NCBI RefSeq assembly: GCF_020991275.1 | Contig: NZ_JAJLQY010000005.1 | Location: 124,001-188,000, forward strand | Reading direction: 5' to 3' | DNA: 64,000 nt | From: Actinocorallia sp. API 0066 | GTDB lineage: Bacteria > Actinomycetota > Actinomycetes > Streptosporangiales > Streptosporangiaceae | The notes under the pieces: generated by a model | Seen by the model: the letters and a program-made list of their open reading frames with translations, nothing else | Told to the model about the DNA's origin: nothing | The model's database searches: none | Shown here: in pieces, positions 1 to 64,000 of the stretch | How positions within the stretch are numbered: position 1 is the stretch's first letter | Layout of the letters: each line of letters begins with the position of its first letter | Made by a program: the position numbers and the translations under genes

Positions 1-20
1 CGCGGTTCGTGCCCGTCCGG

Positions 21-740
21 TCAGGAGGAGGCCGGGAGGACCGCCCGCAGGCGCTCCTCCCGCAGGCGTCCCGCCCAACTGTCGTCGACCGGCTCCAAGC
101 GGCGCTTGACCGCCCAGCCGAGCAGCAGATCGGCGAGACCCGGGTTGCGGACCAAAGCGGGCCCGTGCATGTAGGTGCCGACGATGTGGCCCGCGTAAGC
201 GCCCTCGTAGCCGTCACCGTTGCCGATGCCGACCGCGACCCGCGCCAGCGGCTTCACGCTCGGGCCGAGCCGGGTGACGCCCTGGTGGTTCTCGAACCCG
301 GTGATCATCGGCACGCCGAGCGCCGGATCCACCTCGCCCGCGATCTCGCCGACGGCCCGGATCTCGCCCCGGCCGCTGCGGATGTCGAGCAGGCCGACAC
401 CCTGGACGGGCTGGCCCTCCTCGCCGCCGAACTCGTGACCGAGCAACTGGTAGCCCGCGCACACCGCGAACACCGCCGCGCCGAACTCGACGGCCTTGTG
501 CAGGCCGCCGTCCGCGCGCAGCCGCTGCGCCGCGAGGATCTGCGGCCGGTCCTCACCGCCGCCGAGCAGGTAGATGTCACCGTCCACGGGGACCGGCTCG
601 TCCGAGCGGACCCGCACCGTCCGGGGGATGATGCCGCGCAGCCGGGCCCGCCGCTCCAGGACGATGACGTTGCCGCCGTCACCGTAGGTGCTGAGCAGGT
701 CGGGGTAGATCCAGACGATCTTGATCTCTTCAGAGGGCAC
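21..740 (-). CDS. gatD: Lipid II isoglutaminyl synthase, glutamine amidotransferase subunit GatD
   Basis: This 239-residue class I glutamine amidotransferase should supply ammonia to MurT for amidation of the D-Glu alpha-carboxyl of lipid II. The sequence shows the nucleophile elbow AVCAGYQLLG with Cys94, the oxyanion region LLGGGEDRPQ at about 58-67, and a late His in GTYMHGPAL. Length and motifs match the GatD/CobB-CobQ-like family. The start overlaps the end of murT by 11 nt, so the two are translationally coupled in the usual murT-gatD order. The enzyme acts in the cytoplasm on membrane-bound lipid II. The assignment is firm from motifs plus partner gene. Confidence 0.95.
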   Translation of the reverse strand: MPSEEIKIVWIYPDLLSTYGDGGNVIVLERRARLRGIIPRTVRVRSDEPVPVDGDIYLLGGGEDRPQILAAQRLRADGGLHKAVEFGAAVFAVCAGYQLLGHEFGGEEGQPVQGVGLLDIRSGRGEIRAVGEIAGEVDPALGVPMITGFENHQGVTRLGPSVKPLARVAVGIGNGDGYEGAYAGHIVGTYMHGPALVRNPGLADLLLGWAVKRRLEPVDDSWAGRLREERLRAVLPASS

Positions 741-1962
741 GGCCGTACCTCGTTCGGATGTTCTGGAAGGCTGTGTAGTTGGCGATCACGTCGAGCTTGC
801 CGGGCGGCACCGCCAGGACCGCCTGCTCGATGTCGTCGACGACGCGGAAGTCGACCTCGGCGGCCTCCAGGCGGGTCGCGAGGTCGAGCCTGCGCTCACC
901 CGTCGCCCACACCGGACGGCCCTTGAGGACGCGGTAGTCGACGTCCCAGAGCCACGAGGTGTCACGGCCGTCGGGGCCCTGCGCGTTGATCGACAGCGCG
1001 ACCGGGCCCGGCGCGGGCTCCAGCACGTCGAACGCCTCCAGCCAGCCCGCCGGGTTCTTCGCCAGCAGCAGCCGGATGTCACGGCCCTGGAACTGGACCG
1101 TGGTGTACCGGCCCGCGACCGAGGCGACCCGGCCCAGCAGCGGCAGCGCCTGCTCCGGCGCGATCCCGAACAGGGCGACGACGGCCAGCGCCATCGCGCC
1201 GTTGGAGCGGTTGGCCCGGCCCGGGAGCTGGAGATCCAGGCCGTAGGTGTGGCCGCCGGGGGTCGTCACCCTGTCGCCGTGCAGGATCCAGTCCGGCTTC
1301 GGCCTGGCGAACGGGCACTGGCGGCACGCCCAGTGGCTTCCGTCGCGGTCGAGCGGCCCGCCGCACTCGGGACAGCACCAGGAGTCCTCCTTCCAGTGCT
1401 GGCCCACCGCGACCCAGGTGACCTTCCTGGCCGTCGAGGCGCCCCAGGTGACGAGCGGGTCGTCGCAGTTCGCCACGACGTGCGTGTCGGCGCCGTCCAG
1501 GGCCTTGCGCCACTTGCCGGCGAGCTGCCAGATCTCGCCCGCGCGGTCCATCTGGTCGCGGCTCAGGTTCATCAGGAGGACGATGTTGGCCTTCGTCTCG
1601 CTCAGGACCAGCGGCACGTACTTCTCGTCGCACTCCAGCACGCCGTACTGGGCGTCCGGCGCGGCGGCCAGCGCGCTGACGTGCCCGGTGGGCATGTTGG
1701 CGCCGAACGCGTTCGTGGCGACCTCGCCCAGGCCGCTCATCGCGCTCGCGATCAGCCTGGTCGTTGTGGTCTTGCCGTTGGTGGCGCTGACGAGGACGAG
1801 TTTGCGATCCGCGGACAGCCTGGTGAGGAGTTCGGGGTCGAGCTTCAGCCCGATCTTCCCGCCGATCACCGATCCGTCGCCTCGTCCGGCCAGCCGCGAC
1901 ATGCGCGAGGCGGTCCGCCCGAGGGCGACCGCCAGCTGCGACCGCAGCGGAAGATCACTCAT
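730..1962 (-). CDS. murT: Lipid II isoglutaminyl synthase, Mur ligase subunit MurT
   Basis: This is a 410-residue Mur-ligase-type ATPase. The P-loop TNGKT lies at residues 61-65. A four-Cys zinc ribbon (CCPECGG then CRQC) sits at roughly 200-225, the insertion typical of MurT. The C-terminal part carries the MurT-specific DUF1727 region. It activates the D-Glu carboxyl of lipid II with ATP so that ammonia from GatD can form D-isoglutamine, a step important for peptidoglycan cross-linking in Gram-positives. ATG at 1962 is preceded by a GAGAAG-like ribosome site. The gene is divergent from the zinc-ribbon gene at 2237. Confidence 0.95.
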   Translation of the reverse strand: MSDLPLRSQLAVALGRTASRMSRLAGRGDGSVIGGKIGLKLDPELLTRLSADRKLVLVSATNGKTTTTRLIASAMSGLGEVATNAFGANMPTGHVSALAAAPDAQYGVLECDEKYVPLVLSETKANIVLLMNLSRDQMDRAGEIWQLAGKWRKALDGADTHVVANCDDPLVTWGASTARKVTWVAVGQHWKEDSWCCPECGGPLDRDGSHWACRQCPFARPKPDWILHGDRVTTPGGHTYGLDLQLPGRANRSNGAMALAVVALFGIAPEQALPLLGRVASVAGRYTTVQFQGRDIRLLLAKNPAGWLEAFDVLEPAPGPVALSINAQGPDGRDTSWLWDVDYRVLKGRPVWATGERRLDLATRLEAAEVDFRVVDDIEQAVLAVPPGKLDVIANYTAFQNIRTRYGRAL

Positions 1963-2236
1963 CGCTTCTCTTTCCCCTATAAGCCCGACTCAGGCCGACT
2001 CTAGTGGCTGGCGCGGCCATTCCCGCCTCGTCGCGGGTAAACCGGCTACTCTCGCACGCTGGGTTACGGTACGACTACCGAAAGCGGCGCTGTGACCAAC
2101 GCCGCACCACGGCGCCAGCCGCAGCTAGACATGCACGCCAAATGCCACATGTGCCGAGGAATCTTCCTTGCGCCCCTACCGGAGTGGGGGACAGGGCAGA
2201 ATCACCGGGTAACGACGTGAAGAAGGGTTGAACGCC

Positions 2237-5200
2237 ATGCGGTGTCCGTCCTGCGCCCTGCAGGCGTCCGAAGGGCAGGCGTCGTGTGCCCGTTGTGGCA
2301 CCCCCCTTCCCGCCGCGTCGGACTCGTCCGCCCTCGCCGGCGCCTATGCCGCACCCACCAGCAGTACGGAGAAGACCATCCTCTTCGACCGCTGGCCCCC
2401 CATCCCCCCGGAGGGCGACCCCACCGTGACCACCTACGACGCCGCCGCCACCCCCCAGCCGCCGCGCCCCCCGTCCCACGACGTCCCCTCCTTCCCCCCT
2501 CCCCCGGCCCCCCAAGCCGCCGCTCCCCCCTCCCCCTTCCCGCCCGGAGCCGGTGCCCCCGGCGGCCCCTTCGGCCAGGGCGCACCGAGCGACCCCTACG
2601 GCTTCCCGGCGACCGGCGCGCAGAACACCCCGTTCACGCCTGGCGCGGGCGGCCCCTACGGCCAGGGCGGCGAGGCTGCCGGAGGAGGCGCGAGCGGCGC
2701 CCAGGGCGACGCCTTCGCACCCGGCGCGGGCAGCGGCCCCTTCGCACACAACACCCCGGGAACCCCCGGCGCCCCCTACGGATTCGCGGCGCCCGGCACA
2801 CAGGGCGACCCGTTCGCGCAGGGTGCCGACACCGGCGGCCACGACGAGGCCGTCGGCGCGGGCGGCGGCCAGTTCGGCCCCAGCGGCGACGTGTACGGCA
2901 GCGGCCCGACCGGAGCCCAGGACGACGCGTTCGGCGCGGCAGCGGGCGGCTCCTTCGGCGCCGGACCCGCCGGACCGGGCACGGGCACCGGCTCGTTCGG
3001 TGCCGTAGGCGACCCGTACGGCAACAGCGGCCACGACGAGGGGTGGGGCACGGGCGGCGGCCCCTTCGCTCACGGCACTTCGGGAACCCCCAGCGACCCC
3101 TACGGATTCCCCGCGCCCGGCACGCAGAACGGCGCGTTCACGCCGGGCACGGGCACCCCCTTCGGCCAGGGCGGCGGCGCCGGGGCCTACGGCGAGCCGA
3201 CCGGAGCAGGCGCGGGCGGCGGCCAGTTCGGCCCCGCCGACGGCAGCGGCCCGTTCGCCACCGGCGGCGACGTGTACGGCAGCGGCCCGGCCGGGGCACA
3301 CGACGACGCGTTCAGCACGGGCACGGGCACCGGCTCCTTCGGACACGGCAGCCCGGCAACACCCAGCGACCCCTTCGGCTTCCCGGCACCCGGCACCCAG
3401 GACAACCCGTTCACGCAGAGCGCGGGCAGCGGCCCCTTTGGTACTGGACCCACCGGAGCAGGCACGGGCAGCGTCCCACTCGGAACCGGAGGCCATGACC
3501 AGGCGTTCGAGACGAACGCGGGTAGCGGCCCCTTCGGTACCGCATCCGCCGAAACGAGCACAAACAGCGCATTCGGAGCCGGCGCCAACGCCTACGGCGA
3601 CAGCGGAACGCCCGACAACTCCTTCGGAGCGGGCACGAGCAGCGCGTTCGGGACGGGCGCGGGTAGCGGCCCCTTCGGAGCCGCGTCCGCCGAAACGGGC
3701 GCGAGCAGCACGTTCGGGGCCGGGGCCAACGCCTACGGCGACAACGCCAGCGGAGCGCCTGACGACTCCTTCGGAGCGGGTGCGAGCGGCGCGTTCAGGC
3801 CCGGGGGCAACGCCTACGGCGACAGCGCCAGTGGAGCGCCTGACGACTCGTTCGGAGCGGGTGCGAGCGGCGCGTTCGGGGCTGCGGGCGACGCCTACGG
3901 TGTCGGTACCGGCGGTGCGTCCGGCGACGTCTTCGGGGCGGGCACGGTCAATGGGCCGTTCGGGGCCGGGGGCGACGCGTACGGCAGCGGTGCGGCCGGG
4001 CGGCAGGACGAGGGGTTCGGGACGGGCGCCGGTAGCGGGCCGATCGGGGTCGGCGGGGGCGCGTCAGACGACGGGTTCGGACGCGGAGCGGGCGCTGGAT
4101 CGTTCGGCGCCGGACCGGCCGGGACGGGCGCGGGTGACATCCCGTTCGGCGCCGGAAGCGACGCGTACGGCGACAACGCGGCCGGATCGCGAGGCGACGG
4201 CTTCGCCACCGGTACGGGCGGCACCTCCTTCGGACAGGGCACTACGGGCACGCCCAGCGACCCCTACGGATTCCCCGCGACCGGCGCGCAGGACGACGCC
4301 TTCGGCGCGGCGCCGAGCGGCACCTCCTTCGGACAGAGCGCTACAGGCACGTCCAGCGACCCCTACGGGTTCCCGACGACCGGGGCTCAGGGCGACGCGT
4401 TCGGCGCGGGCGGGTCGTACGGGCCGGGCGGCGACGCCTACGGCGGCGGCGCGGCCGGGGCTCAGGACGACGCCTTCGGCGCGGGAGCGGGCGGCACCTC
4501 CTTCGGACAGAGCACTACAGGCACGCCCAGCGACCCCTACGGATTCCCCGCGACCGGCGCGCAAGACGACGCCTTCGGCGCGGGGGCGGGCGGCACCTCC
4601 TTCGGACAGAGCGCTGCGGGGGCGGCCAGCGACCCCTACGGATTTCCGGCGGCCGGGGCGCGGGACGACACGTTCGGTGCGGGCGGGTTGTACGGGCCGG
4701 GCGGCGGCGGCGCGGGCGGGGTGCAGGGCGACGCGTTCGGTGCTGGGGTGGGCGGCGGCTCCTTCGGGCAGGGCGCTGCGGGGGCGGCCAGCGATCCTTA
4801 CGGGTTCCCGGCGGGCGGGGTGCGGGATGACGCGTTCGGTGCGGGTGGGTTGTACGGGCCGGGCGGTGGCGGCGCGGGCGGGGTGCAGGGTGACGGGTTC
4901 GGTGCTGGGGTGGGGGGTGGCTCGTTTGGTGCGGACGGGGCGGGCAGGGCTCGGGACGACGGGTTCGGGCGGGGTGGCGGGGGGGTTGGGTCCGGGGCGG
5001 GTGGTGGCCGTGGGGAGACGTTCGGGGCGGGGCGGTATGACGGGGGGACGTTCGGGGTTGGGGTAGGGGCTTTGGGGGCGGGGGACTCCACGTTCGCGGT
5101 GCCTGCGGTGCCGCCGGTGCCGGCGGAGGATCCGGGGGAGGCCACGCAGTGGTGGACGCCGGCGATGGACGGGCCGTCCGGGGGGTCGCCGTTGCCGGGA

Positions 5201-6169
5201 TCGGACGTGGTGGCGCCGGTGCCGTCCGGCGGCGTGGTGCCGCCGGTGGCCGGGGGCGGGGTTCCGGAGAACAGGGGCGAGCCGGTCGTGCCGGACTCCT
5301 GGTTCGCGGAGCCGGTGGGGCAGGGGCAGCCGCAGCCGCAGCGGCGGGAGGAGGGGCCTCGGGCCCCGGTGGTGCAGCCGCTTTCGGCGCCGCCCTCGCA
5401 GGCGCAGATGGCGCCGTACGCGCCTCCGCCGCCGCCCGGACGGCAGTACGTGCCCGAGCAGCCGCAAGGCGGGTGGGCCGGGGCCGGGCGTGACGAGCGC
5501 CCGTTGTGGGACCCGGAGGGTCCGCTGCCGATGACGCGGTCACACCGGTCGTCGTCGGGGACGCCGACCAGGCGGGGGAACAAGCGGCTGCTCGCCGGGG
5601 TCGTCGCGCTCGTCGCCCTCGCCGTCGCCGCCGTCCTTTTTGTCGTGTTCGACGGGGACGACGAGAACACGACGGTCGGGCCGCAGAAGACGAACACGCC
5701 GGTCGCCGAGGGTGCGGCCGCCGATCCGGGCGCGGCGAAGCAGGCGAAACGCGTCAACGCGCTGCTGAACTCCAGCTCGCGCAGCCGCACCCAGCTGGGC
5801 GGCGCGCTGGAGAACGCGAAGAAGTGCAAGAAGCTGCCGGAGGCGATCGCGTCGATGCAGCAGATCGCGCAGCAGCGCCAGCAGCAGCTCCAGCGGGCCG
5901 AGACGATCAAGATCGGGAAGCTCGCGCAGTCCGGGAAGCTGAGGACGTCGCTCGTGCAGTCGATGCAGCTTTCGCTGGACGTGGACAACGCGTTCCTGGC
6001 GTGGGCGAACCGGCATCAGGGCTGCAAGGGGAACACCCCGACGGACGATCCGGACTACGCGCGCGGCAACGACCTGTCGGCGCAGGCGTCGAAGGCGAAG
6101 AGCCGGTTCCTGTCCGTGTGGAACAAGGTGGCGCCCGCGCACGGCCTGGCCCGCAGGCAGCACTTCTGA
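2237..6169 (+). CDS. Giant zinc-ribbon, FG-repeat, single-TM protein of unknown function
   Basis: About 1310 residues; function not recognised. Order: a four-Cys zinc ribbon at residues 1-25 (MRCPSC then CARCG); a short Pro-rich stretch; about 1000 residues of imperfect Gly/Ala/Phe/Tyr-rich repeats containing about 40 FG dipeptides and recurrent SDPYGFP, DDAFGA and SFGQ units; a basic linker; one membrane helix at about 1130-1155 (GVVALVALAVAAVLFVVF); and a C-terminal helical domain of about 150 residues with two Cys. The topology suggests the repeats are cytoplasmic and the C-terminal domain outside. That domain is related to the end of the next protein; both finish in a FLxxWNxxAxxHGL-like pattern. 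ATG 2237 is preferred over TTG 2228 because AAGAAGG lies about 9 nt upstream of the ATG and abuts the TTG. Codon use in the repeats becomes G-rich towards the 3' end, as expected of repeat expansion. Confidence 0.8.
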   Translation: MRCPSCALQASEGQASCARCGTPLPAASDSSALAGAYAAPTSSTEKTILFDRWPPIPPEGDPTVTTYDAAATPQPPRPPSHDVPSFPPPPAPQAAAPPSPFPPGAGAPGGPFGQGAPSDPYGFPATGAQNTPFTPGAGGPYGQGGEAAGGGASGAQGDAFAPGAGSGPFAHNTPGTPGAPYGFAAPGTQGDPFAQGADTGGHDEAVGAGGGQFGPSGDVYGSGPTGAQDDAFGAAAGGSFGAGPAGPGTGTGSFGAVGDPYGNSGHDEGWGTGGGPFAHGTSGTPSDPYGFPAPGTQNGAFTPGTGTPFGQGGGAGAYGEPTGAGAGGGQFGPADGSGPFATGGDVYGSGPAGAHDDAFSTGTGTGSFGHGSPATPSDPFGFPAPGTQDNPFTQSAGSGPFGTGPTGAGTGSVPLGTGGHDQAFETNAGSGPFGTASAETSTNSAFGAGANAYGDSGTPDNSFGAGTSSAFGTGAGSGPFGAASAETGASSTFGAGANAYGDNASGAPDDSFGAGASGAFRPGGNAYGDSASGAPDDSFGAGASGAFGAAGDAYGVGTGGASGDVFGAGTVNGPFGAGGDAYGSGAAGRQDEGFGTGAGSGPIGVGGGASDDGFGRGAGAGSFGAGPAGTGAGDIPFGAGSDAYGDNAAGSRGDGFATGTGGTSFGQGTTGTPSDPYGFPATGAQDDAFGAAPSGTSFGQSATGTSSDPYGFPTTGAQGDAFGAGGSYGPGGDAYGGGAAGAQDDAFGAGAGGTSFGQSTTGTPSDPYGFPATGAQDDAFGAGAGGTSFGQSAAGAASDPYGFPAAGARDDTFGAGGLYGPGGGGAGGVQGDAFGAGVGGGSFGQGAAGAASDPYGFPAGGVRDDAFGAGGLYGPGGGGAGGVQGDGFGAGVGGGSFGADGAGRARDDGFGRGGGGVGSGAGGGRGETFGAGRYDGGTFGVGVGALGAGDSTFAVPAVPPVPAEDPGEATQWWTPAMDGPSGGSPLPGSDVVAPVPSGGVVPPVAGGGVPENRGEPVVPDSWFAEPVGQGQPQPQRREEGPRAPVVQPLSAPPSQAQMAPYAPPPPPGRQYVPEQPQGGWAGAGRDERPLWDPEGPLPMTRSHRSSSGTPTRRGNKRLLAGVVALVALAVAAVLFVVFDGDDENTTVGPQKTNTPVAEGAAADPGAAKQAKRVNALLNSSSRSRTQLGGALENAKKCKKLPEAIASMQQIAQQRQQQLQRAETIKIGKLAQSGKLRTSLVQSMQLSLDVDNAFLAWANRHQGCKGNTPTDDPDYARGNDLSAQASKAKSRFLSVWNKVAPAHGLARRQHF
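2560..5070 (+). repeat. Coding tandem-like repeats, Gly/Phe/Tyr-rich
   Basis: This stretch encodes degenerate repeats of about 30-45 residues built from SDPYGFPATGAQDDAFGAG and SFGQ-type blocks. The copies between 4240 and 4900 are the most alike at DNA level, pointing to recent duplication or gene conversion. Such a region is prone to assembly collapse and copy-number variation between strains. Confidence 0.8.
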
Positions 6170-6269
6170 CACCCGGTGACGGGCAGGGGACGTTATGCCG
6201 GGCTCGCTCCCGCTAGTGTGAACTGCGACGTACGCCTGGGACAAGAACTCCCCCCTTGGAGAGCCCGCG

Positions 6270-7283
6270 ATGCAGTGTCCGGAATGCCGGAGCGAGACCC
6301 CCGGATCCCTCGGCCGGTGCACCCGTTGCGACGCGCCGCTCCCGCAGGCCGACGAGGCGCCCTGGACGCCTCAGGTCGTGGGCGACCAGTGGCCGCCGGA
6401 GCCGTGGCGTCCGGATCCGGCGGTGCGTTCGTCGTGGCGGCCGCCGGAGCCCGTCGAGGAGGAGCGGCAGTGGCCGCCCGAGCCGCAGGCGGCGCAGTGG
6501 CGGGAGCAGCAGCCGGAGCGCGCCCCGTGGCCGGGGCCGGAGCGGTCCGATCCGGGGTGGGGCGGCGCGGGCCGTCCCGAGGCGTGGGGCGGGCCGCCGC
6601 CGCAGCAGCCGGTGCCGCCGCAGGAGCCGCCGCACCGAAGCGGCCAGGAGAACTGGATCCCCGACGACGGCCCGAGCTGGCGCGGCCCGCTGCTGGCCGG
6701 GCTGGTCGCGGCGCTGCTCACCGGCGCCGTCGTGGTGGGCTATGTGTTCTGGAAGGGTTCTGACGATCCGGGCGATCTGTCCCTCAACGGCGGCCAGAGC
6801 ACCTCGCGCACGGACACCCCGGACGGCGCTGAGAAGCCCGAGGACGGCGGCGCGGCCCAGGGTGACGCCAAGACCCAGGCGGCGACCGTCGACGACCTCC
6901 TGGACGTGATGACCGACAGCAGGGCCAAGCTCGCCACGATCACGTACACGTGCGCGAACAAGGACGCCGACATCGAGACGTTCTCGAACGCGATCGAGGA
7001 GCGTGAGGGCCAGCTCGGGGAGGCGGCCGACCTGGACCTGTCGGCGCTGCCGAAGGGCGCCGAGGTGAAGGCGGCGCTGCAAGGCGCGCTCCAGGCTTCG
7101 ATCGACTCCAACAAGGAGGCGCTCGCGTTCCTGAAGGACGAGGACGGCTGTGACGGCGACGCCGGCACCCGGCTGAAGGACGCCACCGACAGGGCGACGG
7201 CCACCAAGCGCACCTTCCTCGACCTGTGGAACCCGATAGCCGAGGAGCACGGGCTGTCCGCCCGCACGCGGGACAAGATCTGA
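6270..7283 (+). CDS. Zinc-ribbon single-TM protein, short paralogue of the upstream giant protein
   Basis: The 337-residue protein has the same plan as its upstream neighbour: an N-terminal zinc ribbon (CPEC then CTRC), a Pro/Glu/Trp-rich cytoplasmic linker of about 120 residues, one membrane helix near residues 137-160 (AGLVAALLTGAVVVGYVFW), and an extracytoplasmic domain of about 150 residues with two Cys, probably disulfide-bonded. The C-terminal domains of the pair align over their length. This copy lacks the FG repeats, so the repeat tract is dispensable to the fold. It is followed 5 nt later by the HerA-like ATPase gene, which implies an operon. Function unknown. Confidence 0.8.
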   Translation: MQCPECRSETPGSLGRCTRCDAPLPQADEAPWTPQVVGDQWPPEPWRPDPAVRSSWRPPEPVEEERQWPPEPQAAQWREQQPERAPWPGPERSDPGWGGAGRPEAWGGPPPQQPVPPQEPPHRSGQENWIPDDGPSWRGPLLAGLVAALLTGAVVVGYVFWKGSDDPGDLSLNGGQSTSRTDTPDGAEKPEDGGAAQGDAKTQAATVDDLLDVMTDSRAKLATITYTCANKDADIETFSNAIEEREGQLGEAADLDLSALPKGAEVKAALQGALQASIDSNKEALAFLKDEDGCDGDAGTRLKDATDRATATKRTFLDLWNPIAEEHGLSARTRDKI

Positions 7284-7288
7284 CGCCG

Positions 7289-10090
7289 GTGGGCGCGTGG
7301 GCACCCCTGCCGGGGCCGTGGATCCGGATCGAGGCGGTGCTGGCGGCGCAGCGTCCCTCCTCCGCCGAGTGGGACTTCCTGACGGTGCTGCCCGCCGTGC
7401 TGTCGGCGGCGCAGCGGAGGCGGCCGTTCGCCGTCGGGTGGCTGTCGCGCGGCGGCGGGGTGCCGCTGGAGCTGGTGACGAACGCGGTGTCGGGTGACGG
7501 CGGCCCCCTGTTCCCCAACGGGGCGCGCGGTAGGCGGCGCGGCGAGGAGTGGCTCACCGAGGCGTCCCGGCTTGTGTGGAAGCGGTGTCCGGGCAGGCAG
7601 GCGCCACCGCTTCCGTCGGCGGGAGCCGAGGGCGCGACTCTGTTCGAGTCGATGCTGGTGACGCTGCTGGACCGCCCGTTCGGCTGGCTGGTGACGGCGG
7701 TGCCGCGCCCGGAGGCCGAGCTGGACGACGAGGTCCGGGCGCTCCGCCACGAGCTGCGGATGGCCCGCCGGGACGAGCAGGGCGGCGCGGAGCGGGTCGA
7801 GCGCAGGCTCGCGGAGCTCGACGCCTACCGCGAGGGCGGCCTGTGGGACGTCAGGGTGCTCGCGGGCGCGGCGGACGCCGCCGATCTGGAGCGGGTCGCG
7901 CCCGTCCTGGTCGGCTCGGTGGAGCTGGGCCACCACCCGTACCGGCTGCGCACGGCACGCTCGATCCTGACGCTGGGCGAGGCGCTGTCGGGCGAGGAGG
8001 AGGGTTTCCCGTTCGGCGCGACGGCTGGCGTCCTGGCGCCGCTGGCGGGCCTGCCCCGGCGCGAGGTGCCGGGCGTGCGGGTCCTGGACGCGGGCTTCTT
8101 CGACGTCACCTCGGAGACGCCGGGGGGCGGCCTCGTGCTCGGCGACATCCTGGACGGGCGGGACAGGCCGGTCGGCTCGTTCGGCGTGCCGCTGGAGACG
8201 CTGAACCGGCACGCGTTCGTCACGGGCGCGACGGGTTCGGGCAAGTCCCAGACGGTGAGGCACCTGCTGGAGCAGTTGACGGCGGCGGGCGTCCCGTGGC
8301 TGGCGATCGAGCCGGCCAAGTCGGAGTACGCGGCGATGGCGGGCCGGATCGGCGCGCCCGTCACGGTGGTGAACCCTTCGGATCCGGCGGCGGTGCCGCT
8401 CTCGGTGAACCCGCTGGCGCCCGAGCCGGGCTATCCGGTGCAGGCGCACATCGACATGGTCAGGGCGCTGTTCCAGGCGGCGTTCGCGGCGGACGAGCCG
8501 TTCCCGCAGATCATCGCGCAGGCGCTCCAGCGGGTGTACGAGGAGTGCGGCTGGGACGTGGTGACGGGTGAGGGCAGGCCGGGCGGGCGCGTCCCGCCTG
8601 CGGTGCCGACCTTGGAGCAGCTCCAGCGGGCCGCCTTGGCCGTCATCGACGACGTCGGCTACGGCAAGGAGCTGATGGCCGACGTGAAGGGCTTTGTGGA
8701 CGTCCGTCTCAGGTCGCTGCGGATCGGGTCGGCCGGGAGGTTCTTCGAAGGCGGCCATGACGCTGACATCGGCGGCCTCCTGCGCGACAACGTGGTGCTC
8801 GCGATCGAGGACGTCGCCAACGACGAGGACAAGGCGTTCCTCATGGGCACGCTCATCATCCGGGTCGTGGAGCACCTGCGGATGCGGGCGCGGGAAGAGC
8901 GGGCGCCGGGCCTGCGGCACGTCATCGTCATCGAGGAGGCGCACCGGCTGCTACGGCACCGTGAGCACGCGAGCGCGCACGCCGTCGAGCTGTTCGCCGG
9001 GCTGCTGGCGGAGATCCGCGCTTACGGCGAGGGCATCGTGGTGGCCGAGCAGATCCCGGTGAAGCTCATCCCTGACGTGGTCAAGAACACCGCGTTGAAG
9101 ATCGTGCACCGGCTTCCGGCGTTCGATGACAGGCATGTGGTGGGCGCGGCGATGAACCTGGACCCGGACCAGTCGCGCGAGGTCGTCTCGCTGCGTCCGG
9201 GCGTCGCGGCGGTGTTCGCGGACGGCATGGACCGGCCGCTGCGGGTGCGGATCCCGCACGGCGAGCACCGGGAGCGGCGGATGCCGAGCCCGCCGCCGCC
9301 GATCGCGGGCCGCCGCTCGGTGGCGTGCGGTGCGGAGTGCCGTTCGGGCCGCGCCTGCTCGCTGCGGGAGCTGCGCGAGGCGGAGCTGCTGGCGACGGCC
9401 GCCGAGCAGGCGTGGCTGCGGCTCTGGACGGACGTGCTGGTGCTCGCCCATCTGGTGAACCGGCCGCTGCCGTCGGTACCGGCGGAGTTGGAGCGCGCGT
9501 GGGGAAGGCTCGCCCCGCGCACCCGCGAGTGCATGCTGGCGACCGTGGTGGACCACACCGTGGGGCGGCGCGCGCGGGCGTTGCGCGCCACGTTCAATCC
9601 GTTGGACCTGACGGTGGCCGTCACCTCGGCGGCGGGCCTGCTCCTGGCCGGAAAGCAGGCCGTTCAGGGCGGCCCCGGGTTCGTCATCCCTCAGGTGCGC
9701 TGGTTGCACGAGGTGGACAAGCTTCTGCCTTTGGACGCTCCCGAGCTGGACCCCCACGCGCTCGCGCCTGCGCTGGACTATCCGCTGCTGTCCCTGAAGG
9801 GCAGGTCGCCGGACGCGAAGGTGGGGCAGCGGCTGCGTTCGCTGCGCCGTCATCCGCTGTCGATGTATCTCCCGACGAACCGGCCGCCGGCCCTCACCGC
9901 GCTCGTCGGCGACGCGCCGGACCCTTTTGAGACGGACCTCGACACCGTCTCGGTGGGCCTGCCTCCGGAAGAGCACCTGGACCGGCTTACCGAGGCGCTG
10001 GGCACGCCGTGGCTGCCCGCCGTGCTGTCGTGGCCGACCCGGCACGTCACCCCGCCGGAGGACGAGGCGCCGGGCCACTCCACGCACTGA
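7289..10090 (+). CDS. HerA/VirB4-like P-loop ATPase (DUF87)
   Basis: The 933-residue protein contains a Walker A motif GATGSGKSQT with Lys319 and a Walker B motif VIVIEEAHRLL with Glu549 and Glu550. The spacing, a DUF87-type core and the EEAHR signature fit the HerA/VirB4 branch of the FtsK-HerA superfamily, ring ATPases that move DNA or protein. The N-terminal 290 residues may be a family-specific adaptor, and about 280 residues follow the core. GTG 7289 is chosen because it lies 5 nt after the upstream stop, although the ribosome site is weak. No membrane helix is seen, so it probably docks on the membrane proteins encoded around it. Substrate unknown. Confidence 0.8.
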   Translation: MGAWAPLPGPWIRIEAVLAAQRPSSAEWDFLTVLPAVLSAAQRRRPFAVGWLSRGGGVPLELVTNAVSGDGGPLFPNGARGRRRGEEWLTEASRLVWKRCPGRQAPPLPSAGAEGATLFESMLVTLLDRPFGWLVTAVPRPEAELDDEVRALRHELRMARRDEQGGAERVERRLAELDAYREGGLWDVRVLAGAADAADLERVAPVLVGSVELGHHPYRLRTARSILTLGEALSGEEEGFPFGATAGVLAPLAGLPRREVPGVRVLDAGFFDVTSETPGGGLVLGDILDGRDRPVGSFGVPLETLNRHAFVTGATGSGKSQTVRHLLEQLTAAGVPWLAIEPAKSEYAAMAGRIGAPVTVVNPSDPAAVPLSVNPLAPEPGYPVQAHIDMVRALFQAAFAADEPFPQIIAQALQRVYEECGWDVVTGEGRPGGRVPPAVPTLEQLQRAALAVIDDVGYGKELMADVKGFVDVRLRSLRIGSAGRFFEGGHDADIGGLLRDNVVLAIEDVANDEDKAFLMGTLIIRVVEHLRMRAREERAPGLRHVIVIEEAHRLLRHREHASAHAVELFAGLLAEIRAYGEGIVVAEQIPVKLIPDVVKNTALKIVHRLPAFDDRHVVGAAMNLDPDQSREVVSLRPGVAAVFADGMDRPLRVRIPHGEHRERRMPSPPPPIAGRRSVACGAECRSGRACSLRELREAELLATAAEQAWLRLWTDVLVLAHLVNRPLPSVPAELERAWGRLAPRTRECMLATVVDHTVGRRARALRATFNPLDLTVAVTSAAGLLLAGKQAVQGGPGFVIPQVRWLHEVDKLLPLDAPELDPHALAPALDYPLLSLKGRSPDAKVGQRLRSLRRHPLSMYLPTNRPPALTALVGDAPDPFETDLDTVSVGLPPEEHLDRLTEALGTPWLPAVLSWPTRHVTPPEDEAPGHSTH

Positions 10091-10094
10091 TCCG

Positions 10095-11873
10095 TCAGGC
10101 CCGTGGGTTCTCTGTCGGCTCGGACTCCAGCGGCGTCGCGGTCGGGAGGGTGGCGATGCCCGGGTTGGCGTCCACGAGGTGGATGGTGTTGGCGTGGGTG
10201 AAAACCATCGCGGTGGGCGGAAGGTCCTGGAGCTGGCGGCGCTCGGGGCGCAGCTCCCGGGTGGGCTGGGGGGTGGGGGCGTCCGCGACGGTCCGAGGCC
10301 ACGGGCCGGTACGGATCGCGTCCAACAGGGCCGGGCTGGGTTGGGTGGGCACCGCGATGGGCGCCGTCAGTGCTTGTTCGGCCCGCTTACGTCGCGCGTA
10401 GGCGATCGTCGAAGGGTAGGGGCCGGTGGGTTCCTCGGGGGTCGCCTTCTCCGTGAGTTCGGCGAGCAGGAGACGCCTGTCCGCGCCCAGGTAGGCGGCC
10501 GCGGCGGCCGCGTCGTCGGCGTTGCCGAGGCGCATGAACCCGACGGCGGCGTTGCCCCGGCCGAGCCGCTCGCGCACGTGCGGCGGGATCGTCCGGTACA
10601 GCAGGACGAGCCCCGTCGCGGTGGTCTCGCACGCGTCCGTCAGCCGGTCCAGGACGTCGCCGCGCAGCTTCTCCGCGCCGCACAGGAAGACGGTGTGCCC
10701 CCACGGGTGCTGGGTCGGCGACTGCCTCAGCAGATGCGTGACGACCGTCGTGACGTACGTGCCGAGCACCTTGTTGGTGAGCACCCCTGCCTTACGGTCG
10801 AGCGAGATCACCTTGAGCCGCGCCGGAGGCAGGTGGACGGCTTCCGCGCCGAGGTCGTCCAGCTTGTTCAGCTGCGACTCCAGCGTCCAGGCCCGCTCCA
10901 GCACGACGCGGTCGGCGGCGGTGCGGCCGAACAGCGTGGTCAGCCTGGCGAGTTCGGCCTCGGTGAGCAGGCCCGCGCGCAGGTCGTCGCGCGGGTCGCC
11001 GACCTGGGCGAGGGCGCGTAGGGCGGCGGTGATCCTTGCGATGCGCGGGGTGCCGCCCAGGACGGACACGACGCGTTCCAGGATGGAGTTGTCGATGGAC
11101 GTGTCCCGTACCGTCGACTCGGCTTCGGTCGCGTTCACGACGACCGAGAGCACGTCCGCGAGGGCCGACGGGGAGAGCTGGGCGCCCAGGTCGAACCTGC
11201 GCAGGTCGGCCGGTAGGACCCAGACGAGGGGGTCGTCACCCGCGACGCGCAGGAGGTCGCGCGCGACGGCGCCTTCGGAGAGGTCGAGGACCGTCACCTG
11301 GGAGCCCGCGGCGAGCCTTGCCGCGCCCATGAGCGTCACGGCCGCCGACCAGCCCGCGAGGGTGCCGCCCGCGACGTCGATCCTGTCGACGCCGGGCGGG
11401 ACGGGCACGGGGTGCCACTCGCGCTGTGCCTCGTAGGCGGCGCGCTGCTCTTCCCAGCGTTCGCGGGCGCGGGTGTAGCCGTCCTCGGCCTCGGCGCGAC
11501 GCTGCTCGATCCTGGCGACCTCGCGGTCGCGGCGGGCCCGGTCGGCGCGGCGGCGGATGCGCATGGCCTGCTCGCCCTGCCAGATGGCCCAGCCGGTGAT
11601 GCCCGCGATGACGGCGCAGGCGAGCAGCCCGACGAGCGCGAACGGCCAGTGCAGCCAGCCGAGCGCGGTGAGCGCGACGAGCAGCACGGCGCCCGCGCCC
11701 GCCCCGGCCGCGGTGTACTTGAGCGGCCGGTTGAGCAGCGTCTCGCCCTCGTACCGCTCGGCGTCCTCCCGCCAGGTGGGCTTGGCGTGCACGTGCGGCG
11801 CCGGGGGCCTGGGCGCAGGACCCGGGTCGGGGTGCGCCAGGTCGTAGCGCCAGCCGACGAAGAGCCGCTCCAT
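10095..11873 (-). CDS. Two-TM membrane protein resembling a P-loop-less VirD4/FtsK-type NTPase
   Basis: About 592 residues. After a Pro-rich N-terminus there is a hydrophobic hairpin (about residues 50-95, two helices), a charged coiled-coil (about 100-150), then an alpha/beta domain. Where VirD4/TraG proteins have a GxxGxGKS loop, this protein reads GGTLAGWSA. A later strand VFLCGAEKLRG occupies a Walker B-like place but lacks the acidic pair. The order of elements and the final segment on copies of lgN/A-rich helices resemble coupling proteins, so I infer an inactive relative. ATG 11873 has GAGGTGG about 11 nt upstream; GTG 11888 is an alternative start. It converges on the HerA-like gene with a 4-nt gap. 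Confidence 0.6.
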   Translation of the reverse strand: MERLFVGWRYDLAHPDPGPAPRPPAPHVHAKPTWREDAERYEGETLLNRPLKYTAAGAGAGAVLLVALTALGWLHWPFALVGLLACAVIAGITGWAIWQGEQAMRIRRRADRARRDREVARIEQRRAEAEDGYTRARERWEEQRAAYEAQREWHPVPVPPGVDRIDVAGGTLAGWSAAVTLMGAARLAAGSQVTVLDLSEGAVARDLLRVAGDDPLVWVLPADLRRFDLGAQLSPSALADVLSVVVNATEAESTVRDTSIDNSILERVVSVLGGTPRIARITAALRALAQVGDPRDDLRAGLLTEAELARLTTLFGRTAADRVVLERAWTLESQLNKLDDLGAEAVHLPPARLKVISLDRKAGVLTNKVLGTYVTTVVTHLLRQSPTQHPWGHTVFLCGAEKLRGDVLDRLTDACETTATGLVLLYRTIPPHVRERLGRGNAAVGFMRLGNADDAAAAAAYLGADRRLLLAELTEKATPEEPTGPYPSTIAYARRKRAEQALTAPIAVPTQPSPALLDAIRTGPWPRTVADAPTPQPTRELRPERRQLQDLPPTAMVFTHANTIHLVDANPGIATLPTATPLESEPTENPRA

Positions 11874-12097
11874 AACCGTGCGGTCCACCTCATGTCGTCC
11901 ACGTCCGGGGCCCCTCCGTGTCGCGGGGGCTCCTTACCCCGCGGAGGTTTTCCACTGGTGACAGCGTAAGAAGGTTGCCCGTCTTCTGCCCGGAGTTCAA
12001 CGGAACAGGTCGGTAGCCTTTATGCCAAGTCGGACACAAACCGCCAAACCGGGCTAACGGGATGATCGTCCGACTGGCCGATGACGGCCGTGCCGCG

Positions 12098-13459
12098 TCA
12101 CCGCGTCAGCAGCGCGGTGCTGACCGCCGTCCCGAGGGTCGCCGACGCCTGGTTCGCGACGCCACCCTTGTCCTGCTTGGCGAGGTCACTGCGGTAGGCC
12201 ATCGAGAAGACGAGCAGGTTGCCCGAGATGTGGATGTGGCTCCAGGTGTAGACGCGCTTGTTCCCGATCTGCTTGACGCCGCTCCCCTTCTTCGGCTCGA
12301 TCAGATACGGGTACCGCTTCGCCCGCTTCACCGTCTCCGCCGCGCCCGCCGTCCGGATCGGCATGATCACGACCGTCACGACGGCGCCCTTGCCGGGGCT
12401 CGCGTACACCGCGCCCCTGAAGTTCCCCCTGCACGGGTTCTTCGCCAGCACCTCCTTGAGGGTCTCAGGCGAGATCTCCGAGCACTTGCCCTGCGCCGTG
12501 CCCGCCCGCCGGAAGACGCCGTCCGAGGTCCGCAGGCTCACCTTGAGGACGTTGCCCGGCACCTGGCGCGGCGCGCCGCTCGGCGGCGTCGGGACCTCCA
12601 GCGGCGGAACCGTCACCTCGGGAAGGGGCGGGAGCGACGGGACGTCGACCGTCGGCACCTCGATGGCCACCGGCGGCGCGTCCACGTCCACACCCCGCTT
12701 GCCCTTCTTGCCGCCGAGACCGACGACGGCGCCGACCACCACGAGCAGCACCGCCGCGACAACACCGCCGACGATCAGCAGCGGCTTCTTCCCGCTCGGC
12801 CGCACGGGCGGCGGAGGCGGCGGGAACCCGCCCTGCCCGAACGGCGCCGGCGTGCCCGGCGGCGGCGGATACCCGCCCACCGCGAACGGCTGCGGCGTCC
12901 CCGGCGGATGGGCGAACGGCGCGCCGGGCGCCTGCGCGAACGCGGGACCCGGCACGAACGGCTGCGGCGCGCCGGGCGGCTGGCCGAACGCCGCGTCCGG
13001 GACACCCTGCGGCTGCCCGAAGGCGAACGGCTGCGGTGTGCCGGGCGACTGCCCGAACGCGGGCGCGCCCGGCGCCTCGGCCCCCTGCGCGAACGGCGGC
13101 TGGCCGAAGGCGGGGCCCGGAACGCCCGGGGGCTGGCTGAAGGCGGGGCCGGGAGGTTGGACGGCGAACGGCGGCGGCGTGCCCGGCGGCTGCCCGAACG
13201 CGGGCGTGCCCTGCGCCTCGGCCGCCCGCGCGAACGGCGGGGGCGTGCCGGGCGGCTGCCCGAACGGCTGCGCGGCGTCGGCGGGGGGCGGCGGGACTGC
13301 CTCGGCGGCGGGCGCGGCACCCGGCTGGGCGAAGGAGGGCGGCGCGCCCTGCGGCTGACCCGGCTGTACCAGCGGGGTGCCCAGATGCGTCTCGTCGCCC
13401 GCCTGCGGGGGCGGTTCCTGCTGGTACTGGAACGGGTCGTGGTTGCCGGCGTTGGCCAT
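12098..13459 (-). CDS. Pro/Gly/Phe-rich membrane-anchored protein, function unknown
   Basis: The 453-residue protein begins with a Pro/Gln-rich stretch, then about 190 residues of repeats such as FGQPPGTPPPFA and PGAPAFGQ. One membrane helix follows at about residues 227-250 (LLIVGGVVAAVLLVVVGAVV). The C-terminal 200 residues look like a folded extracytoplasmic domain with two Cys (GKCSE and NPCRG). The plan of low-complexity cytoplasmic tail, one helix and outer domain matches the proteins at 2237 and 6270 without clear sequence identity in the outer domain. It may belong with them, but it could equally be an unrelated envelope protein. Confidence 0.7.
   Translation of the reverse strand: MANAGNHDPFQYQQEPPPQAGDETHLGTPLVQPGQPQGAPPSFAQPGAAPAAEAVPPPPADAAQPFGQPPGTPPPFARAAEAQGTPAFGQPPGTPPPFAVQPPGPAFSQPPGVPGPAFGQPPFAQGAEAPGAPAFGQSPGTPQPFAFGQPQGVPDAAFGQPPGAPQPFVPGPAFAQAPGAPFAHPPGTPQPFAVGGYPPPPGTPAPFGQGGFPPPPPPVRPSGKKPLLIVGGVVAAVLLVVVGAVVGLGGKKGKRGVDVDAPPVAIEVPTVDVPSLPPLPEVTVPPLEVPTPPSGAPRQVPGNVLKVSLRTSDGVFRRAGTAQGKCSEISPETLKEVLAKNPCRGNFRGAVYASPGKGAVVTVVIMPIRTAGAAETVKRAKRYPYLIEPKKGSGVKQIGNKRVYTWSHIHISGNLLVFSMAYRSDLAKQDKGGVANQASATLGTAVSTALLTR
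12840..13340 (-). repeat. Coding Pro/Gly/Phe-rich repeats
   Basis: Imperfect repeats of about 14-16 codons (FGQPPGTPPPFA family) make up the cytoplasmic tail of the protein encoded here. They are coding low-complexity sequence, not a mobile repeat. Confidence 0.65.
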
Positions 13460-13509
13460 ACGAACGCACTTTACCTTTTGTTGGTGTCCGGCCCCACCCG
13501 CCTCACACA

Positions 13510-13548
13510 GAAGGGCCCCACGACGCGGTGAGCGTCACGGGGCCCTTC
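13510..13548 (-). terminator. Hairpin after the SseA operon
   Basis: A 10-bp perfect stem GAAGGGCCCC / GGGGCCCTTC encloses a second GACGC/GCGTC stem. It lies just downstream of the DUF1416 stop on the minus strand and upstream of the next gene. There is no U tract, as usual in high-GC actinobacteria. Confidence 0.7.
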
Positions 13549-13569
13549 GACGAACGGTGGCCCGTCCGG

Positions 13570-13878
13570 CTAGATGGCGACTTCGAGGCCGGCGATCGCA
13601 CCGGTCTCCGCCGTCACCGACGAGTCCACGCTGACCCCGCCCGGGGCCAGAACGCGGACGGTCCAGGAACCGTCGGCGGCGAAGAAGCGGAACACACCCT
13701 CCTCGCTGGTGACGACCTCGGCGGTGAACTCACCGCTGGCGTCGAGCAGGCGGGCGTAGGCACCGGACACCGGGGAGCCGTCGCGCAGGACGGTTCCCTG
13801 GATGACGGCCTCGTTGGCGAGGTCGACGGTGGCCGGAAGGTGGGCGGTCTGGGCAGGGGCGGCGCAACCCTGGGTCAT
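13570..13878 (-). CDS. DUF1416 domain protein, SseA partner
   Basis: This 102-residue protein of the DUF1416 family starts at ATG 13878 behind an AGGGAGAG ribosome site and begins MTQGCAAP. The fold appears all-beta, like a transthyretin/carboxypeptidase-regulatory domain (pattern GTVLRDGSPVSGAYARLLD followed by GVFRFFAADGSW). Genes of this family are regularly found next to rhodanese sseA in actinobacteria, as here, 44 nt downstream. Its biochemical role is not established; a role in handling sulfane sulfur or assisting SseA is inferred only from neighbourhood. Confidence 0.85.
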   Translation of the reverse strand: MTQGCAAPAQTAHLPATVDLANEAVIQGTVLRDGSPVSGAYARLLDASGEFTAEVVTSEEGVFRFFAADGSWTVRVLAPGGVSVDSSVTAETGAIAGLEVAI

Positions 13879-13922
13879 GATGTTTCTCTCCCTCTGTGAT
13901 TCCGGACGGGGGGAATCAGGTC

Positions 13923-14762
13923 TTACTTGGCGGCGCCGAGCTCGATCGGCACGCCCACCAGCGAGCCGTACTCGGTCCAGGAACCGTCGTAGTTCTTGAC
14001 GTCGGGCAGGCCCAGCAGCTCGCGCAGCGCGAACCAGGTGTGCGAGGAACGCTCGCCGATCCGGCAGTAGGCGATGATCGGGTTGTCGAGGTTCACCCCG
14101 GCCTCGGTGTAGAGCTCGCGGAGCTCCTCGTCCGACTTGAAGGTGCCGTCGTCGTTCGCGGCCTTCGACCACGGGATGTTCGCGGCGGTCGGCACGTGGC
14201 CGGCGCGCTGCGCCTGCTCCTGCGGCAGGTGGGCCGGGGCCAGCAGCTTGCCGCTGAACTCGTCGGGAGAGCGGACGTCGATCAGGCCCTTGGTGCCGAT
14301 CGCGTCGACGACCTCGTCGCGGAAGGCGCGGATCGCGAGGTCCTGCTCCTTGGCCTCGTAGGAGGTGGCCGGGCGGGTCGGCACGTCGGTGACCAGCTCG
14401 CGGGAGTCCAGCTCCCACTTCTTGCGGCCGCCGTCGAGCAGCTTGACGTTCTCGTGGCCGTAGAGCTTGAAGTACCAGTACGCGTAGGCCGCGAACCAGT
14501 TGTTGTTACCGCCGTACAGGATCACGGTGTCGTCGTTCGCGATGCCCTTCGACGACAGGAGCTGCTCGAAGCCGACCTTGTCCACGAAGTCGCGGCGGAC
14601 CGGGTCCTGCAGCTCGCTCTGCCAGTCGATCTTGATCGCGCCACGGATGTGACCCTTGTCGTAGGCGGAGACGTCCTCGTCGACCTCGACCAGCACGAGG
14701 CCGGGAGCGTCGAGGTTGGCTTCGACCCAGGCGGCGTCCACCAGGACGTCGTTGCGGCTCAT
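13923..14762 (-). CDS. sseA: Thiosulfate sulfurtransferase (two-domain rhodanese)
   Basis: This 279-residue tandem rhodanese moves sulfane sulfur from thiosulfate to cyanide or thiol acceptors. The C-terminal active loop is CRIGERS with catalytic Cys233. The N-terminal domain (residues 1-130) keeps the fold but has no Cys in its loop (YGGNNNW), the usual inactive half. Length fits the CysA2/SseA family. Its start abuts the stop of the DUF4395 gene with a 1-nt overlap, so the two are co-translated. Regulation by cysteine availability is suggested by the leader peptide at 15292-15357. Confidence 0.93.
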   Translation of the reverse strand: MSRNDVLVDAAWVEANLDAPGLVLVEVDEDVSAYDKGHIRGAIKIDWQSELQDPVRRDFVDKVGFEQLLSSKGIANDDTVILYGGNNNWFAAYAYWYFKLYGHENVKLLDGGRKKWELDSRELVTDVPTRPATSYEAKEQDLAIRAFRDEVVDAIGTKGLIDVRSPDEFSGKLLAPAHLPQEQAQRAGHVPTAANIPWSKAANDDGTFKSDEELRELYTEAGVNLDNPIIAYCRIGERSSHTWFALRELLGLPDVKNYDGSWTEYGSLVGVPIELGAAK

Positions 14763-15196
14763 TACAGAACCTCCTCAGAGTTCTTCTTCTTCGGTGAAAC
14801 ACGCTTGATGAGCAGAAACATCTCGCACCCGAGGCAGAACCCGAACGCGGCGTTCAGGAACGCCGCCCCGAGGGCGAATGCGGTGGCTGCGATCCCCAGC
14901 CACGAGATTCCCAGGCTGTATCCGGCCACGCCCACCAGCGCGAACGCGAGACCGACACCCTGCGCGAAACGCGGCGGTGCCTCGTCCTCGAGTTCACCCG
15001 GCGGGCCCAAGCGCGGCCGTACCAGGCGGGCGAAGACCAGCCCGTACGGATGGTGACGCAGTCCGAAGAAGACTCCGATCGCGAACACCACGGCCTGAGC
15101 GGCGAGCAGCACCCAACTTCCGGTGATGAGCACCGCCACCAGGACGATCGAGGTGAGCGCAGCAGTGAACCGCTGACCTCTGGGGTCGACTTTCAT
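14762..15196 (-). CDS. DUF4395 membrane protein
   Basis: A 144-residue DUF4395-type membrane protein with about four hydrophobic helices: two near the N-terminus (ALTSIVLVAVLITGSWVLL; AAQAVVFAIGVFF) and two in the second half. The family motif FGFCLGCEMFLL, with a conserved CxxC near residue 130, is present. The family is usually next to thioredoxin-like and rhodanese genes, as here, which suggests membrane redox or sulfur traffic; no activity has been proved. It is the first full gene of the SseA operon. Confidence 0.85.
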   Translation of the reverse strand: MKVDPRGQRFTAALTSIVLVAVLITGSWVLLAAQAVVFAIGVFFGLRHHPYGLVFARLVRPRLGPPGELEDEAPPRFAQGVGLAFALVGVAGYSLGISWLGIAATAFALGAAFLNAAFGFCLGCEMFLLIKRVSPKKKNSEEVL

Positions 15197-15244
15197 GACG
15201 GATTTCGCTCCCTCAGGAAGCAGAAGTGCGGGCGCCTGGACGGT

Positions 15245-15271
15245 GCGAGAGGAAAAAGACCTTCCCCTCGC
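15245..15271 (-). promoter_or_regulatory. Candidate attenuator hairpin between leader peptide and DUF4395
   Basis: In the minus-strand transcript, GCGAGGGGAA can pair with TTCCTCTCGC (one G-U wobble) around a 7-nt loop. It lies 21 nt after the leader-peptide stop and before the DUF4395 start. Position suggests a role in leader-dependent control; whether it acts on transcription or translation cannot be told from sequence. Confidence 0.4.
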
Positions 15272-15291
15272 GACAGCGGCTGCGGCTGTTC

Positions 15292-15357
15292 TCAGGCCAT
15301 GCGACAGAGCGCTGTCGCGACGCGGCAGTAATCGACCGCCCGCCGCTTCGTCAGCAT
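15292..15357 (-). CDS. Cys-containing leader peptide upstream of the SseA operon
   Basis: A 21-codon ORF from ATG 15357 to TGA 15292 encodes a basic peptide ending VDYCRVATALCRMA. It lies about 95 nt before the DUF4395 start. Very similar short peptides with the pattern RRAVDxCRVxxALCR are annotated as putative leader peptides ahead of cysteine and sulfur genes in Streptomyces and relatives, and short Cys-rich leader ORFs precede sulfur genes in mycobacteria. The two Cys codons near the end fit cysteine-responsive control of the downstream genes. The reading frame and position are seen; the mechanism is inferred. Confidence 0.7.
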   Translation of the reverse strand: MLTKRRAVDYCRVATALCRMA

Positions 15358-15478
15358 CTGCTCTGTCCAGTAACGCACGGACACGATGTTACGAGCCTTG
15401 CCGCCGCCTGTCACCCCCGTCTCGTATGACGAGACGGTTACCTCGCGGTTAGAAGATCGTTTCACCTGCTCAAGTCCG

Positions 15479-15877
15479 TCACACCCGGCCCAGTACCGCG
15501 ATGACATCGGCCTTGCGCGGCTGTCCCGACGCACGTTGCACGATCGAGCCCGCGCCGTCCAGGACGAACACGGTAGGAGTCTTGAGAACGCCGAGCTCGC
15601 GGACGAGGTCCAGGTGCGCCTCGGCGTCCACTTCGACGTGCCGCACACCCTCGACCATGCCCGCGACGTCCTCCAGGACGCGCCGGGTCGCCCGGCACGG
15701 CGCGCAGAACGCGCTGGAGAACTGGAGCAGGGTGGCCCGCTCGCCGAGCTCGAACTCCCAGGCGCGGGGCTTGTCCGCGGCGTTCTGCGCCTTCAGCCGT
15801 CCGGTCCGCCGCTGCCAGACCAGCCCGAAGACGGTGGCCGCCGCGAGCGTCGCGGCGGCGGCGATGAGACCGGTCAT
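15479..15877 (-). CDS. Membrane-anchored thioredoxin-like protein
   Basis: The 132-residue protein has an N-terminal hydrophobic helix (about residues 3-20) followed by a short thioredoxin fold. The redox motif is CAPC (Cys58, Cys61) in FSSAFCAPC, and the cis-Pro lies in LKTPTVF. It probably faces the cytoplasm or membrane surface and reduces disulfides or persulfides. It sits upstream of the DUF4395-sseA-DUF1416 group on the same strand, separated by the leader region, consistent with sulfur/redox work. Start ATG 15877. Confidence 0.88.
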   Translation of the reverse strand: MTGLIAAAATLAAATVFGLVWQRRTGRLKAQNAADKPRAWEFELGERATLLQFSSAFCAPCRATRRVLEDVAGMVEGVRHVEVDAEAHLDLVRELGVLKTPTVFVLDGAGSIVQRASGQPRKADVIAVLGRV

Positions 15878-15922
15878 ACCTGGAATGTATGCGATCGCCC
15901 GGTGGGGGCGTCCCCCGGGGCG

Positions 15923-16651
15923 TCAGGCGCGCTGGTTCAGCGGCACGTTCACGGCCTCGCCGGTGACCCGCAGCCCGGTCGCCACCGGGACGACGGCGGT
16001 GATCTTCGCGCCGAACGCGAGATCCGTCACGGGGATCGTGTAGGTGAACGCCTGCTTGACGGCGTCCAAGGGAAGCTGGATGCCCACGGCCGCGACCTTC
16101 TCCGGCACGACGGCGACACCCTGGTCCGTCACCCTGAGCGAGACCGTCACCTCGACGGGCACCTGACCCATCAGCGGCGCCGGGTAGACGCCCCTGGCCA
16201 GGACATGCCCTTCAGGGGACTGGGAGACCGCCGTCACGCCGCGCGAGGCAAGGGCCTCCTGGATCGTCTCGTAGGGGATCACCCCGGTGGCCGTCGCCCG
16301 GTCGGCCGTGATTCCGGTGGCGTCGCCGCTCATCACGTCGCTGAGGGGGGCGTGCAGGCCCTCCAGCCGGACGGAGACGTCGTGGAGGGTCGTGCCCTTC
16401 TCGTCGTAGACGCCGGTGGCGTAATGATCGGTGTAGTCGCCGATCTTGACGTCGACCGAGTCATAGGTGCCGCCTATCGCCTGCGCGAGGAACGACCATC
16501 CGCCGAACTCCACCGACGGCGTCGAGGCGAGCCCGTACTCGTTGGCGACCTGCCGCGCGACCTCGGCCTCGGCCCGGGACTCGGCGAACCTGTCGGCGGC
16601 GAACAGGCCGCCGAGCAGCAGGACGAGCAGGACGATCAGCACCTTGCGCAT
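15923..16651 (-). CDS. LmeA-like DUF2993 phospholipid-binding envelope protein
   Basis: 242 residues from ATG 16651, with GGAGG at 4 nt spacing. The N-terminus is a signal or anchor helix (VLIVLLVLLLGGLFAADRF) and the rest matches the DUF2993 family, including GGWSFLAQAIGG and a repeated pattern of beta strands. In mycobacteria, LmeA is an envelope protein that binds phosphoinositides and supports lipomannan elongation. Here a lipid-binding role in the cell envelope is likely, but the exact ligand is unknown. The gene lies 45 nt upstream of the thioredoxin-like gene on the same strand. Confidence 0.85.
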   Translation of the reverse strand: MRKVLIVLLVLLLGGLFAADRFAESRAEAEVARQVANEYGLASTPSVEFGGWSFLAQAIGGTYDSVDVKIGDYTDHYATGVYDEKGTTLHDVSVRLEGLHAPLSDVMSGDATGITADRATATGVIPYETIQEALASRGVTAVSQSPEGHVLARGVYPAPLMGQVPVEVTVSLRVTDQGVAVVPEKVAAVGIQLPLDAVKQAFTYTIPVTDLAFGAKITAVVPVATGLRVTGEAVNVPLNQRA

Positions 16652-16730
16652 GGAACCTCCGCGCTCCCCTGGACCACCTACGACACGGGTGTGACGGATG
16701 GTAACGCCGGAAAAGTTCCGAAATGTGAGA

Positions 16731-16985
16731 TCAGCCACCGGCGAAGGGGGGCAGCACCTCAAGAACACCGCCCTCGGTGAGCGGCACCGCGGCGTGCGGG
16801 CGGGTGCCGACGGGCGCGCCGTCGAGCAGGAACGAGCTGCGCGCCAGGACCCGCCGGAACTCCGCATCCCGTACGGCGCAGGCGTTTTCCAGCGCTTCGG
16901 CGACTGTCGCGGCGGCGTAGGGTTCCTCTGCGACACCGGCGGCGGCCTTGGCCGCGGCCCAGTAGCGGATCACTCCGTTGGCCAT
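16731..16985 (-). CDS. MoaD/ThiS-type sulfur carrier protein
   Basis: An 84-residue ubiquitin-like protein ending in the diglycine PPFAGG needed for C-terminal thiocarboxylation. Internal patterns (IRYWAAAKAAAG; FLLDGAPVG; LTEGGVLEVLPP) fit MoaD more than ThiS. It would carry sulfur for molybdopterin synthesis, or for another thiolation pathway. No other molybdenum cofactor gene is nearby, so the pathway is not certain. It is divergent from glnR. Confidence 0.85.
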   Translation of the reverse strand: MANGVIRYWAAAKAAAGVAEEPYAAATVAEALENACAVRDAEFRRVLARSSFLLDGAPVGTRPHAAVPLTEGGVLEVLPPFAGG

Positions 16986-17157
16986 CGTCCAAGGATCTCA
17001 TTCATGTATCGCCCGTAATGAATCGGTCGGCCGGCCATTGCCGGTTTCGAGGGCTCGTATAAGCTTCTAGCGAAGGATCCGGGCGATGAGGCCCCCGGGT
17101 CCTTGACGTCTTTAAGGGGAGATTCCACCCCGAAAGGGCAAGAGAGGGAGGCGGCCG

Positions 17158-17871
17158 TTGAGCAGCTTGCTGTTGCTCACCAACGCTCTGGAACCGTCAG
17201 ACGAGGTTCTTCCGGCGTTGGGTTTGCTCTTGCACTCGATCCGCGTCGCTCCGGCGGAGGCGTCCGCCCTGATCGACGCACCACCGGCCGACGTGATCCT
17301 CGTCGACGCGCGCCGTGACCTGGTGCAGGCCAAGAGCCTGTGCCGGTTGCTGCGCACGACCGGTCTTGACTGCCCGCTGCTGGCCGTCGTCACCGAGGGC
17401 GGCCTGGCCGCGCTCACCCCCGAGTGGGGTCTTGACGATGTGCTGCTGCAGGCGTCGGGTCCGGCCGAGGTCGAGGCCAGGCTCCGGCTCGCGATCGGCC
17501 GTTCGTCGGCCGGTGAGCAGGAGGACCAGCCGGGCGAGATCAGGTCGGGCGACCTGACCATCGACGAGGCGACCTACACCGCTCGGCTTCGCGGCCGGGT
17601 GCTCGATCTCACCTTCAAGGAGTTCGAGCTGCTGAAGTACCTCGCGCAGCACCCTGGCCGGGTTTTCACCCGCGCCCAGTTGCTGCAGGAGGTCTGGGGT
17701 TACGACTACTTCGGCGGCACCCGCACCGTGGACGTCCACGTGCGCCGCCTGCGCGCCAAGCTCGGCGCGGAGTACGAGTCCCTGATCGGCACCGTCCGCA
17801 ACGTCGGCTACCGCTTCGTCCCCGACCACCGCCCCGGCGACCAGGAAGAGGCCCTCGCCGCCAAGCCCTGA
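17158..17871 (+). CDS. glnR: Nitrogen regulator GlnR (OmpR-type orphan response regulator)
   Basis: A 237-residue response regulator, very close to Streptomyces GlnR along its length ([14 protein letters not shown] start; Asp50 in [15 protein letters not shown]). The receiver domain (1-115) lacks the full acidic pocket, so it is atypical and probably not controlled by phosphorylation, as known for GlnR. The winged-helix domain (about 130-225) ends [11 protein letters not shown]. It activates or represses nitrogen assimilation genes such as glnA and amtB. Start is TTG 17158 behind GGAGG. No sensor kinase is adjacent, as expected. A strong hairpin follows. Confidence 0.95.
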
Positions 17872-17926
17872 TCCCCGGCTCCACGGGCCCCTGGAACGTT
17901 CTACCACCCAGTAGGCCCGCCCCGAC

Positions 17927-17953
17927 GGCCCCCGCGCCCACCGCCCGGGGGCC
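17927..17953 (+). terminator. Terminator of glnR
   Basis: An 8-bp perfect stem GGCCCCCG / CGGGGGCC with an 11-nt loop, 55 nt after the glnR stop and followed by a short T/C-rich run. Confidence 0.6.
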
Positions 17954-18078
17954 TTCACCTTTCCCCCACCCCCCAAATGCCGCATAACCGGACCAGCCAT
18001 CACGCCTTAGCGTAGTTTTCCGGATACGCCAGCGACTTGACGTCTAGGGCCTCTAGATTTAGCCTCGTGCCAAAGGCG

Positions 18079-18276
18079 ATGAAACTAAGAGACCTCGTGA
18101 GGGCCTTGCGTAGACACGGTTGCGTGATCCGTTCCGACACGGGGCGCCATACCAAGTGGATCTGCCCGTGCGGCCAGCACACGGCGATCCTGCCGCGACA
18201 CCGCGAAGTGTCGCCGGGTGTGGTGGGGGACACCGTTGATCGTCTGAAGTGCCTGCCGGAGGGGTGGATGCGGTGA
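18079..18276 (+). CDS. hicA: HicA-type toxin
   Basis: About 65 residues from ATG 18079; GTG 18067 is an alternative. The pattern MKLRDLVRALRRHGC, then GRHTKW with the catalytic-type His, then a basic PRHREVSPGVVGDTV segment, fits the HicA dsRNA-binding mRNA interferase family. The two Cys around CPCG are unusual for the family. The stop overlaps the start of the next gene by 4 nt, giving a toxin-first operon as is normal for hicAB. In the family, HicA cleaves mRNA until neutralised by HicB. Confidence 0.85.
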   Translation: MKLRDLVRALRRHGCVIRSDTGRHTKWICPCGQHTAILPRHREVSPGVVGDTVDRLKCLPEGWMR

Positions 18277-18668
18277 CCATGTACACGGTGCGTGCCCTGC
18301 GCTGGGAACGCGGATGGGAACTCCACATCGAGGGCGTCGGCGTGACACAGGTCCGCCGGTTGACCGAGGCCGAAGCCACCGCCCGCGACTACATCGCGCT
18401 CGAACTCGACATCCCCCCGGACACCTTCTCGGTGCTGCTCGTCCCGAGCGTGGGCGAGAGTCTCGACGAGGAGATGCGGGCCGCCCGCGAGGCTACTGCC
18501 GCCGCCCAGTCCGCCGCCGCCGAGGCCGCACGCTCAACCCGGACCGTCGCGTGCAAGCTCAAGCGCGAAGGACTCACCGGCCGAGAAATAGCCACCGTCC
18601 TCCACGTCTCCCCCCAACGCGTCTCTCAGTTGCTCACCGCCCACGGGAACCCCGACCAGGGCGCCTGA
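18273..18668 (+). CDS. hicB: HicB-type antitoxin with C-terminal HTH
   Basis: 131 residues from GTG 18273 (GTGA overlap with hicA; GGAGGGG 8 nt upstream), or 129 from ATG 18279. The N-terminal 60 residues form the short HicB domain (LRWERGWELHIEGVGVTQV). An Ala-rich helix follows. A C-terminal helix-turn-helix (GLTGREIATVLHVSPQRVSQLL) should bind the operon promoter. The fused sigma-region-4-like HTH is a common actinobacterial variant. It is expected to bind HicA and repress the operon. Confidence 0.82.
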   Translation: MTMYTVRALRWERGWELHIEGVGVTQVRRLTEAEATARDYIALELDIPPDTFSVLLVPSVGESLDEEMRAAREATAAAQSAAAEAARSTRTVACKLKREGLTGREIATVLHVSPQRVSQLLTAHGNPDQGA

Positions 18669-18679
18669 CGCCCCAGCAG

Positions 18680-18711
18680 GAGGACCCCCGCGTGGTGACG
18701 TGGGGGTCCTC
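18680..18711. terminator. Bidirectional hairpin between hicB and the 5'-nucleotidase gene
   Basis: The 10-bp perfect stem GAGGACCCCC / GGGGGTCCTC lies 11 nt after both convergent stops, so it can end transcription from either side. Confidence 0.65.
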
Positions 18712-18721
18712 GGGGGGAGGG

Positions 18722-20515
18722 TTAGTTGAGGGTGATTCGGGTGGTGGGGGGTGGGGAGACCGGGGAGTTGGTCTTGAGGTAGTTGGTGAAGGCGTCGAGG
18801 TCCAGGGGGCCGGACCAGAGGTTGGTGGCCTGGGTGAAGGTGGAGAAGGCGTCTCCGCCGCCGACTAGGAAGTTGTTGGCAGCCACGCGGTAGGAGGCGG
18901 CCGGGTCTACTGGGGTGCCGTTGATCTTCAGGGCGGAGACTCGGTCGCCGAAGGGGTTGGTGAGGGTGGCGGTGTAGGTGAGGGAGGCGGAGGGGAGGAG
19001 GACGGCGGTGCGGGTGGGGGTCCACTGTTGTTCTAGGAGGGCGTCCAGTTGGGCGCCGGTGAGGGTGACGACCTGCATGAGGTTGTTGAAGGGTTGGACG
19101 GCGAACGCCTCGCCGTAGGTGACGACGCCGTCGGGGGCGTAAGGGAGGTCGGCGCGGATGCCGCCGGGGTTCATGAGGGCGATCTGGGCGCCGCCCTCGG
19201 CCGCCGTGGCGGCGAGCTGGGCGTCGGCGATGAGGTTGCCGAGGGTGGACTCGCCCGACGGCGTCTGGGTGCGGGTCAGGTCCGCGGAGAGGGAGCCGAC
19301 GGGCTGGTTCGCGACCGCCGCGACCCTGTCCTTCCAGGTCTGGACGAACCGCTCGGTCTTCGCGTCGGCCGGGATGTCCCGGGTGACGATCTGGTTGTCG
19401 ATCTTCACCGAGGTCCGGTCGATCTCGCCGGACTTCTTGAAGACCTTCAGGTCCACCTGGGAGATGACGCGGCCGAAGGAGCCGCCCTGGCTGTAGAGGC
19501 GGTCGTTCCCGGCCGGGTCCTTCACCGTGCAGACGTAAGCCTGGTGGGAGTGGCCGGAGAGGATGAGGTCGATCTCGGGGTCGACCCGGGTGGCGATCTC
19601 GGTGCCCGCGCCGGCGCTGCCGTCGGGGTCGGTGGTGGTGCTGCACGCGTCGGGCGACTGGCCGGTGAGCACGTTGTCGCCCTCGTGCACGAGCAGCACC
19701 TGGGCCTCGACGCCGAGCTCCTTGAGCAGCTTGGACCCGAACTCGGCCGAGCGCACGACCGGCGCGAACTTCAGCCCGGCGATCCCGGACGCGGTGACGA
19801 TCGTCGGCGTCGTCTCGGTGACGGCCCCGATGAAGCCGACCTGCTGCCCGTTCACCTTCCGGACGGCGATGGGCGGCAGCGCGGGCAGCCCGTACTGGCG
19901 GATGAGCGCGTCCAGCCGCTTCTTCTTGATCTTCTTGAGGACCTCCATGCCGGGCAGCTTCGGCAGGTCGCGGCCCTTCTCCAGGAGGACGTTCGCGCCG
20001 ATGTAGTCGTACTTGGCGCCCTTCCAGCGCCCGGCGGGCGACGGCCCGTCCACCGGGTGCGAGCCGCCCTTCATGATGCGCTTGAGCTCCGCGTAGCCCT
20101 CGTCGAACTCGTGGTTGCCGACGGACGACACGGTGACGCCGATGTCGCCGAGGAACTCGACGCTGGGCTCGTCGTGGTAGGCGGCCGAGATGAGCGGCGT
20201 CGCGCCGATCAGGTCGCCTTGGGCCACCTTGATGGTGTCCTTGTTCGTCATACGTTTCATCCAGGCGGCGACGTAGGCGGCGCCGCCCGCGTCGACCGTG
20301 GCGCCGTGCTCGTCCACCATCCGGCCGGACGATCCGGTGGGCGGTTCGAGGTTGCCGTGGAAGTCGTTGAGGGCGAGCAGCCGTACCGGCACGGACGGCT
20401 CGGGCTTGGGGGGTTTGGGCGGCTTCGGCTTGGCCTGGACGCCGCTGCCCGCGGCGAGGACCGCCGCGGCGACGGCGCCCGCCACCAGGGCGCGGGCGAG
20501 GCTGGAAGGCATCAT
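18722..20515 (-). CDS. Secreted bifunctional metallophosphatase/5'-nucleotidase (UshA family)
   Basis: The 597-residue enzyme has a signal peptide (residues 1-28) followed by a basic-Pro spacer. The metallophosphatase domain carries LNDFHGN (Asp51, His53), VGNHEFDEG and GHSHQAY, all metal ligands. The C-terminal nucleotidase domain has NPGGIRADLP, FNNLMQVVTLTGAQL and the NNFLVGGGDAF substrate loop. It should dephosphorylate extracellular nucleotides for purine and phosphate recovery. Start ATG 20515 (a second ATG codon follows directly) with GAAGGA upstream. Its position near the phosphate genes fits a phosphate-scavenging role, but no PHO box was seen at its promoter. Confidence 0.93.
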   Translation of the reverse strand: MMPSSLARALVAGAVAAAVLAAGSGVQAKPKPPKPPKPEPSVPVRLLALNDFHGNLEPPTGSSGRMVDEHGATVDAGGAAYVAAWMKRMTNKDTIKVAQGDLIGATPLISAAYHDEPSVEFLGDIGVTVSSVGNHEFDEGYAELKRIMKGGSHPVDGPSPAGRWKGAKYDYIGANVLLEKGRDLPKLPGMEVLKKIKKKRLDALIRQYGLPALPPIAVRKVNGQQVGFIGAVTETTPTIVTASGIAGLKFAPVVRSAEFGSKLLKELGVEAQVLLVHEGDNVLTGQSPDACSTTTDPDGSAGAGTEIATRVDPEIDLILSGHSHQAYVCTVKDPAGNDRLYSQGGSFGRVISQVDLKVFKKSGEIDRTSVKIDNQIVTRDIPADAKTERFVQTWKDRVAAVANQPVGSLSADLTRTQTPSGESTLGNLIADAQLAATAAEGGAQIALMNPGGIRADLPYAPDGVVTYGEAFAVQPFNNLMQVVTLTGAQLDALLEQQWTPTRTAVLLPSASLTYTATLTNPFGDRVSALKINGTPVDPAASYRVAANNFLVGGGDAFSTFTQATNLWSGPLDLDAFTNYLKTNSPVSPPPTTRITLN

Positions 20516-20670
20516 CTGGATCCTTCGGGGGTCTGGAGACGGGAGTCCACATCAGACACTAAAGATCTAGGTCATACGTGTCACTTGGAGATTGATGAGA
20601 ACCTCACGGAGTGCACCGTGTGCGGCCTGGTGGTGACGTACGAACGAACTGACGAATAAGCTGGTGATCT

Positions 20671-21510
20671 ATGGTCGTCGTGCATGAGTTGTCAGCCGAG
20701 CAGTCAGCCGCGGTCCTCGGCCTTGCCGAGCGGGCCGCGGCAGCCGACGGCGTCGCCCCCCTGTCCGAGCAGACGCTGCTCGCGGTCAGGCACGGCGGCG
20801 GCGAGCACCACCTCGTCCACGAGGACGGCGCGCTGGCCGGGTACGCCTTCACCGAGGCGGGTTCGGCGGAGGCCGTCGTCGATCCGGCGTTCCGGCGCCG
20901 CGGCGTCGGCGCGCGGCTGCTGGCCGAACTGCCGGGGGACGCGCGGATCTGGGCGCACGGCGATCTGCCGGAGGCCAAGGGCTTCGCGGCGGCGCGCGGC
21001 CTGGCCCCGCTGCGGACGCTGCTCCAGATGCGCAGGGCGCTGGCGGAGCCGCTTCCGGTCACCCGCATCCACGCCGGGTACACGCTGCGCACGTTCCAGC
21101 CCTCGGACGCGCCCGCGTGGCTCGGTCTGAACGCCGCGTCCTTCGCCGCGCACCCGGAGCAGGGCAAGTGGACGGAGGAGGATCTGCGGCGCCGGATGGG
21201 CGAGCCGTGGTTCGACCCGAAGGGGTTCTTCGTCGTCACCAAGGGCCAACGGCTCGTCGGCTTCCATTGGACGAAGGTCCATCCGGACGGTCTGGGCGAG
21301 GTCTACGTGGTCGGGGTGGATCCGGCGGAGCAGGGGGTCGGTCTTGGCCGTACGCTGACGCTGCGTGGTCTGCACCACCTGAAGGACCTCGGCCTGGCGA
21401 CGGTCCTGCTCTATGTGGACGGCGAGAACACCAGTGCCGTAAGGCTTTACGAGTCACTCGGGTTCCGCCGTTACCAGGTCGATGTGATGTTCGGACGCTC
21501 GTTCACCTGA
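20671..21510 (+). CDS. mshD: Mycothiol synthase
   Basis: The 279-residue protein has two GNAT domains in tandem. The first (1-130) is degenerate; the second (140-279) has the acetyl-CoA loop in GVDPAEQGVGLGRTL. It acetylates Cys-GlcN-Ins to give mycothiol, the actinobacterial low-molecular-weight thiol. Conserved stretches (LNAASFAAHPEQGKW; VYVVGVDP; YVDGENTSAVRLYESLGF) identify MshD rather than a general acetyltransferase. It lies immediately before the phosphate operon, a common actinobacterial order. Confidence 0.95.
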   Translation: MVVVHELSAEQSAAVLGLAERAAAADGVAPLSEQTLLAVRHGGGEHHLVHEDGALAGYAFTEAGSAEAVVDPAFRRRGVGARLLAELPGDARIWAHGDLPEAKGFAAARGLAPLRTLLQMRRALAEPLPVTRIHAGYTLRTFQPSDAPAWLGLNAASFAAHPEQGKWTEEDLRRRMGEPWFDPKGFFVVTKGQRLVGFHWTKVHPDGLGEVYVVGVDPAEQGVGLGRTLTLRGLHHLKDLGLATVLLYVDGENTSAVRLYESLGFRRYQVDVMFGRSFT

Positions 21511-21555
21511 CGGCAATACCAAATCGAGACATTCTTCTCGAAGCATCCCGGCGCT

Positions 21556-21600
21556 GTTCACCCTCCGTTCATCTGGACCGCTCCGAGCCGTTCACCTGGC
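21556..21600 (+). promoter_or_regulatory. PHO box (PhoP-binding direct repeats) upstream of pstS
   Basis: GTTCA-starting units occur at 21556 and 21567, exactly 11 nt apart (GTTCACCCTCC, GTTCATCTGGA), and a third GTTCACCTGG at 21590 is about two periods further on. This matches the 11-nt direct-repeat PHO box bound by PhoP in streptomycetes. It lies 83-127 nt before the pstS start, so phosphate-starvation induction is expected. Confidence 0.75.
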
Positions 21601-21682
21601 CTTTCTAGCTTCAGACCTGACGGTGAACCCCACCTCCCTGACCTAGCACGGGGATCACCGCAGCGATCTGGAGGAACAACCA

Positions 21683-22792
21683 GTGAAGAACGGCATTCGG
21701 CTCGCAGCCATCGGCGGCGCCCTTCTGACCGGCGCGCTTGCGCTGTCCGCGTGCGGCTCCGATGACAACAGCGGCAACGGCAACGGCACCGCCGCCGCGC
21801 CGGAGGGCAACTGCGTAGAGGCGACCGTCAACGCCGCGGGTTCGAGCGCGCAGAAGAACGCGGTCGACGAGTGGATCAAGAACTACACCGCGAACTGCGC
21901 AGGTGCCGTTCTCAACTACAACCCGAGCGGCTCCGGCGCGGGCATCGAGGCGTTCAACGGCAAGCAGGCGGCGTTCGCCGGCTCCGACTCCGTGATGAAG
22001 CCGGAGGAGGCCGAGGCCGCCAAGACGCGCTGCGCCGGCAACCCCGCCCTGCACCTGCCGATGGTCGTCGGCCCGGTCGCGATCGCCTACAACCTCGACG
22101 GCGTCGAGGGCCTCCAGCTCTCGCCGGAGACCCTGGCGAACATCTTCGCCAACAAGATCAAGAAGTGGAACGACCCGGCGATCGCCGCCGACAACCCCGG
22201 CGTCACCCTGCCGGACACGAACATCACCACGGTCCACCGCGCCGACGAGTCGGGCACCACCGACAACTTCACCAAGTACCTCGCCGCGGTCGTCCCGGAC
22301 ATCTGGACGTTCGAGACCGGCAAGGTGTGGACGGCCCCCGGCGGCCAGGGCGGCACCAAGTCCGACGGCGTGACGACCCTCGTCAAGCAGTCCAAGGGCT
22401 CCATCGGCTACGTCGAGATGTCCTACGCGGAGAACGCGAGCCTGTCCACCGTCAAGGTGAAGAACGGCGCCGGCGAGTACACCGAGCTGACCGCCGACTC
22501 CGCCTCCAAGGTCGTCGCGGGCGCCCAGGTGGTCGGCACCGGCAACGACCTCGCGCTGAAGATCGACTTCGCCGCCAAGACGCCGGGCGCCTACCCGATC
22601 GTCCTGGTCACCTACGAGATCGCCTGCGAGAAGGGCCTCACCGGCAAGGAGGGTGAGTTCGTCAAGTCGTTCCTCACCTACACCGCGTCCGAGGCCGGCC
22701 AGGAGGCGCTGAAGGGCCTCGGCTACGCGCCGCTCCCGCCGGAGATCATCAGCAAGGTCCGCACCTCGATCGACGCGATCTCCGCCGCGTAG
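21683..22792 (+). CDS. pstS: Phosphate ABC transporter substrate-binding lipoprotein PstS
   Basis: The 369-residue lipoprotein has a signal peptide with lipobox LSAC (Cys24). The mature part carries the PstS phosphate-binding loops (GSGAGIEAF; FAGSDSVM; HRADESGTTDNF). It binds Pi at the outer membrane face and delivers it to PstCA. GTG 21683 follows GAGGAA. It is first in pstSCAB, behind a PHO box and separated from pstC by a strong hairpin that probably allows higher PstS output. Confidence 0.97.
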   Translation: MKNGIRLAAIGGALLTGALALSACGSDDNSGNGNGTAAAPEGNCVEATVNAAGSSAQKNAVDEWIKNYTANCAGAVLNYNPSGSGAGIEAFNGKQAAFAGSDSVMKPEEAEAAKTRCAGNPALHLPMVVGPVAIAYNLDGVEGLQLSPETLANIFANKIKKWNDPAIAADNPGVTLPDTNITTVHRADESGTTDNFTKYLAAVVPDIWTFETGKVWTAPGGQGGTKSDGVTTLVKQSKGSIGYVEMSYAENASLSTVKVKNGAGEYTELTADSASKVVAGAQVVGTGNDLALKIDFAAKTPGAYPIVLVTYEIACEKGLTGKEGEFVKSFLTYTASEAGQEALKGLGYAPLPPEIISKVRTSIDAISAA

Positions 22793-22830
22793 AGATCCGA
22801 GCAGGGCACTGAGCGCACAGAACGACCCGA

Positions 22831-22858
22831 GCCCCTCCGCCGCTGACGGCGGAGGGGC
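22831..22858 (+). terminator. Attenuating stem-loop between pstS and pstC
   Basis: A 12-bp perfect stem GCCCCTCCGCCG / CGGCGGAGGGGC with a CTGA tetraloop sits 38 nt after the pstS stop. In an operon this position typically gives partial termination or 3'-end protection of the pstS message. Confidence 0.7.
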
Positions 22859-22907
22859 CGTACCCGGTTATGGGGAAACGGCAAAAAATCCCGAGGGAGG
22901 GGCTGGT

Positions 22908-23888
22908 GTGACCAGCATCGACGACGTCCAGACCGCAGCGGTGGGCGTGTCGCGCAGGAGACGGGCGATAAGCACGGGCAGGCGAGGCGACAAGATCTTC
23001 CGTGGCGCGGCCCTGGGCTCGGGCGTCTTCGTCCTGGTGATCATGGGCGCGATCGCCGCCTTCCTCGTGTGGAAGGCCATCCCGGCACTCCAGGCGAACC
23101 AGGGAAGCTTCCTCACCGACACCGAGTGGCGCGCCAACAGCGACCCGCCCCGGTTCGGCATCGCCCAGCTTGCCTTCGGCACCGTGATGTCGGCGTTCCT
23201 CGCCCTCCTCATGGCGACGCCGGTCGCTATCGGGATCGCCCTGTTCATCTCGTTCTACGCGCCGCGCAAGCTGGCCGACGGCCTCGGGTTCATCGTGGAC
23301 CTGCTCGCCGCCGTGCCCAGCATCATCTACGGCCTGTGGGGCCTGCACTTCCTCGTCATGAACTCCGACGGCGTGGTGAGCTTCCTCAACACCTACCTCG
23401 GCTGGATCCCGCTGTTCGCCGGGGAGAACGTCGGCGGCCAGTCCCTGTTCATCGGCTCCGTGGTGCTCGCGATCATGATCCTGCCGATCATCTCGTCGAT
23501 CTCCCGCGAGGTGTTCCTCCAGGTGCCCACGCCGCACATCGAGGCCGCCCAGGCGCTCGGCGCGACCCGCTGGGAGACCATCCGGCTGTCCGTACTGCCC
23601 TACGGCCGCTCCGGCGTCATCAGCGCGATGATGCTGGGCCTCGGCCGGGCCCTCGGCGAGACCGTCGCCATCGCGCTCGTGCTGTCCACCGTCGCCGGGA
23701 TCAACTGGCACATCCTGGAGCCGGGCGGCAACACGTTCGCCGCGAACATCGTCCGCACGTTCGGCGAGTCCGGCGAGATCGGCCGCAGCGCGCTCATCGC
23801 GTCCGGCCTCGTGCTCTTCGTCATCACGATGATCGTCAACATGGCGGCCCGGGCGATCGTCTCGCGCCGCAAGGAGTTCACGGAATGA
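22908..23888 (+). CDS. pstC: Phosphate ABC transporter permease PstC
   Basis: A 326-residue membrane permease with six predicted helices and the cytoplasmic coupling loop EAAQALGATRWETIRLSVLP near residue 210, the EAA motif that docks on PstB. It forms the Pi channel with PstA. GTG 22908 has a strong GGGAGGGG site. The stop overlaps the pstA start (ATGA), giving translational coupling. Confidence 0.95.
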   Translation: MTSIDDVQTAAVGVSRRRRAISTGRRGDKIFRGAALGSGVFVLVIMGAIAAFLVWKAIPALQANQGSFLTDTEWRANSDPPRFGIAQLAFGTVMSAFLALLMATPVAIGIALFISFYAPRKLADGLGFIVDLLAAVPSIIYGLWGLHFLVMNSDGVVSFLNTYLGWIPLFAGENVGGQSLFIGSVVLAIMILPIISSISREVFLQVPTPHIEAAQALGATRWETIRLSVLPYGRSGVISAMMLGLGRALGETVAIALVLSTVAGINWHILEPGGNTFAANIVRTFGESGEIGRSALIASGLVLFVITMIVNMAARAIVSRRKEFTE

Positions 23889-24775
23889 GCGTCCTCACCG
23901 CCAAGACCGGCCAGGCGATCCCCGAGACGTCGCTCGGCCGCAAGCTCAAGGACCGCACCGTCCTCATCGCCGTCTACGTCGCGTTCGCGCTCGCGGTCAT
24001 CCCGCTGGTGAGCGTGCTGTACAAGGTGATCAGCGAGGGCGTCCAGGTCATCAGCGCGGACTTCCTGACGCGGTCGATGAACGGCATCGGCGGCCGGGAC
24101 GCCGGGGGCGGCGTCTACCACTCCATCGTCGGCACCCTGGAGCAGGTCGCGCTGGCCAGCGCCATGTCGATCCCGATCGCGGTGCTCACCGCCGTCTACC
24201 TCGTCGAGTACGGGCAGGGCAAGCGGCTCGCCAAGACGATCAGCTTCTTCGTGGACGTCATGACGGGCATCCCGTCGATCGTCGCGGGCCTGTTCGTCCT
24301 CGCGTTCTGGATCCTCGTCCTCGGGTTCGAGGTGTCCGGTTTCGCCGGCGCGCTCGCCCTCGGCGTGCTGATGATCCCGACCGTCGTCAGGTCGGCGGAG
24401 GAGATGCTGAAGCTCGTCCCGAACGAGCTGCGCGAGGCGTCCTACGCGCTGGGCGTGCCGCGCTGGCGGACCGTCATGAAGGTGGTCCTGCCGACGGCCT
24501 TCACCGGCATCGTCACCGGCATCATGCTGGCCGTCGCCCGCGTCATGGGCGAGACGGCGCCGCTGCTGTTGACGATCTGGGTCACCAAGGTCATCAACTT
24601 CAACGCGTTCCAGGGCGCCCAGTCCTCGCTCCCCACCTACATCTGGGAGCAGGCCAGCGACCCCAACCAGGTGGCGGTCGCCCGCGCCTGGGGCGCGGCG
24701 CTCACGCTCATCTTCATCATCATGGTCCTGAACATCGGCGCCCGGCTGCTGGCGCGCAGGACCTCGATCCGATAG
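23885..24775 (+). CDS. pstA: Phosphate ABC transporter permease PstA
   Basis: A 296-residue permease starting at ATG 23885, with the 4-nt overlap to pstC fixing the start. Six membrane helices are predicted, and the EAA coupling loop reads [21 protein letters not shown]. With PstC it forms the membrane channel for Pi; PstB powers it. The C-terminus ends in a cytoplasmic basic tail (ARRTSIR). Confidence 0.95.
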
Positions 24776-24803
24776 CCCGGGAAAGACAAGGAGCACGCTA
24801 ATC

Positions 24804-25580
24804 ATGGCCAAGCGGATCGAGGTCTCCGGCCTCAACGCCTACTACGGTGGCTTCCTCGCCGTCGAGGACGTCTCGATGACCATCGAGCCGCGCTCGGTGA
24901 CCGCCTTCATCGGGCCGTCCGGCTGCGGCAAGTCCACCTTCCTGCGCACCCTCAACCGGATGCACGAGGTGATCCCGGGCGCCCGCGTCGACGGCAAGGT
25001 CATGCTCGACGACCAGGACCTGTACGGCGACAAGGTGGACCCGGTCGCGGTCCGGCGGGTCGTCGGCATGGTGTTCCAGCGGCCGAACCCGTTCCCGACC
25101 ATGTCGATCTACGACAACGTCGCGGCGGGCCTCAAGCTGAACGGCGTCAAGGGCAAGAGCGAGCTCGACGGGATCGTCGAGACGTCACTCAAGGGCGCCA
25201 ACCTGTGGAACGAGGTCAAGGACCGGCTGCCGAAGCCGGGCGCGGGCCTTTCCGGCGGGCAGCAGCAGCGCCTGTGCATCGCCCGCGCCATCGCGGTGCA
25301 GCCGCAGGTCCTGCTGATGGACGAGCCGTGCTCGGCGCTCGACCCGATCTCGACCCTCGCGATCGAGGACCTCATCGCGCAGCTGAAGTCGCAGTACACG
25401 ATCGTCATCGTGACGCACAACATGCAGCAGGCGGCGCGTGTCTCGGACCGCACCGCGTTCTTCAACATCGCGGGCACGGGCAAGCCCGGCAAGCTCATCG
25501 AGCTGGACGAGACCTCGAAGATCTTCACCAACCCGACGGAGAAGGCGACCGAGGACTACATCACCGGACGCTTCGGCTGA
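24804..25580 (+). CDS. pstB: Phosphate ABC transporter ATP-binding protein PstB
   Basis: A 258-residue ABC ATPase with Walker [10 protein letters not shown] (37-45), Q-loop [11 protein letters not shown], signature LSGGQQQR, Walker [13 protein letters not shown] and the H-loop His in [13 protein letters not shown]. The PNPFPMS-like Q-loop is specific to PstB. It hydrolyses ATP to drive Pi import through PstCA. An AAGGAG site lies about 11 nt before the ATG. A terminator hairpin follows. Confidence 0.97.
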
Positions 25581-25611
25581 CCCGGACCCCCGGGGTCGGA
25601 ACCGGGGGTGA

Positions 25612-25644
25612 GAAGGCCCACACCGCGCGACGGGGTGGGCCTTC
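25612..25644 (+). terminator. Terminator of the pst operon
   Basis: A 10-bp perfect stem GAAGGCCCAC / GTGGGCCTTC around a 13-nt loop, 31 nt after the pstB stop. Confidence 0.7.
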
Positions 25645-25814
25645 GCCGTGTCCGGGCGCGCGGGGCGTGTCGCGGGGTGTGCGGGGGAACGATCATTGGT
25701 AACCATCACAGGATGACGGCGGTGGACTGCAAGGAAATCTAGGGTGAAAGTTCGTCATACCGGTGAACTCCGCCTACGATCACGTGCGGACAGTTCCCGC
25801 ACTAGGAGAAGAAC

Positions 25815-26432
25815 GTGCGCTTGCGTCTCACACCTCGTGAAGACGGCTTCTACGACCTGTTCGCCGACTCGGCGAACAACATCGTGACCGGGGCCCGCCT
25901 TCTCGTGGAACTCATCAGCGACGGCGCTGACCGGGAGGCCATCGCGGAGAAGATGCGCGCCTGCGAGCACGCGGGCGACGAATGCACCCACGCGATCTTG
26001 CACAGGCTCAACGAAAGCTTCATCACCCCGTTCGACCGCGAGGACATCTACGACCTGGCCTCGCAGCTCGACGACGTGATGGACTACATGGAGGAGGCAG
26101 CGGACCTCGTCGTCCTCTACAAGATCGACAAGCTGCCCAGCGACGTGCTGCGGCAGGTCGAGGTCCTGGAGCGCGCCGCCGAGCTGACCGCCGAGGCGAT
26201 GCCCCGGCTCAAGGCGATGCGGGAACTCAACGAGTACTGGATCGAGATCAACCGGCTGGAGAACCAGGGCGACCAGATCCACCGCCGCCTCCTCGCCCGC
26301 CTGTTCAGCGGCGAGTACGAGCCGCTCGAGGTCATGAAGCTGCAGCAGGTCATCGACAGGCTGGAGGACGCCACCGACGCGTTCGAGCACGTCGCCAACA
26401 CCATCGAGACCATCGCGGTCAAGGAATCATGA
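25815..26432 (+). CDS. DUF47 (PhoU-like) accessory protein of the Pit transporter
   Basis: A 205-residue all-helical PhoU-like DUF47 protein. The conserved acidic repeats (EHAGDECTHAILHRLNESFITPFDREDIY; ENQGDQIHRRL) bind metal in this family. It starts at GTG 25815 behind AGGAGAAG. The stop overlaps pit by 4 nt. DUF47 proteins pair with Pit permeases and are thought to regulate their activity; that partnership is what the context supports. Confidence 0.92.
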   Translation: MRLRLTPREDGFYDLFADSANNIVTGARLLVELISDGADREAIAEKMRACEHAGDECTHAILHRLNESFITPFDREDIYDLASQLDDVMDYMEEAADLVVLYKIDKLPSDVLRQVEVLERAAELTAEAMPRLKAMRELNEYWIEINRLENQGDQIHRRLLARLFSGEYEPLEVMKLQQVIDRLEDATDAFEHVANTIETIAVKES

Positions 26433-27580
26433 CGACGCAGGGTCCGTCGCTGACCAAGGAGGCTCCCCCGGAGCACTCCACGGGGGCCAGCACCAAACAG
26501 GCCCGCACCACCTGGGTGTCGGTGATCGGCGGTGTCCTCACCGTCGTCATCGGTGTCTTCGCCGTCTTCCGGCTCGGGCCGTCCGTCGAGACGATCAGCC
26601 TCGTCGCCGTCGTCGCGGTCGCCCTCGGGTTCAACTACACCAACGGCTTCCACGACGCGGCCAACGCCATCGCCACCTCGGTGTCCACCCGGGCACTGAC
26701 ACCGAGGGCGGCACTGCTGATGGCCGCGATCATGAACCTGCTCGGCTCGTTCGTCGGCGTCGGGGTCGCCAAGACGATCGCCGACATCCTCCCCGACCTG
26801 TCCGGGCTGAGCGGGCTCGGCGTCGTCTTCGCGGCGCTCGCTGGGGCCATCATCTGGAACCTCGTCACGTGGTGGTTCGGGCTGCCGTCGTCGTCGTCGC
26901 ACGCGCTGATCGGCGGGCTCGTCGGCGCGGGACTCGCCGCGGCGACGGCCATCGGCTGGGACAAGGTCGTCGAGAAGGTCGTCATCCCGATGATCATCTC
27001 GCCGCTGGCCGGGTTCGGGCTCGGCTACCTGTTCATGGTCCTCATCATGTGGGTGTTCCGGCGGGCCAAGCCGGCCAAGGTCAGCCGCGGGTTCCGGATC
27101 GCGCAGTCCCTGTCGGCCGCCGCGATGGCGTTCGGGCACGGCCTCCAGGACGCGCAGAAGACCATGGGCGTCATCGTGCTCGCGCTCGTCGCCACCGGCT
27201 ACCAGACCGACGCCAGCCACGTGCCGCTGTGGGTCATCCTCGTCAGCGCCGCCGTCCTGTCGCTCGGCACCTACGCGGGCGGGTGGCGGATCATGCGGAC
27301 GCTCGGCCGCAGGGTCATCGAACTCGACCCGCCCAAGGGGTTCGCGGCCGAGGCGACGGCCTCGTCCATCCTCTACATCGCGGCGATGGGCTTCCACGCG
27401 CCCATCTCCACCACCCACGTGATCTCCTCGGCGATCATGGGCGTGGGCGCCACCAAGCGGCTGTCGGCGGTGCGGTGGGGCGTCGCGGGCAACATCCTCA
27501 TGGCGTGGGTCCTCACGCTGCCCGCGGCCGGCCTCATGGCGGCCGTCGTCTTCTGGGGGCTCAGCCTCTTCGGCGTCTGA
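26429..27580 (+). CDS. pit: Low-affinity inorganic phosphate transporter Pit
   Basis: A 383-residue PiT-family permease from ATG 26429, coupled to the DUF47 gene. It has about 10-11 membrane helices and both PiT signature repeats: GFNYTNGFHDAANAIATSVS in the N-terminal half and FGHGLQDAQKTMGVI in the second. It imports metal-phosphate complexes with protons when phosphate is plentiful, complementing the high-affinity Pst system next door. Confidence 0.95.
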   Translation: MTTQGPSLTKEAPPEHSTGASTKQARTTWVSVIGGVLTVVIGVFAVFRLGPSVETISLVAVVAVALGFNYTNGFHDAANAIATSVSTRALTPRAALLMAAIMNLLGSFVGVGVAKTIADILPDLSGLSGLGVVFAALAGAIIWNLVTWWFGLPSSSSHALIGGLVGAGLAAATAIGWDKVVEKVVIPMIISPLAGFGLGYLFMVLIMWVFRRAKPAKVSRGFRIAQSLSAAAMAFGHGLQDAQKTMGVIVLALVATGYQTDASHVPLWVILVSAAVLSLGTYAGGWRIMRTLGRRVIELDPPKGFAAEATASSILYIAAMGFHAPISTTHVISSAIMGVGATKRLSAVRWGVAGNILMAWVLTLPAAGLMAAVVFWGLSLFGV

Positions 27581-27596
27581 GTCCCTTCGCCCGTCA

Positions 27597-27629
27597 CCGA
27601 GCCCGCACCTTCCCCGAGTGCGGGCTCGG
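27597..27629. terminator. Hairpin between pit and the small minus-strand gene
   Basis: The 12-bp perfect stem CCGAGCCCGCAC / GTGCGGGCTCGG with a 9-nt loop serves both converging genes. Confidence 0.7.
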
Positions 27630-27636
27630 CCGGGCG

Positions 27637-27822
27637 TCAGAAAGCGTCCGCCGCCGGGCCCATCGAGCACGGCTCGGCGGCGACGCCCAGCACGATGTCG
27701 ATCTCGGCCTCGGTGAGCCGCCGGTCGGCCACGGCGACAGCGCTCAACAGCTCAGAGACCAGCTCGATCTCGCCGAGCGCGACGTCGTCGTGCAGCCGCC
27801 GGTCGAGTTCGGACAGGCGCAC
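27637..27822 (-). CDS. Small conserved-looking hypothetical protein
   Basis: 61 residues from GTG 27822, with GGAGG about 8 nt upstream. The acidic helical sequence (LSELDRRLHDDVALGEIELV; RRLTEAEIDIVLGV) looks like a small regulator or adaptor, not a random frame. No domain recognised. It is read towards pit, and shares a bidirectional terminator with it. It lies 117 nt downstream of the giant 27939 gene on the same strand, so co-transcription with that gene is possible. Confidence 0.6.
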   Translation of the reverse strand: MRLSELDRRLHDDVALGEIELVSELLSAVAVADRRLTEAEIDIVLGVAAEPCSMGPAADAF

Positions 27823-27938
27823 CGTCCCCACCTCCGCTCCATGGCCCCGCTTGGTCCCCCAGGGTACGCGGCGGTGCCGCGCCCGCCCATGACCCATGAG
27901 GGCTAGCCGGGGGCTATTCGCGACACCACCCCGCGCGG

Positions 27939-30900
27939 CTAGGCGTCGTCGCGGCGGTTCTGCTGGAGGTCGCCGAGCATCCGCTCCAGGCCGGACTCCG
28001 GCAGGTCGCGGACGGTGAGGCGGGCCGACGTGAGCGCGTCGGCGCCGACGACGCCGGCGATCCGCCTGGCCTGCCGGGCGACCGTCTCGTTGAACCACTG
28101 GTGCACGGTGCGGCCGAACGCGAAGTCCTTGTTGTCGCGGAACCGGGTGATACGGGTGAGAAGTTCCAGACGGAGCTCCTCGTCCACCATGTACAGCTTC
28201 TTCTCGGCGAGCTTCACGAACAGTTGGACGAGCTCGCGGTCGGTCGGCGCGATGAAGTCGAGCCGGTCGAACGTCGCGGCGATGTCGGGATTCGCCGTAG
28301 CGAACGGGTCGATGTCGGTCGCGGCGAGGATCAGCATGTACGGGTGCTCGCGCTGGCCCCGGAACAGCTCCGCGACGGCCTCCGGGGTGAGCCCGTCCGC
28401 CTTCTGCACGAGCAGCACGCCGCCCTCGGCCTGCCGGACGATCCCCGCCGTGCGCAGCTCCGTCTCCAGCGCGTCGCGGCCCAGGATGTGCTCCGGGCGG
28501 CACTGGATCAGATGGCCGGACGGGAGGACGCCCAGCACGCCGAAGATGCCCGCGATGATGCCCGCGACCGTCGCCTTGCCGGTGCCGGGCGGGCCCTCGC
28601 AGATGATGTTGACGGGGTGGTCCGCCTCGCGGGCCAGGCGCTCCACCTCGGCCTTGACCTCGGTGAGGCCGATCAGGTCGGTGAGGAGGTCGAGGTAGCC
28701 GTCGACGTCGCCGCTGGGCCGGAGCGCGGGCTCGATCGACTCGGCGACGCCCGCGAAGTCCACCGCCTGGAGCACGAGCCGCTCCTGGGCGCCCCCTCCG
28801 CGGCCCACAGCGTGGTTGTAGGCCCGTTCCAGGTACGTCTCGACAAGTCTGGCGGCGGTGAGGTCGCCGGGGCCCCTGAGGCGCTGTAGGTCCTCGCGGA
28901 CGGCGTCCCACGCGATGGTGTCGAGGGACGCGCGGCGCTCGTCGGCCAGGACGCGCAGCAGCGTCGTGCGCTCCTCGATGTCGCGCAGCTCCGGCAGCCG
29001 GTAGACGCGGAACACCTGGGCGATCTCCGGGTGTTCCTCGGAAATGCGACGGTAGGAACGCGGGTCGCAGGTGGCGACGAGGGGCGTCCTGGCCCGCGCG
29101 CGGACGGTCTTCAACGTCCTCAGGAACACACGCGGGTCGTTGGCGTCCAGCAGCGCGACGTCCAGCCGCTCCAGCAGCACCGCCGACCCGACGGGATCGA
29201 ACAGCGTCGCCAACCGCTCCAGCGCTAGCCCCCTGAGGTCCTCCGCGTCGTGCACGGTCAGCGCCCCGTCGGACACCGCGCCGGAGATCATCCGCGCGAA
29301 CCTGCGCTGCCCGGTGTGCGGCGTCCCCACCAGCAACACCGAAACCGCCACCGGCCCGCTGTAGACCGGCTCCACGCGCGTGGCCCCGGCCCCCGCTCCG
29401 TCGAACACCGTGGCCCGAGCCGCCCCGGAGTCCATCATCGTCGCCTGCGGATCGAACGCCCCGCCCCGCGCCGCCTCCGGCCCGGAAACCCGCCGATCCC
29501 CACCCGCCGGATCCATCATCGTCGCGTGCGGATCGAACCCGCCCCGCGGCTCCCCCGCACCGCCCGCCGCCGAGTCGAACACCGTCGCCTGCCCGTCGAC
29601 CCCTCCACGAGCCGCAGCGGCCCCGCCGTCAAACATCGTCGCCTGAGCGTCAACGTCCCCACGAGCCCGCCCAGCCCCCGCAGCCCCATCAAACATCGTG
29701 GCCTGCGGATCAAACCCCGCCCCCGCAGCCCCGTCAAGCATCGTCGCCTGCGGATCGAACCTCCCGTCAGGCGCCGTAGGCCCTTCCCCCTCACCCTGCG
29801 CCGCGTCAAGGCCGAACGCGCCAGGCGGCGCGACCATCGTGCGCGGCGGCTCCCCCGAGCCTCCCGGCCCGGAACCCTGGGCGCCCTGCGACGGTCCGCC
29901 CACGCCCTGCTGGCCGGGGCCGCCGGTGCCCGGCTGCGGCGCGTCCAAGCCGAACGCGCCGGGCGGCGCGACCATCGTGCGCGGCGGCTCTCCGGAGCCT
30001 GCGGGCCCGGAACCCTGCGCGCCCTGCACGGAGCCTCCCGGACCGCCCTGGGGCGGCAGCGCGGCGGGGCCGCCGGTGCCCGGCTGGGCGGCGTCCAAGC
30101 CGAAGGCGCCAGGCGGCGCGACCATGGTGCGCGGCGGCTCTCCGGAGCCTGCCGGGCCGGGGCCCTGGGCGCCCTGCGACGGTCCGCCCACGCCCTGCTG
30201 GCCGGGGCCGCCGGTGCCCGGCTGGGCGGCGTCGAGGCCGAAGGCGCCGGGGGGCGCGACCATGGTGCGTGGGGGTTCGGCCGGGTCGGTCTGGGGGGTG
30301 GAGGGGTCGGGGAGGAGGGCTGCCAGGTTCTGGTCGAGCATGGTGAGGGGGGCGTCGGGGGTGGGGGCTCGGTAGACCTGGGTGGAGTCGGCGGCGAAGG
30401 TGGGGGCCGGGAGGGCGTCGAGGAAGGCGGCGGCGTCGTCGCTCGGGTCGTAGACGAAGGTGACGCCTCGACGGGTGACGGTGGCGGCCTCGGGACGGCC
30501 CTCGGGGGGCGGCGCGATGTCGCGGACCGGACGGGACGGGACGGGCGCGAAGTCGAGGATGTCGCCGACCATCGTCTCGGACATGACGCGGGTGCCGTCG
30601 GACGGCACGGGCGTGCCCCGGCCGGCGGCGCGCGGGCTCGGCACGGGCGGCTGGCTCGGCCCGCCGGGACGGTCGAACCCGACCGGCCCGGTCGTGTAGG
30701 CGTCCGGCTGCGCGTCGGCGGCCTCACCCCCGCCCAGCAGCTTCCCGCCGAACCTCCTGGCCTTCCCCCAGGCCCGCTCGAACGCCTTGCCCGCCTGCTG
30801 CGCGAGCTCGTCCGCCGTCGGCCCCCGCTGCACCCCGGGCCGCCGCACCCCCCCTTGCTCCGGAACCCCACCCACCCCGAACTGAGCCCCCGCCTGCGCC

Positions 30901-33140
30901 GGGTCCCCACCCTGCACCCCACCCGCGCCGAACTGCCCACCGGGCTGCCCGGAAGCCCCGGCCGCGCCGAACTGCGCACCCGCCTGGCCCACGTCTCCCG
31001 GCTGCCCGGGCCCTCCGGGCACGCCGAACTGGCCGCCCCCCTGCGCGCCAAAAGCGCCCGCCTGACCCGCATCTCCCTGGGCACCGGGGGGACCGAACTG
31101 CCCACCCGGCTGACCCGGAACCCCTGCCGCCCCGAACTGGGCGCCCGCCTGGGCACCAAACCCGCCCTGCCCCGCGTCACCCGGCTGCCCAGACCCTCCG
31201 GGCGCGCCAAAAGCACCCGCCTGCGCCGGGTCCCCCTGGGCACCAGGGGGACCGAACTGCCCGCCCGGCTGACCGGAGACTCCGGGCGCGCCGAACTGCC
31301 CGCCCGGCTGGCCCGGAACCCCGGCGCCGAACTGCGCGCCCGGCTGGGCGCCGAAACCCGGCTGGCCCGCGTCGCCGAACTGGCCGCCTGCCTGCGCGCC
31401 GAAGGCGCCCGCCTGGGCCGGGTCCCCTGCCTGGACGCCGGGGGGACCGAACTGCCCGCCGGGCTGGCCCGGAACTCCGGGCGCGCCGAACTGGGCGCCC
31501 GGCTGGGCGCCGAAGCCCGCATGGGCCGCGTCGCCCGGCTGGCCGAGGGCTCCGGGCGCGCCGAAAGCCGCGCCCGCATGGGCCGGGTCGCCGAACTGGC
31601 CGCCGGGCTGGCCGGGGGAGCCGAACTGGGCACCTGCCTGGCCCGGGTCGCCGGGCTGGCCCGGAACCCCGGCGGCGCCGAACTGGGCGGCGAAGCCCGG
31701 TTGGGCCGGGTCGCCGGGCTGGCCGGGGGTGAAAGCGGCGGGTTGGGCGGGGGCGGCGGGTTGGGTGGCGGTGGCTCGGGTGGGGCCGATGAGTTCGGTG
31801 AGGACGGCGATGGGGACGGGGAAGCCTCGGGGGCGGGCGGGGATGCCGCCGCCCAGGCGGCACCAGGCCAGGTCGAGGGCGTAGAGGGTGGCGAGGAACT
31901 GTTCGCGGTTGTGGGCGGTGCCCTCGCGGAGCTGGTCGGGGAGGCGGCCGGATTCGGGCCAGAAGCGGCGCCGGAGTGGGTGGCCCGCCTGCGTTGTCAT
32001 GGCCTGGACGGTGAAGCGGAGTTCGGGGTCGAGCCAGCGCGTCACCTCGTTGACGACGTCGCCTCGGATGATCGAGAGGTCGGCGGCGAGCACGGCGGCG
32101 GCGATGAGCCGGGGTTCGACGAACGCCGGGTCGTTCGGCTCCCCGGCGGCGCGCACGAGGGTCTTGGCGAGGTCGTAGAAGGCGTGCCGGAAGCCGTCGC
32201 CGGGTGAGCTCTCCGAGCGCAGCGCGGGGCTGAGGTGCGGCGGGCAGCGGGTGATCCACAGCTGCGCGACGGCGGCGTCGCCGTGCGGCAGCGCCCCGTA
32301 GTCGACCTGCGGGTCGGCGAGCGTCGCGTTGAGGATGGCCAGCAGCGCGTCGGCGCGTGCGGCGAAGCGCGGCTCCTCGCGCAGCGCGGACGCCGTCGCC
32401 CACATCGTCCGCAGGACGACGACGGCGGCCTCCACCCGGTGCGCCCGCAGCCGCTCGACGTACAGGGAGGCGAGTTCCTCAAGGGTCGGCGGCGTAAGCC
32501 AACGTGGCCCCTCGATGCGCGGTAGCGGCGTGGCCCGGTACGGGTCCCACAGGCCGAGGAGCGCGGCGTCCTCCTGCGCGTCGAAGACCGGCGCGGACGC
32601 ACACCACAGCACCGTCCCCCAGCAGGCCGCGACGGTGCTGGGCACGGCCGGGGCGAAGTCGGCGAGCCAGCGGGCGGGGTTCTCGGGCCGTGGGTAGTCC
32701 TGCGCGTTGAGGGCGGCCGCCGATTCGAGGGTGGCGCGGACCTTGGCCGTCAGCCGGGAGAGGTCGGCGCCGAAGAAGGGCAGCGCGGTGGGCGCCGTGA
32801 CGGCGAAGTCGGGGCCGAGTGGCACGACGTGCGGGGGCAGCGCGGCGGCGGGCTGTGCGTTCTTGGCGGCGGCCCGGACGTGCGCGGCGTAAGGCGGCGG
32901 GCACAGGTACCACTGGGTGTCGCCGGGGTGCTTGCGGTACCAGCGCCGCCACGCGCCGAACAGCCACTGGGTGCCGTCGGGCAGTTCGAGGATCTGCCCG
33001 CCGACGGCGTGTTCGCGCTGGCCGGGCCGGGCGGCGGGCCACCAGTTGGCGCGCACGAGATCCTTGACGGCCCGCTCGGCCGCCTTGAACGGATCTGCCG
33101 CGCCGGCGTCACGCCGCTGGTTTCCCGGTCCCCATGCCAC
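27939..33140 (-). CDS. Giant scaffold-like protein with FG/PG repeats and CbbX/EccA-like AAA domain
   Basis: 1733 residues from GTG 33140 (ribosome site weak, so the start could be later). Residues 1-460 are an unrecognised Trp/Arg-rich alpha domain. Residues about 470-760 are Gly/Pro/Gln/Phe repeats (GQPGGQFGAPG type). A linker contains TMVGDILDF. Then come four copies of an EPPRTMVAPPGAFGLDA unit and about seven copies of an AT(M/V)xD unit. The C-terminus has two NTPase-like domains. The first has an altered loop GTPHTGQRRFAR. The second matches the CbbX/EccA/SpoVK type, with Walker A GPPGTGKAT but GGVLLVQKADGL where the family has an IDEA Walker B, so ATP hydrolysis is doubtful. Function unknown; a multivalent scaffold built on an AAA-fold is my inference. 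Confidence 0.75.
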   Translation of the reverse strand: MAWGPGNQRRDAGAADPFKAAERAVKDLVRANWWPAARPGQREHAVGGQILELPDGTQWLFGAWRRWYRKHPGDTQWYLCPPPYAAHVRAAAKNAQPAAALPPHVVPLGPDFAVTAPTALPFFGADLSRLTAKVRATLESAAALNAQDYPRPENPARWLADFAPAVPSTVAACWGTVLWCASAPVFDAQEDAALLGLWDPYRATPLPRIEGPRWLTPPTLEELASLYVERLRAHRVEAAVVVLRTMWATASALREEPRFAARADALLAILNATLADPQVDYGALPHGDAAVAQLWITRCPPHLSPALRSESSPGDGFRHAFYDLAKTLVRAAGEPNDPAFVEPRLIAAAVLAADLSIIRGDVVNEVTRWLDPELRFTVQAMTTQAGHPLRRRFWPESGRLPDQLREGTAHNREQFLATLYALDLAWCRLGGGIPARPRGFPVPIAVLTELIGPTRATATQPAAPAQPAAFTPGQPGDPAQPGFAAQFGAAGVPGQPGDPGQAGAQFGSPGQPGGQFGDPAHAGAAFGAPGALGQPGDAAHAGFGAQPGAQFGAPGVPGQPGGQFGPPGVQAGDPAQAGAFGAQAGGQFGDAGQPGFGAQPGAQFGAGVPGQPGGQFGAPGVSGQPGGQFGPPGAQGDPAQAGAFGAPGGSGQPGDAGQGGFGAQAGAQFGAAGVPGQPGGQFGPPGAQGDAGQAGAFGAQGGGQFGVPGGPGQPGDVGQAGAQFGAAGASGQPGGQFGAGGVQGGDPAQAGAQFGVGGVPEQGGVRRPGVQRGPTADELAQQAGKAFERAWGKARRFGGKLLGGGEAADAQPDAYTTGPVGFDRPGGPSQPPVPSPRAAGRGTPVPSDGTRVMSETMVGDILDFAPVPSRPVRDIAPPPEGRPEAATVTRRGVTFVYDPSDDAAAFLDALPAPTFAADSTQVYRAPTPDAPLTMLDQNLAALLPDPSTPQTDPAEPPRTMVAPPGAFGLDAAQPGTGGPGQQGVGGPSQGAQGPGPAGSGEPPRTMVAPPGAFGLDAAQPGTGGPAALPPQGGPGGSVQGAQGSGPAGSGEPPRTMVAPPGAFGLDAPQPGTGGPGQQGVGGPSQGAQGSGPGGSGEPPRTMVAPPGAFGLDAAQGEGEGPTAPDGRFDPQATMLDGAAGAGFDPQATMFDGAAGAGRARGDVDAQATMFDGGAAAARGGVDGQATVFDSAAGGAGEPRGGFDPHATMMDPAGGDRRVSGPEAARGGAFDPQATMMDSGAARATVFDGAGAGATRVEPVYSGPVAVSVLLVGTPHTGQRRFARMISGAVSDGALTVHDAEDLRGLALERLATLFDPVGSAVLLERLDVALLDANDPRVFLRTLKTVRARARTPLVATCDPRSYRRISEEHPEIAQVFRVYRLPELRDIEERTTLLRVLADERRASLDTIAWDAVREDLQRLRGPGDLTAARLVETYLERAYNHAVGRGGGAQERLVLQAVDFAGVAESIEPALRPSGDVDGYLDLLTDLIGLTEVKAEVERLAREADHPVNIICEGPPGTGKATVAGIIAGIFGVLGVLPSGHLIQCRPEHILGRDALETELRTAGIVRQAEGGVLLVQKADGLTPEAVAELFRGQREHPYMLILAATDIDPFATANPDIAATFDRLDFIAPTDRELVQLFVKLAEKKLYMVDEELRLELLTRITRFRDNKDFAFGRTVHQWFNETVARQARRIAGVVGADALTSARLTVRDLPESGLERMLGDLQQNRRDDA
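29370..29780 (-). repeat. Coding repeats with an AT(M/V)xD core
   Basis: About seven units share a core such as DPQATMLDG, DPQATMFDG, DGQATVFDS, DPHATMMDP and RATVFDG. Each has Thr followed three places later by Asp, the pTxxD shape recognised by some FHA domains when phosphorylated. Confidence 0.7.
29800..30280 (-). repeat. Four coding tandem repeats of about 136-150 bp
   Basis: Four copies encode EPPRTMVAPPGAFGLDA followed by a Gly/Gln/Pro spacer; copies begin near 29811, 29949, 30099 and 30235. DNA similarity is high, so they arose by recent tandem duplication and may vary in number. Confidence 0.8.
30880..31740 (-). repeat. Coding Gly/Pro/Gln/Phe repeats
   Basis: Roughly 290 codons of GQPGGQFG, GAQFGAPG and GDPAQAGAFGA units encode the disordered middle of the 1733-residue protein. 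Confidence 0.75.
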
Positions 33141-33157
33141 GCGGCCATGCTAATTGA

Positions 33158-33679
33158 TTACTTCCAGTCGACCTCGCGATGGCGGCGGGCGTTGTCGATG
33201 TAGTGCGTCGAGGTGTGTTCCAGGACGAGCCGGTCACCGTCGTTCAGTTCGCGGACGACACGCGCGGGCGATCCGGCGACGAGCACGCCGCCGGGGAACT
33301 TCTTGCCCGGCGTGACCAACGCTCCCGCTGCGACGAGCGTGCCTGCACCGATCCGGGCGCCGTTGAGGACGATCGCGCCGATGCCGATGAGGGAGCCCGT
33401 CTCCACGTAGGCGCCGTGCACCATCGCCTTGTGTCCGAGGGAGACGCGGTCTTCGAGGATCGCGGGGGAGCCGGGGTCGGAGTGGAGGCAGCTCAGGTCC
33501 TGGATGTTCACGCCTTCACCGACCACGACGACTTCGCTGTCGCCGCGCAGGACTGTCCCGTACCAGACGTTGGCGTCCTTGCCGAGGGTGACTTTCCCGA
33601 CGACGACGGCGCCCGGTGCGATCCAGGCGGTGGGGTGGATGTCCGGCTCGTTCGCGCCCAGTGCGCCCAGATACGTCAT
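33158..33679 (-). CDS. Gamma-class carbonic anhydrase family protein
   Basis: The 173-residue left-handed beta-helix protein has hexapeptide repeats (IHPTAWIAPGAVVVGKVTLG). The three zinc-ligand His of gamma carbonic anhydrases are present with the family spacing: His66, His83, His88. The Arg-Asp pair of RGDSEVV is also kept. It is the short (CaiE/YrdA-like) form, for which carbonic anhydrase activity varies. Cytoplasmic. Confidence 0.9.
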   Translation of the reverse strand: MTYLGALGANEPDIHPTAWIAPGAVVVGKVTLGKDANVWYGTVLRGDSEVVVVGEGVNIQDLSCLHSDPGSPAILEDRVSLGHKAMVHGAYVETGSLIGIGAIVLNGARIGAGTLVAAGALVTPGKKFPGGVLVAGSPARVVRELNDGDRLVLEHTSTHYIDNARRHREVDWK

Positions 33680-33886
33680 GAGCCGTATTGTGTCTGGTTC
33701 GGGGTGCGGACTCTGACGGCGACCCGCAATTCACGCGAGTACCGGCGTTTCGGTTGCGCGAACAGGTCAGACCGGACCAGAGTCGGACCGAAGCCTGTAC
33801 TGAAGCCAGTATCAGGGGTCACCCCGGCCCCAACCGAACCGAACACCAGCAGATCCCCGGTCACGGGGCCGACCGCCTGAGGCACC

Positions 33887-34870
33887 ATGAGCAACGAAGC
33901 AGAGATCCTCCCCAATCTTCTCCGGGACGAGCAGTTCGAGATCGTGATGCGGGGCTACAACCGCCGTCAGGTCGACGAGATGATCACCCGGTACCAGAAC
34001 CAGATCCGGGACCTGGAGGCCCGCCTCCAGCGTGCTCTCGACGACGTCGAGCGCACCCGTAGGGAGATGGCCGAGGTACGCGAGGCGCGTAAGCCCACGG
34101 GCGACGACCTGAGCGACCGTCTCCGGCAGATCATCAACCTGGCCGAGGACGAGGCCAAGGAGAAGGTCGCGCAGGCCGAGGACACGGGCAAGCAGATCCG
34201 TGACGGCGCCGACAAGGAGTCCAAGCGCATCATCGACGACGCCCGCGGCCAGGCCGAGCGGGACGTCGCGGCCGCGCAGGACAAGGCGGCGCAGGTGCTG
34301 AACGCGGCGAAGAACGAGTCGGAGAAGGTGCTGACGGCGGCCAAGCACGAGGCCGAGCAGACCGTCACCGGGGCGCGTCTGGAGGCTGAGCGCACCCTGA
34401 CGCAGGCCGAGCGGCGCGCCACGGTCATCAACGAGGACGCGACGGACCGGCTGAACCACGTCACGAAGAACCACTCGCAGGCGTTGCAGCGGCTCACCGA
34501 GATCAGCCACACGTTGAGCGCGCTGCTGCGGGCGGAGAACGAGGCGGGTCCGCTGGAGAAGATGGTCGAGGACGCGGTGCACAAGCCGGTGCGCAAGCAC
34601 GCGCGGCAGGCGCCGCCCGCGCCGGTCGCCGAGCCGCGGCCGACGCAGACCGCGCCGCTGCCCGCGGTTCCGGCGTCCGGCCCGGTGCCGGAGGAGCCGG
34701 TGAAGCCGCTGGGTTCGACGGCTTCGGGTCCTGCCGTGTCGGCGGGTTCGGTGTCGTCCACGTCGGGGCCGCTGGTGGCGCCGTCGCCGTCGCTGTTCAA
34801 GGATGAGGACGAGCCGCGTCCGGCGCCGCTCGCGGGCCCGTCGCTTCCGGGTGGCGAGCTCGGCCGCTAG
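33887..34870 (+). CDS. DivIVA-like coiled-coil protein
   Basis: 327 residues. The N-terminus FEIVMRGYNRRQVDEMITRY is the DivIVA/GpsB-type membrane-curvature segment. A long charged coiled coil (about 30-240) follows, and then a Pro/Ser-rich disordered tail. It resembles the actinobacterial polar-growth and cytoskeletal proteins (Wag31, Scy, FilP group; sometimes called cellulose-binding protein) without being a clear orthologue of one. A role in polar growth or hyphal organisation is likely. Confidence 0.8.
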   Translation: MSNEAEILPNLLRDEQFEIVMRGYNRRQVDEMITRYQNQIRDLEARLQRALDDVERTRREMAEVREARKPTGDDLSDRLRQIINLAEDEAKEKVAQAEDTGKQIRDGADKESKRIIDDARGQAERDVAAAQDKAAQVLNAAKNESEKVLTAAKHEAEQTVTGARLEAERTLTQAERRATVINEDATDRLNHVTKNHSQALQRLTEISHTLSALLRAENEAGPLEKMVEDAVHKPVRKHARQAPPAPVAEPRPTQTAPLPAVPASGPVPEEPVKPLGSTASGPAVSAGSVSSTSGPLVAPSPSLFKDEDEPRPAPLAGPSLPGGELGR

Positions 34871-34874
34871 CCGA

Positions 34875-35303
34875 TCACCAGTCGCGCCGCCGGCTCTCTT
34901 TGAGGGCCGCGCGGCGCTTCTTGTTCTCCAGCCTGCGCTCGATGACGCCGCGGGGCGTCCTGGTGGGTTTGCGGGGCCGGGGCGGGGGCGCGGTGGCGGT
35001 GCGCAGGAGTTCGGCGAGGCGTTCGCGGGCGGCCTCGCGGTTGCGCAGTTGGGAGCGGTGCTCTTCGGCCCTGATGGTGACGGTGCCGTGCGCGAGGCGC
35101 CCGGCGAGGCGGCGTAGGGCGCGGTCGCGTAGGGCGGGCGGGAGTGACGGTGAGGCGGCGATGTCGAAGGTGAGTTCGGCTGCCGTCGCGGAGGTGTTGA
35201 CGTGCTGGCCGCCGGGCCCGGAGGAGCGGGAGAACCGCCAGGAAAGCTCCGCCTCGGGGATCACCACCGAGGCGTTGACTTCCAGGGGTCCGCTCGCGCT
35301 CAT
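34875..35303 (-). CDS. arfB: Alternative ribosome-rescue peptidyl-tRNA hydrolase ArfB
   Basis: 142 residues with the catalytic GGQ (31-33) in SGPGGQHVNTSATAAEL, as in class I release factors, and a basic C-terminal tail (GVIERRLENKKRRAALKESR) that enters the empty mRNA channel. It frees peptides from stalled non-stop ribosomes. The convergent upstream gene ends 4 nt away. Confidence 0.93.
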   Translation of the reverse strand: MSASGPLEVNASVVIPEAELSWRFSRSSGPGGQHVNTSATAAELTFDIAASPSLPPALRDRALRRLAGRLAHGTVTIRAEEHRSQLRNREAARERLAELLRTATAPPPRPRKPTRTPRGVIERRLENKKRRAALKESRRRDW

Positions 35304-35382
35304 GTCCCCATTATCGGGAACGCGGCGGGTGGGTGGCGAGCCAATTTCGCGGGACCCCTGGCGCTGTATGCAAGTACTTACT

Positions 35383-35388
35383 TACACT
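35383..35388 (+). promoter_or_regulatory. -10 element of a probable leaderless promoter
   Basis: TACACT ends 7 nt before ATG 35396 and no Shine-Dalgarno sequence is visible. This is the usual layout of leaderless actinobacterial transcripts. An AAGTACTT palindrome about 20 nt upstream could be an operator. Confidence 0.45.
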
Positions 35389-35395
35389 GCCTCGC

Positions 35396-36199
35396 ATGAG
35401 CGCACCCGGACTGTTCCACGACGGCGACGCCATCCGGCGGATCACCCGTGAGGGCGTCCTCATCCTCGGCGGTGGGGCCGCTTCGATCCTCCAGACCTCG
35501 CACCCCGGCGTCGCACAGGGCGTCAACGACCACACCTACACCTTCGACGCGCCGCTACGCCGCCTCATCCACACGATGGAGTGGCTGACGGCCGTCCACT
35601 TCGGCACCCGCGCGGAGGCCGAACTGCTGAGCTCCTACGTCGGGCGGATGCACGACAAGGTGAACGGCCCAGGCTACGACGCGCAGGACCCCGAACTCCA
35701 GGTATGGGTGGGGGCCACCCTCTTCGACGTCGCCGCGCGCTTCCACCAGGCGCTCTTCGGCCGGCTCAGCGACGCCGAACTGGAGGAGTTCTACCAGCAG
35801 ACCCGGATCTACGCGCAGATCCTCGGCGCGCCCGCCGAACTCCAACCCAAGGACGTCGGAGAGTTCGCCGTCTACTACCGGGAGCGGATAGCGGAGTTCC
35901 GCCTGACGGACGCGTCCCGGAGCGTCGCCTATCAGGTACTCCACCCGGTGGCGCCCTGGCATCGGGAACCCGTGCTCGCCGCCGTCCGGCTGCTCACCGC
36001 CGGGCTGATGCCGGAGCCCCTGCGCGTCCAGTACGGCTGGGACTGGTCTCCGGCCCGGCAGCGGCGGTTCCTCGCACTGGTCAACCTTCTGCGGATCGTC
36101 TACCCGCGGTTGCCTATGGCCGTCCGTACCGCGCCGCGCGACTACTTCCTGACGTCCCTGCGCCGTCGTCTGGCCCGGCGCCCAGCGCGTCCCGCCTGA
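35396..36199 (+). CDS. MpaB-type oxygenase family protein (DUF2236)
   Basis: 267 residues from ATG 35396. The sequence shows the DUF2236/latex-clearing-protein family features: ASILQTSHPGVAQGV, a heme-ligand-type His in RRLIHTMEWLTAVHFGT, and DPELQVWVGATLFDVAARF. Members are heme b or metal proteins related to rubber oxygenase and to MpaB, which cuts a fatty side chain. The natural substrate here is unknown. No signal peptide is visible, so it is probably cytoplasmic. Confidence 0.85.
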   Translation: MSAPGLFHDGDAIRRITREGVLILGGGAASILQTSHPGVAQGVNDHTYTFDAPLRRLIHTMEWLTAVHFGTRAEAELLSSYVGRMHDKVNGPGYDAQDPELQVWVGATLFDVAARFHQALFGRLSDAELEEFYQQTRIYAQILGAPAELQPKDVGEFAVYYRERIAEFRLTDASRSVAYQVLHPVAPWHREPVLAAVRLLTAGLMPEPLRVQYGWDWSPARQRRFLALVNLLRIVYPRLPMAVRTAPRDYFLTSLRRRLARRPARPA

Positions 36200-36238
36200 C
36201 GCCACAAGCTCTGTCCCGCGCCCGGACAGAGGGAAAGA

Positions 36239-36285
36239 GCCGGGCCCGCGTACCGCCTGACGGGGAATGGCGGTGCGGGCCCGGC
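36239..36285. terminator. Long interrupted hairpin between the MpaB-type gene and the HtrA gene
   Basis: GCCGGGCCCGC pairs with GCGGGCCCGGC (11 bp) and the inner ACCGCC with GGCGGT (6 bp), with a small internal bulge. It lies between convergent stops. Confidence 0.7.
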
Positions 36286-36355
36286 CCTGGCCGGCGCGAC
36301 GGGATCGGGGACTTCACCCCCCAGTGGCCCCCTCTCCCGTCGCGGTCCGTGCGCG

Positions 36356-37195
36356 TCAGCTACCGGCTGACGCGGGTGACGCACCCTTGATGAGGCGTTC
36401 GGTGACGGTCTTCACGGTGTCCACGGGGATGGCGAAGCCGATGCCGACGCCTCCCTCGGTCGCGACGGCGGTGTTGAGCCCGACGAGGCGGCCCTTGCCG
36501 TCCACGAGGGCGCCGCCGGAGTTGCCGGGGTTGATGGCGGCGTCGGTCTGGATGGCGTTCTGGAGGGTCGTCCCGTTCGTCTCCTGGACGGCCCTGCCCA
36601 GCGCGCTGACGATGCCCGCCGTCACGGACCCGTCGAGGCCGAGGGGGCTGCCTATGGCGATGACGGTGTCGCCGACGCGCAGGCGGGAGCCGTCGCCGAA
36701 CACGGCGGGCCTCACCTGGCCCGCGCCCGAAGCCCTGATGACCGCGATGTCGTGTTCGGGGCTGCTGCCGACGAGCCGGGCGGGCGCGGTCCTGCCGTCG
36801 CTGAACCGCACGGTGATCTCCTCGGCCCCGGCGACGACGTGGTCGTTGGTGACGATCAGCCCGTCCTTGCGGAGCACGACCCCTGAACCCGTCGCCTGCG
36901 CGTCGGGCGAGTCCGTCGTAAGGGAGACGACGGAGGGCTGTACCTCGAAGGCAATCTTGGAGATCGAGGTGCGGAGTGACACCCCGTCGGCGACCGCCAC
37001 GACGGCCGGGCTCCGGGAGAGCGAGAGGGCGCTGACCGCGCCGACCACTCCCCCGCCGAGCGCGAGGGACGCGGCGAGCCCGAGCCCGACGGCGCCGCGC
37101 ACCGCGGCGGCGCTCACCCCCGCGGGCCCCGGGCGGCAGGGCCGGGCGGGACGCAACCGGTAGTGGGCCCGCGCCTGCTGCGGCTCCTCGATCAC
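36356..37195 (-). CDS. Membrane-anchored HtrA-type trypsin-like serine protease without PDZ
   Basis: The 279-residue protein has a Pro/Arg-rich cytoplasmic N-terminus, one membrane helix (about residues 34-57) and a trypsin-like S1C domain. The triad is His119 (TNDHVV), Asp149 (EHDIAV) and Ser226 (NPGNSGG). The domain ends at residue 279, so the PDZ domain of full-length HtrA/PepD is absent. It probably degrades or processes extracytoplasmic proteins under stress. Absence of PDZ is seen in other actinobacterial short HtrA-like proteins. Confidence 0.9.
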   Translation of the reverse strand: MIEEPQQARAHYRLRPARPCRPGPAGVSAAAVRGAVGLGLAASLALGGGVVGAVSALSLSRSPAVVAVADGVSLRTSISKIAFEVQPSVVSLTTDSPDAQATGSGVVLRKDGLIVTNDHVVAGAEEITVRFSDGRTAPARLVGSSPEHDIAVIRASGAGQVRPAVFGDGSRLRVGDTVIAIGSPLGLDGSVTAGIVSALGRAVQETNGTTLQNAIQTDAAINPGNSGGALVDGKGRLVGLNTAVATEGGVGIGFAIPVDTVKTVTERLIKGASPASAGS

Positions 37196-37386
37196 GGTGT
37201 CCCCCCGGCGTGTCTTCCCTGGTCAGCCGACTGCTCGCCGTCTGACTTCAAACACTATGCGGGGAAAGCCTGAGACGCTCCTTAACCAGACCTGGGCAAA
37301 GGTAAAGAATTCCGGCAACCCACAGACCACCCCCACGCCGATCCCCGTCCGAAACCATGCACACACCGGGAGTGACCCGCCGAACA

Positions 37387-37424
37387 GGAAGGCCGCGCCC
37401 GCACGTTGGCGGACGCGGCCTTCC
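37387..37424 (-). terminator. Terminator of the SDR/enoyl-CoA hydratase operon
   Basis: An 11-bp perfect stem GGAAGGCCGCG / CGCGGCCTTCC with an inner CCGC/GCGG pairing, 25 nt beyond the enoyl-CoA hydratase stop on the minus strand. Confidence 0.7.
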
Positions 37425-37448
37425 GGGGCCCTCAGACGGCCGGTGAGG

Positions 37449-38213
37449 CTACTCGCCCGTCCAGTTGGGCTTGCGCTTCTCGGCGAAGGCCGCGGGGCCC
37501 TCCATGGCGTCCTTGGAGCCGAAGACGGGGCCGGAGATGAGGTTCTGCTTGTCCCACATCTCCTCGGCCGACCACTCGGCCGACTCCACGACGATCTTCT
37601 TGGTGGCGGCGAGGGCGAGCGGCGCGTTCTCGGCGATCTTGGCGGCGAGCTCCTTGGCCGTCTCCAGCGCCTTGCCCGGCTCGGCGACCCGGTTGATCAG
37701 GCCGTAGGCGGCGAGCTGCTCCGTGCCGTAGAAGTCGCCGGTGAGGGCGATCTCCATGGCGATGTGGAACGGGATCCGCTTCGGCAGCCGCATCAGGCCG
37801 CCCGCCGCGGCGACCAGGCCGCGCTTCGGCTCGGGCAGGCCGAACTTCGCCGCCGACGAGGCGACGATCATGTCGGTGGACAGCGCGATCTCGCAGCCGC
37901 CCGCCAGCGCGTACCCCTCGACGGCCGCGATCAGCGGGGTCGCCGGGGGCTTCTGCACGATGCCCGCGAAGCCGCGCTCGGGCGTGAACGGCATCTCGCC
38001 CTTGAGGAAGCCCTTGAGGTCCATCCCGGAGCAGAAGGTGCCGCCCGCCCCGGTGATGATCCCCACGGCGAGGTCCTTGCGGCTGTCGAGCTCGTCGAGC
38101 GCCGCCGCGACGCCCTGCGCCACCGCCGCGTTGATCGCGTTCTTGGCCTCGGGACGGTTGATCGTGATGACGAGAACGCCACCGTCTTCTTCAGTGAGAA
38201 CTGCGTCGCTCAT
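37449..38213 (-). CDS. Enoyl-CoA hydratase/isomerase family (crotonase) protein
   Basis: 254 residues with the crotonase core: RPEAKNAINAAV at 20-31, the oxyanion-hole stretch ITGAGGTFCSGMDLKGF, and AAVEGYALAGGCEIALSTDM. An acidic residue in PEPKRGLVAAAGG, needed for hydratase chemistry, is present. It should act on an enoyl-CoA ester; chain length is unknown. It follows the SDR gene by 7 nt, giving an operon for adjacent beta-oxidation-like steps (hydration, then 3-hydroxyacyl-CoA oxidation). Confidence 0.88.
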   Translation of the reverse strand: MSDAVLTEEDGGVLVITINRPEAKNAINAAVAQGVAAALDELDSRKDLAVGIITGAGGTFCSGMDLKGFLKGEMPFTPERGFAGIVQKPPATPLIAAVEGYALAGGCEIALSTDMIVASSAAKFGLPEPKRGLVAAAGGLMRLPKRIPFHIAMEIALTGDFYGTEQLAAYGLINRVAEPGKALETAKELAAKIAENAPLALAATKKIVVESAEWSAEEMWDKQNLISGPVFGSKDAMEGPAAFAEKRKPNWTGE

Positions 38214-38220
38214 GGTTGAC

Positions 38221-38994
38221 CTACTTCGGCTGGAAGCGGATGCCGCCGTCGAAACGGACGGTCTCGCCGTTCATGTAGTCGTTCTCGATGAGGGCGCGGG
38301 TGAGGTGCGCGAACTCCGACGCCTTGCCCATCCGCTTGGGGAACGGCACCGGCGCGGCCAGCTTGGCCTTGAACGCCTCGGCGGCCTCGCCCTCGCCGTA
38401 GATCGGGGTGTCGATGATGCCGGGGCAGATCGTGTTGACGCGCACGCCGATGGCGGACAGGTCACGGGCTGCAGGCAGAGTCATCGCCACGATGGCGCCC
38501 TTGGACGCGGAGTAGGCGAGCTGACCCGTCTGGCCCTCAAGGGCGGCGACGGAAGCGGTGTTGATGACGACGCCGCGCAGGCCGTCGGCGTCAGCGGGCT
38601 CGGTGGCGCCGATCGCAGCGGCGCCGAGGCGCAGCAGGTTGAAGGTGCCGATCAGGTTGATCTGGACGACCTTCTCGAACGAGTCGAGCGGGTGCGGGAC
38701 GTTGCCCTTGCCGACGGTCCTGGTCGCCCAGCCGATGCCGGCGCTGTTGACGACGACGCGCAGCGGCGCGCCGGTGTCCACGGCGGCCTGGACGGCGGCC
38801 TGCACCTGGGTCTCGTCGGTGACGTCGGTCTTCACGAAGACACCGCCGACCTCGTCAGCCAGCGCCTTGCCCTTGACCTCGTTCAGGTCCGCGATGACGA
38901 CCGTCGCGCCCTGCGCGGCGAGGTCGCGCACGACCGCCTCACCAAGGCCGCTCGCGCCACCGGAGACGACGGCGGATACTCCGTTCAGTTCCAT
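38221..38994 (-). CDS. SDR family 3-hydroxyacyl-CoA dehydrogenase-like protein
   Basis: 257 residues from ATG 38994 (AAGGTG upstream). The NAD site is SGGASGLGEA with downstream VIADLN giving NAD preference. The catalytic Ser region is VVINTASVAALEGQTGQLAYSASKGA with the YSASK Tyr-Lys pair. Sequence closely resembles type 2 (HSD17B10-like) 3-hydroxyacyl-CoA dehydrogenases, including VRVNTICPGIIDTP. With the downstream hydratase it forms a two-gene acyl-CoA operon. Confidence 0.88.
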   Translation of the reverse strand: MELNGVSAVVSGGASGLGEAVVRDLAAQGATVVIADLNEVKGKALADEVGGVFVKTDVTDETQVQAAVQAAVDTGAPLRVVVNSAGIGWATRTVGKGNVPHPLDSFEKVVQINLIGTFNLLRLGAAAIGATEPADADGLRGVVINTASVAALEGQTGQLAYSASKGAIVAMTLPAARDLSAIGVRVNTICPGIIDTPIYGEGEAAEAFKAKLAAPVPFPKRMGKASEFAHLTRALIENDYMNGETVRFDGGIRFQPK

Positions 38995-39017
38995 GAAGAG
39001 CACCTTACCTAAGGAAA

Positions 39018-39051
39018 CCGAATATGGTTCGGCCAATGTTACCGACCGGTC
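39018..39051. promoter_or_regulatory. Candidate operator repeats upstream of the acyl-CoA operon
   Basis: The inverted repeat CCGAA-N5-TTCGG (39018-39032) and a GACCGGTC palindrome (39044-39051) lie 24-57 nt upstream of the SDR start. The second resembles TetR-type acyl-CoA-responsive operators of actinobacteria. No regulator gene is adjacent. Confidence 0.35.
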
Positions 39052-39164
39052 AGCTCCGAACAATAGCCACCCCCCACTTACTCCCCCAGACCAGACCCAC
39101 CCCAACCCGCCACCCGAACCCCTTGAGGGTTGGCCGAGCCTTACGGCCGTGGTAGCACGGGCCT

Positions 39165-39716
39165 ATGAGCGAAGTGGAGTTCTCGCACCTCGACGGCCCC
39201 GCGACCCTGGCCCTGCTCGACGAGATCCAGCCCCTCTACCTGCTGGCGTTCCCCGGCAACTCCCTCGAAGACCACACCGCCCGGACGACGAACCAGGCCA
39301 CCGCGCCCGGATTCGCCACCGTCACCGCCCGCCGCGACGTCCACCTCATCGGCTTCGCCTACGGCCTGCCCCTCCCACCCCGCACCAGGTGGTGGCACGA
39401 ACTCACCCCACCCCGCCCACCGGAATGGACGGCCGAGACCGGCACCCGCACGTTCGCCCTGATCGACCTGGCCGTCCACCCCGCCGAACGCCGCCAGGGC
39501 CTGGGCAAACACCTGGTGGACGAACTCCTGGGCAGCCGCCGCGAGAACCGCGCCACCCTGGCCACCGACCCGAACAAACGCCACATCCAGGAGATGTACG
39601 AACGCTGGGGCTGGCAGAACGTAGGCCGCGTCCCCGGCAGCGCCAGAACCACCCACCCAGAGTTCGACCTCTACGTGACCACACTCGACCCACCGTCAGC
39701 GAGCAACTCCCGGTAA
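39165..39716 (+). CDS. GNAT family N-acetyltransferase
   Basis: 183 residues. The acetyl-CoA motif is LAVHPAERRQGLGKHLVDELL in the GNAT beta4-alpha3 position, with a following strand ATLATDP and a late MYERWGWQNVG helix. Substrate unknown. ATG 39165 has no clear ribosome site and could be leaderless. The 3' end overlaps the convergent XRE-TPR gene by 46 nt. Confidence 0.85.
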   Translation: MSEVEFSHLDGPATLALLDEIQPLYLLAFPGNSLEDHTARTTNQATAPGFATVTARRDVHLIGFAYGLPLPPRTRWWHELTPPRPPEWTAETGTRTFALIDLAVHPAERRQGLGKHLVDELLGSRRENRATLATDPNKRHIQEMYERWGWQNVGRVPGSARTTHPEFDLYVTTLDPPSASNSR

Positions 39717-41002
39717 CCCCCGACGAGTGGCGAGTGGCGGTCACCGGAAGGCACCGCGTCGAGGACGTCCTCGGCGATCGTCGCGGCCATGAGTGCGGTC
39801 CGCGCGCTGGGGTTGGCCTCGATCGCGCGCTGCGCGTGCCGGACGCCCTCGGTCGTGTCATGGGCACGGACCATGCCGAAGCCGCGGAGCAGTTCGAGCC
39901 GCGTCCGGTATCCGAGGTGGTCGGACGGCATGAGGTCGAGGGCGCGGTCCACGGCGGTGGAGACCCGTCCGGAGTCGCCCAGATGGGCGTGCACAAAAGC
40001 CTCGGTGTAACGGACGTTCCCTTCCCCGAAACCCGCGAGGGATCGTCGGTCGCTCGTGATCGACGCCGGGAGTCGAGAGACCAGCGAGGCCACATCCCGG
40101 AGCGTGCCGTCGGCTTCGTCGGCGCGGCCGTCGATGGCCAGGACCTGGGCACGGGCGGCGAGCACGGTCGCGAGTCCCGGATGCGGGACGTCACCCGCTC
40201 GGCCGACGGCGTCGTTCGCGCGGCGAAGCAGGATCGGGGCGGGTCGGCGTTCGTACAGCCCGTGGATGAGGCTCTCGCCGCTGATCCACAGCGACAGGTT
40301 CACGTCACCCGACGTGCCCGCGGCCTGCTGCGCCGTCGTCCACCAGGTCCGCGCTTCCCGTGGCCGCTGCTGGCTGCTGAGGGCTTTGGCGAGCAGCAGG
40401 GAGAGTCCGGCCACGACCCGGCACCATGACCGGTAGAGCGGGGTGTCGGGCCTTTCACGCCCCATGAGGGACCGGACCGTGATGAGGTCGGTGGCGAGTT
40501 CGGGGATGATCTGGGCGCGAGGCGTGATCAGGTATGTGTACTCATACTCGGCGAGGGCCTCTTCCCAGTCGTCGAGATGCGCGGCGGTGTCGGCGCCGAG
40601 AGCCCGTTCGATGCTGCCCTGTATGTCACTGAGCGCGTCGAAGGCCGGATTCGACACCGCGCCCAGGGCGACGAGCGATCCCAGCAGCTTTCTACGTTCC
40701 ATGTCTTCATCGTCGGCGATGGAGGCGGGTGTTCGTCGGGTTTGTCGGGGCGGAGGTGACGGGAACAGTTCGGTCTCGGGGATGTCGAACACCGCCGCGT
40801 ACAGGAGCCGGTACCGCTCACTGATCCTCTTGACCCGTCCGGATTCCCAGCGCTCGATGTTCCGCTGGACACTCAGCGCGGCGGGGAGCTTTTTGGGCTC
40901 GTCCGAAGCCTTGCGCAGTTCCGACGCCATCCGCGCGACGTCCCACCCGCGCTTCTTCCGCTCGGTTTTGATCCGTCCGAAATACGGATTGTCGATGTCC
41001 AT
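39671..41002 (-). CDS. XRE-type HTH regulator with TPR-like C-terminal domain
   Basis: 443 residues from ATG 41002. Residues 1-80 form a helix-turn-helix (IKTERKKRGWDVARMASEL; LSVQRNIERWESGRV). The rest is helical with degenerate TPR units (residues about 150-430), the design of actinobacterial sensory regulators that bind peptides or small signals. It is divergent from three very small genes at 41215-42091, its likely targets, an arrangement seen repeatedly in Streptomyces and Thermomonosporaceae. Confidence 0.8.
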   Translation of the reverse strand: MDIDNPYFGRIKTERKKRGWDVARMASELRKASDEPKKLPAALSVQRNIERWESGRVKRISERYRLLYAAVFDIPETELFPSPPPRQTRRTPASIADDEDMERRKLLGSLVALGAVSNPAFDALSDIQGSIERALGADTAAHLDDWEEALAEYEYTYLITPRAQIIPELATDLITVRSLMGRERPDTPLYRSWCRVVAGLSLLLAKALSSQQRPREARTWWTTAQQAAGTSGDVNLSLWISGESLIHGLYERRPAPILLRRANDAVGRAGDVPHPGLATVLAARAQVLAIDGRADEADGTLRDVASLVSRLPASITSDRRSLAGFGEGNVRYTEAFVHAHLGDSGRVSTAVDRALDLMPSDHLGYRTRLELLRGFGMVRAHDTTEGVRHAQRAIEANPSARTALMAATIAEDVLDAVPSGDRHSPLVGGYRELLADGGSSVVT

Positions 41003-41214
41003 GATGGCCCCTCGTGCCTCAACGACATTCCACGACACGTTCTGACTGTCGCCTCCCGTCTCAGATTGTCGACTAGTCGCGCACAATCCGCGACCTGTCA
41101 ACTGGACATCATCGGATCGGCTTCGAAGGATGCCGGCGCGAGCCCCGAGAACACCCGAAATGCTCGCCAATGCGCGCCCTTTCGCCGAATCACCAACAAC
41201 ATCAGGAGAGCGCG

Positions 41215-41541
41215 ATGGCGTACGCGGAGCAGGAGGCCGTCGAGTTGGCGGCGTTGCAGGGCCGGTTCCCTGAGTGGCGTCTGTGGCGGGGGCAGGGCGG
41301 TTCCTGGGCGGCGACGCACGAGCCGTTGACGGCGCGGCAGTCGCGCGCGGGCATGTCCCGCACGCTGATCGAGAACACCCGTCCCGAGCTGCTGGCGCAG
41401 CTGGAGGCCGAGGCCCTGACCGACCGGCACGTTGCCGAGGGCTACCTGTGCACCGTCGAGGCGGCCCGCCTCCACCTGCGCGACCGTCGGCCGTGCTGCG
41501 GCGCCACCGGCCCGTCCGTCGAAACGGTGGACGCGCCATGA
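41215..41541 (+). CDS. Small hypothetical protein, partner of XRE-TPR regulator
   Basis: 108 residues from ATG 41215 (GGAGAG upstream). It contains FPEWRLWRGQGGSWAATHEPL, a Trp-rich motif typical of the small proteins next to actinobacterial XRE-TPR regulators, and one Cys-Cys pair near the end. No known domain. The stop overlaps the next ATG by 4 nt, so the three small genes form a coupled operon. Confidence 0.65.
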   Translation: MAYAEQEAVELAALQGRFPEWRLWRGQGGSWAATHEPLTARQSRAGMSRTLIENTRPELLAQLEAEALTDRHVAEGYLCTVEAARLHLRDRRPCCGATGPSVETVDAP

Positions 41542-41630
41542 CGGACCTCATCGTGGCCGCGATCATCGCGTCCGCCCTGTGGGTGGCCCTGGTGGCGGGC
41601 CTGGTCGCCTGGGTGAGGGCGGGCCGATGA
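41538..41630 (+). CDS. 30-residue single-TM peptide
   Basis: ATG 41538 to TGA 41630 encodes MTDLIVAAIIASALWVALVA followed by a short basic tail (WVRAGR), essentially one membrane helix. Both ends overlap neighbours by 4 nt (ATGA), strong support for translation. Role unknown; could be a small membrane effector or a toxin-like peptide. Confidence 0.55.
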   Translation: MTDLIVAAIIASALWVALVAGLVAWVRAGR

Positions 41631-42091
41631 AGCGCGCCACGCCGGAACCCGCCATCCACCGCTGCGCGGCGGCGCGCGAGCTGATGCGGGAGCTGGGACG
41701 CACGCCCGGTGTCACGGCCGTGATGGGATGGGCGGTCTCGGTGGACTCGGTACAGGTGACAGGCCCAGCAGGAACGCTACTGGTATGGGTCTCACAGCCC
41801 GATGACGAACCCGCCCGCTATTGGGCCGACGTACCCGGCGGCGAAGTCAACGACTATCTCGGAGAAACCCGTGGTACCGAAGGCCTCGGGCAGATCCTCG
41901 GCATCACCCGACGACGCGTCGGCTGCCGTGGGTTAGGCGGGTGGGGTGGGGAGGGGGGTCAGGCAGGAGGGGAGGGAGCCTTCGTAGGAGCACCAGGAAG
42001 GGGGGAGGGCTGGGGTGTAGCCAGGGGGGACGCCTCTGGAGGTGATGATTTGGCGGTAGGTGGGGATGGCGTCGGTGGGGGTTCGGCGTAG
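41627..42091 (+). CDS. Small hypothetical protein whose 3' end overlaps the GH1 gene
   Basis: 154 residues from ATG 41627, coupled to the preceding gene. The N-terminal 95 residues look coded (AARELMRELGRTPGVTAVMG; DEPARYWADVPGGEVNDYL). The last 50 residues are Gly-rich and lie antisense to the GH1 3' end (159-nt overlap), suggesting loss of an original stop or an unusual overlap. No domain recognised. Confidence 0.5.
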   Translation: MKRATPEPAIHRCAAARELMRELGRTPGVTAVMGWAVSVDSVQVTGPAGTLLVWVSQPDDEPARYWADVPGGEVNDYLGETRGTEGLGQILGITRRRVGCRGLGGWGGEGGQAGGEGAFVGAPGRGEGWGVARGDASGGDDLAVGGDGVGGGSA

Positions 42092-43225
42092 GGAGGGGTC
42101 GGTGAGGACGTCTACCGTGTAGAGGCCGAAGCGGGGGCGGTAGGAGCCCCACTCGTAGTTGTCGGTGAGGGACCAGTAGTTGAAGCCGAGCATCTTGACG
42201 CCGTCGCCGATGGCGCGTTGGACCCAGTAGAGGTGGTCGCGTAGGTGGTCGGAGCGGGTGTAGCCGTCGGGGCGGGGCTTGCCGTTGTCGGTGGGCATTC
42301 CGGCCTCCACGACGTACACGGGGAGGTGTGGGAGGCGCTTCTGGTACTGGCGTAGGACGTAGTAGAGCCCTTCAGGTACGGGCTTCACCTTCCAGTACTC
42401 GCCGGTCAGGGCGTTGACGGCCGAGAGGTTGAGGACGCTCGCGCCGTAGTAGTAGTCGATCCCGATGAAGTCGAGTTTGTCCGTGACGGACGTGAAGAGC
42501 ACCTGGTCGAAGAGGCCGTTGAGCACGTTGCCGTAAGCCACGTTGGTGGAGACGAGCGCGTCCGGGTGCACCGTGTGGATGTGGTCGTAAGCAGCCCGAT
42601 GGGCTCGGATCAGGTTCTTCCGCATCTTCGGGACGTCGAAGAGGCTCAGGCCCCCGTCGGTCACCTCGTGGAAGACGTACTGGCTTGCCTCGTTGAAGGT
42701 GATCCACAGGACGTCGGGGCCGCCGTACCGCGCGACAGCGAAACGGACAAAGCGCAGCCAGTCGTCAGCCGTCTTTGCGTTGGCCCAGGCCCCCTGGTCG
42801 TGCGCCCAGCCGGGATGCACCCAGTGGTTGAGAGTGAGCATCGGGCGCATCCCCCTGGCCCTGATCCGCTTGACGAGGTCGTCGTAGTAGGCGACCTCCT
42901 TCCAGTCCCAGTGGCCCCGGCGCGGCTCGACCCTCGCCCATTCGACGGACGTCCGGAACACGCCGACACCGAGCCGGGCCGCACGGTCGACGTCAGCCGG
43001 GTACCGGTGGCGGAAGTCCACGGAGTCCTTGTAAGGCTCGTGACGGGCCGCGTAGCGCGTCCAGTTGCTGTCGGGGAAGCTGCCCTCGGACTGGAAGCCC
43101 GACGAGGACACGCCCCACAGGAATCCGGCGGGGAACCTCGGCACCCCCGACGCTCCGGCGGGCGCCCCCACGACCATCGCCCCGACCAGCACCAACGCGA
43201 ACACCAGACTCCGCATGTGACCCAC
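41933..43225 (-). CDS. Secreted glycoside hydrolase family 1 (beta-glucosidase-like)
   Basis: 430 residues from GTG 43225 (GAGGAG 6 nt upstream). A signal peptide covers about residues 1-26 (FALVLVGAMVVGAPAGASG). The barrel has PRFPAGFLWGVSSSGFQSEG, the acid/base Glu in TFNEAS (family usually TFNEP), and a nucleophile-like Glu in VVEAG where most GH1 have TENG. Both catalytic Glu are therefore kept in changed contexts, so substrate specificity may be unusual. Export suggests action on external glycans or glycosides. Confidence 0.85.
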   Translation of the reverse strand: MGHMRSLVFALVLVGAMVVGAPAGASGVPRFPAGFLWGVSSSGFQSEGSFPDSNWTRYAARHEPYKDSVDFRHRYPADVDRAARLGVGVFRTSVEWARVEPRRGHWDWKEVAYYDDLVKRIRARGMRPMLTLNHWVHPGWAHDQGAWANAKTADDWLRFVRFAVARYGGPDVLWITFNEASQYVFHEVTDGGLSLFDVPKMRKNLIRAHRAAYDHIHTVHPDALVSTNVAYGNVLNGLFDQVLFTSVTDKLDFIGIDYYYGASVLNLSAVNALTGEYWKVKPVPEGLYYVLRQYQKRLPHLPVYVVEAGMPTDNGKPRPDGYTRSDHLRDHLYWVQRAIGDGVKMLGFNYWSLTDNYEWGSYRPRFGLYTVDVLTDPSLRRTPTDAIPTYRQIITSRGVPPGYTPALPPSWCSYEGSLPSCLTPLPTPPA

Positions 43226-43433
43226 GGCACACTCCTCGCTCGTGCCCGGAAAGTACGCCGAACCCCGTTCGGTGTTAACCCGCGCGGCCACTTCTGGCCC
43301 GTCACCACGCGGCCCGGACGCCCCGGGGAACCGCGCACGCCGGACGCCGTCCCGAGCCGCCGCCCCCGCCGGGCGGTCACAAGATTGGTGCTTCCGCGAA
43401 CGCTCTGTGAGGAGTACAACCGGAGGTGTGAAG

Positions 43434-44579
43434 GTGGAACCCGGCGGTGACCTCGATCTGCGCGGCGCGACGGTGGACCCCGCGACGTGGGAGGCGGTCC
43501 GCGCGGGCGCCGTGGACGCGGCGGGGGTGGTCCGGCTGGGCCGCTGCCGGTTCGACGGCGCGGTGCTGGACTGCGCCGACTTCCACGGCGTCGTCTTTGA
43601 GGGTGACGCGTCGTTCGCGGGCGCCCAGTTCCGCCGCGCCGCCTCCTTCCGGGACGCGGTGTTCCACGGGAACGCGGGCTTCCACGAGGCGGTCTTCAAT
43701 CGGGGCGCCACCTACGACGGCGCCGTGTTCGACCGTCACGCCGACTTCACGTGCGCGCGCTTCAACGCCGACGCTTTGTTCACCGGGGTCCGCTGGAAGG
43801 CCGACGTGACGTTCACCGGCGCCTGGTTCCTCGGTGCCGCCGATTTCGACTGCTCGTCGTGCGGCCGCGACGTCCTCGCCCAGGAGACGCGGTTCAGCTC
43901 GCCGCTCTCGTGGCGGAACGGCTCGGTGGCCCGCCACCTGCTCCTGGACCGCGCCCTGTTCCGCGACTGCGCCTGGCTCGGCCCCCTGACCGTCGGGGCG
44001 CGGCTCAGCCTGAACTCGGCGCGCGCGTCCCGCACGCTCCGGCTGACGGCGACGGCGCAGCGCGTCAGCATCCGCAACGCGATCCTGCACACGACGCGCC
44101 TGCACACCCCCGCCGACCTCTCCCACACCAGCGCGACCGAGCTCCAACTGCACGGCGCCGGCCCGTTGACGCTCACCGGCGCCGTAGCCGCCTCGACCCG
44201 CCTCACCGGCGTGGACCTGGGCACCTGCGTCTTCGAGTCCGCCAAACTCTCGGGCCTGGCCCTACGCGGCTGCCGCTTCCCCGGCCGCCTCGCCGAGGAG
44301 CCCGCCCCCTGGACGGCCGCCCTCTACCAGTCGTTCGCCGAAGCCACCGACGACCCCGAACAGGCCCGCCTCTTCCACATCCGAGCCATCGAGATGCGCC
44401 GCCTAGCCCACCCCTCCCCCTGGTGGCGCCTCCTCCTCACCCTCTGCCGAGTAACCTCCGGCTACGGCCGAAGCCCCCTACGCATCCACACCACCTTCGC
44501 CGCCCTGGCCCTCACCGCCACCCTCCTCACCGCCCTCGGCCTGGAGAGCGGCGAGCTGGCCACCCTGGCCCACCGCTAA
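43434..44579 (+). CDS. Pentapeptide-repeat protein with C-terminal hydrophobic segment
   Basis: 381 residues from GTG 43434; the GGAGG at 43422 spaces better to it (7 nt) than to GTG 43428. Residues about 40-290 are F-centred pentapeptide repeats (CRFDGAVLDCADFHGVVFEG; AVFNRGATYDGAVF) forming a right-handed quadrilateral helix. Near residue 295 the repeats end, then a helical segment and a membrane-like stretch FAALALTATLLTALGL. Some such proteins shield DNA gyrase, but the terminal membrane segment argues for a membrane-linked role here. Function unknown. Confidence 0.75.
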   Translation: MEPGGDLDLRGATVDPATWEAVRAGAVDAAGVVRLGRCRFDGAVLDCADFHGVVFEGDASFAGAQFRRAASFRDAVFHGNAGFHEAVFNRGATYDGAVFDRHADFTCARFNADALFTGVRWKADVTFTGAWFLGAADFDCSSCGRDVLAQETRFSSPLSWRNGSVARHLLLDRALFRDCAWLGPLTVGARLSLNSARASRTLRLTATAQRVSIRNAILHTTRLHTPADLSHTSATELQLHGAGPLTLTGAVAASTRLTGVDLGTCVFESAKLSGLALRGCRFPGRLAEEPAPWTAALYQSFAEATDDPEQARLFHIRAIEMRRLAHPSPWWRLLLTLCRVTSGYGRSPLRIHTTFAALALTATLLTALGLESGELATLAHR

Positions 44580-47500
44580 CGGTCCAACACAGCTTCGATG
44601 GCGGCTAGGCGGTCGGCTAGGAGGCCGAGGGCGCCTACGGCTCGGGAGACGGGGTCGTCGGTGGTGGTGCCGAGGGCTTGGGCGCGTTGGAAGGACTCCT
44701 TGACTTCGCGCCAGCGTTGGGCTTGGGCGGGGGTGAGGGCGTCGCGGAGTTCGGCGAGTTTCAGCAGGTTGGCTTCGGCGTCGGTGGTGAGGGTCTGGGC
44801 TTCGCCGAGGTAGTGGTCGTCGATGACGGCTTCGAGTTCGGCGTCGTTCATCACGGGCACGACGCGTTCGGCGAGCTTGTTCATGTTGCGGTAGGAGCCC
44901 TGGAGGCGGAACGGCGGCTCTGTACGGCTCGCCTCCGACTGCGCCGCGGAGTAGATGTAGGCGCGGTTGTTGGCCAGGACGACCTGTTGCACCCGGATCA
45001 GCTTGCGCAGCACCGCGAGGATCTGTTCCAGTTCGACCCGCCCGTAGGGGTGGGCGAGCCGGTCGGCGCGGATCTCCTCGCTCCCCGCCGCCATCCTGAC
45101 GAGCAGCTCGACGTCCCCCCGGTCGCGGGTGGACAGCGGCGCGAGCACGGCGTTGGAGGTGAGGGAGTTCTCGATGAACGAGAGCGCGAACACCTCCTCA
45201 CGTCCGGCGAGCACGTCGCCGAGGTTCCACACGTCGGCCCGGTTGGCGAGCATGTCGGGGATGGCGAACCGCTGCCCTGACTCGGTGTACGGGTTGCCCG
45301 CCATGCAGACGGCGAACCGCTTGCCGCGCAGGTCGTAGGTACGGGTCCGGCCTCTCCAGACGCCTTCGATGCGGCGTTGGGCGTCGCACAGGGAGATGAA
45401 CTTCTGGAGCAGTTCAGGGGAGGTGTGCTGGATGTCGTCGAGGTAGAGCAACGTGTTGTTGCCCATCTCCAACGCCAGGTTGATCTTCTCGACCTCCTGC
45501 CGCGCGGTCGCGTCGGGCGCCTCTGCGGGGTCGAGCGAGGTGACGGCATGGCCGAGCGCGGGCCCATTGACCTTGACGAGGACCATGCCGAGCCGCGACG
45601 CCACGTACTCCATGAGCGTGGTCTTGCCGTAGCCGGGCGGCGAGATGAGCAGCAGCATGCCCATCTGGTCTGTCCTGCGGGTGTCTCCGGCCGCGCCGAG
45701 CTGTTTGGCGAGGTTCGCTCCGATGAGCGGTAGGTACACCTCGTCCAGGAGCCGGTTGCGGACGAACGCCGACATCACCTTCGGCTGGAACTCGTGCAGG
45801 CGGAGCTTCTCCCTCTCCTTCTCCACGAGCGCGTTGCGGCGGCGCTGGTAGGCGCGGAAGCCGGGCACGCGCTCTTCGGCGAAGGCACGGGTGCGGGAGA
45901 GGAACTCGTCAAGGCGGAGCGCAAGCCGTCCGCCGGTGATGCGCGGGTGGGTGCCGAGCAGCCCTTCGACGGACCCGGTGACGCCGGAGGCGGCGTCACG
46001 CCGGGCCAGATCAGGGCACAGCTCCAAGGCGACGGCCTCAGGCAGGTCGTCAGTAGAGACGCCCTTCCCTTCGGCGTAAGCCCGCAGCCACGCCTCCACA
46101 AGCTGCTCCCGCTCCCGCAGGCCGGGCAGCGAGGCGAGGTCCCGTTCGTAGCCCTCACGCCGCCCGCCCAGCGTCCGGTGGAAGCCGTCCAGGAGCGCGC
46201 GGGCGTCCTTACCGGTGACGAACGACCCCTCGGCCGCCTCCGCCACGAGGTACTCGCCCGCCTCCCGCGCGCGCGGCCCGCCGATCCGCTCGGCCAGCTC
46301 GGCCGCCAGGTCGGCGAGCGCGGGGGCGTCGCCGAACAGGGCGCGGGCCCGGGTGAGCGACGCGGCCCTGACCGTCCACAGCTCCCGCTCCTCGGGGGCC
46401 GTGCGGTGCGCCCAGAAGAGCTGTGCGGCCGCGCGGGCGGGCGCCGGGAAGCGGAGCAGGCCCGCGCCGTCGCGCAGCTCCACGAGCCGCTCAAGGATGA
46501 GGACGGCGTCGTGGTCGTGGACGCCGCGCTCGTATCCCTCGTCGTACCGTTCGGCGGCCTCCCGCGCGACGAACTCGGCGAGCGCGTCCCCTGCCTTCAC
46601 CCTGTCCAGCAGCGACGCGGCGAGGTACTCGGCCCGGTAGACGGCGGCCGTCTCCGAGACGAGAGACTGCGTCCAGTAGGGACGGGTCTCCTCGAACGAC
46701 GGATCGGTGACGGGATCCCTGTAGTCGGTGCCTGTCACGGTGAAAGCCAACCGACCGTCGTGCGGCACAAGGGTCAGCTCGGCGGCCTGCTCGTTGACGG
46801 TGAACCGGTGCGCGCCGAGCTTGATCGTGTCGCCTTCGACGAGGTCGAGCCGGTCGCGTAGGGCGCGGCCCGCCTCCTGCCGGGCCGCCTTGACGCGGCC
46901 GTCCAGTTCGTCGGCGCGGATCCCGTCGCCCAGTTCGCGTAGTTGCGCGGCGGTCGAGCGGAGTTTGGCGATCATCGCGTCGGTCGCGAAGAACGTGTTG
47001 ACCTCGTCCAGCGAGGCGAGGCCCGCGACGCGCCGGGCGACGCCGCCGAGCACCCGGTCGGCGGAGGCGACGAGCCGGTCGGCCCTGCGCGTCCGCTCGT
47101 CCAGGAGCGCCTGCTTGCGGGAGGAGAACGCCTCGTAGACGTCCTCGCGCTTGGCCGCCAGCTCGCCCAGGAAGTCGTCGAACTCGGCGAAGCGGGATTC
47201 GAGCGTCTCCAGGTGGAGCAGCACCTTGCCGAGCTGCTCGTCGCACGCCTCGGGGCTCGTGGCGGCGGCGAGCGCGGCCGTCACGGACTGGCCGAGGAGG
47301 GTGAACTCGGCGGCGAACGCGGCGCGCCCCTCGACGGCCTGGAGGTCCCTGCGGCGGCCTTCGAGCGTGGCCCTGGCCCGGTTGACGCCGCCGAGCACCT
47401 CGCCGATCCGGGCGAGGATGTCGGTGCGCACGGTGGCGTCGGCGAACTCCAGCGAGCCGACGATCTCGGTGACGCTCTCCAGGCCCGCGGCCTGCCCTGC

Positions 47501-49321
47501 GAGCGCCTCGGAGACGGGCTTGCCTTCGGCGACCGATCCGATCGCGCCCGCCTTCTCGACGAGTTCCTCGACCGTCCGGCGGTAGCCGTCGAACGCGTCG
47601 GGACGGCCCAGGAAGGCGACAGCTCGTTGGGCGGCACTGTCCAGGTCCTGTGCGAGGCGGGTCGTAAGGGCGTCGAGGTGCTCCCCGTCGACGTAACGCA
47701 GTTCCCGCAGCGTCACGAGGTGGCCCTGGTGGGCGCGCAGGGCGGCGAGGTTGCGCACCCAGTCGTCGGCGGTGGTGGGCGCCTCGCCCCGCACCCGGCG
47801 TACCAGCGCGGCGATCTCCCGATCGGCCTCGGCGACGGCCTCCTCAGCGCGCGCGGTGAGCTCCCGTACCGACTCGAACTCTTCGAGCACCTGCACGGCC
47901 GTCGCGCGGACCTGCTCCAGCGGCTCGGCGAGGCCCTGCTCGCCCAGCCAGTGGTGCTTGTCGGCGGCGCTGACGCAGGCGGCGATGAGCGCCTCGAACA
48001 CCTGGGTCGTCGGGGTCATCTCCCCGGCCATCCGGGCCACCGAGAGGCAGTCGGAGACGCCGCGCACCAGGTCGGCGTTACCGATCCGCTCCAACGGCCC
48101 CGACCCGACGGGCGCCGCCTCGTCCGGTTTGAACGGGGTCTCCCAGATCTGCATCGGATGCGACCTGGTCGGCTCGTCGGAGTCGGCACGGAAGACGATC
48201 AGTGTGCCGTCGTCGAAGAGCGAGTAACCGTGGCAGACGAGAGGGGTCGCGACCTCCTTACGGATCACGTTGTAGGGCAGCAGGAGGGTGCGCCCTTCGG
48301 CCCGGTGGTGGAAGACGTACATGACGTCCTCTCCATTGCCCGACCTGATGACCCGCTCGAACTCCAGGCCCTCCGTGGCGGTGTCGAACGTCTTCACGAC
48401 GTCCGTCTCCAGGTAGTAGCCGCCGGGGAAGATGATCCCGTGGTCCTCCGGGAGCCGCCTGCACGCCTGGCCTATGCCGTCCAGGCGGACGACGGTCTTC
48501 GTGCGCGTGTTGAAGACGAGGTGGCGGACGACCTCCTCGTTGTAGGGGCGGATGCGCAGAAGGATGAGCGCCCCGACCCGCGCGTAAGAGATGTCCGCGT
48601 CTGCGAGCGACTGGAGGGGTTCGTCAACGGGCTCGCTGTAGACGCCCTCGCCCGTCTCCGTGTTGTTCTCGATCTTGATGGTGAGGTCGCCGCCGACCGT
48701 CTCGACGAACACCTCGCCCTGGATCGAGATGTGCGGGTGCCGTCCCGGGACGTGGTCGTCACGGGTCGTCGCGGTCCAGGCGAACTCGAACGGCGGCGGG
48801 TAGACGTTGTCCCGGTCGCCCTTGTTGTCGAGGTACGTCCCGTCGGCCGACCAGCGCAGGACCCGCTGGTCGGTGCCCGTCTGGAACACCGCGAGCAGCT
48901 TCCCGTCCAGCATCCGGAGCTGGAGTAGGCGGGTGTCCCGGTAGTACCGGTAGAGGTCGCCGAAGTCCTTGACGAACCCGGGCTCACGCAGGATCGGCGC
49001 GACCGTCTCGGTGAAAGCGAACCTGTCGCCCTCCCGCGCGAACGCGTGTGCCGAGAAGACGTCGGAGACAGCCGTCTCAGGGCGCATCCCGACGTACACG
49101 TTGTAGCCGAAGAGCATCACCCCGCCCACCGCGACGATGTCGCGCGGCACGCAGTGGTTCTCGGTGCGGATCCGCTCGGTCCCCACGAGGCGCAGCTCCG
49201 AGCCGCCGAAGACCTCGGTGCGGCGCGCGTTCAGGGCGGCCGCCGCCTCCTTGAGGGAGGCTGCCTGCGCCGTCAGCCGGGACCTGAGGACCTCGTAGGT
49301 CCCGGCGTCGAGCTCCGTCAC
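44576..49321 (-). CDS. Giant AAA ATPase (annotated elsewhere as DNA repair ATPase), flotillin-operon type
   Basis: 1581 residues. Residues 1-430 form a beta-rich, propeller-like region (DUF3686-type, with repeats like ISIQGEVFVETVGGDLTI). Residues about 440-900 are long coiled coils. Another alpha region follows, and a C-terminal AAA domain has Walker A SPPGYGKTT with Lys1233 and Walker B LLYLDDIQHT (Asp-Asp). Despite the common name, no direct evidence ties this family to DNA repair. The GTG start at 49321 overlaps the flotillin stop (GTGA), so both are made together. It is likely to act at the membrane with flotillin. Confidence 0.8.
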   Translation of the reverse strand: MTELDAGTYEVLRSRLTAQAASLKEAAAALNARRTEVFGGSELRLVGTERIRTENHCVPRDIVAVGGVMLFGYNVYVGMRPETAVSDVFSAHAFAREGDRFAFTETVAPILREPGFVKDFGDLYRYYRDTRLLQLRMLDGKLLAVFQTGTDQRVLRWSADGTYLDNKGDRDNVYPPPFEFAWTATTRDDHVPGRHPHISIQGEVFVETVGGDLTIKIENNTETGEGVYSEPVDEPLQSLADADISYARVGALILLRIRPYNEEVVRHLVFNTRTKTVVRLDGIGQACRRLPEDHGIIFPGGYYLETDVVKTFDTATEGLEFERVIRSGNGEDVMYVFHHRAEGRTLLLPYNVIRKEVATPLVCHGYSLFDDGTLIVFRADSDEPTRSHPMQIWETPFKPDEAAPVGSGPLERIGNADLVRGVSDCLSVARMAGEMTPTTQVFEALIAACVSAADKHHWLGEQGLAEPLEQVRATAVQVLEEFESVRELTARAEEAVAEADREIAALVRRVRGEAPTTADDWVRNLAALRAHQGHLVTLRELRYVDGEHLDALTTRLAQDLDSAAQRAVAFLGRPDAFDGYRRTVEELVEKAGAIGSVAEGKPVSEALAGQAAGLESVTEIVGSLEFADATVRTDILARIGEVLGGVNRARATLEGRRRDLQAVEGRAAFAAEFTLLGQSVTAALAAATSPEACDEQLGKVLLHLETLESRFAEFDDFLGELAAKREDVYEAFSSRKQALLDERTRRADRLVASADRVLGGVARRVAGLASLDEVNTFFATDAMIAKLRSTAAQLRELGDGIRADELDGRVKAARQEAGRALRDRLDLVEGDTIKLGAHRFTVNEQAAELTLVPHDGRLAFTVTGTDYRDPVTDPSFEETRPYWTQSLVSETAAVYRAEYLAASLLDRVKAGDALAEFVAREAAERYDEGYERGVHDHDAVLILERLVELRDGAGLLRFPAPARAAAQLFWAHRTAPEERELWTVRAASLTRARALFGDAPALADLAAELAERIGGPRAREAGEYLVAEAAEGSFVTGKDARALLDGFHRTLGGRREGYERDLASLPGLREREQLVEAWLRAYAEGKGVSTDDLPEAVALELCPDLARRDAASGVTGSVEGLLGTHPRITGGRLALRLDEFLSRTRAFAEERVPGFRAYQRRRNALVEKEREKLRLHEFQPKVMSAFVRNRLLDEVYLPLIGANLAKQLGAAGDTRRTDQMGMLLLISPPGYGKTTLMEYVASRLGMVLVKVNGPALGHAVTSLDPAEAPDATARQEVEKINLALEMGNNTLLYLDDIQHTSPELLQKFISLCDAQRRIEGVWRGRTRTYDLRGKRFAVCMAGNPYTESGQRFAIPDMLANRADVWNLGDVLAGREEVFALSFIENSLTSNAVLAPLSTRDRGDVELLVRMAAGSEEIRADRLAHPYGRVELEQILAVLRKLIRVQQVVLANNRAYIYSAAQSEASRTEPPFRLQGSYRNMNKLAERVVPVMNDAELEAVIDDHYLGEAQTLTTDAEANLLKLAELRDALTPAQAQRWREVKESFQRAQALGTTTDDPVSRAVGALGLLADRLAAIEAVLDR

Positions 49322-51219
49322 TTGCCCTTCCCGTTGACCCGCTCCAGCACCTCGCCCACGAGGCCCGTCACGAGCTCACCGGTCAGCGGCGCGTTCTCCA
49401 CGACCGCGTCCACGCTCTTGCCGAGCGCGACCGCCCCGACGATCTTGTCGAGGAACACGCTGTCGCCGCCGACGATGTTGATGTCGGCGCTCTCCAGGCC
49501 CTTGGCCAGCACGTCGGCCTGCGCGCGCGCGACGTCCCGCTGCATGTCGATCCCGGCCATCCTGAGGTCGCGCTCGGCCTCCAGGGTGAGCCTGAACTCC
49601 TCGTGCGCCCGGCTGGCCTCGCTGAGCGCGGCCAGCGCCGCCGCCTTCTCGGTGAGGCCCTCGGCCTCGCCCTTCAGCCTCTCGCGCAGCGCGTCCGCCC
49701 CGGCGAGCGCCTTCTCGCGCTCGGCGACCGCCTCGGCCTTGCCGACCTCTTCGGTCGCGGTGGCCTCCGCGAGGCCCTTCTCGCGCAGCACAGCGGCTTC
49801 CGCGCGGCCCTCGCGCTCGATCGCCTCGGCGCTCCGCTCGCGGACCGCCGCCTCGGCCAGGCCCTCGGCGGCCGCGTCGGCCTGCTTGCCCTCGGCGAGC
49901 CGGATCATCGCCTGCGTCTCCAGCTCGGCGGCCTGCTGCTTCGACTCGGCGAGGATGATCGCCTCGCGCGCCTTGAACGCGGCGGCCTGCTCGGCCGCCT
50001 CAGCGGCCTTGATGTCCTTGACGAGGTTCTCCTGAGCCTCGGCCTCCGCCGCGATGATGGCGGCCTGGCGCAGCCGCTCGGCCTCCTCCACCACCCGGAC
50101 GCGCTTGATGCTCTCCTCCTGCTCGACGACGGTCTTCTCGACCGCGACGCGCTCCCGCACGACCTCGGCGATGTCCCGCTTCTCCGCCTCGAGCTCGCGG
50201 TCCTTGGCGATCGTCGCCAGCTCCGTCGCCCGGTCCCGCGCGACGACCTCCAGCGCCCTGTCCTTCTCGATCCGCTCCGACTCGACCGCCACGACGCGCT
50301 TCTTGTTCAGCTCGGCGACGGCCACCTCGCGCAGCTTGTTCTCGTACTGGACGCCGAGCTGCTCGTCGGTCTTGATCGCGGCCGTCTCGGCGCGGAGCCG
50401 CTCCTCGGCCTGGACGCGCGCGGTCTCGGCCTCCTCGCGGGCCCGGACCGTGTCGATCTCCCGCTTCTGCCGGATCTCCGCGTCGGTCTTGCGCCGCTCC
50501 AGCTCCAGGATCGCCTCGCGGGCGTCCACGTCCTGGCGGGTGATCTCCTTCTCCTCGTTGCGCTGGTACTCGTTGGTGCGGATGTGCTCGATCGCCGTCA
50601 GCTCGGTGATCTTGCGGATGCCCTGCGCGTCGAGGATGTTGTTGGGGTCGAGCTGGCCTACGGGGGTCTGCTCCAGGTAGTCGATGGCGGCGTCCTCAAG
50701 GCTGTAGCCGTTGAGGTCGGTGCCGATGACGGCGATGATCTGGTCGCGGAACTCGTTGCGCTTGGTGTACAGGTCGACGAAGTCCAGTTGCTTGCCGACG
50801 GTCTTCAGCGCCTCGGAGAACTTGGCGTTGAACAGCTCCTGCAGCGTCTCCTGCGACGAGGCCCGGGTCGTGCCGATCGCCTGCGCGACCTTCACGACGT
50901 CCTCGACGGTCTTGTTCACCCTGACGAAGAACGTGATCCGGATGTCCGCGCGGATGTTGTCGCGGCAGATCAGCCCCTCCCGCCCGGTCCTGGCGATCTC
51001 AATGGTCTTGACCGAGATGTCCATGAACTCGGCCTTGTGCAGGACCGGCAGCACCACGGCCCCGGTGAAGGTCACATCGACCTTCTTCACCTTGGACACG
51101 ATCAGCGCCTTGCCCTGCTCCACCTTCCGGAAGAGCCGACTGATCACGATGATCAGCCCGACGGTGATCAGCAGGACCACTCCGGCCAGGACGGCGATAC
51201 CCGTCGTCACGGTCTCCAT
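49318..51219 (-). CDS. Flotillin family (SPFH) membrane scaffold protein
   Basis: 633 residues. An N-terminal membrane helix (about 5-28) is followed by the SPFH/band-7 domain (about 30-210; VEQGKALIVSKV, RADIRITFFVRVN) and a very long Ala/Glu-rich coiled coil (about 220-600) with typical flotillin AEAEAQEN-like repeats. It would assemble oligomers on membrane microdomains. The ATG is preceded by GGAAGGG. It overlaps the giant ATPase gene by 4 nt. Confidence 0.9.
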   Translation of the reverse strand: METVTTGIAVLAGVVLLITVGLIIVISRLFRKVEQGKALIVSKVKKVDVTFTGAVVLPVLHKAEFMDISVKTIEIARTGREGLICRDNIRADIRITFFVRVNKTVEDVVKVAQAIGTTRASSQETLQELFNAKFSEALKTVGKQLDFVDLYTKRNEFRDQIIAVIGTDLNGYSLEDAAIDYLEQTPVGQLDPNNILDAQGIRKITELTAIEHIRTNEYQRNEEKEITRQDVDAREAILELERRKTDAEIRQKREIDTVRAREEAETARVQAEERLRAETAAIKTDEQLGVQYENKLREVAVAELNKKRVVAVESERIEKDRALEVVARDRATELATIAKDRELEAEKRDIAEVVRERVAVEKTVVEQEESIKRVRVVEEAERLRQAAIIAAEAEAQENLVKDIKAAEAAEQAAAFKAREAIILAESKQQAAELETQAMIRLAEGKQADAAAEGLAEAAVRERSAEAIEREGRAEAAVLREKGLAEATATEEVGKAEAVAEREKALAGADALRERLKGEAEGLTEKAAALAALSEASRAHEEFRLTLEAERDLRMAGIDMQRDVARAQADVLAKGLESADINIVGGDSVFLDKIVGAVALGKSVDAVVENAPLTGELVTGLVGEVLERVNGKGK

Positions 51220-51290
51220 ATGTCTGCCCTTCCTTCAGGGGGTTCCGGCACGGCACGCGCGGGGGCGCCCGCCATGCACGGCGGTCTTGC

Positions 51291-51320
51291 GCGGCCGTCC
51301 TCCGATCGGAGGAGGGCCGC
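51291..51320 (-). promoter_or_regulatory. Palindromic stem in the gap between the NfeD-like and flotillin genes
   Basis: CCTCCGATCGGAGG (51299-51312) is a perfect palindrome, extended by outer GCGGCC/GGCCGC arms. It lies in the 104-nt gap inside the operon and could be an RNA processing stem, an attenuator or a protein-binding site. Confidence 0.4.
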
Positions 51321-51323
51321 CTT

Positions 51324-51899
51324 TCACACGTCTTTTTGGTGCGGGTCCAACGCCGCGTCGTACGGCATGACCCAGAAGAACTCGCCCGCGTCGTCGTAGT
51401 CGAAGATCAGTGCGGTGTCGCCGGTGCCGAGCGGCTCGTCGCCCGTCCGGCGGACCTGGAGCAGAGCCGTGCCGCCGTCGGGCGCGGTCACCTCGGCCTG
51501 GCCGAACCGCTCGGTGACGGTGCCCGTCCGGACGACGCAGAGCCTGCCGACGAAGTCGTGCCGCGACGTCACCGGCGCCTCGGGCAGCACGTAGCGCAGC
51601 GGGTTGATGAGCAGCCGCGCGGCCAGCCAGCCCCCGGCGACCGCGCCGAGCGGGACCAGGGGGTTGGACCCCAGCCACACCGACCCGGCCAGCGACAGGA
51701 ACCAGGCGACCGCCACGAACAGCGAGATGATCACCGAGGTGGGGACGCCGCGCAGCCCCAGCACGCCCAGCAGGTCCGTGTCGTCGGCGAGCACGTCGAG
51801 CCCGACGATCGCCAGCACCCAGTACAGGACGACGACGAACAGGAGCACGCTGAAGACGACGGTGGGCATCCCCAGGGCGGTCTCCGCGAACTCCTTCAC
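51324..51899 (-). CDS. YqiJ/NfeD-like membrane protein with OB-fold
   Basis: 191 residues with an N-terminal membrane region (three or four helices; VVFSVLLFVVVLYWVLAIVGL) and a C-terminal OB-like beta domain (VTSRHDFVGRLCVVRTGTV, FDYDDAGEFFWVMPYD). This is the YqiJ type that accompanies flotillins and is thought to regulate their assembly. It is first in the operon, ahead of flotillin and the giant ATPase. Confidence 0.85.
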   Translation of the reverse strand: MKEFAETALGMPTVVFSVLLFVVVLYWVLAIVGLDVLADDTDLLGVLGLRGVPTSVIISLFVAVAWFLSLAGSVWLGSNPLVPLGAVAGGWLAARLLINPLRYVLPEAPVTSRHDFVGRLCVVRTGTVTERFGQAEVTAPDGGTALLQVRRTGDEPLGTGDTALIFDYDDAGEFFWVMPYDAALDPHQKDV

Positions 51900-52002
51900 G
51901 ACAGCTCAGACGCAGACACGATCAATCCGGTTCAATCCAGAGCGAACTTTTCTTATCCACACTTTACGGATTCCTCCGGTCTGTCAGGTTCGCGGCGGCC
52001 CG

Positions 52003-52632
52003 TCAGGAGCCGGACTTCGTGACGGCGAAGCCCGCACAGTGTGTCGCCTGTCCGGCCATGGTCAGACCACCGGCCGGACTCCGGGAGGGCGTGCCTCGAA
52101 GGTCGACCATGACGTAGGCGTCCGGGCGGCTGATCCATTCGCGGCCCTGAAGCGTGACGACAGAGCCGTCATAACCTCCGGACATCGTGTACGAGCCGTG
52201 GGGGGCGCCCGCCTGAGTGGGGCCCGTGAAGAACACGAACCTCGCTTCCAGGCCGTCGTTACCCGCGAGGTTGATAGTGAGACGCAGGGCACGGACCTTG
52301 CCCGAGCAGGTGTAGGTGCCGTCCCAGCTACCCGTGATCTGGTCGATCCTGATAGCCGCCTCATCCGGGGCCGGCGCAGGCGCGGGGATCTCCTCCACCA
52401 CCACAGGCCCGCCGCCCGTCTCCTCCGACCTCAAGGTGACGAACGAGGCCGCCGCGACAACGATCGCCAACGGAATCAGGACCACAACGGCAACCACCGC
52501 GACAACAACAAGAACCACCCGGTTCGACGACACCCGGTGCTTCCCGGGCTGCTGCGCCTGGTTGTAATACGGACATGCCGGAAGATGCCCGTAAGTCGAG
52601 TAACAGGACGTACAGGGAGCGGGGGCACCCAT
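52003..52632 (-). CDS. Single-TM hypothetical protein with Cys-rich N-terminus
   Basis: 209 residues. A short N-terminal CTSCYSTYGHLPACPYY segment may bind metal, then a Pro/Gln linker, one membrane helix (about 38-66) and an outer beta domain of about 120 residues (ITGSWDGTYTCSGKVRALRLTI; GSYTMSGGYDGS) with a Cys pair. The outer domain resembles small extracytoplasmic ligand-binding or lipocalin-like folds, but no family is recognised. Monocistronic by position. Confidence 0.7.
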   Translation of the reverse strand: MGAPAPCTSCYSTYGHLPACPYYNQAQQPGKHRVSSNRVVLVVVAVVAVVVLIPLAIVVAAASFVTLRSEETGGGPVVVEEIPAPAPAPDEAAIRIDQITGSWDGTYTCSGKVRALRLTINLAGNDGLEARFVFFTGPTQAGAPHGSYTMSGGYDGSVVTLQGREWISRPDAYVMVDLRGTPSRSPAGGLTMAGQATHCAGFAVTKSGS

Positions 52633-52884
52633 GGGGGGCCTTTCGTCGAGAAACAGAGCCGGGGATCCAGTGTCCCCGAACCCTTCGACGCACCACCCAG
52701 CCCCCCGGTGCCCACCACCTCGACATCAACCAGCCCACGGCGATCATCGCAGTGACAGATTCACCTCTTCGGGAGCACGCGCCTCAGGCGACGTCACCGT
52801 GCACGGCTACGATTCCGGGCTCTCGACGAGTTCCGACAGACCGGCGACGCGAAGAGATTCGGCTCCGGCGGAAAGGATCGCAGC

Positions 52885-53262
52885 GTGGTGAACGCCTCAT
52901 CCGGTCTCGGGCTCACGCCGGGGGCCGTGACGCTCTGGCATGCCGAGGACGGCTGGGGAGCGATCTCCTCGCCAGCGGTTCCCGGGGAGATCTGGGTCCA
53001 CTTCTCCGATGTCGTGATGGACGGCTCTCCCGAACTCAAGGTCGGCGAAAGCGTCACCTTCTCGTGGGAGGAGGTGCCGCAGGATGAGTACTCCTACCGC
53101 GCGATCCTCGTCTTTCGAGATTCCACGAGTTCCGAAGAGATCGGACGCGCCCTACGGCTGAGGTTGGACGATCCGCCGACATCCCCCGAAGGAACGGCCT
53201 TCGCCTCGTCGCTGGAAATCACCCTCGACGAGGCCGAGCCACCCGAAAGCGATCTCCGCTAG
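52885..53262 (+). CDS. Cold-shock-domain-like protein
   Basis: 125 residues from GTG 52885. The pattern GAVTLWHAEDGWGAISSP...EIWVHFSDVV follows the cold-shock fold, with the RNP1-like region GWGAISS and RNP2-like WVHFSDV. The C-terminal 60 residues are an acidic extension not found in short Csp proteins. It may bind single-stranded nucleic acid. Lack of one basic RNP1 residue makes classical RNA chaperone function unsure. Confidence 0.65.
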   Translation: MVNASSGLGLTPGAVTLWHAEDGWGAISSPAVPGEIWVHFSDVVMDGSPELKVGESVTFSWEEVPQDEYSYRAILVFRDSTSSEEIGRALRLRLDDPPTSPEGTAFASSLEITLDEAEPPESDLR

Positions 53263-53286
53263 CGCCTTGTCACCGGGTCCGGGAGC

Positions 53287-53310
53287 CCACGCGGTCGTGT
53301 CACCGCGTGG
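53287..53310. terminator. Hairpin between convergent cold-shock-like and cyclase genes
   Basis: The 9-bp perfect stem CCACGCGGT / ACCGCGTGG with a 6-nt loop lies between convergent stops. Confidence 0.5.
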
Positions 53311-53346
53311 TCGCCGCGTGGTCGGCGCTGCCGATCGCGCGGTGCC

Positions 53347-54102
53347 TCAGGCGTCCAGGAGGGCGAGTACCCGGGCCGGGGAGCCGGAACCGCCGACGAT
53401 AGGTAGTGGCGCGGCTATGAGCAGGGCGCCGCGCGCGGGCAGTTGGTCCAGGTTGCGCAACTGGGTGAGGCCGTACTTGTTCGCGCCCAGGAGGTACCGG
53501 TGGCAGGGGAACGCGGGCTCGAAGGAGTGCGCCGCGCCCGCGTCCGTGCCGACCGTCTCGACGCCCAGGCCGATGACGCGCGGGTCGTCGGCTAGCCACT
53601 GCGCGCACTCGACGGTGACGCCCGGCGTGATCGGGTTGAGGAACTTCTCAGGGTCGTCGCCGTAAGCCGACCAACCCGTGCGCAGCAGAAGCCATGTGTT
53701 GTCAGGCAGGGGGCCGTGCTCGGCCTCCCAGGCACGGACGTCGTCCGTCGTGAGGAGGTAGCCGGGGTTCAGTTCGACGTCGGCCGTCACGTCGATCACG
53801 CACGCGTCGCCGAACAGGCGGCTCGCCGGGACCTGGGAGACGTCCTGCCCGTCCCGCCCGGTGATCCAGTGGACCGGCGCGTCGAAGTGCGTCCCGGTGT
53901 GCTCGCCGCAGGCGAAGTCGTTCCAGTACCAGGCAGGGCCACGGTCGTCATAGCGACTGATCTCGGTGCGACTGAAGGGGATCGTGTTCACAAACGGGGG
54001 CGGTAGCCGCAGGATCGGAGTGCCCTCGTGCAGCGGCGACGTCAAGTCCACCACCTTGACGCCACCCCCCAACGCCGCCAGCAGCCCCGCCACCACACCC
54101 AT
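53347..54102 (-). CDS. Cyclase family hydrolase (kynurenine-formamidase-like)
   Basis: 251 residues from ATG 54102 (GAGGAG 6 nt upstream). ATG 54138 with AGGTGA is an alternative that adds 12 residues. The signature HTGTHFDAPVHW with metal-binding His/Asp is that of the cyclase/KynB family of amide or lactone hydrolases, and DLTSPLHEGTPIL starts the domain. The substrate is unknown; it need not be formylkynurenine, since no tryptophan genes are nearby. Confidence 0.85.
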   Translation of the reverse strand: MGVVAGLLAALGGGVKVVDLTSPLHEGTPILRLPPPFVNTIPFSRTEISRYDDRGPAWYWNDFACGEHTGTHFDAPVHWITGRDGQDVSQVPASRLFGDACVIDVTADVELNPGYLLTTDDVRAWEAEHGPLPDNTWLLLRTGWSAYGDDPEKFLNPITPGVTVECAQWLADDPRVIGLGVETVGTDAGAAHSFEPAFPCHRYLLGANKYGLTQLRNLDQLPARGALLIAAPLPIVGGSGSPARVLALLDA

Positions 54103-54138
54103 GACCCGCTCCTCACGGAAACCTGATGAGAGGGACAT

Positions 54139-54867
54139 AGCGAATCACCTGGCGGCGCGAGTGACCAGCGCGGACACCCCGCGGCGCGCCGTAGGACAGC
54201 CCCGGAAGCCGCCTAGCGTAGGGCCGATACCGCTTCCCGGTCGGGAACCCTCCGTAAACACCTCGGCACGACAAGATAAGTGGCAGTCTTTTACCCGTGA
54301 AGACGGGCTACACCAACGACGGGCAACTCCTGCTCCTCCTCACGGGCGCGTGGCAGCTACTCACAGGCCGCTCCCGTCCGGCTGCCCCGGACGCACCCCC
54401 AGACGAACTCATCGCCTTCTGGTCCGATCCCGCGATGGACGCGGCACCCCCACCCCAACACCCCCCAAACAGCACCACCACACAACACGACCCATCCGAT
54501 ACAGCGCCGCCGCCATAAGCCCGCCGTCAAAGGCGACACCCTCCACAGGCCCCGCATCCAGTCGCCGCGAACACGCCGCACCAGCTCCGCCACCCCCATC
54601 CCGGGCCGCCTCGCACAGCATCGGCACCGCCCCGAGCGACGCCTCCCCCCGTCCGCCCCCACGCCCAGGGGCCCGACCGCGCACGGACAGCACCGCCGTC
54701 CGGCCGACCAGGCCGAGAGCGCCGCTCCTCGACCCAGCCCCGAAGGCGAGCCCAAGCCCAACGAGCCGCCCGACCGTACGCGACGGCGACGCCCCGGCTC
54801 CGGACGGGTCGCGCGGGCCGCAACGCCGAGCCCAAAAGAGCATGAAATTTCCCTATATTGTCGAGTT
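54139..54867. other. Gap without convincing gene
   Basis: 729 nt. A plus-strand frame from GTG 54297 (73 codons; Leu-rich start, then Pro-rich) and a minus-strand frame of 144 codons (54409-54843) are open, but neither has a ribosome site, domain or usual codon pattern. The C-rich run around 54440-54520 explains the open frames. I see no RNA gene. Confidence 0.5.
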
Positions 54868-56055
54868 GTGGGTCTGCGTGATCTGAACCGCGCGGCGGTG
54901 CTCGCCGCCGTCGAGGAGTTCGACTTTCTCGGCCGCGAGGAGTTCCTCGCCAAGTACCGCTTCGGCAGGGCCCGCAAGTTCTTCCTGGTCCTGGACGGGC
55001 GTGAATACGACTCCAAGGCCGTCGCGGGCGCCGCCCACGGCCGACTGCCCGGCTCCGCCCCGCTCGCCCCCGCGGACTTCTCCGGCGGCGAGAAGCACAC
55101 CGTGGACGTCCTGCGGAACCTCGGCTTCGAGGTCCGGGAGCGCGGAGCCGAACGGCCGGGTCCGACGGGCGCGATCGAGGCCGTCGAGCGGCTGCCGCGC
55201 CACACCACGCCCGGCGGAGAGCCGATGCTGAAGCACGCGGTCGTGCTGCTGTGGGCCGTCGGGCGCGCCCTCGCCGACGCGCCCCGGATCCTCCCGTGGA
55301 CGGCGACCTACGACGTCCTGCTTCCGCTCCTCACCCGCTTCCGCCGCGACGGGGAGAACCCGCGTGTCAACCCGGCCCGTCCGATCTCCGCGCTGTACCA
55401 CGTCGGCCTGTGGGAACTGAACGGCTTCGACGGCCCCGTACCGACCCCGCAAGGCCACCCGCGTGCCTGGTTCGACGACCGTGCGCCGCAGGGCGGGCTG
55501 GCCGCTGACGTCCACGGGCTCATCGTCGGCTCCCCGATCGCCCGCCTGGAGTTCCTCGAAGCCGTCGTGAGGAGGTTCCGCGTCACCGCGGCCGAGGCCG
55601 AAGCCTTCTGGGCCGCCTTCGGGCTCGACGCCGACCCGCCCGGCGAGGCCCCGGAACCGGGCGCGCAGCCGGACGAACTCGCCGACTACACCCGCTACTG
55701 CGACCTCGCCGAAGACAGTGCCCCCGGACTGCGGCGACCCGTCGTGTCGCGCAGCCCCGTGCGTTCGGCCGCCGCCCGGCGCGCCGTCCTGGCCCGCAGC
55801 CGGGGCCACTGCGAGTACTGCGGCGACGACGCGCCCGGCCGTACCGACGCGGGCGATCCCGTCCTCGAGATCGACCACGTGCGCCCCCTCGCCGAAGGCG
55901 GCCGCGACCACCCGGAACAGATGATCGCCCTCTGCCCCAACTGCCACGCGGTCAAGACCAGGGGAACGTCCCGCCACGAACTCACCGAAGCCCTCCGAGC
56001 ACTTGCCCTACGCCTCCACCTCGAGACCGTCGCCAAGCACACCCCATCACCCTGA
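54868..56055 (+). CDS. ScoMcrA-like HNH restriction endonuclease
   Basis: 395 residues. Residues 1-90 match the N-terminal head of ScoMcrA-type enzymes (DFLGREEFLAKYRFGRARKFFLVLDG; YDSKAVAGAAHG). The middle (90-290) may contain a modified-base-sensing domain. The C-terminal HNH nuclease has zinc Cys315, Cys318, Cys356 and Cys359 (CEYCG; CPNC) and the catalytic-type His in EIDHVRPLAEGG. ScoMcrA of S. coelicolor cuts methylated and phosphorothioated DNA; this gene is probably a related type IV restriction enzyme. No methylase is adjacent, as expected for modification-dependent enzymes. Confidence 0.8.
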   Translation: MGLRDLNRAAVLAAVEEFDFLGREEFLAKYRFGRARKFFLVLDGREYDSKAVAGAAHGRLPGSAPLAPADFSGGEKHTVDVLRNLGFEVRERGAERPGPTGAIEAVERLPRHTTPGGEPMLKHAVVLLWAVGRALADAPRILPWTATYDVLLPLLTRFRRDGENPRVNPARPISALYHVGLWELNGFDGPVPTPQGHPRAWFDDRAPQGGLAADVHGLIVGSPIARLEFLEAVVRRFRVTAAEAEAFWAAFGLDADPPGEAPEPGAQPDELADYTRYCDLAEDSAPGLRRPVVSRSPVRSAAARRAVLARSRGHCEYCGDDAPGRTDAGDPVLEIDHVRPLAEGGRDHPEQMIALCPNCHAVKTRGTSRHELTEALRALALRLHLETVAKHTPSP

Positions 56056-56072
56056 TCCAAGCCTCTCGTAGG

Positions 56073-56915
56073 TCAGGGGGTTGTTGGTTGGACGGTGGTG
56101 GTGAGGAAGGTGGAGATGTGGGTGGCGGTTTGGGTGGGTTGGTCGAGCATGACCCAGGTGCGGCTGTTCGGGATGGGGGTGAGGTGGGGGTTGGGGAGGA
56201 GGGTGGCCAGGCGTTCGGCGTGGGCGTAGGGGAAGAGGCGGTCTTCGGGGGCGAAGGCTAGGAGGGTGGGGTGGGGGAAGGACGATAGGCGGGTGGCGGC
56301 CTCCTGGGTGACGTGGGAGTCGAGGCCGCGGGTGACCTTGATGCAGTCGCGGCGTACGCCCGGGTGCGCGAGGAAGGCGCTGATCCAGTCGGCTACCAGC
56401 GCGTCCGGGAAGGGTCCGCTGGTGAGCACGCCGTACGTAAGGCGACGCATCGGGCGGAACCGTAGGGTGCGGACCCCCCACGTCACCAGGGCGGGGACGC
56501 GGGCGGCGACGACGAGCGGCTTGAAGACCTTCGGCGGGCAGTTGTCGAAGCAGTCGCCCGAGGTGAGGACGAGCGCCGCGAGCCGTTCCGGGTGCCACGC
56601 CGCGACGACCTGCGCGATCGCGGAGCCGCTGTCGTTGCCGACGAGGGTGACGCCGGTGAGGTCGAGCGTAGCGAGGGCGTCCGCTACGAGCGCTCCCAGG
56701 CCGCGCAGGCTGAGGTCCGCGTCGGGGTGCATCGGGGTGCGGTGGGCGCCGAGCGGCAGGTCGAGCGCGATGCAGCGGAAGCTGCCGGAAAGCTGGGTGA
56801 TGACCTCGTCCCACAGCCTTCCGTCCATCAGATAGCCGTGTAGGAACACGATGGGTGCTCCAGCACCGGCTTCCCGGTAGTGGATCGTCCCCTGCGGGAG
56901 CGTGATCTGGGGCAT
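56073..56915 (-). CDS. Alpha/beta hydrolase with Asp in nucleophile elbow
   Basis: 280 residues, with a strong GAGGAGG site before ATG 56915. The oxyanion motif HGYLMDGRLWDEV and the elbow LVGNDSGSA show Asp, not Ser, at the nucleophile position, as in haloalkane dehalogenases and epoxide hydrolases. A late Asp/His region (EDRLFPYAHAERL) follows. Natural substrate unknown. It is divergent from a TetR regulator with two palindromic operators between, so the gene is likely induced by its own substrate or a related compound. Confidence 0.85.
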   Translation of the reverse strand: MPQITLPQGTIHYREAGAGAPIVFLHGYLMDGRLWDEVITQLSGSFRCIALDLPLGAHRTPMHPDADLSLRGLGALVADALATLDLTGVTLVGNDSGSAIAQVVAAWHPERLAALVLTSGDCFDNCPPKVFKPLVVAARVPALVTWGVRTLRFRPMRRLTYGVLTSGPFPDALVADWISAFLAHPGVRRDCIKVTRGLDSHVTQEAATRLSSFPHPTLLAFAPEDRLFPYAHAERLATLLPNPHLTPIPNSRTWVMLDQPTQTATHISTFLTTTVQPTTP

Positions 56916-56936
56916 GCCGCCTCCTCATAGAATCCA

Positions 56937-56947
56937 TACAGCCTGTA
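56937..56947. promoter_or_regulatory. TetR operator, left copy
   Basis: TACAG-C-CTGTA is a perfect 11-nt palindrome between the hydrolase and tetR starts; a second related palindrome lies 26 nt away. Confidence 0.6.
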
Positions 56948-56972
56948 CGGAACTTCCGGATCCGAGGATTAC

Positions 56973-56989
56973 ATACAGGCAGTCTGTAT
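56973..56989. promoter_or_regulatory. TetR operator, right copy
   Basis: ATACAG-N5-CTGTAT is an inverted repeat sharing the TACAG/CTGTA half-sites of the left copy, as expected for a TetR dimer controlling both divergent promoters. Confidence 0.65.
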
Positions 56990-57023
56990 TTCAATCCCTT
57001 GAAGGAAGGGCGGTGATCGCGGC

Positions 57024-57605
57024 GTGGGCAAGCAGGCCGAACGCTCCGAGGCGACACGGGCCGCGCTGATCGCGGCGGGACGGCGACTGTTCGGCGAGCG
57101 CGGCTACGCCGAGGTCGGCACCGAGGAGATCGTCCGCGCCGCACAGGTGTCGCGCGGCGCCCTATACCACCAGTTCCGCGACAAGAAGGCGCTTTTCGAC
57201 GCCGTGGTGGAGCAGTTGGAGGGCGAGGTCACCCTCCAGATCATCGAAGGCGCCCTGGCCGCCGCGGCCGACCCCGTCGAGGCCCTGCGCGCCGGCGCCC
57301 GCGCCTTCCTCGACGCGTGCGCCGCCCCCGAGACCGAACGCATCCTCCTCCTCGACGCCCCCGGCGTCCTGGGCTGGGCCCGCTGGCGCGAGATCGGCGC
57401 CCACCACGGCCTGGCCGCCGTCGAAGCCGCCCTCCAGGCCGCCATCGACGCAGGCGCCCTCCCCACCCAACCCGTCCGCCCCCTGGCCCACCTAGTCCTG
57501 GGCGCCCTCGACGAAGCCGCCCTGGCCGTCGCCGCCTCCCCCGACCCCCCCACCGCCCGCACCCAAATGCTCACCGCCCTAGACCACCTCCTCTTCAGCC
57601 CCTAA
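57024..57605 (+). CDS. TetR family transcriptional regulator
   Basis: 193 residues. The N-terminal HTH (RAALIAAGRRLFGERGYAEVGTEEIVRAAQVSRGALYHQFRDK in outline, residues 12-55) is classic TetR. The C-terminal ligand domain is helical and Ala-rich. It should repress itself and the divergent hydrolase through the TACAG/CTGTA palindromes, released by a small ligand. GTG 57024 has GGAAGG somewhat far upstream (about 14 nt). Confidence 0.9.
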   Translation: MGKQAERSEATRAALIAAGRRLFGERGYAEVGTEEIVRAAQVSRGALYHQFRDKKALFDAVVEQLEGEVTLQIIEGALAAAADPVEALRAGARAFLDACAAPETERILLLDAPGVLGWARWREIGAHHGLAAVEAALQAAIDAGALPTQPVRPLAHLVLGALDEAALAVAASPDPPTARTQMLTALDHLLFSP

Positions 57606-58211
57606 CCCACCGCCGCGCTCTGTCAGCGGCGGTAGCGGCGGCAGGCAGCCAAGTGCGCTTCAGCGATGAAGGTCCGGACCGATGGGAGCGAGCGCTCCGG
57701 GTGACGACGGCGACCCAGCACTGACCAAGTCGAGCGGCCCACGTCATCCGGAGTCCCGAACATCTTTCGCGCTGGCCATCGACGACCGTCAGCCGCACTC
57801 AGGGCCTTTGGCATGTTCGCGCCCTCGCCAACGGAGAGCGCTGCGGATAGGCCGACCGAACAGGCAGAACCTCGCCCCCAGAACTCTGCATCCCAGGTCG
57901 TCCCATTTCGTCCTGGATCATCTCGGTGCGAACTGTCGCCTTATGTGTTCCCGATACTTGACGAGTAGACGTGGTCGTGTCCCGATGTGTCAGTCCGGTG
58001 CCACTCGTCTAGCGGTCTCCGGGGAGTGGAAGCCCCGGGGACCGCACTTCTCTCGACCTCACCTCGGTCTTTTTGGCATAAGTCCTGCGAGACGTGTCCC
58101 CATTGGTCTAGCCTCTGGCAGCAGCGTCGCCGTCGGTTCGGGGGACTTCCACATCTCCCCCGAGCCGATGGCGATAAGCAAGCCGGACTGACTGACACAC
58201 ATAAGGACACG
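57606..58211. other. Gap with one possible gene remnant
   Basis: 606 nt with a drop in coding signal. On the minus strand, 57623-57780 reads like a protein C-terminus (KMFGTPDDVGRSTWSV... RTFIAEAHLAACRRYRR) ending in TGA, vaguely like the tail of a LysR or similar regulator, but with no start or upstream body. I treat it as a possible remnant. Nothing else was seen. Confidence 0.35.
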
Positions 58212-58382
58212 ATGATAGATATTCTGCCTTTCGCCACCAGAGCCTTGGTGGTCTTCGCTTTTTTTATCCTGGTCGCCTTCGTCGTGAAGCGTCTTTCCGT
58301 CGCCGAACGGCCGTATCTCATGGTGGGCGCCCTCGGCGGTCTGTTCATCTCCCTGCCCCCCATTCTCAACGCCCTACAGTGA
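58212..58382 (+). CDS. 56-residue membrane protein
   Basis: From ATG 58212 behind AAGGA. Two hydrophobic helices (ATRALVVFAFFILVAFVV; PYLMVGALGGLFISLPP). The stop overlaps the next start by 4 nt, so it is coupled to the regulator that follows. No family recognised. Confidence 0.6.
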   Translation: MIDILPFATRALVVFAFFILVAFVVKRLSVAERPYLMVGALGGLFISLPPILNALQ

Positions 58383-59239
58383 ACCTCTCCGGGGCTCGTA
58401 CGAATTCTTTCCTGAGCCAGCTCACCGGACATGAGCGGACTGCGATCCTCGCGGACGCGACCATGCGCACTGGTGCTGCCGATTCCTTGCTGACGGCCGC
58501 AGGAAGCGCGCTCAGCGAAGCGATCATCTTGATCGAGGGAGAGGCAAGCGCTCCAGGTCGTGCGCATTGCCAATGCGCCACCCCCCACGTGTACGGCCCA
58601 GGCGACCTTCTGGCAGTCGAGAGCCTGGTGCACGAAGAACCGAACACCCGAGACGTCAGGGCCACCACCCACGTGACCCTCCTAGCCCTCCCCGTTCAGG
58701 CGTTTTGGGCGATTCTTGAAGGGCATCCGCGTCTCTGGCGCGTCCTTGCCAGGACGTTGAGCGCACATCTCCTGTTCACAGGCCAGGGTGAACCCTCCGC
58801 CCGAACCGGCTCTGATCCTCAGCGGACCAAAGAAACGTCCTGTCCGGAAGCAGATGGCCCTAGCGAATTCGTGGGGTTGCTACGCGCTTATCACCAACGG
58901 TGTGGTATGCCGAGTTACGGCAGGCTCAGCCAAGTGTCCTGGGAACTGCGCGAACCCGGAAAAGGTCACTACGCGCTCAGCACCTCAACCATCAGCGCCG
59001 TGATCCGAGGACGTCGACGGAACTTGCCCAGCTGGCCGTGGGTCGCCACCTTCGTCCTGGCCTGCCAGAGAATCGCAGCCGACAACTTCATACCGGTAGA
59101 GCGACCCGAGGCGACGCTTGAGTTCTGGTACAAGCAGTTCCAGGCAGCCCATGACTCTCGACTACGGTCGGATCATGTATCCGCAGTGCGCGCGGTCCCG
59201 ATCGAACAGGTCGATTTGAACACAACCGATTCCCGATAA
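58379..59239 (+). CDS. Cyclic-nucleotide-binding-like/HTH fusion regulator
   Basis: 286 residues from GTG 58379 (GTGA overlap). Residues about 10-130 look like a Crp-type cyclic-nucleotide-binding beta-barrel (LIEGEASAPGRAH; YGPGDLLAVESLVHEE; TTHVTLLALPVQAFWAILEGHP). After a short linker, residues about 165-235 form an XRE-like HTH of the kind used in actinobacterial NB-ARC proteins (LLRAYHQRCGMPSYGRLSQVS; STSTISAVIRGRRRNLPSW). A Crp sensor joined to this HTH type is unusual. The phosphate-binding Arg of Crp is not obvious, so ligand binding is uncertain. Confidence 0.65.
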   Translation: MNLSGARTNSFLSQLTGHERTAILADATMRTGAADSLLTAAGSALSEAIILIEGEASAPGRAHCQCATPHVYGPGDLLAVESLVHEEPNTRDVRATTHVTLLALPVQAFWAILEGHPRLWRVLARTLSAHLLFTGQGEPSARTGSDPQRTKETSCPEADGPSEFVGLLRAYHQRCGMPSYGRLSQVSWELREPGKGHYALSTSTISAVIRGRRRNLPSWPWVATFVLACQRIAADNFIPVERPEATLEFWYKQFQAAHDSRLRSDHVSAVRAVPIEQVDLNTTDSR

Positions 59240-59649
59240 CGGATGACATGGCCCGAGGCCCAGTACAGGCCGCGGCAGAAGCTGGTCGATTTCCAGACGT
59301 GGCGAAGCGGGGGCACGCGCTGACGCAATCGCTAACGTGGATCACCTAACCGGCGGCCCCACCCCGCCATCCAACGAATTGCCCGCCGTGGTGTGTACGC
59401 CCACGTGGGACAGGCGGGCTCCGCGGCGGCAGAAACCTCGGGTCGAATGTCTGGGTATGCGGTTCGGGGTTGTCCCGTGGCTGCGAGGCCAGGATTTTCT
59501 TACTGTCCGCAATGTGTAAATTGTTTGTGGTAATTTTCCCGGTGTGACAGACGCGGACCAGATCGCCCGAGCACTTCGGCACCAGCGCGCCCGACGTTCC
59601 TGGGCTTCCTCCCCCTAGACAACTGGCAGTACGTATGAAAGGGGGATCC
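59240..59649. other. Gap with truncated HTH-like reading frame
   Basis: 410 nt with lower GC near 59500-59540. Apart from the 24-codon frame at 59544-59618, no gene-like sequence was found. The region separates the Crp/HTH gene from the broken hydrolase gene. Confidence 0.5.
59544..59618 (+). pseudogene. Truncated N-terminus of an XRE-like protein
   Basis: GTG 59544 to TAG 59618 encodes MTDADQIARALRHQRARRSW then a short end. This matches the typical beginning of actinobacterial XRE proteins (xxDxxxIGxxLRxxRxxRGWS) but stops before the HTH. A TAATTT -10-like element lies 7 nt upstream, as for a leaderless gene. I infer a remnant of a lost regulator; a short peptide is possible. Confidence 0.35.
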
Positions 59650-60944
59650 ATGAGAGACACGGCCCTGATCGACGGCCTAGTAGAACGGACGCCTGACGGT
59701 GACGCCTTTTACACCGCGCCCGACCCTCTGTCAGCCGGCACCTACAGGGATCCCGTCCATCTGCGTCCGTTGGAGAACACCTTCTCGGCACCGGCGGGCG
59801 GCGAGGGCTGGCTGGTCCTCTACCGGTCCCAGACCGCGGGCGACAGCCCCTCTCCGGTCGCCACGTCCGGCATCATCGTGCTGCCCGACAGCACCGAGCA
59901 TCCGGTCCCGGACGGCGGATACCCGCTGGTCAGCTGGTGTCACGGCACCGTCGGCGTCGCCAACCGGGTCGCGCCGTCGCGGGATCGTGGCGACACTGGC
60001 GCCTCCCCCATGAATGAGTACCCCAAAGCCCTGCTCACCCGCTTCCTGGACCGCGGCTGGGCCGTGGCCATGACCGACTACGAGGCGCTGGGCACGGGCA
60101 CCGCAGAGAAGCAGAGAAACTGCACCCCTACCTGCTCGGCCAGTCGCAGGCACGGGGCGCCCTGGACATCGTCCTGACCGCCCGCAGACTGTTCGGGGAC
60201 GAGATCTCCGACCGGTTCGCCCTCGTCGGGCACTCCCAGGGCGGCCAGGCAGCGCTGTTCGCCGCCGCCGACGCTCCGGACAGAGTGGACGGACTCGTCG
60301 GTGTCGCCGCCATCGCCCCGGCCAACCATCAGCTGGAAGTCGTCAGGGCTGGCGCGAACCCGCTGAACGTCATCAAAGACGAGGGATATGCGTTCACCCC
60401 GCTGTTCCTGGCCGGCGCGATCGGCGGCTCCATCGCGGACGCGGCCACAGGCGAGGCCATAAAGGTCATCGATCCCCGGCAAGTGTTGTCGGACCAGGCG
60501 TATGAACTCTGGCCGCAGGTGTGGGAGAAATCCCGGAGTGAACTCAGCGAGAGCACCGCCTTCGGCGGGCTCAGAGGCAACGAGCAGTTCCGCAGGCAGT
60601 CCCTCATCGTCGGCTACCCCGACCACCCCAACGACGACCAGCGGGAGTTCGACCGGCAACTGGCCAAGATGAACCCCGACCTGGACATCTCCGTCCCTGT
60701 CCGGATCAGCCAGGCCCTCGCCGACGAGCGGGTCAGATACCAGCCTCCGCTCGACCTGCCCGGCACCAAGGCGCTCATCGAGAAACTCAGCGGCCGCACC
60801 GGCAACGACATCGTCTACAAGATCTACGGCACCGACGAGGTGAACAACGACGAACTACCACTGAAGGCACACTTCACGACGATCAACGCCGACACCAACG
60901 CACTCATCGACTGGCTCATCGCCCGCGGCCTCCAATCCCCCTGA
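59650..60944 (+). pseudogene. Alpha/beta hydrolase (secretory-lipase-like) broken by 8-bp tandem duplication
   Basis: From ATG 59650 (GGGGG site) the frame is open to TGA 60177. The rest of the protein continues in another frame from about 60120 to 60944. At 60103-60118 the octamer GCAGAGAA is present twice in tandem; removing one copy restores one frame reading TAEKLHPYLLGQ. The restored protein of about 428 residues has the lipase nucleophile GHSQGGQAAL and the family features GVANRVAPS, MTDYEALGTG and GYPDHPNDD. No signal peptide is visible. It is either a recent pseudogene or phase-variable. Confidence 0.85.
60103..60118 (+). repeat. Tandem duplication of GCAGAGAA
   Basis: Two adjacent exact copies of an 8-nt unit. 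This is the single event that breaks the hydrolase reading frame. Confidence 0.9.
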
Positions 60945-61129
60945 AGACACCCAAGACCGCCGAGCCGGACGCCCCCGGGCCCAACGCCCAACAAAGATCC
61001 AGCGACCTAGGGGGGAGGCCCGCACACGGCTGCGCGTACACCGTCAGGAGCAAGGCCGAGGTGAGCGGTGGAGCGGCCAGCGCACCACCGAGCGTCCGAG
61101 CGAGCGCGTCAATCGCGGGAGGGGACCCG

Positions 61130-61201
61130 ATGCCTGACGCTGCGCAAGCGGAAGTGGTGGACTGGTGGCGTGAGGAACCGTCGTGCGCTCTTGAACAGTA
61201 A
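61130..61201 (+). CDS. Possible 23-residue upstream ORF or displaced gene start
   Basis: ATG 61130 has an excellent GGGAGGGG site and encodes MPDAAQAEVVDWWREEPSCA with three more residues before TAA 61201. It overlaps candidate starts of the next gene in another frame. It could be a leader peptide for translational coupling or the original N-terminus cut off by a frameshift. Confidence 0.4.
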   Translation: MPDAAQAEVVDWWREEPSCALEQ

Positions 61202-62558
61202 GCAGCTTGAGGTCCTACGGTGGATTGGCCAGGGCTGTCCGGCTGACGTCATGGTGGGCTTCACTTATAAGACGAGTGCTGTCGCCCTCCAGTCCCGGAA
61301 CCTCGTAAAGATCTCCAAGCGTGGCGGAGTGTGGAGCGCATCGCTCACCGCCGCAGGCGAGCATTACCTGGCGGTAGGGGACTACCCGCCGGATGTGACG
61401 TCCAAGGCAAGGCCGACCGGCAATACTGGAGACGATCAGATGCCTTCGACGGACAAGCGGCCGCAAGCGTCCTCAGCAGCAGCTCCGCTTGCTCCCGCCG
61501 TCGAACCGGTCAAGATCTACCGGACGGCCAGGGAGCTCGTGGCTGCTGTCGTTGAAGCCGGCGGCGCTCTGATGGTGCAGAGAGTCAGACCAGGCGCGGA
61601 GGACTGGCACTACTCACGGCTGGTGGAGAGCGCAAACCGGGGCCAAATGCTTCCGGCGGGAAAACAGCTCGTCACCAGGGTGGTCACCTGGCCGGGCATG
61701 AGCATCTGGATGTCGGACAAGGAGATCATCCCAGGTGCCGATGTGACGCTCCGGCCCGTCCCGGTCCCTTCGCGGGTCAGTAAATATCACACTGTGGCGA
61801 TCACATTCCGGAACCTTCATCGTCCGGATCTCGCCAAAGGCCTCTTGCCTCGTGCAACGAGGATCGTTCATGCCGTCGCGACCGAAGCGGAACGGCGAGG
61901 CTACGCGGTGTCCATGAGAGGAGACGTCTCCGGCTACGTGGATTCACGCACCCGGCGGAGGAACCGCAGCTTGATCATCACAGTGAACGGGCACCCTCAG
62001 CAGGTCCGCATCTACGAGGAAGGCTTTTCCTCAAGCAAGCCCTCAGGGCGTCTCAGAATCGATGTCAACGAAAACTATGCTCCCGACTACCGCAAGGCGA
62101 ACTGGGCCGACCGCAAGTCCTGGACGCTGGATGACAAGCTCCCTGAGGTGCTCCGGGAGGTAGAGACCCAAGCGGCTGAAGCCGAGCACCGCAAGCGCCA
62201 GCGAGAGCGTCAAGAGCAACAGAAGCGGGAACGCTGGGAAGCCGCGATGGCCCAAGCCAAGCTCGACTTGGCCGAACACCACCGGGCCGAGATCCTTCGA
62301 GCCCAGGCGAACCGCTGGTTCGAGGTCCATCGCCTCAACGAGTACATCAACGCGATGGAAGCTGCGGCCGGCCTTCTCCAAGACCCGGTCGAGGCCGAAG
62401 AAGCGCATCTCTGGCTCGCCTGGGCAAGGCAGTACACCGCGAAGCTCAACCCACTCAACGGCCACCTGGCGCTCCCCGAAGCCCCAGAGGCCAAGCCAGA
62501 TGCGCTCCGGCCGTTCCTGAAAGGCTGGAGCCCATACGGGCCATCGGGCCATCACTAA
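61170..62558 (+). CDS. Hypothetical protein with N-terminal winged-helix-like domain and coiled coil
   Basis: About 462 residues from GTG 61170, or 455 from TTG 61191. Neither start has a strong ribosome site. The N-terminal 65 residues (KQLEVLRWIGQGCPADVMVG; LTAAGEHYLAVGDYP) match a conserved actinobacterial winged-helix-like domain of unknown function. A linker and a basic alpha/beta middle follow, then a long charged coiled coil (residues about 330-400; HRKRQRERQEQQKRER). The C-terminus is helical. Family seen in streptomycete accessory DNA; role unknown. Confidence 0.65.
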   Translation: MRNRRALLNSKQLEVLRWIGQGCPADVMVGFTYKTSAVALQSRNLVKISKRGGVWSASLTAAGEHYLAVGDYPPDVTSKARPTGNTGDDQMPSTDKRPQASSAAAPLAPAVEPVKIYRTARELVAAVVEAGGALMVQRVRPGAEDWHYSRLVESANRGQMLPAGKQLVTRVVTWPGMSIWMSDKEIIPGADVTLRPVPVPSRVSKYHTVAITFRNLHRPDLAKGLLPRATRIVHAVATEAERRGYAVSMRGDVSGYVDSRTRRRNRSLIITVNGHPQQVRIYEEGFSSSKPSGRLRIDVNENYAPDYRKANWADRKSWTLDDKLPEVLREVETQAAEAEHRKRQRERQEQQKRERWEAAMAQAKLDLAEHHRAEILRAQANRWFEVHRLNEYINAMEAAAGLLQDPVEAEEAHLWLAWARQYTAKLNPLNGHLALPEAPEAKPDALRPFLKGWSPYGPSGHH

Positions 62559-62845
62559 CTTCGATCTTCGCCGAGTCCTTTCCTCCGCTCTTCGGCCGAG
62601 CGGAGGATGGCACTGGCCTTTCGGAAATGGTGAGCCCGAGCGACTTCGAAGCCTCTTACCGAAGACAGCAAGCGACCTGACGGTCACAACCACTCACCGA
62701 GCCTCGCTCTGTCGTCGTACCACCCTGTTCGCGACTGAGCACGCAAGAGTCTTTGATCCCAAAAACAAGGCCGCCCTTACAACTGGCCCGTGCATGGGGT
62801 CACCAATGGGCGACTGAGAGTCGTCCCGTTGGCCTAGGGAAAAAT

Positions 62846-62863
62846 CATTGAGCCTTTTTCATC
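62846..62863 (+). repeat. Left terminal inverted repeat of the IS
   Basis: Exact 18-nt match, inverted, to 63748-63765. Confidence 0.9.
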
Positions 62864-62985
62864 CTGGGTGCGGGTGGGCTGATCACAGCATGGTCGTGGG
62901 TTCCCCGTTCAGTCCCGGACGTTAAGAAGCCCCTGGTAGATGGGTTGATCACCACAACCAACACCCGTCTCGACCAGGAGCTTCG

Positions 62986-63774
62986 GTGCTGTTCTATCGT
63001 GCTGCCGTCGATTTGTCGCGTTCAACGCTGAACTACGTCGCAGGGCTGATCCGCCGACATCGCAAGGCGATCGGTTCGGCCTGGCGTCTGCTGAATCCAG
63101 GTCGGCAAGCGCTCCTGGTGCTGGTCCACCTGCGCAAGGGCGAAACGTTCGCGCAGCTGGGGGCCGGCTTCGAGGTGTCGACCTCGACGGCCTGGCGGTA
63201 TGTCGAGGAGGTCGTCGCGCTGCTGTCGTCCCGCTCGCCGAAACTGACGCAGGCGCTGCGCCGCGCCGTCCGCGACGGGCTGCACCCGCTCGTCCTGGAC
63301 GGGACACTCATCAGCACCGACCGCGTCGCCGCAGACCGCCCGTACTACTCATCCAAGCACCGCCACCACGGCATGAACATCCAGGTCATCGCAGGCCCGG
63401 ACGGGGAGATCCTCTGGACCTCGGGCGCACTGCCCGGCCGGACACACGACCTCACGGCCGCCCGGATCCGGGGCATCCTTCGCGAACTCCACAAGACCGG
63501 AATCCCGGTCCTGGCCGACAAGGGATACCAGGGCGCCGAGACCCGCGTGGTGATCACCCCCTACAAAGGCCGAGGCAAACCCGCCTCCAAAAGCAGGCCA
63601 ACCGCTCCCACGCCCGCCTTCGCGCACCCGGCGAACGAGCGAACGCCCAGCTCAAGTCATGGAAACTGCTCCACAGACTCCGATGCGGCCCCTCCAAAAC
63701 CAGCCACCTCGTCAAAGCCATCACCGTCCTCGCCAACCGCGAATCACGATGAAAAAGGCTCAATGTTCCGGTGA
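62986..63774 (+). CDS. IS5-family DDE transposase, C-terminus in -1 frame
   Basis: Zero-frame 262 residues from GTG 62986 (AGGAG site). It has an N-terminal HTH (FAQLGAGFEVSTSTAWRYVEEV), catalytic Asp105 (LVLDGT) and Asp178 (VLADKGY) of the DDE_Tnp_4/IS5 type. The expected final Glu region is not in this frame. From the AAAA run at 63589-63592 the -1 frame reads KQANRSHARLRAPGERANAQ and further, with the catalytic Glu (codon 63633), to TGA 63750-63752. Either programmed -1 frameshifting or a 1-nt loss is needed. If a decay event, this copy is inactive. Confidence 0.8.
   Translation: MLFYRAAVDLSRSTLNYVAGLIRRHRKAIGSAWRLLNPGRQALLVLVHLRKGETFAQLGAGFEVSTSTAWRYVEEVVALLSSRSPKLTQALRRAVRDGLHPLVLDGTLISTDRVAADRPYYSSKHRHHGMNIQVIAGPDGEILWTSGALPGRTHDLTAARIRGILRELHKTGIPVLADKGYQGAETRVVITPYKGRGKPASKSRPTAPTPAFAHPANERTPSSSHGNCSTDSDAAPPKPATSSKPSPSSPTANHDEKGSMFR
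63748..63765 (-). repeat. Right terminal inverted repeat of the IS
   Basis: Exact inverted copy of the left end; it overlaps the end of the transposase -1 frame. Confidence 0.9.
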
Positions 63775-63828
63775 ACGGGTCCGCCAGAGGAGGCGAGAGG
63801 AGGTGGTTCGAAAGCACGTACGCCCTGG

Positions 63829-64000
63829 ATGGTGAGTCGGCATCTTGAAGTTCATGTGACGGCGAGCAGCCGCGCGGAAGCGCAGAGCATCGTAGACGCT
63901 GTCGTGGAAAGGTGGATGGCGGCAGGCGCACAGATCAGCGGTCCGATCTCCTCCACGTACTGGTGGCAGGGCGAGATCCATCGGAACGAAGAGTTCCTCA
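63829..64000 (+). CDS. CutA-like divalent-ion-tolerance protein (partial, runs off the window)
   Basis: From ATG 63829 (GTG 63832 also possible) the frame stays open to the window edge (57 codons). The translation contains the CutA1 pattern: SRAEAQSIVDAVVERWMAAG followed by ISSTYWWQGEIHRNEEF, matching the family SLYWWxGxI...E core. CutA1 proteins form stable trimers and have been linked to copper tolerance, but their true role is unsettled. The gene starts 64 nt after the IS end, so the IS could affect its promoter. Confidence 0.7.
   Translation, partial: MVSRHLEVHVTASSRAEAQSIVDAVVERWMAAGAQISGPISSTYWWQGEIHRNEEFL

What the first reader, a model, noticed from the sequence alone, without database searches (positions are those of the whole stretch)
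2237..13459. Possible undescribed envelope system: zinc-ribbon/FG-repeat membrane proteins with an active HerA-like and an inactive VirD4-like NTPase
Five neighbouring genes share a theme. Two membrane proteins with zinc ribbons have related outer domains, one carrying about 1000 residues of FG repeats. An intact HerA/VirB4-type ATPase follows 5 nt after them. A membrane NTPase-like protein lacks its P-loop, and another low-complexity single-TM protein lies next door. Known translocation systems pair a VirB4/HerA motor with a membrane coupling protein. Here the coupler seems inactive and the repeats might form a condensate or gate. I know of no described system of this make-up.
Basis: partly seen in the sequence, partly recalled or inferred. 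Interest (0 to 1): 0.7.

Follow-up and report, generated by a model that had tools for sequence, protein, structure and literature searches.

The report
Toxin-exporter ATPase pair, toxin-free copy
Two of the five genes form a pair - a working motor and a dead, membrane-bound copy of one - that in other actinobacteria sits beside interchangeable toxin genes and probably exports the toxins; the copy here is a toxin-free chromosomal version, and the FG-repeat proteins next to it are a local add-on.

Summary
The five-gene "system" is not a unit: among 60 relatives all five lie together only in the window and one same-genus genome, and the FG repeats are not conserved (42 FG here; 10, 0, 5 in three homologues). 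The real unit is the pair C (7289-10090, VirB4/HerA-type motor, intact Walker A) and D (10095-11873, two TM segments, VirB4/TrwB-like fold, no P-loop in 62 of 62 aligned sequences). D lies near C in 73 of 80 named actinobacterial loci. The next gene, often overlapping C by 4 nt, typically has an acidic/proline-rich N-terminus without signal and a variable C-terminus (calpain protease, RelA/SpoT, ADP-ribosyltransferase, zeta toxin, deaminases; at most 22 of 65 recognised). Immunity genes follow in some loci. Some close relatives keep the N-terminus and swap the C-terminus. So D-C is the fixed part of polymorphic-toxin loci and most likely an export device; export is inferred. The window's copy belongs to a toxin-free chromosomal clade beside MurT-GatD; seven relatives keep D there without C, so its role is open. 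My searches found no description, only one probable glimpse.

The parts
7289..10090 (+). C: 933-aa VirB4/HerA-family ATPase, no TM-like segment; core of the finding
   Evidence: Pfam HerA_C 1.2e-10; AF2 pLDDT 84.6, Foldseek top VirB4 4ag5 E 5e-12, VIA Z 28.5 DndH-C, 27.1 VirB4
8225..8248 (+). Walker A of C (GATGSGKS, residues 313-320)
   Evidence: position; G313, T315, G316, G318, K319, S320 invariant in the 45 aligned sequences
8918..8938 (+). Walker B region of C (residues 544-550, HVIVIEE)
   Evidence: E549, E550 invariant in the 45 aligned sequences
10095..11873 (-). D: 592-aa membrane-anchored, P-loop-less VirD4/TrwB-VirB4-like protein; usual partner of C
   Evidence: AF2 pLDDT 80.7; Foldseek top TrwB 7e-6; VIA Z 21.1 VirB4, 20.1 TrwB; near C in 73/80 named loci
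11349..11378 (-). D residues 166-175 (DVAGGTLAGW): the strand-loop-helix where the P-loop lies in this fold (position inferred), without GxxxxGK[ST]
   Evidence: no P-loop here in 62 of 62 aligned sequences; the pattern occurs once elsewhere, in L154 near residue 91
2237..6169 (+). A: 1310 aa, CxxC pair, FG-rich low complexity, one TM-like segment (1115-1143), 2-Cys outer domain; lineage-specific neighbour
6270..7283 (+). B: 337 aa, CxxC pair, one TM-like segment (138-163), outer domain related to that of A
12098..13459 (-). E: 453 aa, Pro-rich N-terminus, one TM-like segment (222-253), outer domain found only in the window's genus among 60 relatives
730..1962 (-). MurT-family gene (lipid II amidation), chromosomal landmark beside the C-D locus; my caller began it at 1869
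   Evidence: its cluster lies near C in 20 loci; ORF; the name MurT is my recognition, not a database hit
21..740 (-). GatD-family gene, same landmark
   Evidence: the name is my recognition
13923..14762 (-). rhodanese-type sulfurtransferase gene, landmark on the other side
   Evidence: the name is my recognition

Best explanation
C and D are a two-protein module. C is a soluble motor of the VirB4/HerA kind. D is a membrane-anchored, catalytically dead coupling-protein-like partner. In many Actinomycetota the pair is the fixed part of polymorphic-toxin loci: D, C, an effector with an acidic/proline-rich, probably disordered leader and a swappable C-terminal toxin domain, in some with a recognised immunity gene. 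The most likely mechanism is protein export: a ring of D in the membrane receives the effector leader and a ring of C powers its passage, a stripped-down relative of the VirB4/VirD4 core of type IV secretion. The window holds the chromosomal, MurT-GatD-linked form of its family, with no toxin gene beside it; it probably uses the same machine on another, unknown envelope cargo. Shown by computation: the pair, the predicted folds, the missing P-loop, the toxin linkage, the C-terminal swapping. Inferred: ring assembly, export, leader recognition, and any function for the window's copy.
For: D near C in 73 of 80 named loci, directly upstream on the same strand within 110 nt in 45 of 80. Of 86 loci, 75 have a gene after C on its strand; it overlaps the C stop in 32 (29 by exactly 4 nt) and lies 1-100 nt away in 21 (in L128 and L138 that gene is D). 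Pfam on 65 candidate effectors: calpain 6, RelA_SpoT 3, Zeta_toxin 2, ADPrib_exo_Tox 2, YwqJ-deaminase 2, one each of Scabin-like, Endonuclea_NS_2, XOO_2897-deam, DddA-like, Gln_amidase, CdiA_C, RHS; a control of 65 distant genes shows mainly housekeeping families. Next genes include Imm49 (3 of 38), Imm1 (1), DUF6406 (6, function unknown), HD hydrolases beside RelA/SpoT effectors (2). Leaders: D+E+P median 0.37 against 0.17, hydrophobic stretch in the first 60 residues in 0 of 59 against 14 of 64 controls. C-terminal swapping with kept N-termini, e.g. L125/L131: C 95%, N-terminal 60 aa 73%, C-terminal 130 aa unrelated. Folds. Walker A intact in 23 of 24 chromosomal C proteins; the 24th (L070) is short in my gene call.
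Against: No toxin or immunity family was found among A-E, and I saw no effector-like gene after C in the MurT-linked loci (by position and length only). Seven genomes keep D at the same place beside MurT with no C found anywhere, an eighth (G004) has no C at that site, and one (G020) has C without a found D, so the pair is not obligatory there. No third conserved membrane gene was found: 23 of 72 loci have any neighbour with 4 or more TM-like segments, and the commonest family shared near D, an M48-peptidase type, is in 10 loci. Export was not measured. At least 43 of the 65 candidate effectors matched no recognised toxin family, and some picks are probably not effectors. Nine of the ten clear swap pairs come from one Streptomyces group. 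HerA motors also work in intracellular defence.
Confidence: 0.6

Rival explanations
1. C-D-effector loci are intracellular defence (abortive infection) or toxin-antitoxin modules: C senses or pumps DNA, D tethers it to the membrane, and the toxin acts inside the cell.
For: C matches HerA models of defence systems and mad8 (best E 1.6e-17); its fold is close to DndH and to HerA of SIR2/DUF4297 complexes; some toxin domains (Zeta, RelA/SpoT) are also toxin-antitoxin effectors.
Against: C-terminal swapping with kept leaders, immunity families Imm1/Imm49, an RHS-repeat effector and TM segments in D are marks of exported polymorphic toxins rather than of defence.
Confidence: 0.2
2. The window's D is a housekeeping envelope protein tied to the MurT-GatD region; C is a dispensable accessory, and neither exports anything in this family.
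For: D found in 35 of 37 same-family genomes, C (chromosomal or accessory) in 28 of 37; seven keep D next to MurT without C. The MurT-linked D proteins form one group, the C-less ones a subgroup on a long branch.
Against: Where present, C is kept next to D in about 20 genera with an intact Walker A in 23 of 24 proteins, which suggests joint work.
Confidence: 0.3
3. One reading: A, B, C, D and E together form an envelope machine in which the FG repeats of A make a gate or condensate.
For: A, B and C stand in line in three same-genus genomes and A-B beside C also in G003; an A/B-type gene beside a C fragment in G021.
Against: FG repeats not conserved (42, 10, 0, 5); in 16 of the 21 genomes with the A/B domain it is not beside C or C is absent; E domain in 3 of 60 genomes, beside D in 2.
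Confidence: 0.07
4. A DNA-transfer device (TraB-like or minimal conjugation).
For: Both folds belong to the FtsK/HerA/VirD4 superfamily; some loci are on plasmids (52 plasmid records match C).
Against: The linkage to toxin-type genes is not expected of it; outside the MurT-linked set no other gene family near C or D recurs in more than 13 loci (the families were not all named, and relaxases were not searched).
Confidence: 0.08

Closest known systems
Type IV secretion core ATPases VirB4 (TrwK) and VirD4 (TrwB)
   Same: C and D have these folds; a soluble motor plus a membrane-anchored partner
   Different: D lacks the P-loop in 62 of 62 aligned sequences; no generally shared further membrane component seen in cis
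[quoted passage not shown] 2012, PMC3482391; five passages seen)
   Same: kept N-terminus, swapped C-terminal toxin domain, immunity gene in some loci
   Different: the passages I saw (sought by HerA, FtsK, VirD4 and others) name several delivery routes (among them T1SS-T7SS, PVC, TcdB/TcaC, PrsW), none with this ATPase pair
Alarmone-synthetase locus of Streptomyces albireticuli (PMC12691689; passages and section 9 read)
   Same: the authors report a synthetase without signal peptide next to genes called TrwB, TrwK and TrwI and suggest type IV secretion; my RelA/SpoT loci L034, L088, L091 probably match
   Different: they name one example and, in section 9, do not describe a general C-D pair or a dead P-loop; identity with my loci not checked
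HerA-based defence systems (SIR2-HerA, DUF4297-HerA, DndH)
   Same: motor fold
   Different: no such partner beside C in the window; the partner is a membrane-anchored dead NTPase

Membership tests
Type IV secretion system | VirB4-type ATPase | tested here: met
   C: Foldseek top VirB4 E 5e-12, VIA Z 27; intact Walker A
Type IV secretion system | ATPase-competent VirD4 coupling protein | tested here: not met
   D has the fold but no P-loop at that site in 62 of 62 aligned sequences
Type IV secretion system | further VirB subunits (VirB3, B6, B8 and others) in the locus | tested here: inconclusive
   no generally shared membrane family across loci; not searched with VirB profiles, and other loci of the genomes not examined
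Polymorphic toxin system (accessory relatives of C-D) | kept N-terminus with swapped C-terminal toxin domain | tested here: met
   10 of 50 pairs with C at least 75% identical have N-terminal score 100 or more and C-terminal score 30 or less; nine of these ten are in one Streptomyces group; Pfam toxin domains
Polymorphic toxin system (accessory relatives of C-D) | immunity gene next to the toxin | tested here: met
   Imm49 in 3, Imm1 in 1, HD hydrolase in 2 of 38 next genes; met in these loci, not shown for the others
Polymorphic toxin system (window locus itself) | toxin and immunity gene in the locus | tested here: not met
   no toxin or immunity family in A-E; the other neighbours are the MurT, GatD and rhodanese-side genes
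HerA-based antiphage system | adjacent nuclease/NADase effector (SIR2, DUF4297, NurA) | tested here: not met
   the neighbours of C in the window are B and D, with no such family
Type VII secretion | EccC with three ATPase domains plus WXG100 proteins | tested here: inconclusive
   one P-loop ATPase domain matched in C and only a trace match to EccC (E 0.057); WXG100 genes not searched

The most novel reading that the evidence does not exclude
A so far undescribed, minimal protein-secretion system of Actinomycetota, made of one VirB4-like motor and one catalytically dead VirD4-like membrane receptor, exports signal-peptide-less polymorphic toxins that carry acidic, disordered leaders, and has a domesticated, toxin-free chromosomal form beside the lipid II amidation genes of the window's family.
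Probability: 0.5. Interest if true: 0.88.

Novelty: new variant of a known kind. Interest (0 to 1): 0.72.

Why it matters
If the export reading holds, many actinobacterial loci (439 stretches encode relatives of C, of which 80 were read) would use a two-protein device to send polymorphic toxins out without a signal peptide. That would give soil actinobacteria a weapon class beyond antibiotics, umbrella toxins and T7SS, and a very small model for how a VirB4-type motor moves protein. The chromosomal form asks whether the device was tamed for cell-envelope work or the toxin exporters arose from it.

Tried and rejected
FG gate as a conserved feature: rejected; FG counts in the A homologues of L041, L042 and L043 are 10, 0 and 5, none above the highest of 300 shuffles of their own letters (18, 5, 8). 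Another FG-rich protein lies in the same window (27939-33140, 31 FG), so the habit may belong to the genome.

Five-gene co-occurrence: rejected; all five together only in the window and G002. The A/B domain is beside C in 5 of the 21 genomes that have it; the E domain is in 3 of 60 genomes, in G001 about 20 kb from C. Draft contig ends may hide a few cases.

Sequence search for D: no Pfam, NCBIfam or PADLOC family and no PDB sequence for the window's D, apart from unconvincing Pfam and PDB hits; scanned one by one, 62 D proteins gave only scattered weak hits. The fold was reached through AF2.

A first gene caller missed effectors and the listing script crashed on a locus without a called C; I retrained it on C and D genes. 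Starts and some small genes remain uncertain. Long gaps after C were filled with the longest ORF.

In a draft I took Actinomadura loci for toxin-free because a DUF1361 gene follows C; a recheck showed effector-like genes before C in L139, L141 and L147, and I mended that.

Rows dropped: of 82 candidate effectors 18 were left out (five Actinomadura genes of the DUF1361 cluster, two D genes, two Kribbella gap ORFs, one duplicate, eight likely fragments or other genes), one was added from the downstream list and one L088 ORF was exchanged for the next, giving 65. The 38 downstream genes are 35 of the 54 listed plus three at other coordinates. The control is 65 of 77 picked genes. The Pfam tables show at most 25 families, so the control (129 families) is only partly visible; one Zeta_toxin gene was in it. 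BLAST E-values are for a set of 13 proteins.

The PDB second looks rerank Foldseek's own matches; families absent there are not excluded. Not in print: my claim rests on eight searches of an open-access library without preprints or most subscription journals. Papers: PMC12691689 passages and section 9; PMC3482391, PMC4631099, PMC12857230, PMC9503650 and PMC7159879 passages only; all others as listings.
Full report
Observation. C starts 5 nt after the stop of B. A and B begin with CxxC pairs, have one TM-like segment each (A 1115-1143, B 138-163), and share an outer domain with two invariant cysteines. A is FG-rich beyond its composition (42 FG in residues 60-1000, shuffled mean 19.8, maximum 34 of 1000). 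C has an intact Walker A and no TM-like segment; D has two TM-like segments and no P-loop.

What C and D are. Pfam places C in the HerA group (HerA_C 1.2e-10). The AF2 model of C (pLDDT 84.6) is nearest VirB4 in Foldseek (E 5e-12) and DndH-C and VirB4 in the second look (Z 28.5 over 338 residues at 3.1 A; Z 27.1 over 347 at 3.6 A). D has no convincing sequence family, but its model (pLDDT 80.7) matches TrwB first in Foldseek (E 7e-6) and VirB4 and TrwB in the second look (Z 21.1 over 316 residues at 3.5 A; Z 20.1 over 325 at 3.9 A). At the strand-loop-helix where the P-loop lies in this fold (an inference from the model), the 62 aligned sequences carry an FGGTxxGW-like motif or a variant of it and none has GxxxxGK[ST]; the pattern occurs once in the whole set, near residue 91 of L154.

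Are the five genes a system? No. In 60 relatives searched the A/B outer domain occurs in 21 genomes but stands beside C in five (G000-G003 and G021). The E outer domain occurs in three, all of the window's genus, and beside D in two. The FG repeats vary: 42 in the window, 10 in L041, 0 in L042, 5 in L043. A, B and E are single-pass proteins of which only the A/B domain is spread beyond the genus. In about a dozen other loci the same interval holds different proteins: a multi-TM protein (12 loci) and three genes on the strand opposite to D-C (10-12 loci), one with a DUF4352 domain in L049.

The chromosomal locus. In 20 loci MurT-type and in 20 GatD-type genes lie near C, with a rhodanese-type gene on the other side in many (names are my recognition), usually in the order rhodanese, D, C, MurT, GatD on one strand. 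In the window's genus C is turned round, so C and D are convergent and A and B lie between MurT and C. In the tree of 122 C proteins (FastTree, midpoint root) all 20 MurT-linked rows fall on one side of a branch with 24 rows, SH-like support 100; in two of the four others the contig ends before the place of MurT. Walker A is intact in 23 of these 24; the short call L070 lacks the region. D was found in 35 of 37 same-family genomes and C, chromosomal or accessory, in 28 of 37. Seven genomes (G008, G009, G010, G012, G022, G024, G031) have D before MurT and no C found; their D proteins form one subgroup. G004 has D before MurT with a C copy only elsewhere, G036 has D at a contig end and no C found, and G020 has C without a found D.

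The accessory relatives. Plasmid records gave the first clue: in Streptomyces clavuligerus, Nocardia and S. antimycoticus the C homologue (48-50% identical) follows a D homologue (BLASTP E 1e-13, 2e-8 and 2e-16 in a set of 13 proteins) and precedes an ADP-ribosyltransferase, a lipase-like protein (my reading of its GHSLG motif) and a RelA/SpoT-like protein. A scan of one genome for each of 84,980 species found 439 stretches that encode relatives; the best 80 were read. In a spread of 396 genomes of the phylum only 6 have a match at E 1e-40 or better, so the accessory form is patchy. D lies in 73 of the 80 loci. It is directly upstream of C on the same strand within 110 nt in 45, 110-600 nt upstream in 5 and farther upstream in 1, divergent in 15, downstream in 6; 7 have no D (four of them with C within 2 kb of a contig end) and in one C was not called.

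The toxins. Of 86 loci with a called C (79 named and 7 others), 75 have a gene after C on the same strand; the first such gene overlaps the C stop in 32 (29 by 4 nt) and lies 1-100 nt away in 21; in L128 and L138 it is D. Among 65 candidate effectors Pfam finds calpain protease 6, RelA_SpoT 3, Zeta_toxin 2, ADPrib_exo_Tox 2, YwqJ-deaminase 2, and single cases of Scabin-like, Endonuclea_NS_2, XOO_2897-deam, DddA-like, Gln_amidase, CdiA_C and RHS (some repeated singly). At most 22 of 65 thus carry a recognised toxin-type domain; the two swap partners L125 and L131 match nothing. A control of 65 genes at least five genes away gave mainly transport, redox and regulatory families and one Zeta_toxin (25 of 129 families shown). 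Among 38 genes further down are DUF6406 6, nucleoside hydrolase 4, Imm49 3, HD hydrolases 2 (both beside RelA/SpoT effectors), MORN 2, Imm1 1. In Actinomadura the gene after C is a DUF1361 membrane protein (tested in L137; clustered in five loci), but in three Actinomadura loci a gene before C is related to the effectors of L120 and L134 (E 7e-9 to 2e-14).

Leader and swapping. The first 120 residues of these proteins are rich in D, E and P (median 0.37 against 0.17 in controls), poor in hydrophobic residues (0.13 against 0.31), and none of 59 has a hydrophobic stretch in the first 60 residues, against 14 of 64 controls. Ten of 50 locus pairs with C at least 75% identical keep the first 60 residues (local score 100 or more) while the last 130 are unrelated (score 30 or less); nine of the ten come from one Streptomyces group, so they are not independent. 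The clearest is L125/L131: C 95% identical, first 60 residues 73%, last 130 unrelated. Poly-proline runs raise the N-terminal scores somewhat. Other pairs keep related C-termini (for example the calpain group), as expected for a mixed history.

Mechanism. I think D forms the membrane-side receptor and C the motor of an export device for the leader, with the toxin following. The constant parts of polymorphic toxin systems are linked to trafficking (a passage of PMC7159879 says so), D is in the membrane by prediction, and the effectors show no signal-like stretch. No third generally conserved membrane gene is visible in cis (23 of 72 loci have any neighbour with four or more TM-like segments; an M48-type family is the commonest shared one near D, in 10 loci), so D may line the path itself or a channel may lie elsewhere. 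For the window's copy the cargo is unknown; A, B and E are candidates only by position.

Known or not. The passages of Zhang et al. 2012 that I saw list delivery routes of polymorphic toxins and do not hold this pair (PMC3482391). A 2025 paper notes that one S. albireticuli alarmone synthetase co-occurs with genes named TrwB, TrwK and TrwI and suggests a type IV system (PMC12691689, section 9); this is probably a glimpse of the same loci, which I could not check. Other searches found no description. I file the module as a new variant of a known kind: a polymorphic toxin system with a pared-down, half-dead type IV-like ATPase core. It works like part of a T4SS but fails the test of an active VirD4, so I do not call it a T4SS.

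Noticed in passing
L044 14127-15878, L045 8785-10674, L046, L070, L073, L179-L182: A further membrane protein (546-669 aa) that I read as VirD4-like lies directly before D in nine loci of early-branching relatives; in L044 its P-loop-like stretch reads GGSGTGMST, without the lysine (most others not read). It has no Pfam hit (L044).
   Followed up: partly
L169-L175: Seven same-family genomes keep D between rhodanese and MurT but have no C found; D may work without this motor there.
   Followed up: partly
window 27939-33140 (-): 1733-aa protein with an AAA lid domain just under the Pfam cut-off and 31 FG dipeptides (shuffled mean 10.8, maximum 19 of 300): FG-rich low complexity is not peculiar to gene A here.
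   Followed up: partly
window 44576-51219 (-): DUF3686 ATPase (1581 aa, E 2e-201) next to a 633-aa protein that I read as flotillin-like (no Pfam hit).
   Followed up: no
L071 3401-6207, L072 3332-6246, L078 6787-8565: Remote C relatives (33-34% identical) lie beside genes that look dynamin-like to me and, in L071 and L072, Hsp70-like: probably another conflict system (names are my reading).
   Followed up: no
window C, residues 680-690: Family consensus RSxxCGxxCxxxPCTLR after the ATPase domain of C: a three-cysteine cluster, possibly metal binding.
   Followed up: no
window C residues 252-618: C matches NCBIfam NF033849 'serine-rich protein' far below its cut-off (E 4e-10); D has a Ser/Gly/Thr-rich insert in several homologues, so that family may hold a fused relative.
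   Followed up: no
L049 2592-5925 and equivalents in 10-12 loci: A multi-TM protein and three genes on the opposite strand, one with DUF4352, are shared between rhodanese and D in many genera of the family; the window's genus has other genes there.
   Followed up: partly
L137 12754-13416, also L136, L139, L141, L159: In Actinomadura a DUF1361 membrane protein (L137, E 4e-35) follows C; effector-like genes stand before C in L139, L141 and L147.
   Followed up: partly
L120, L133, L139, L159: A gene of about 195 aa recurs near C and the effectors in these four loci; it looks like a 3'-5' exonuclease to me, not tested.
   Followed up: no
L031: The 11.85-Mb 'plasmid' record of Nonomuraea gerenzanensis in the plasmid collection is evidently a chromosome.
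   Followed up: no
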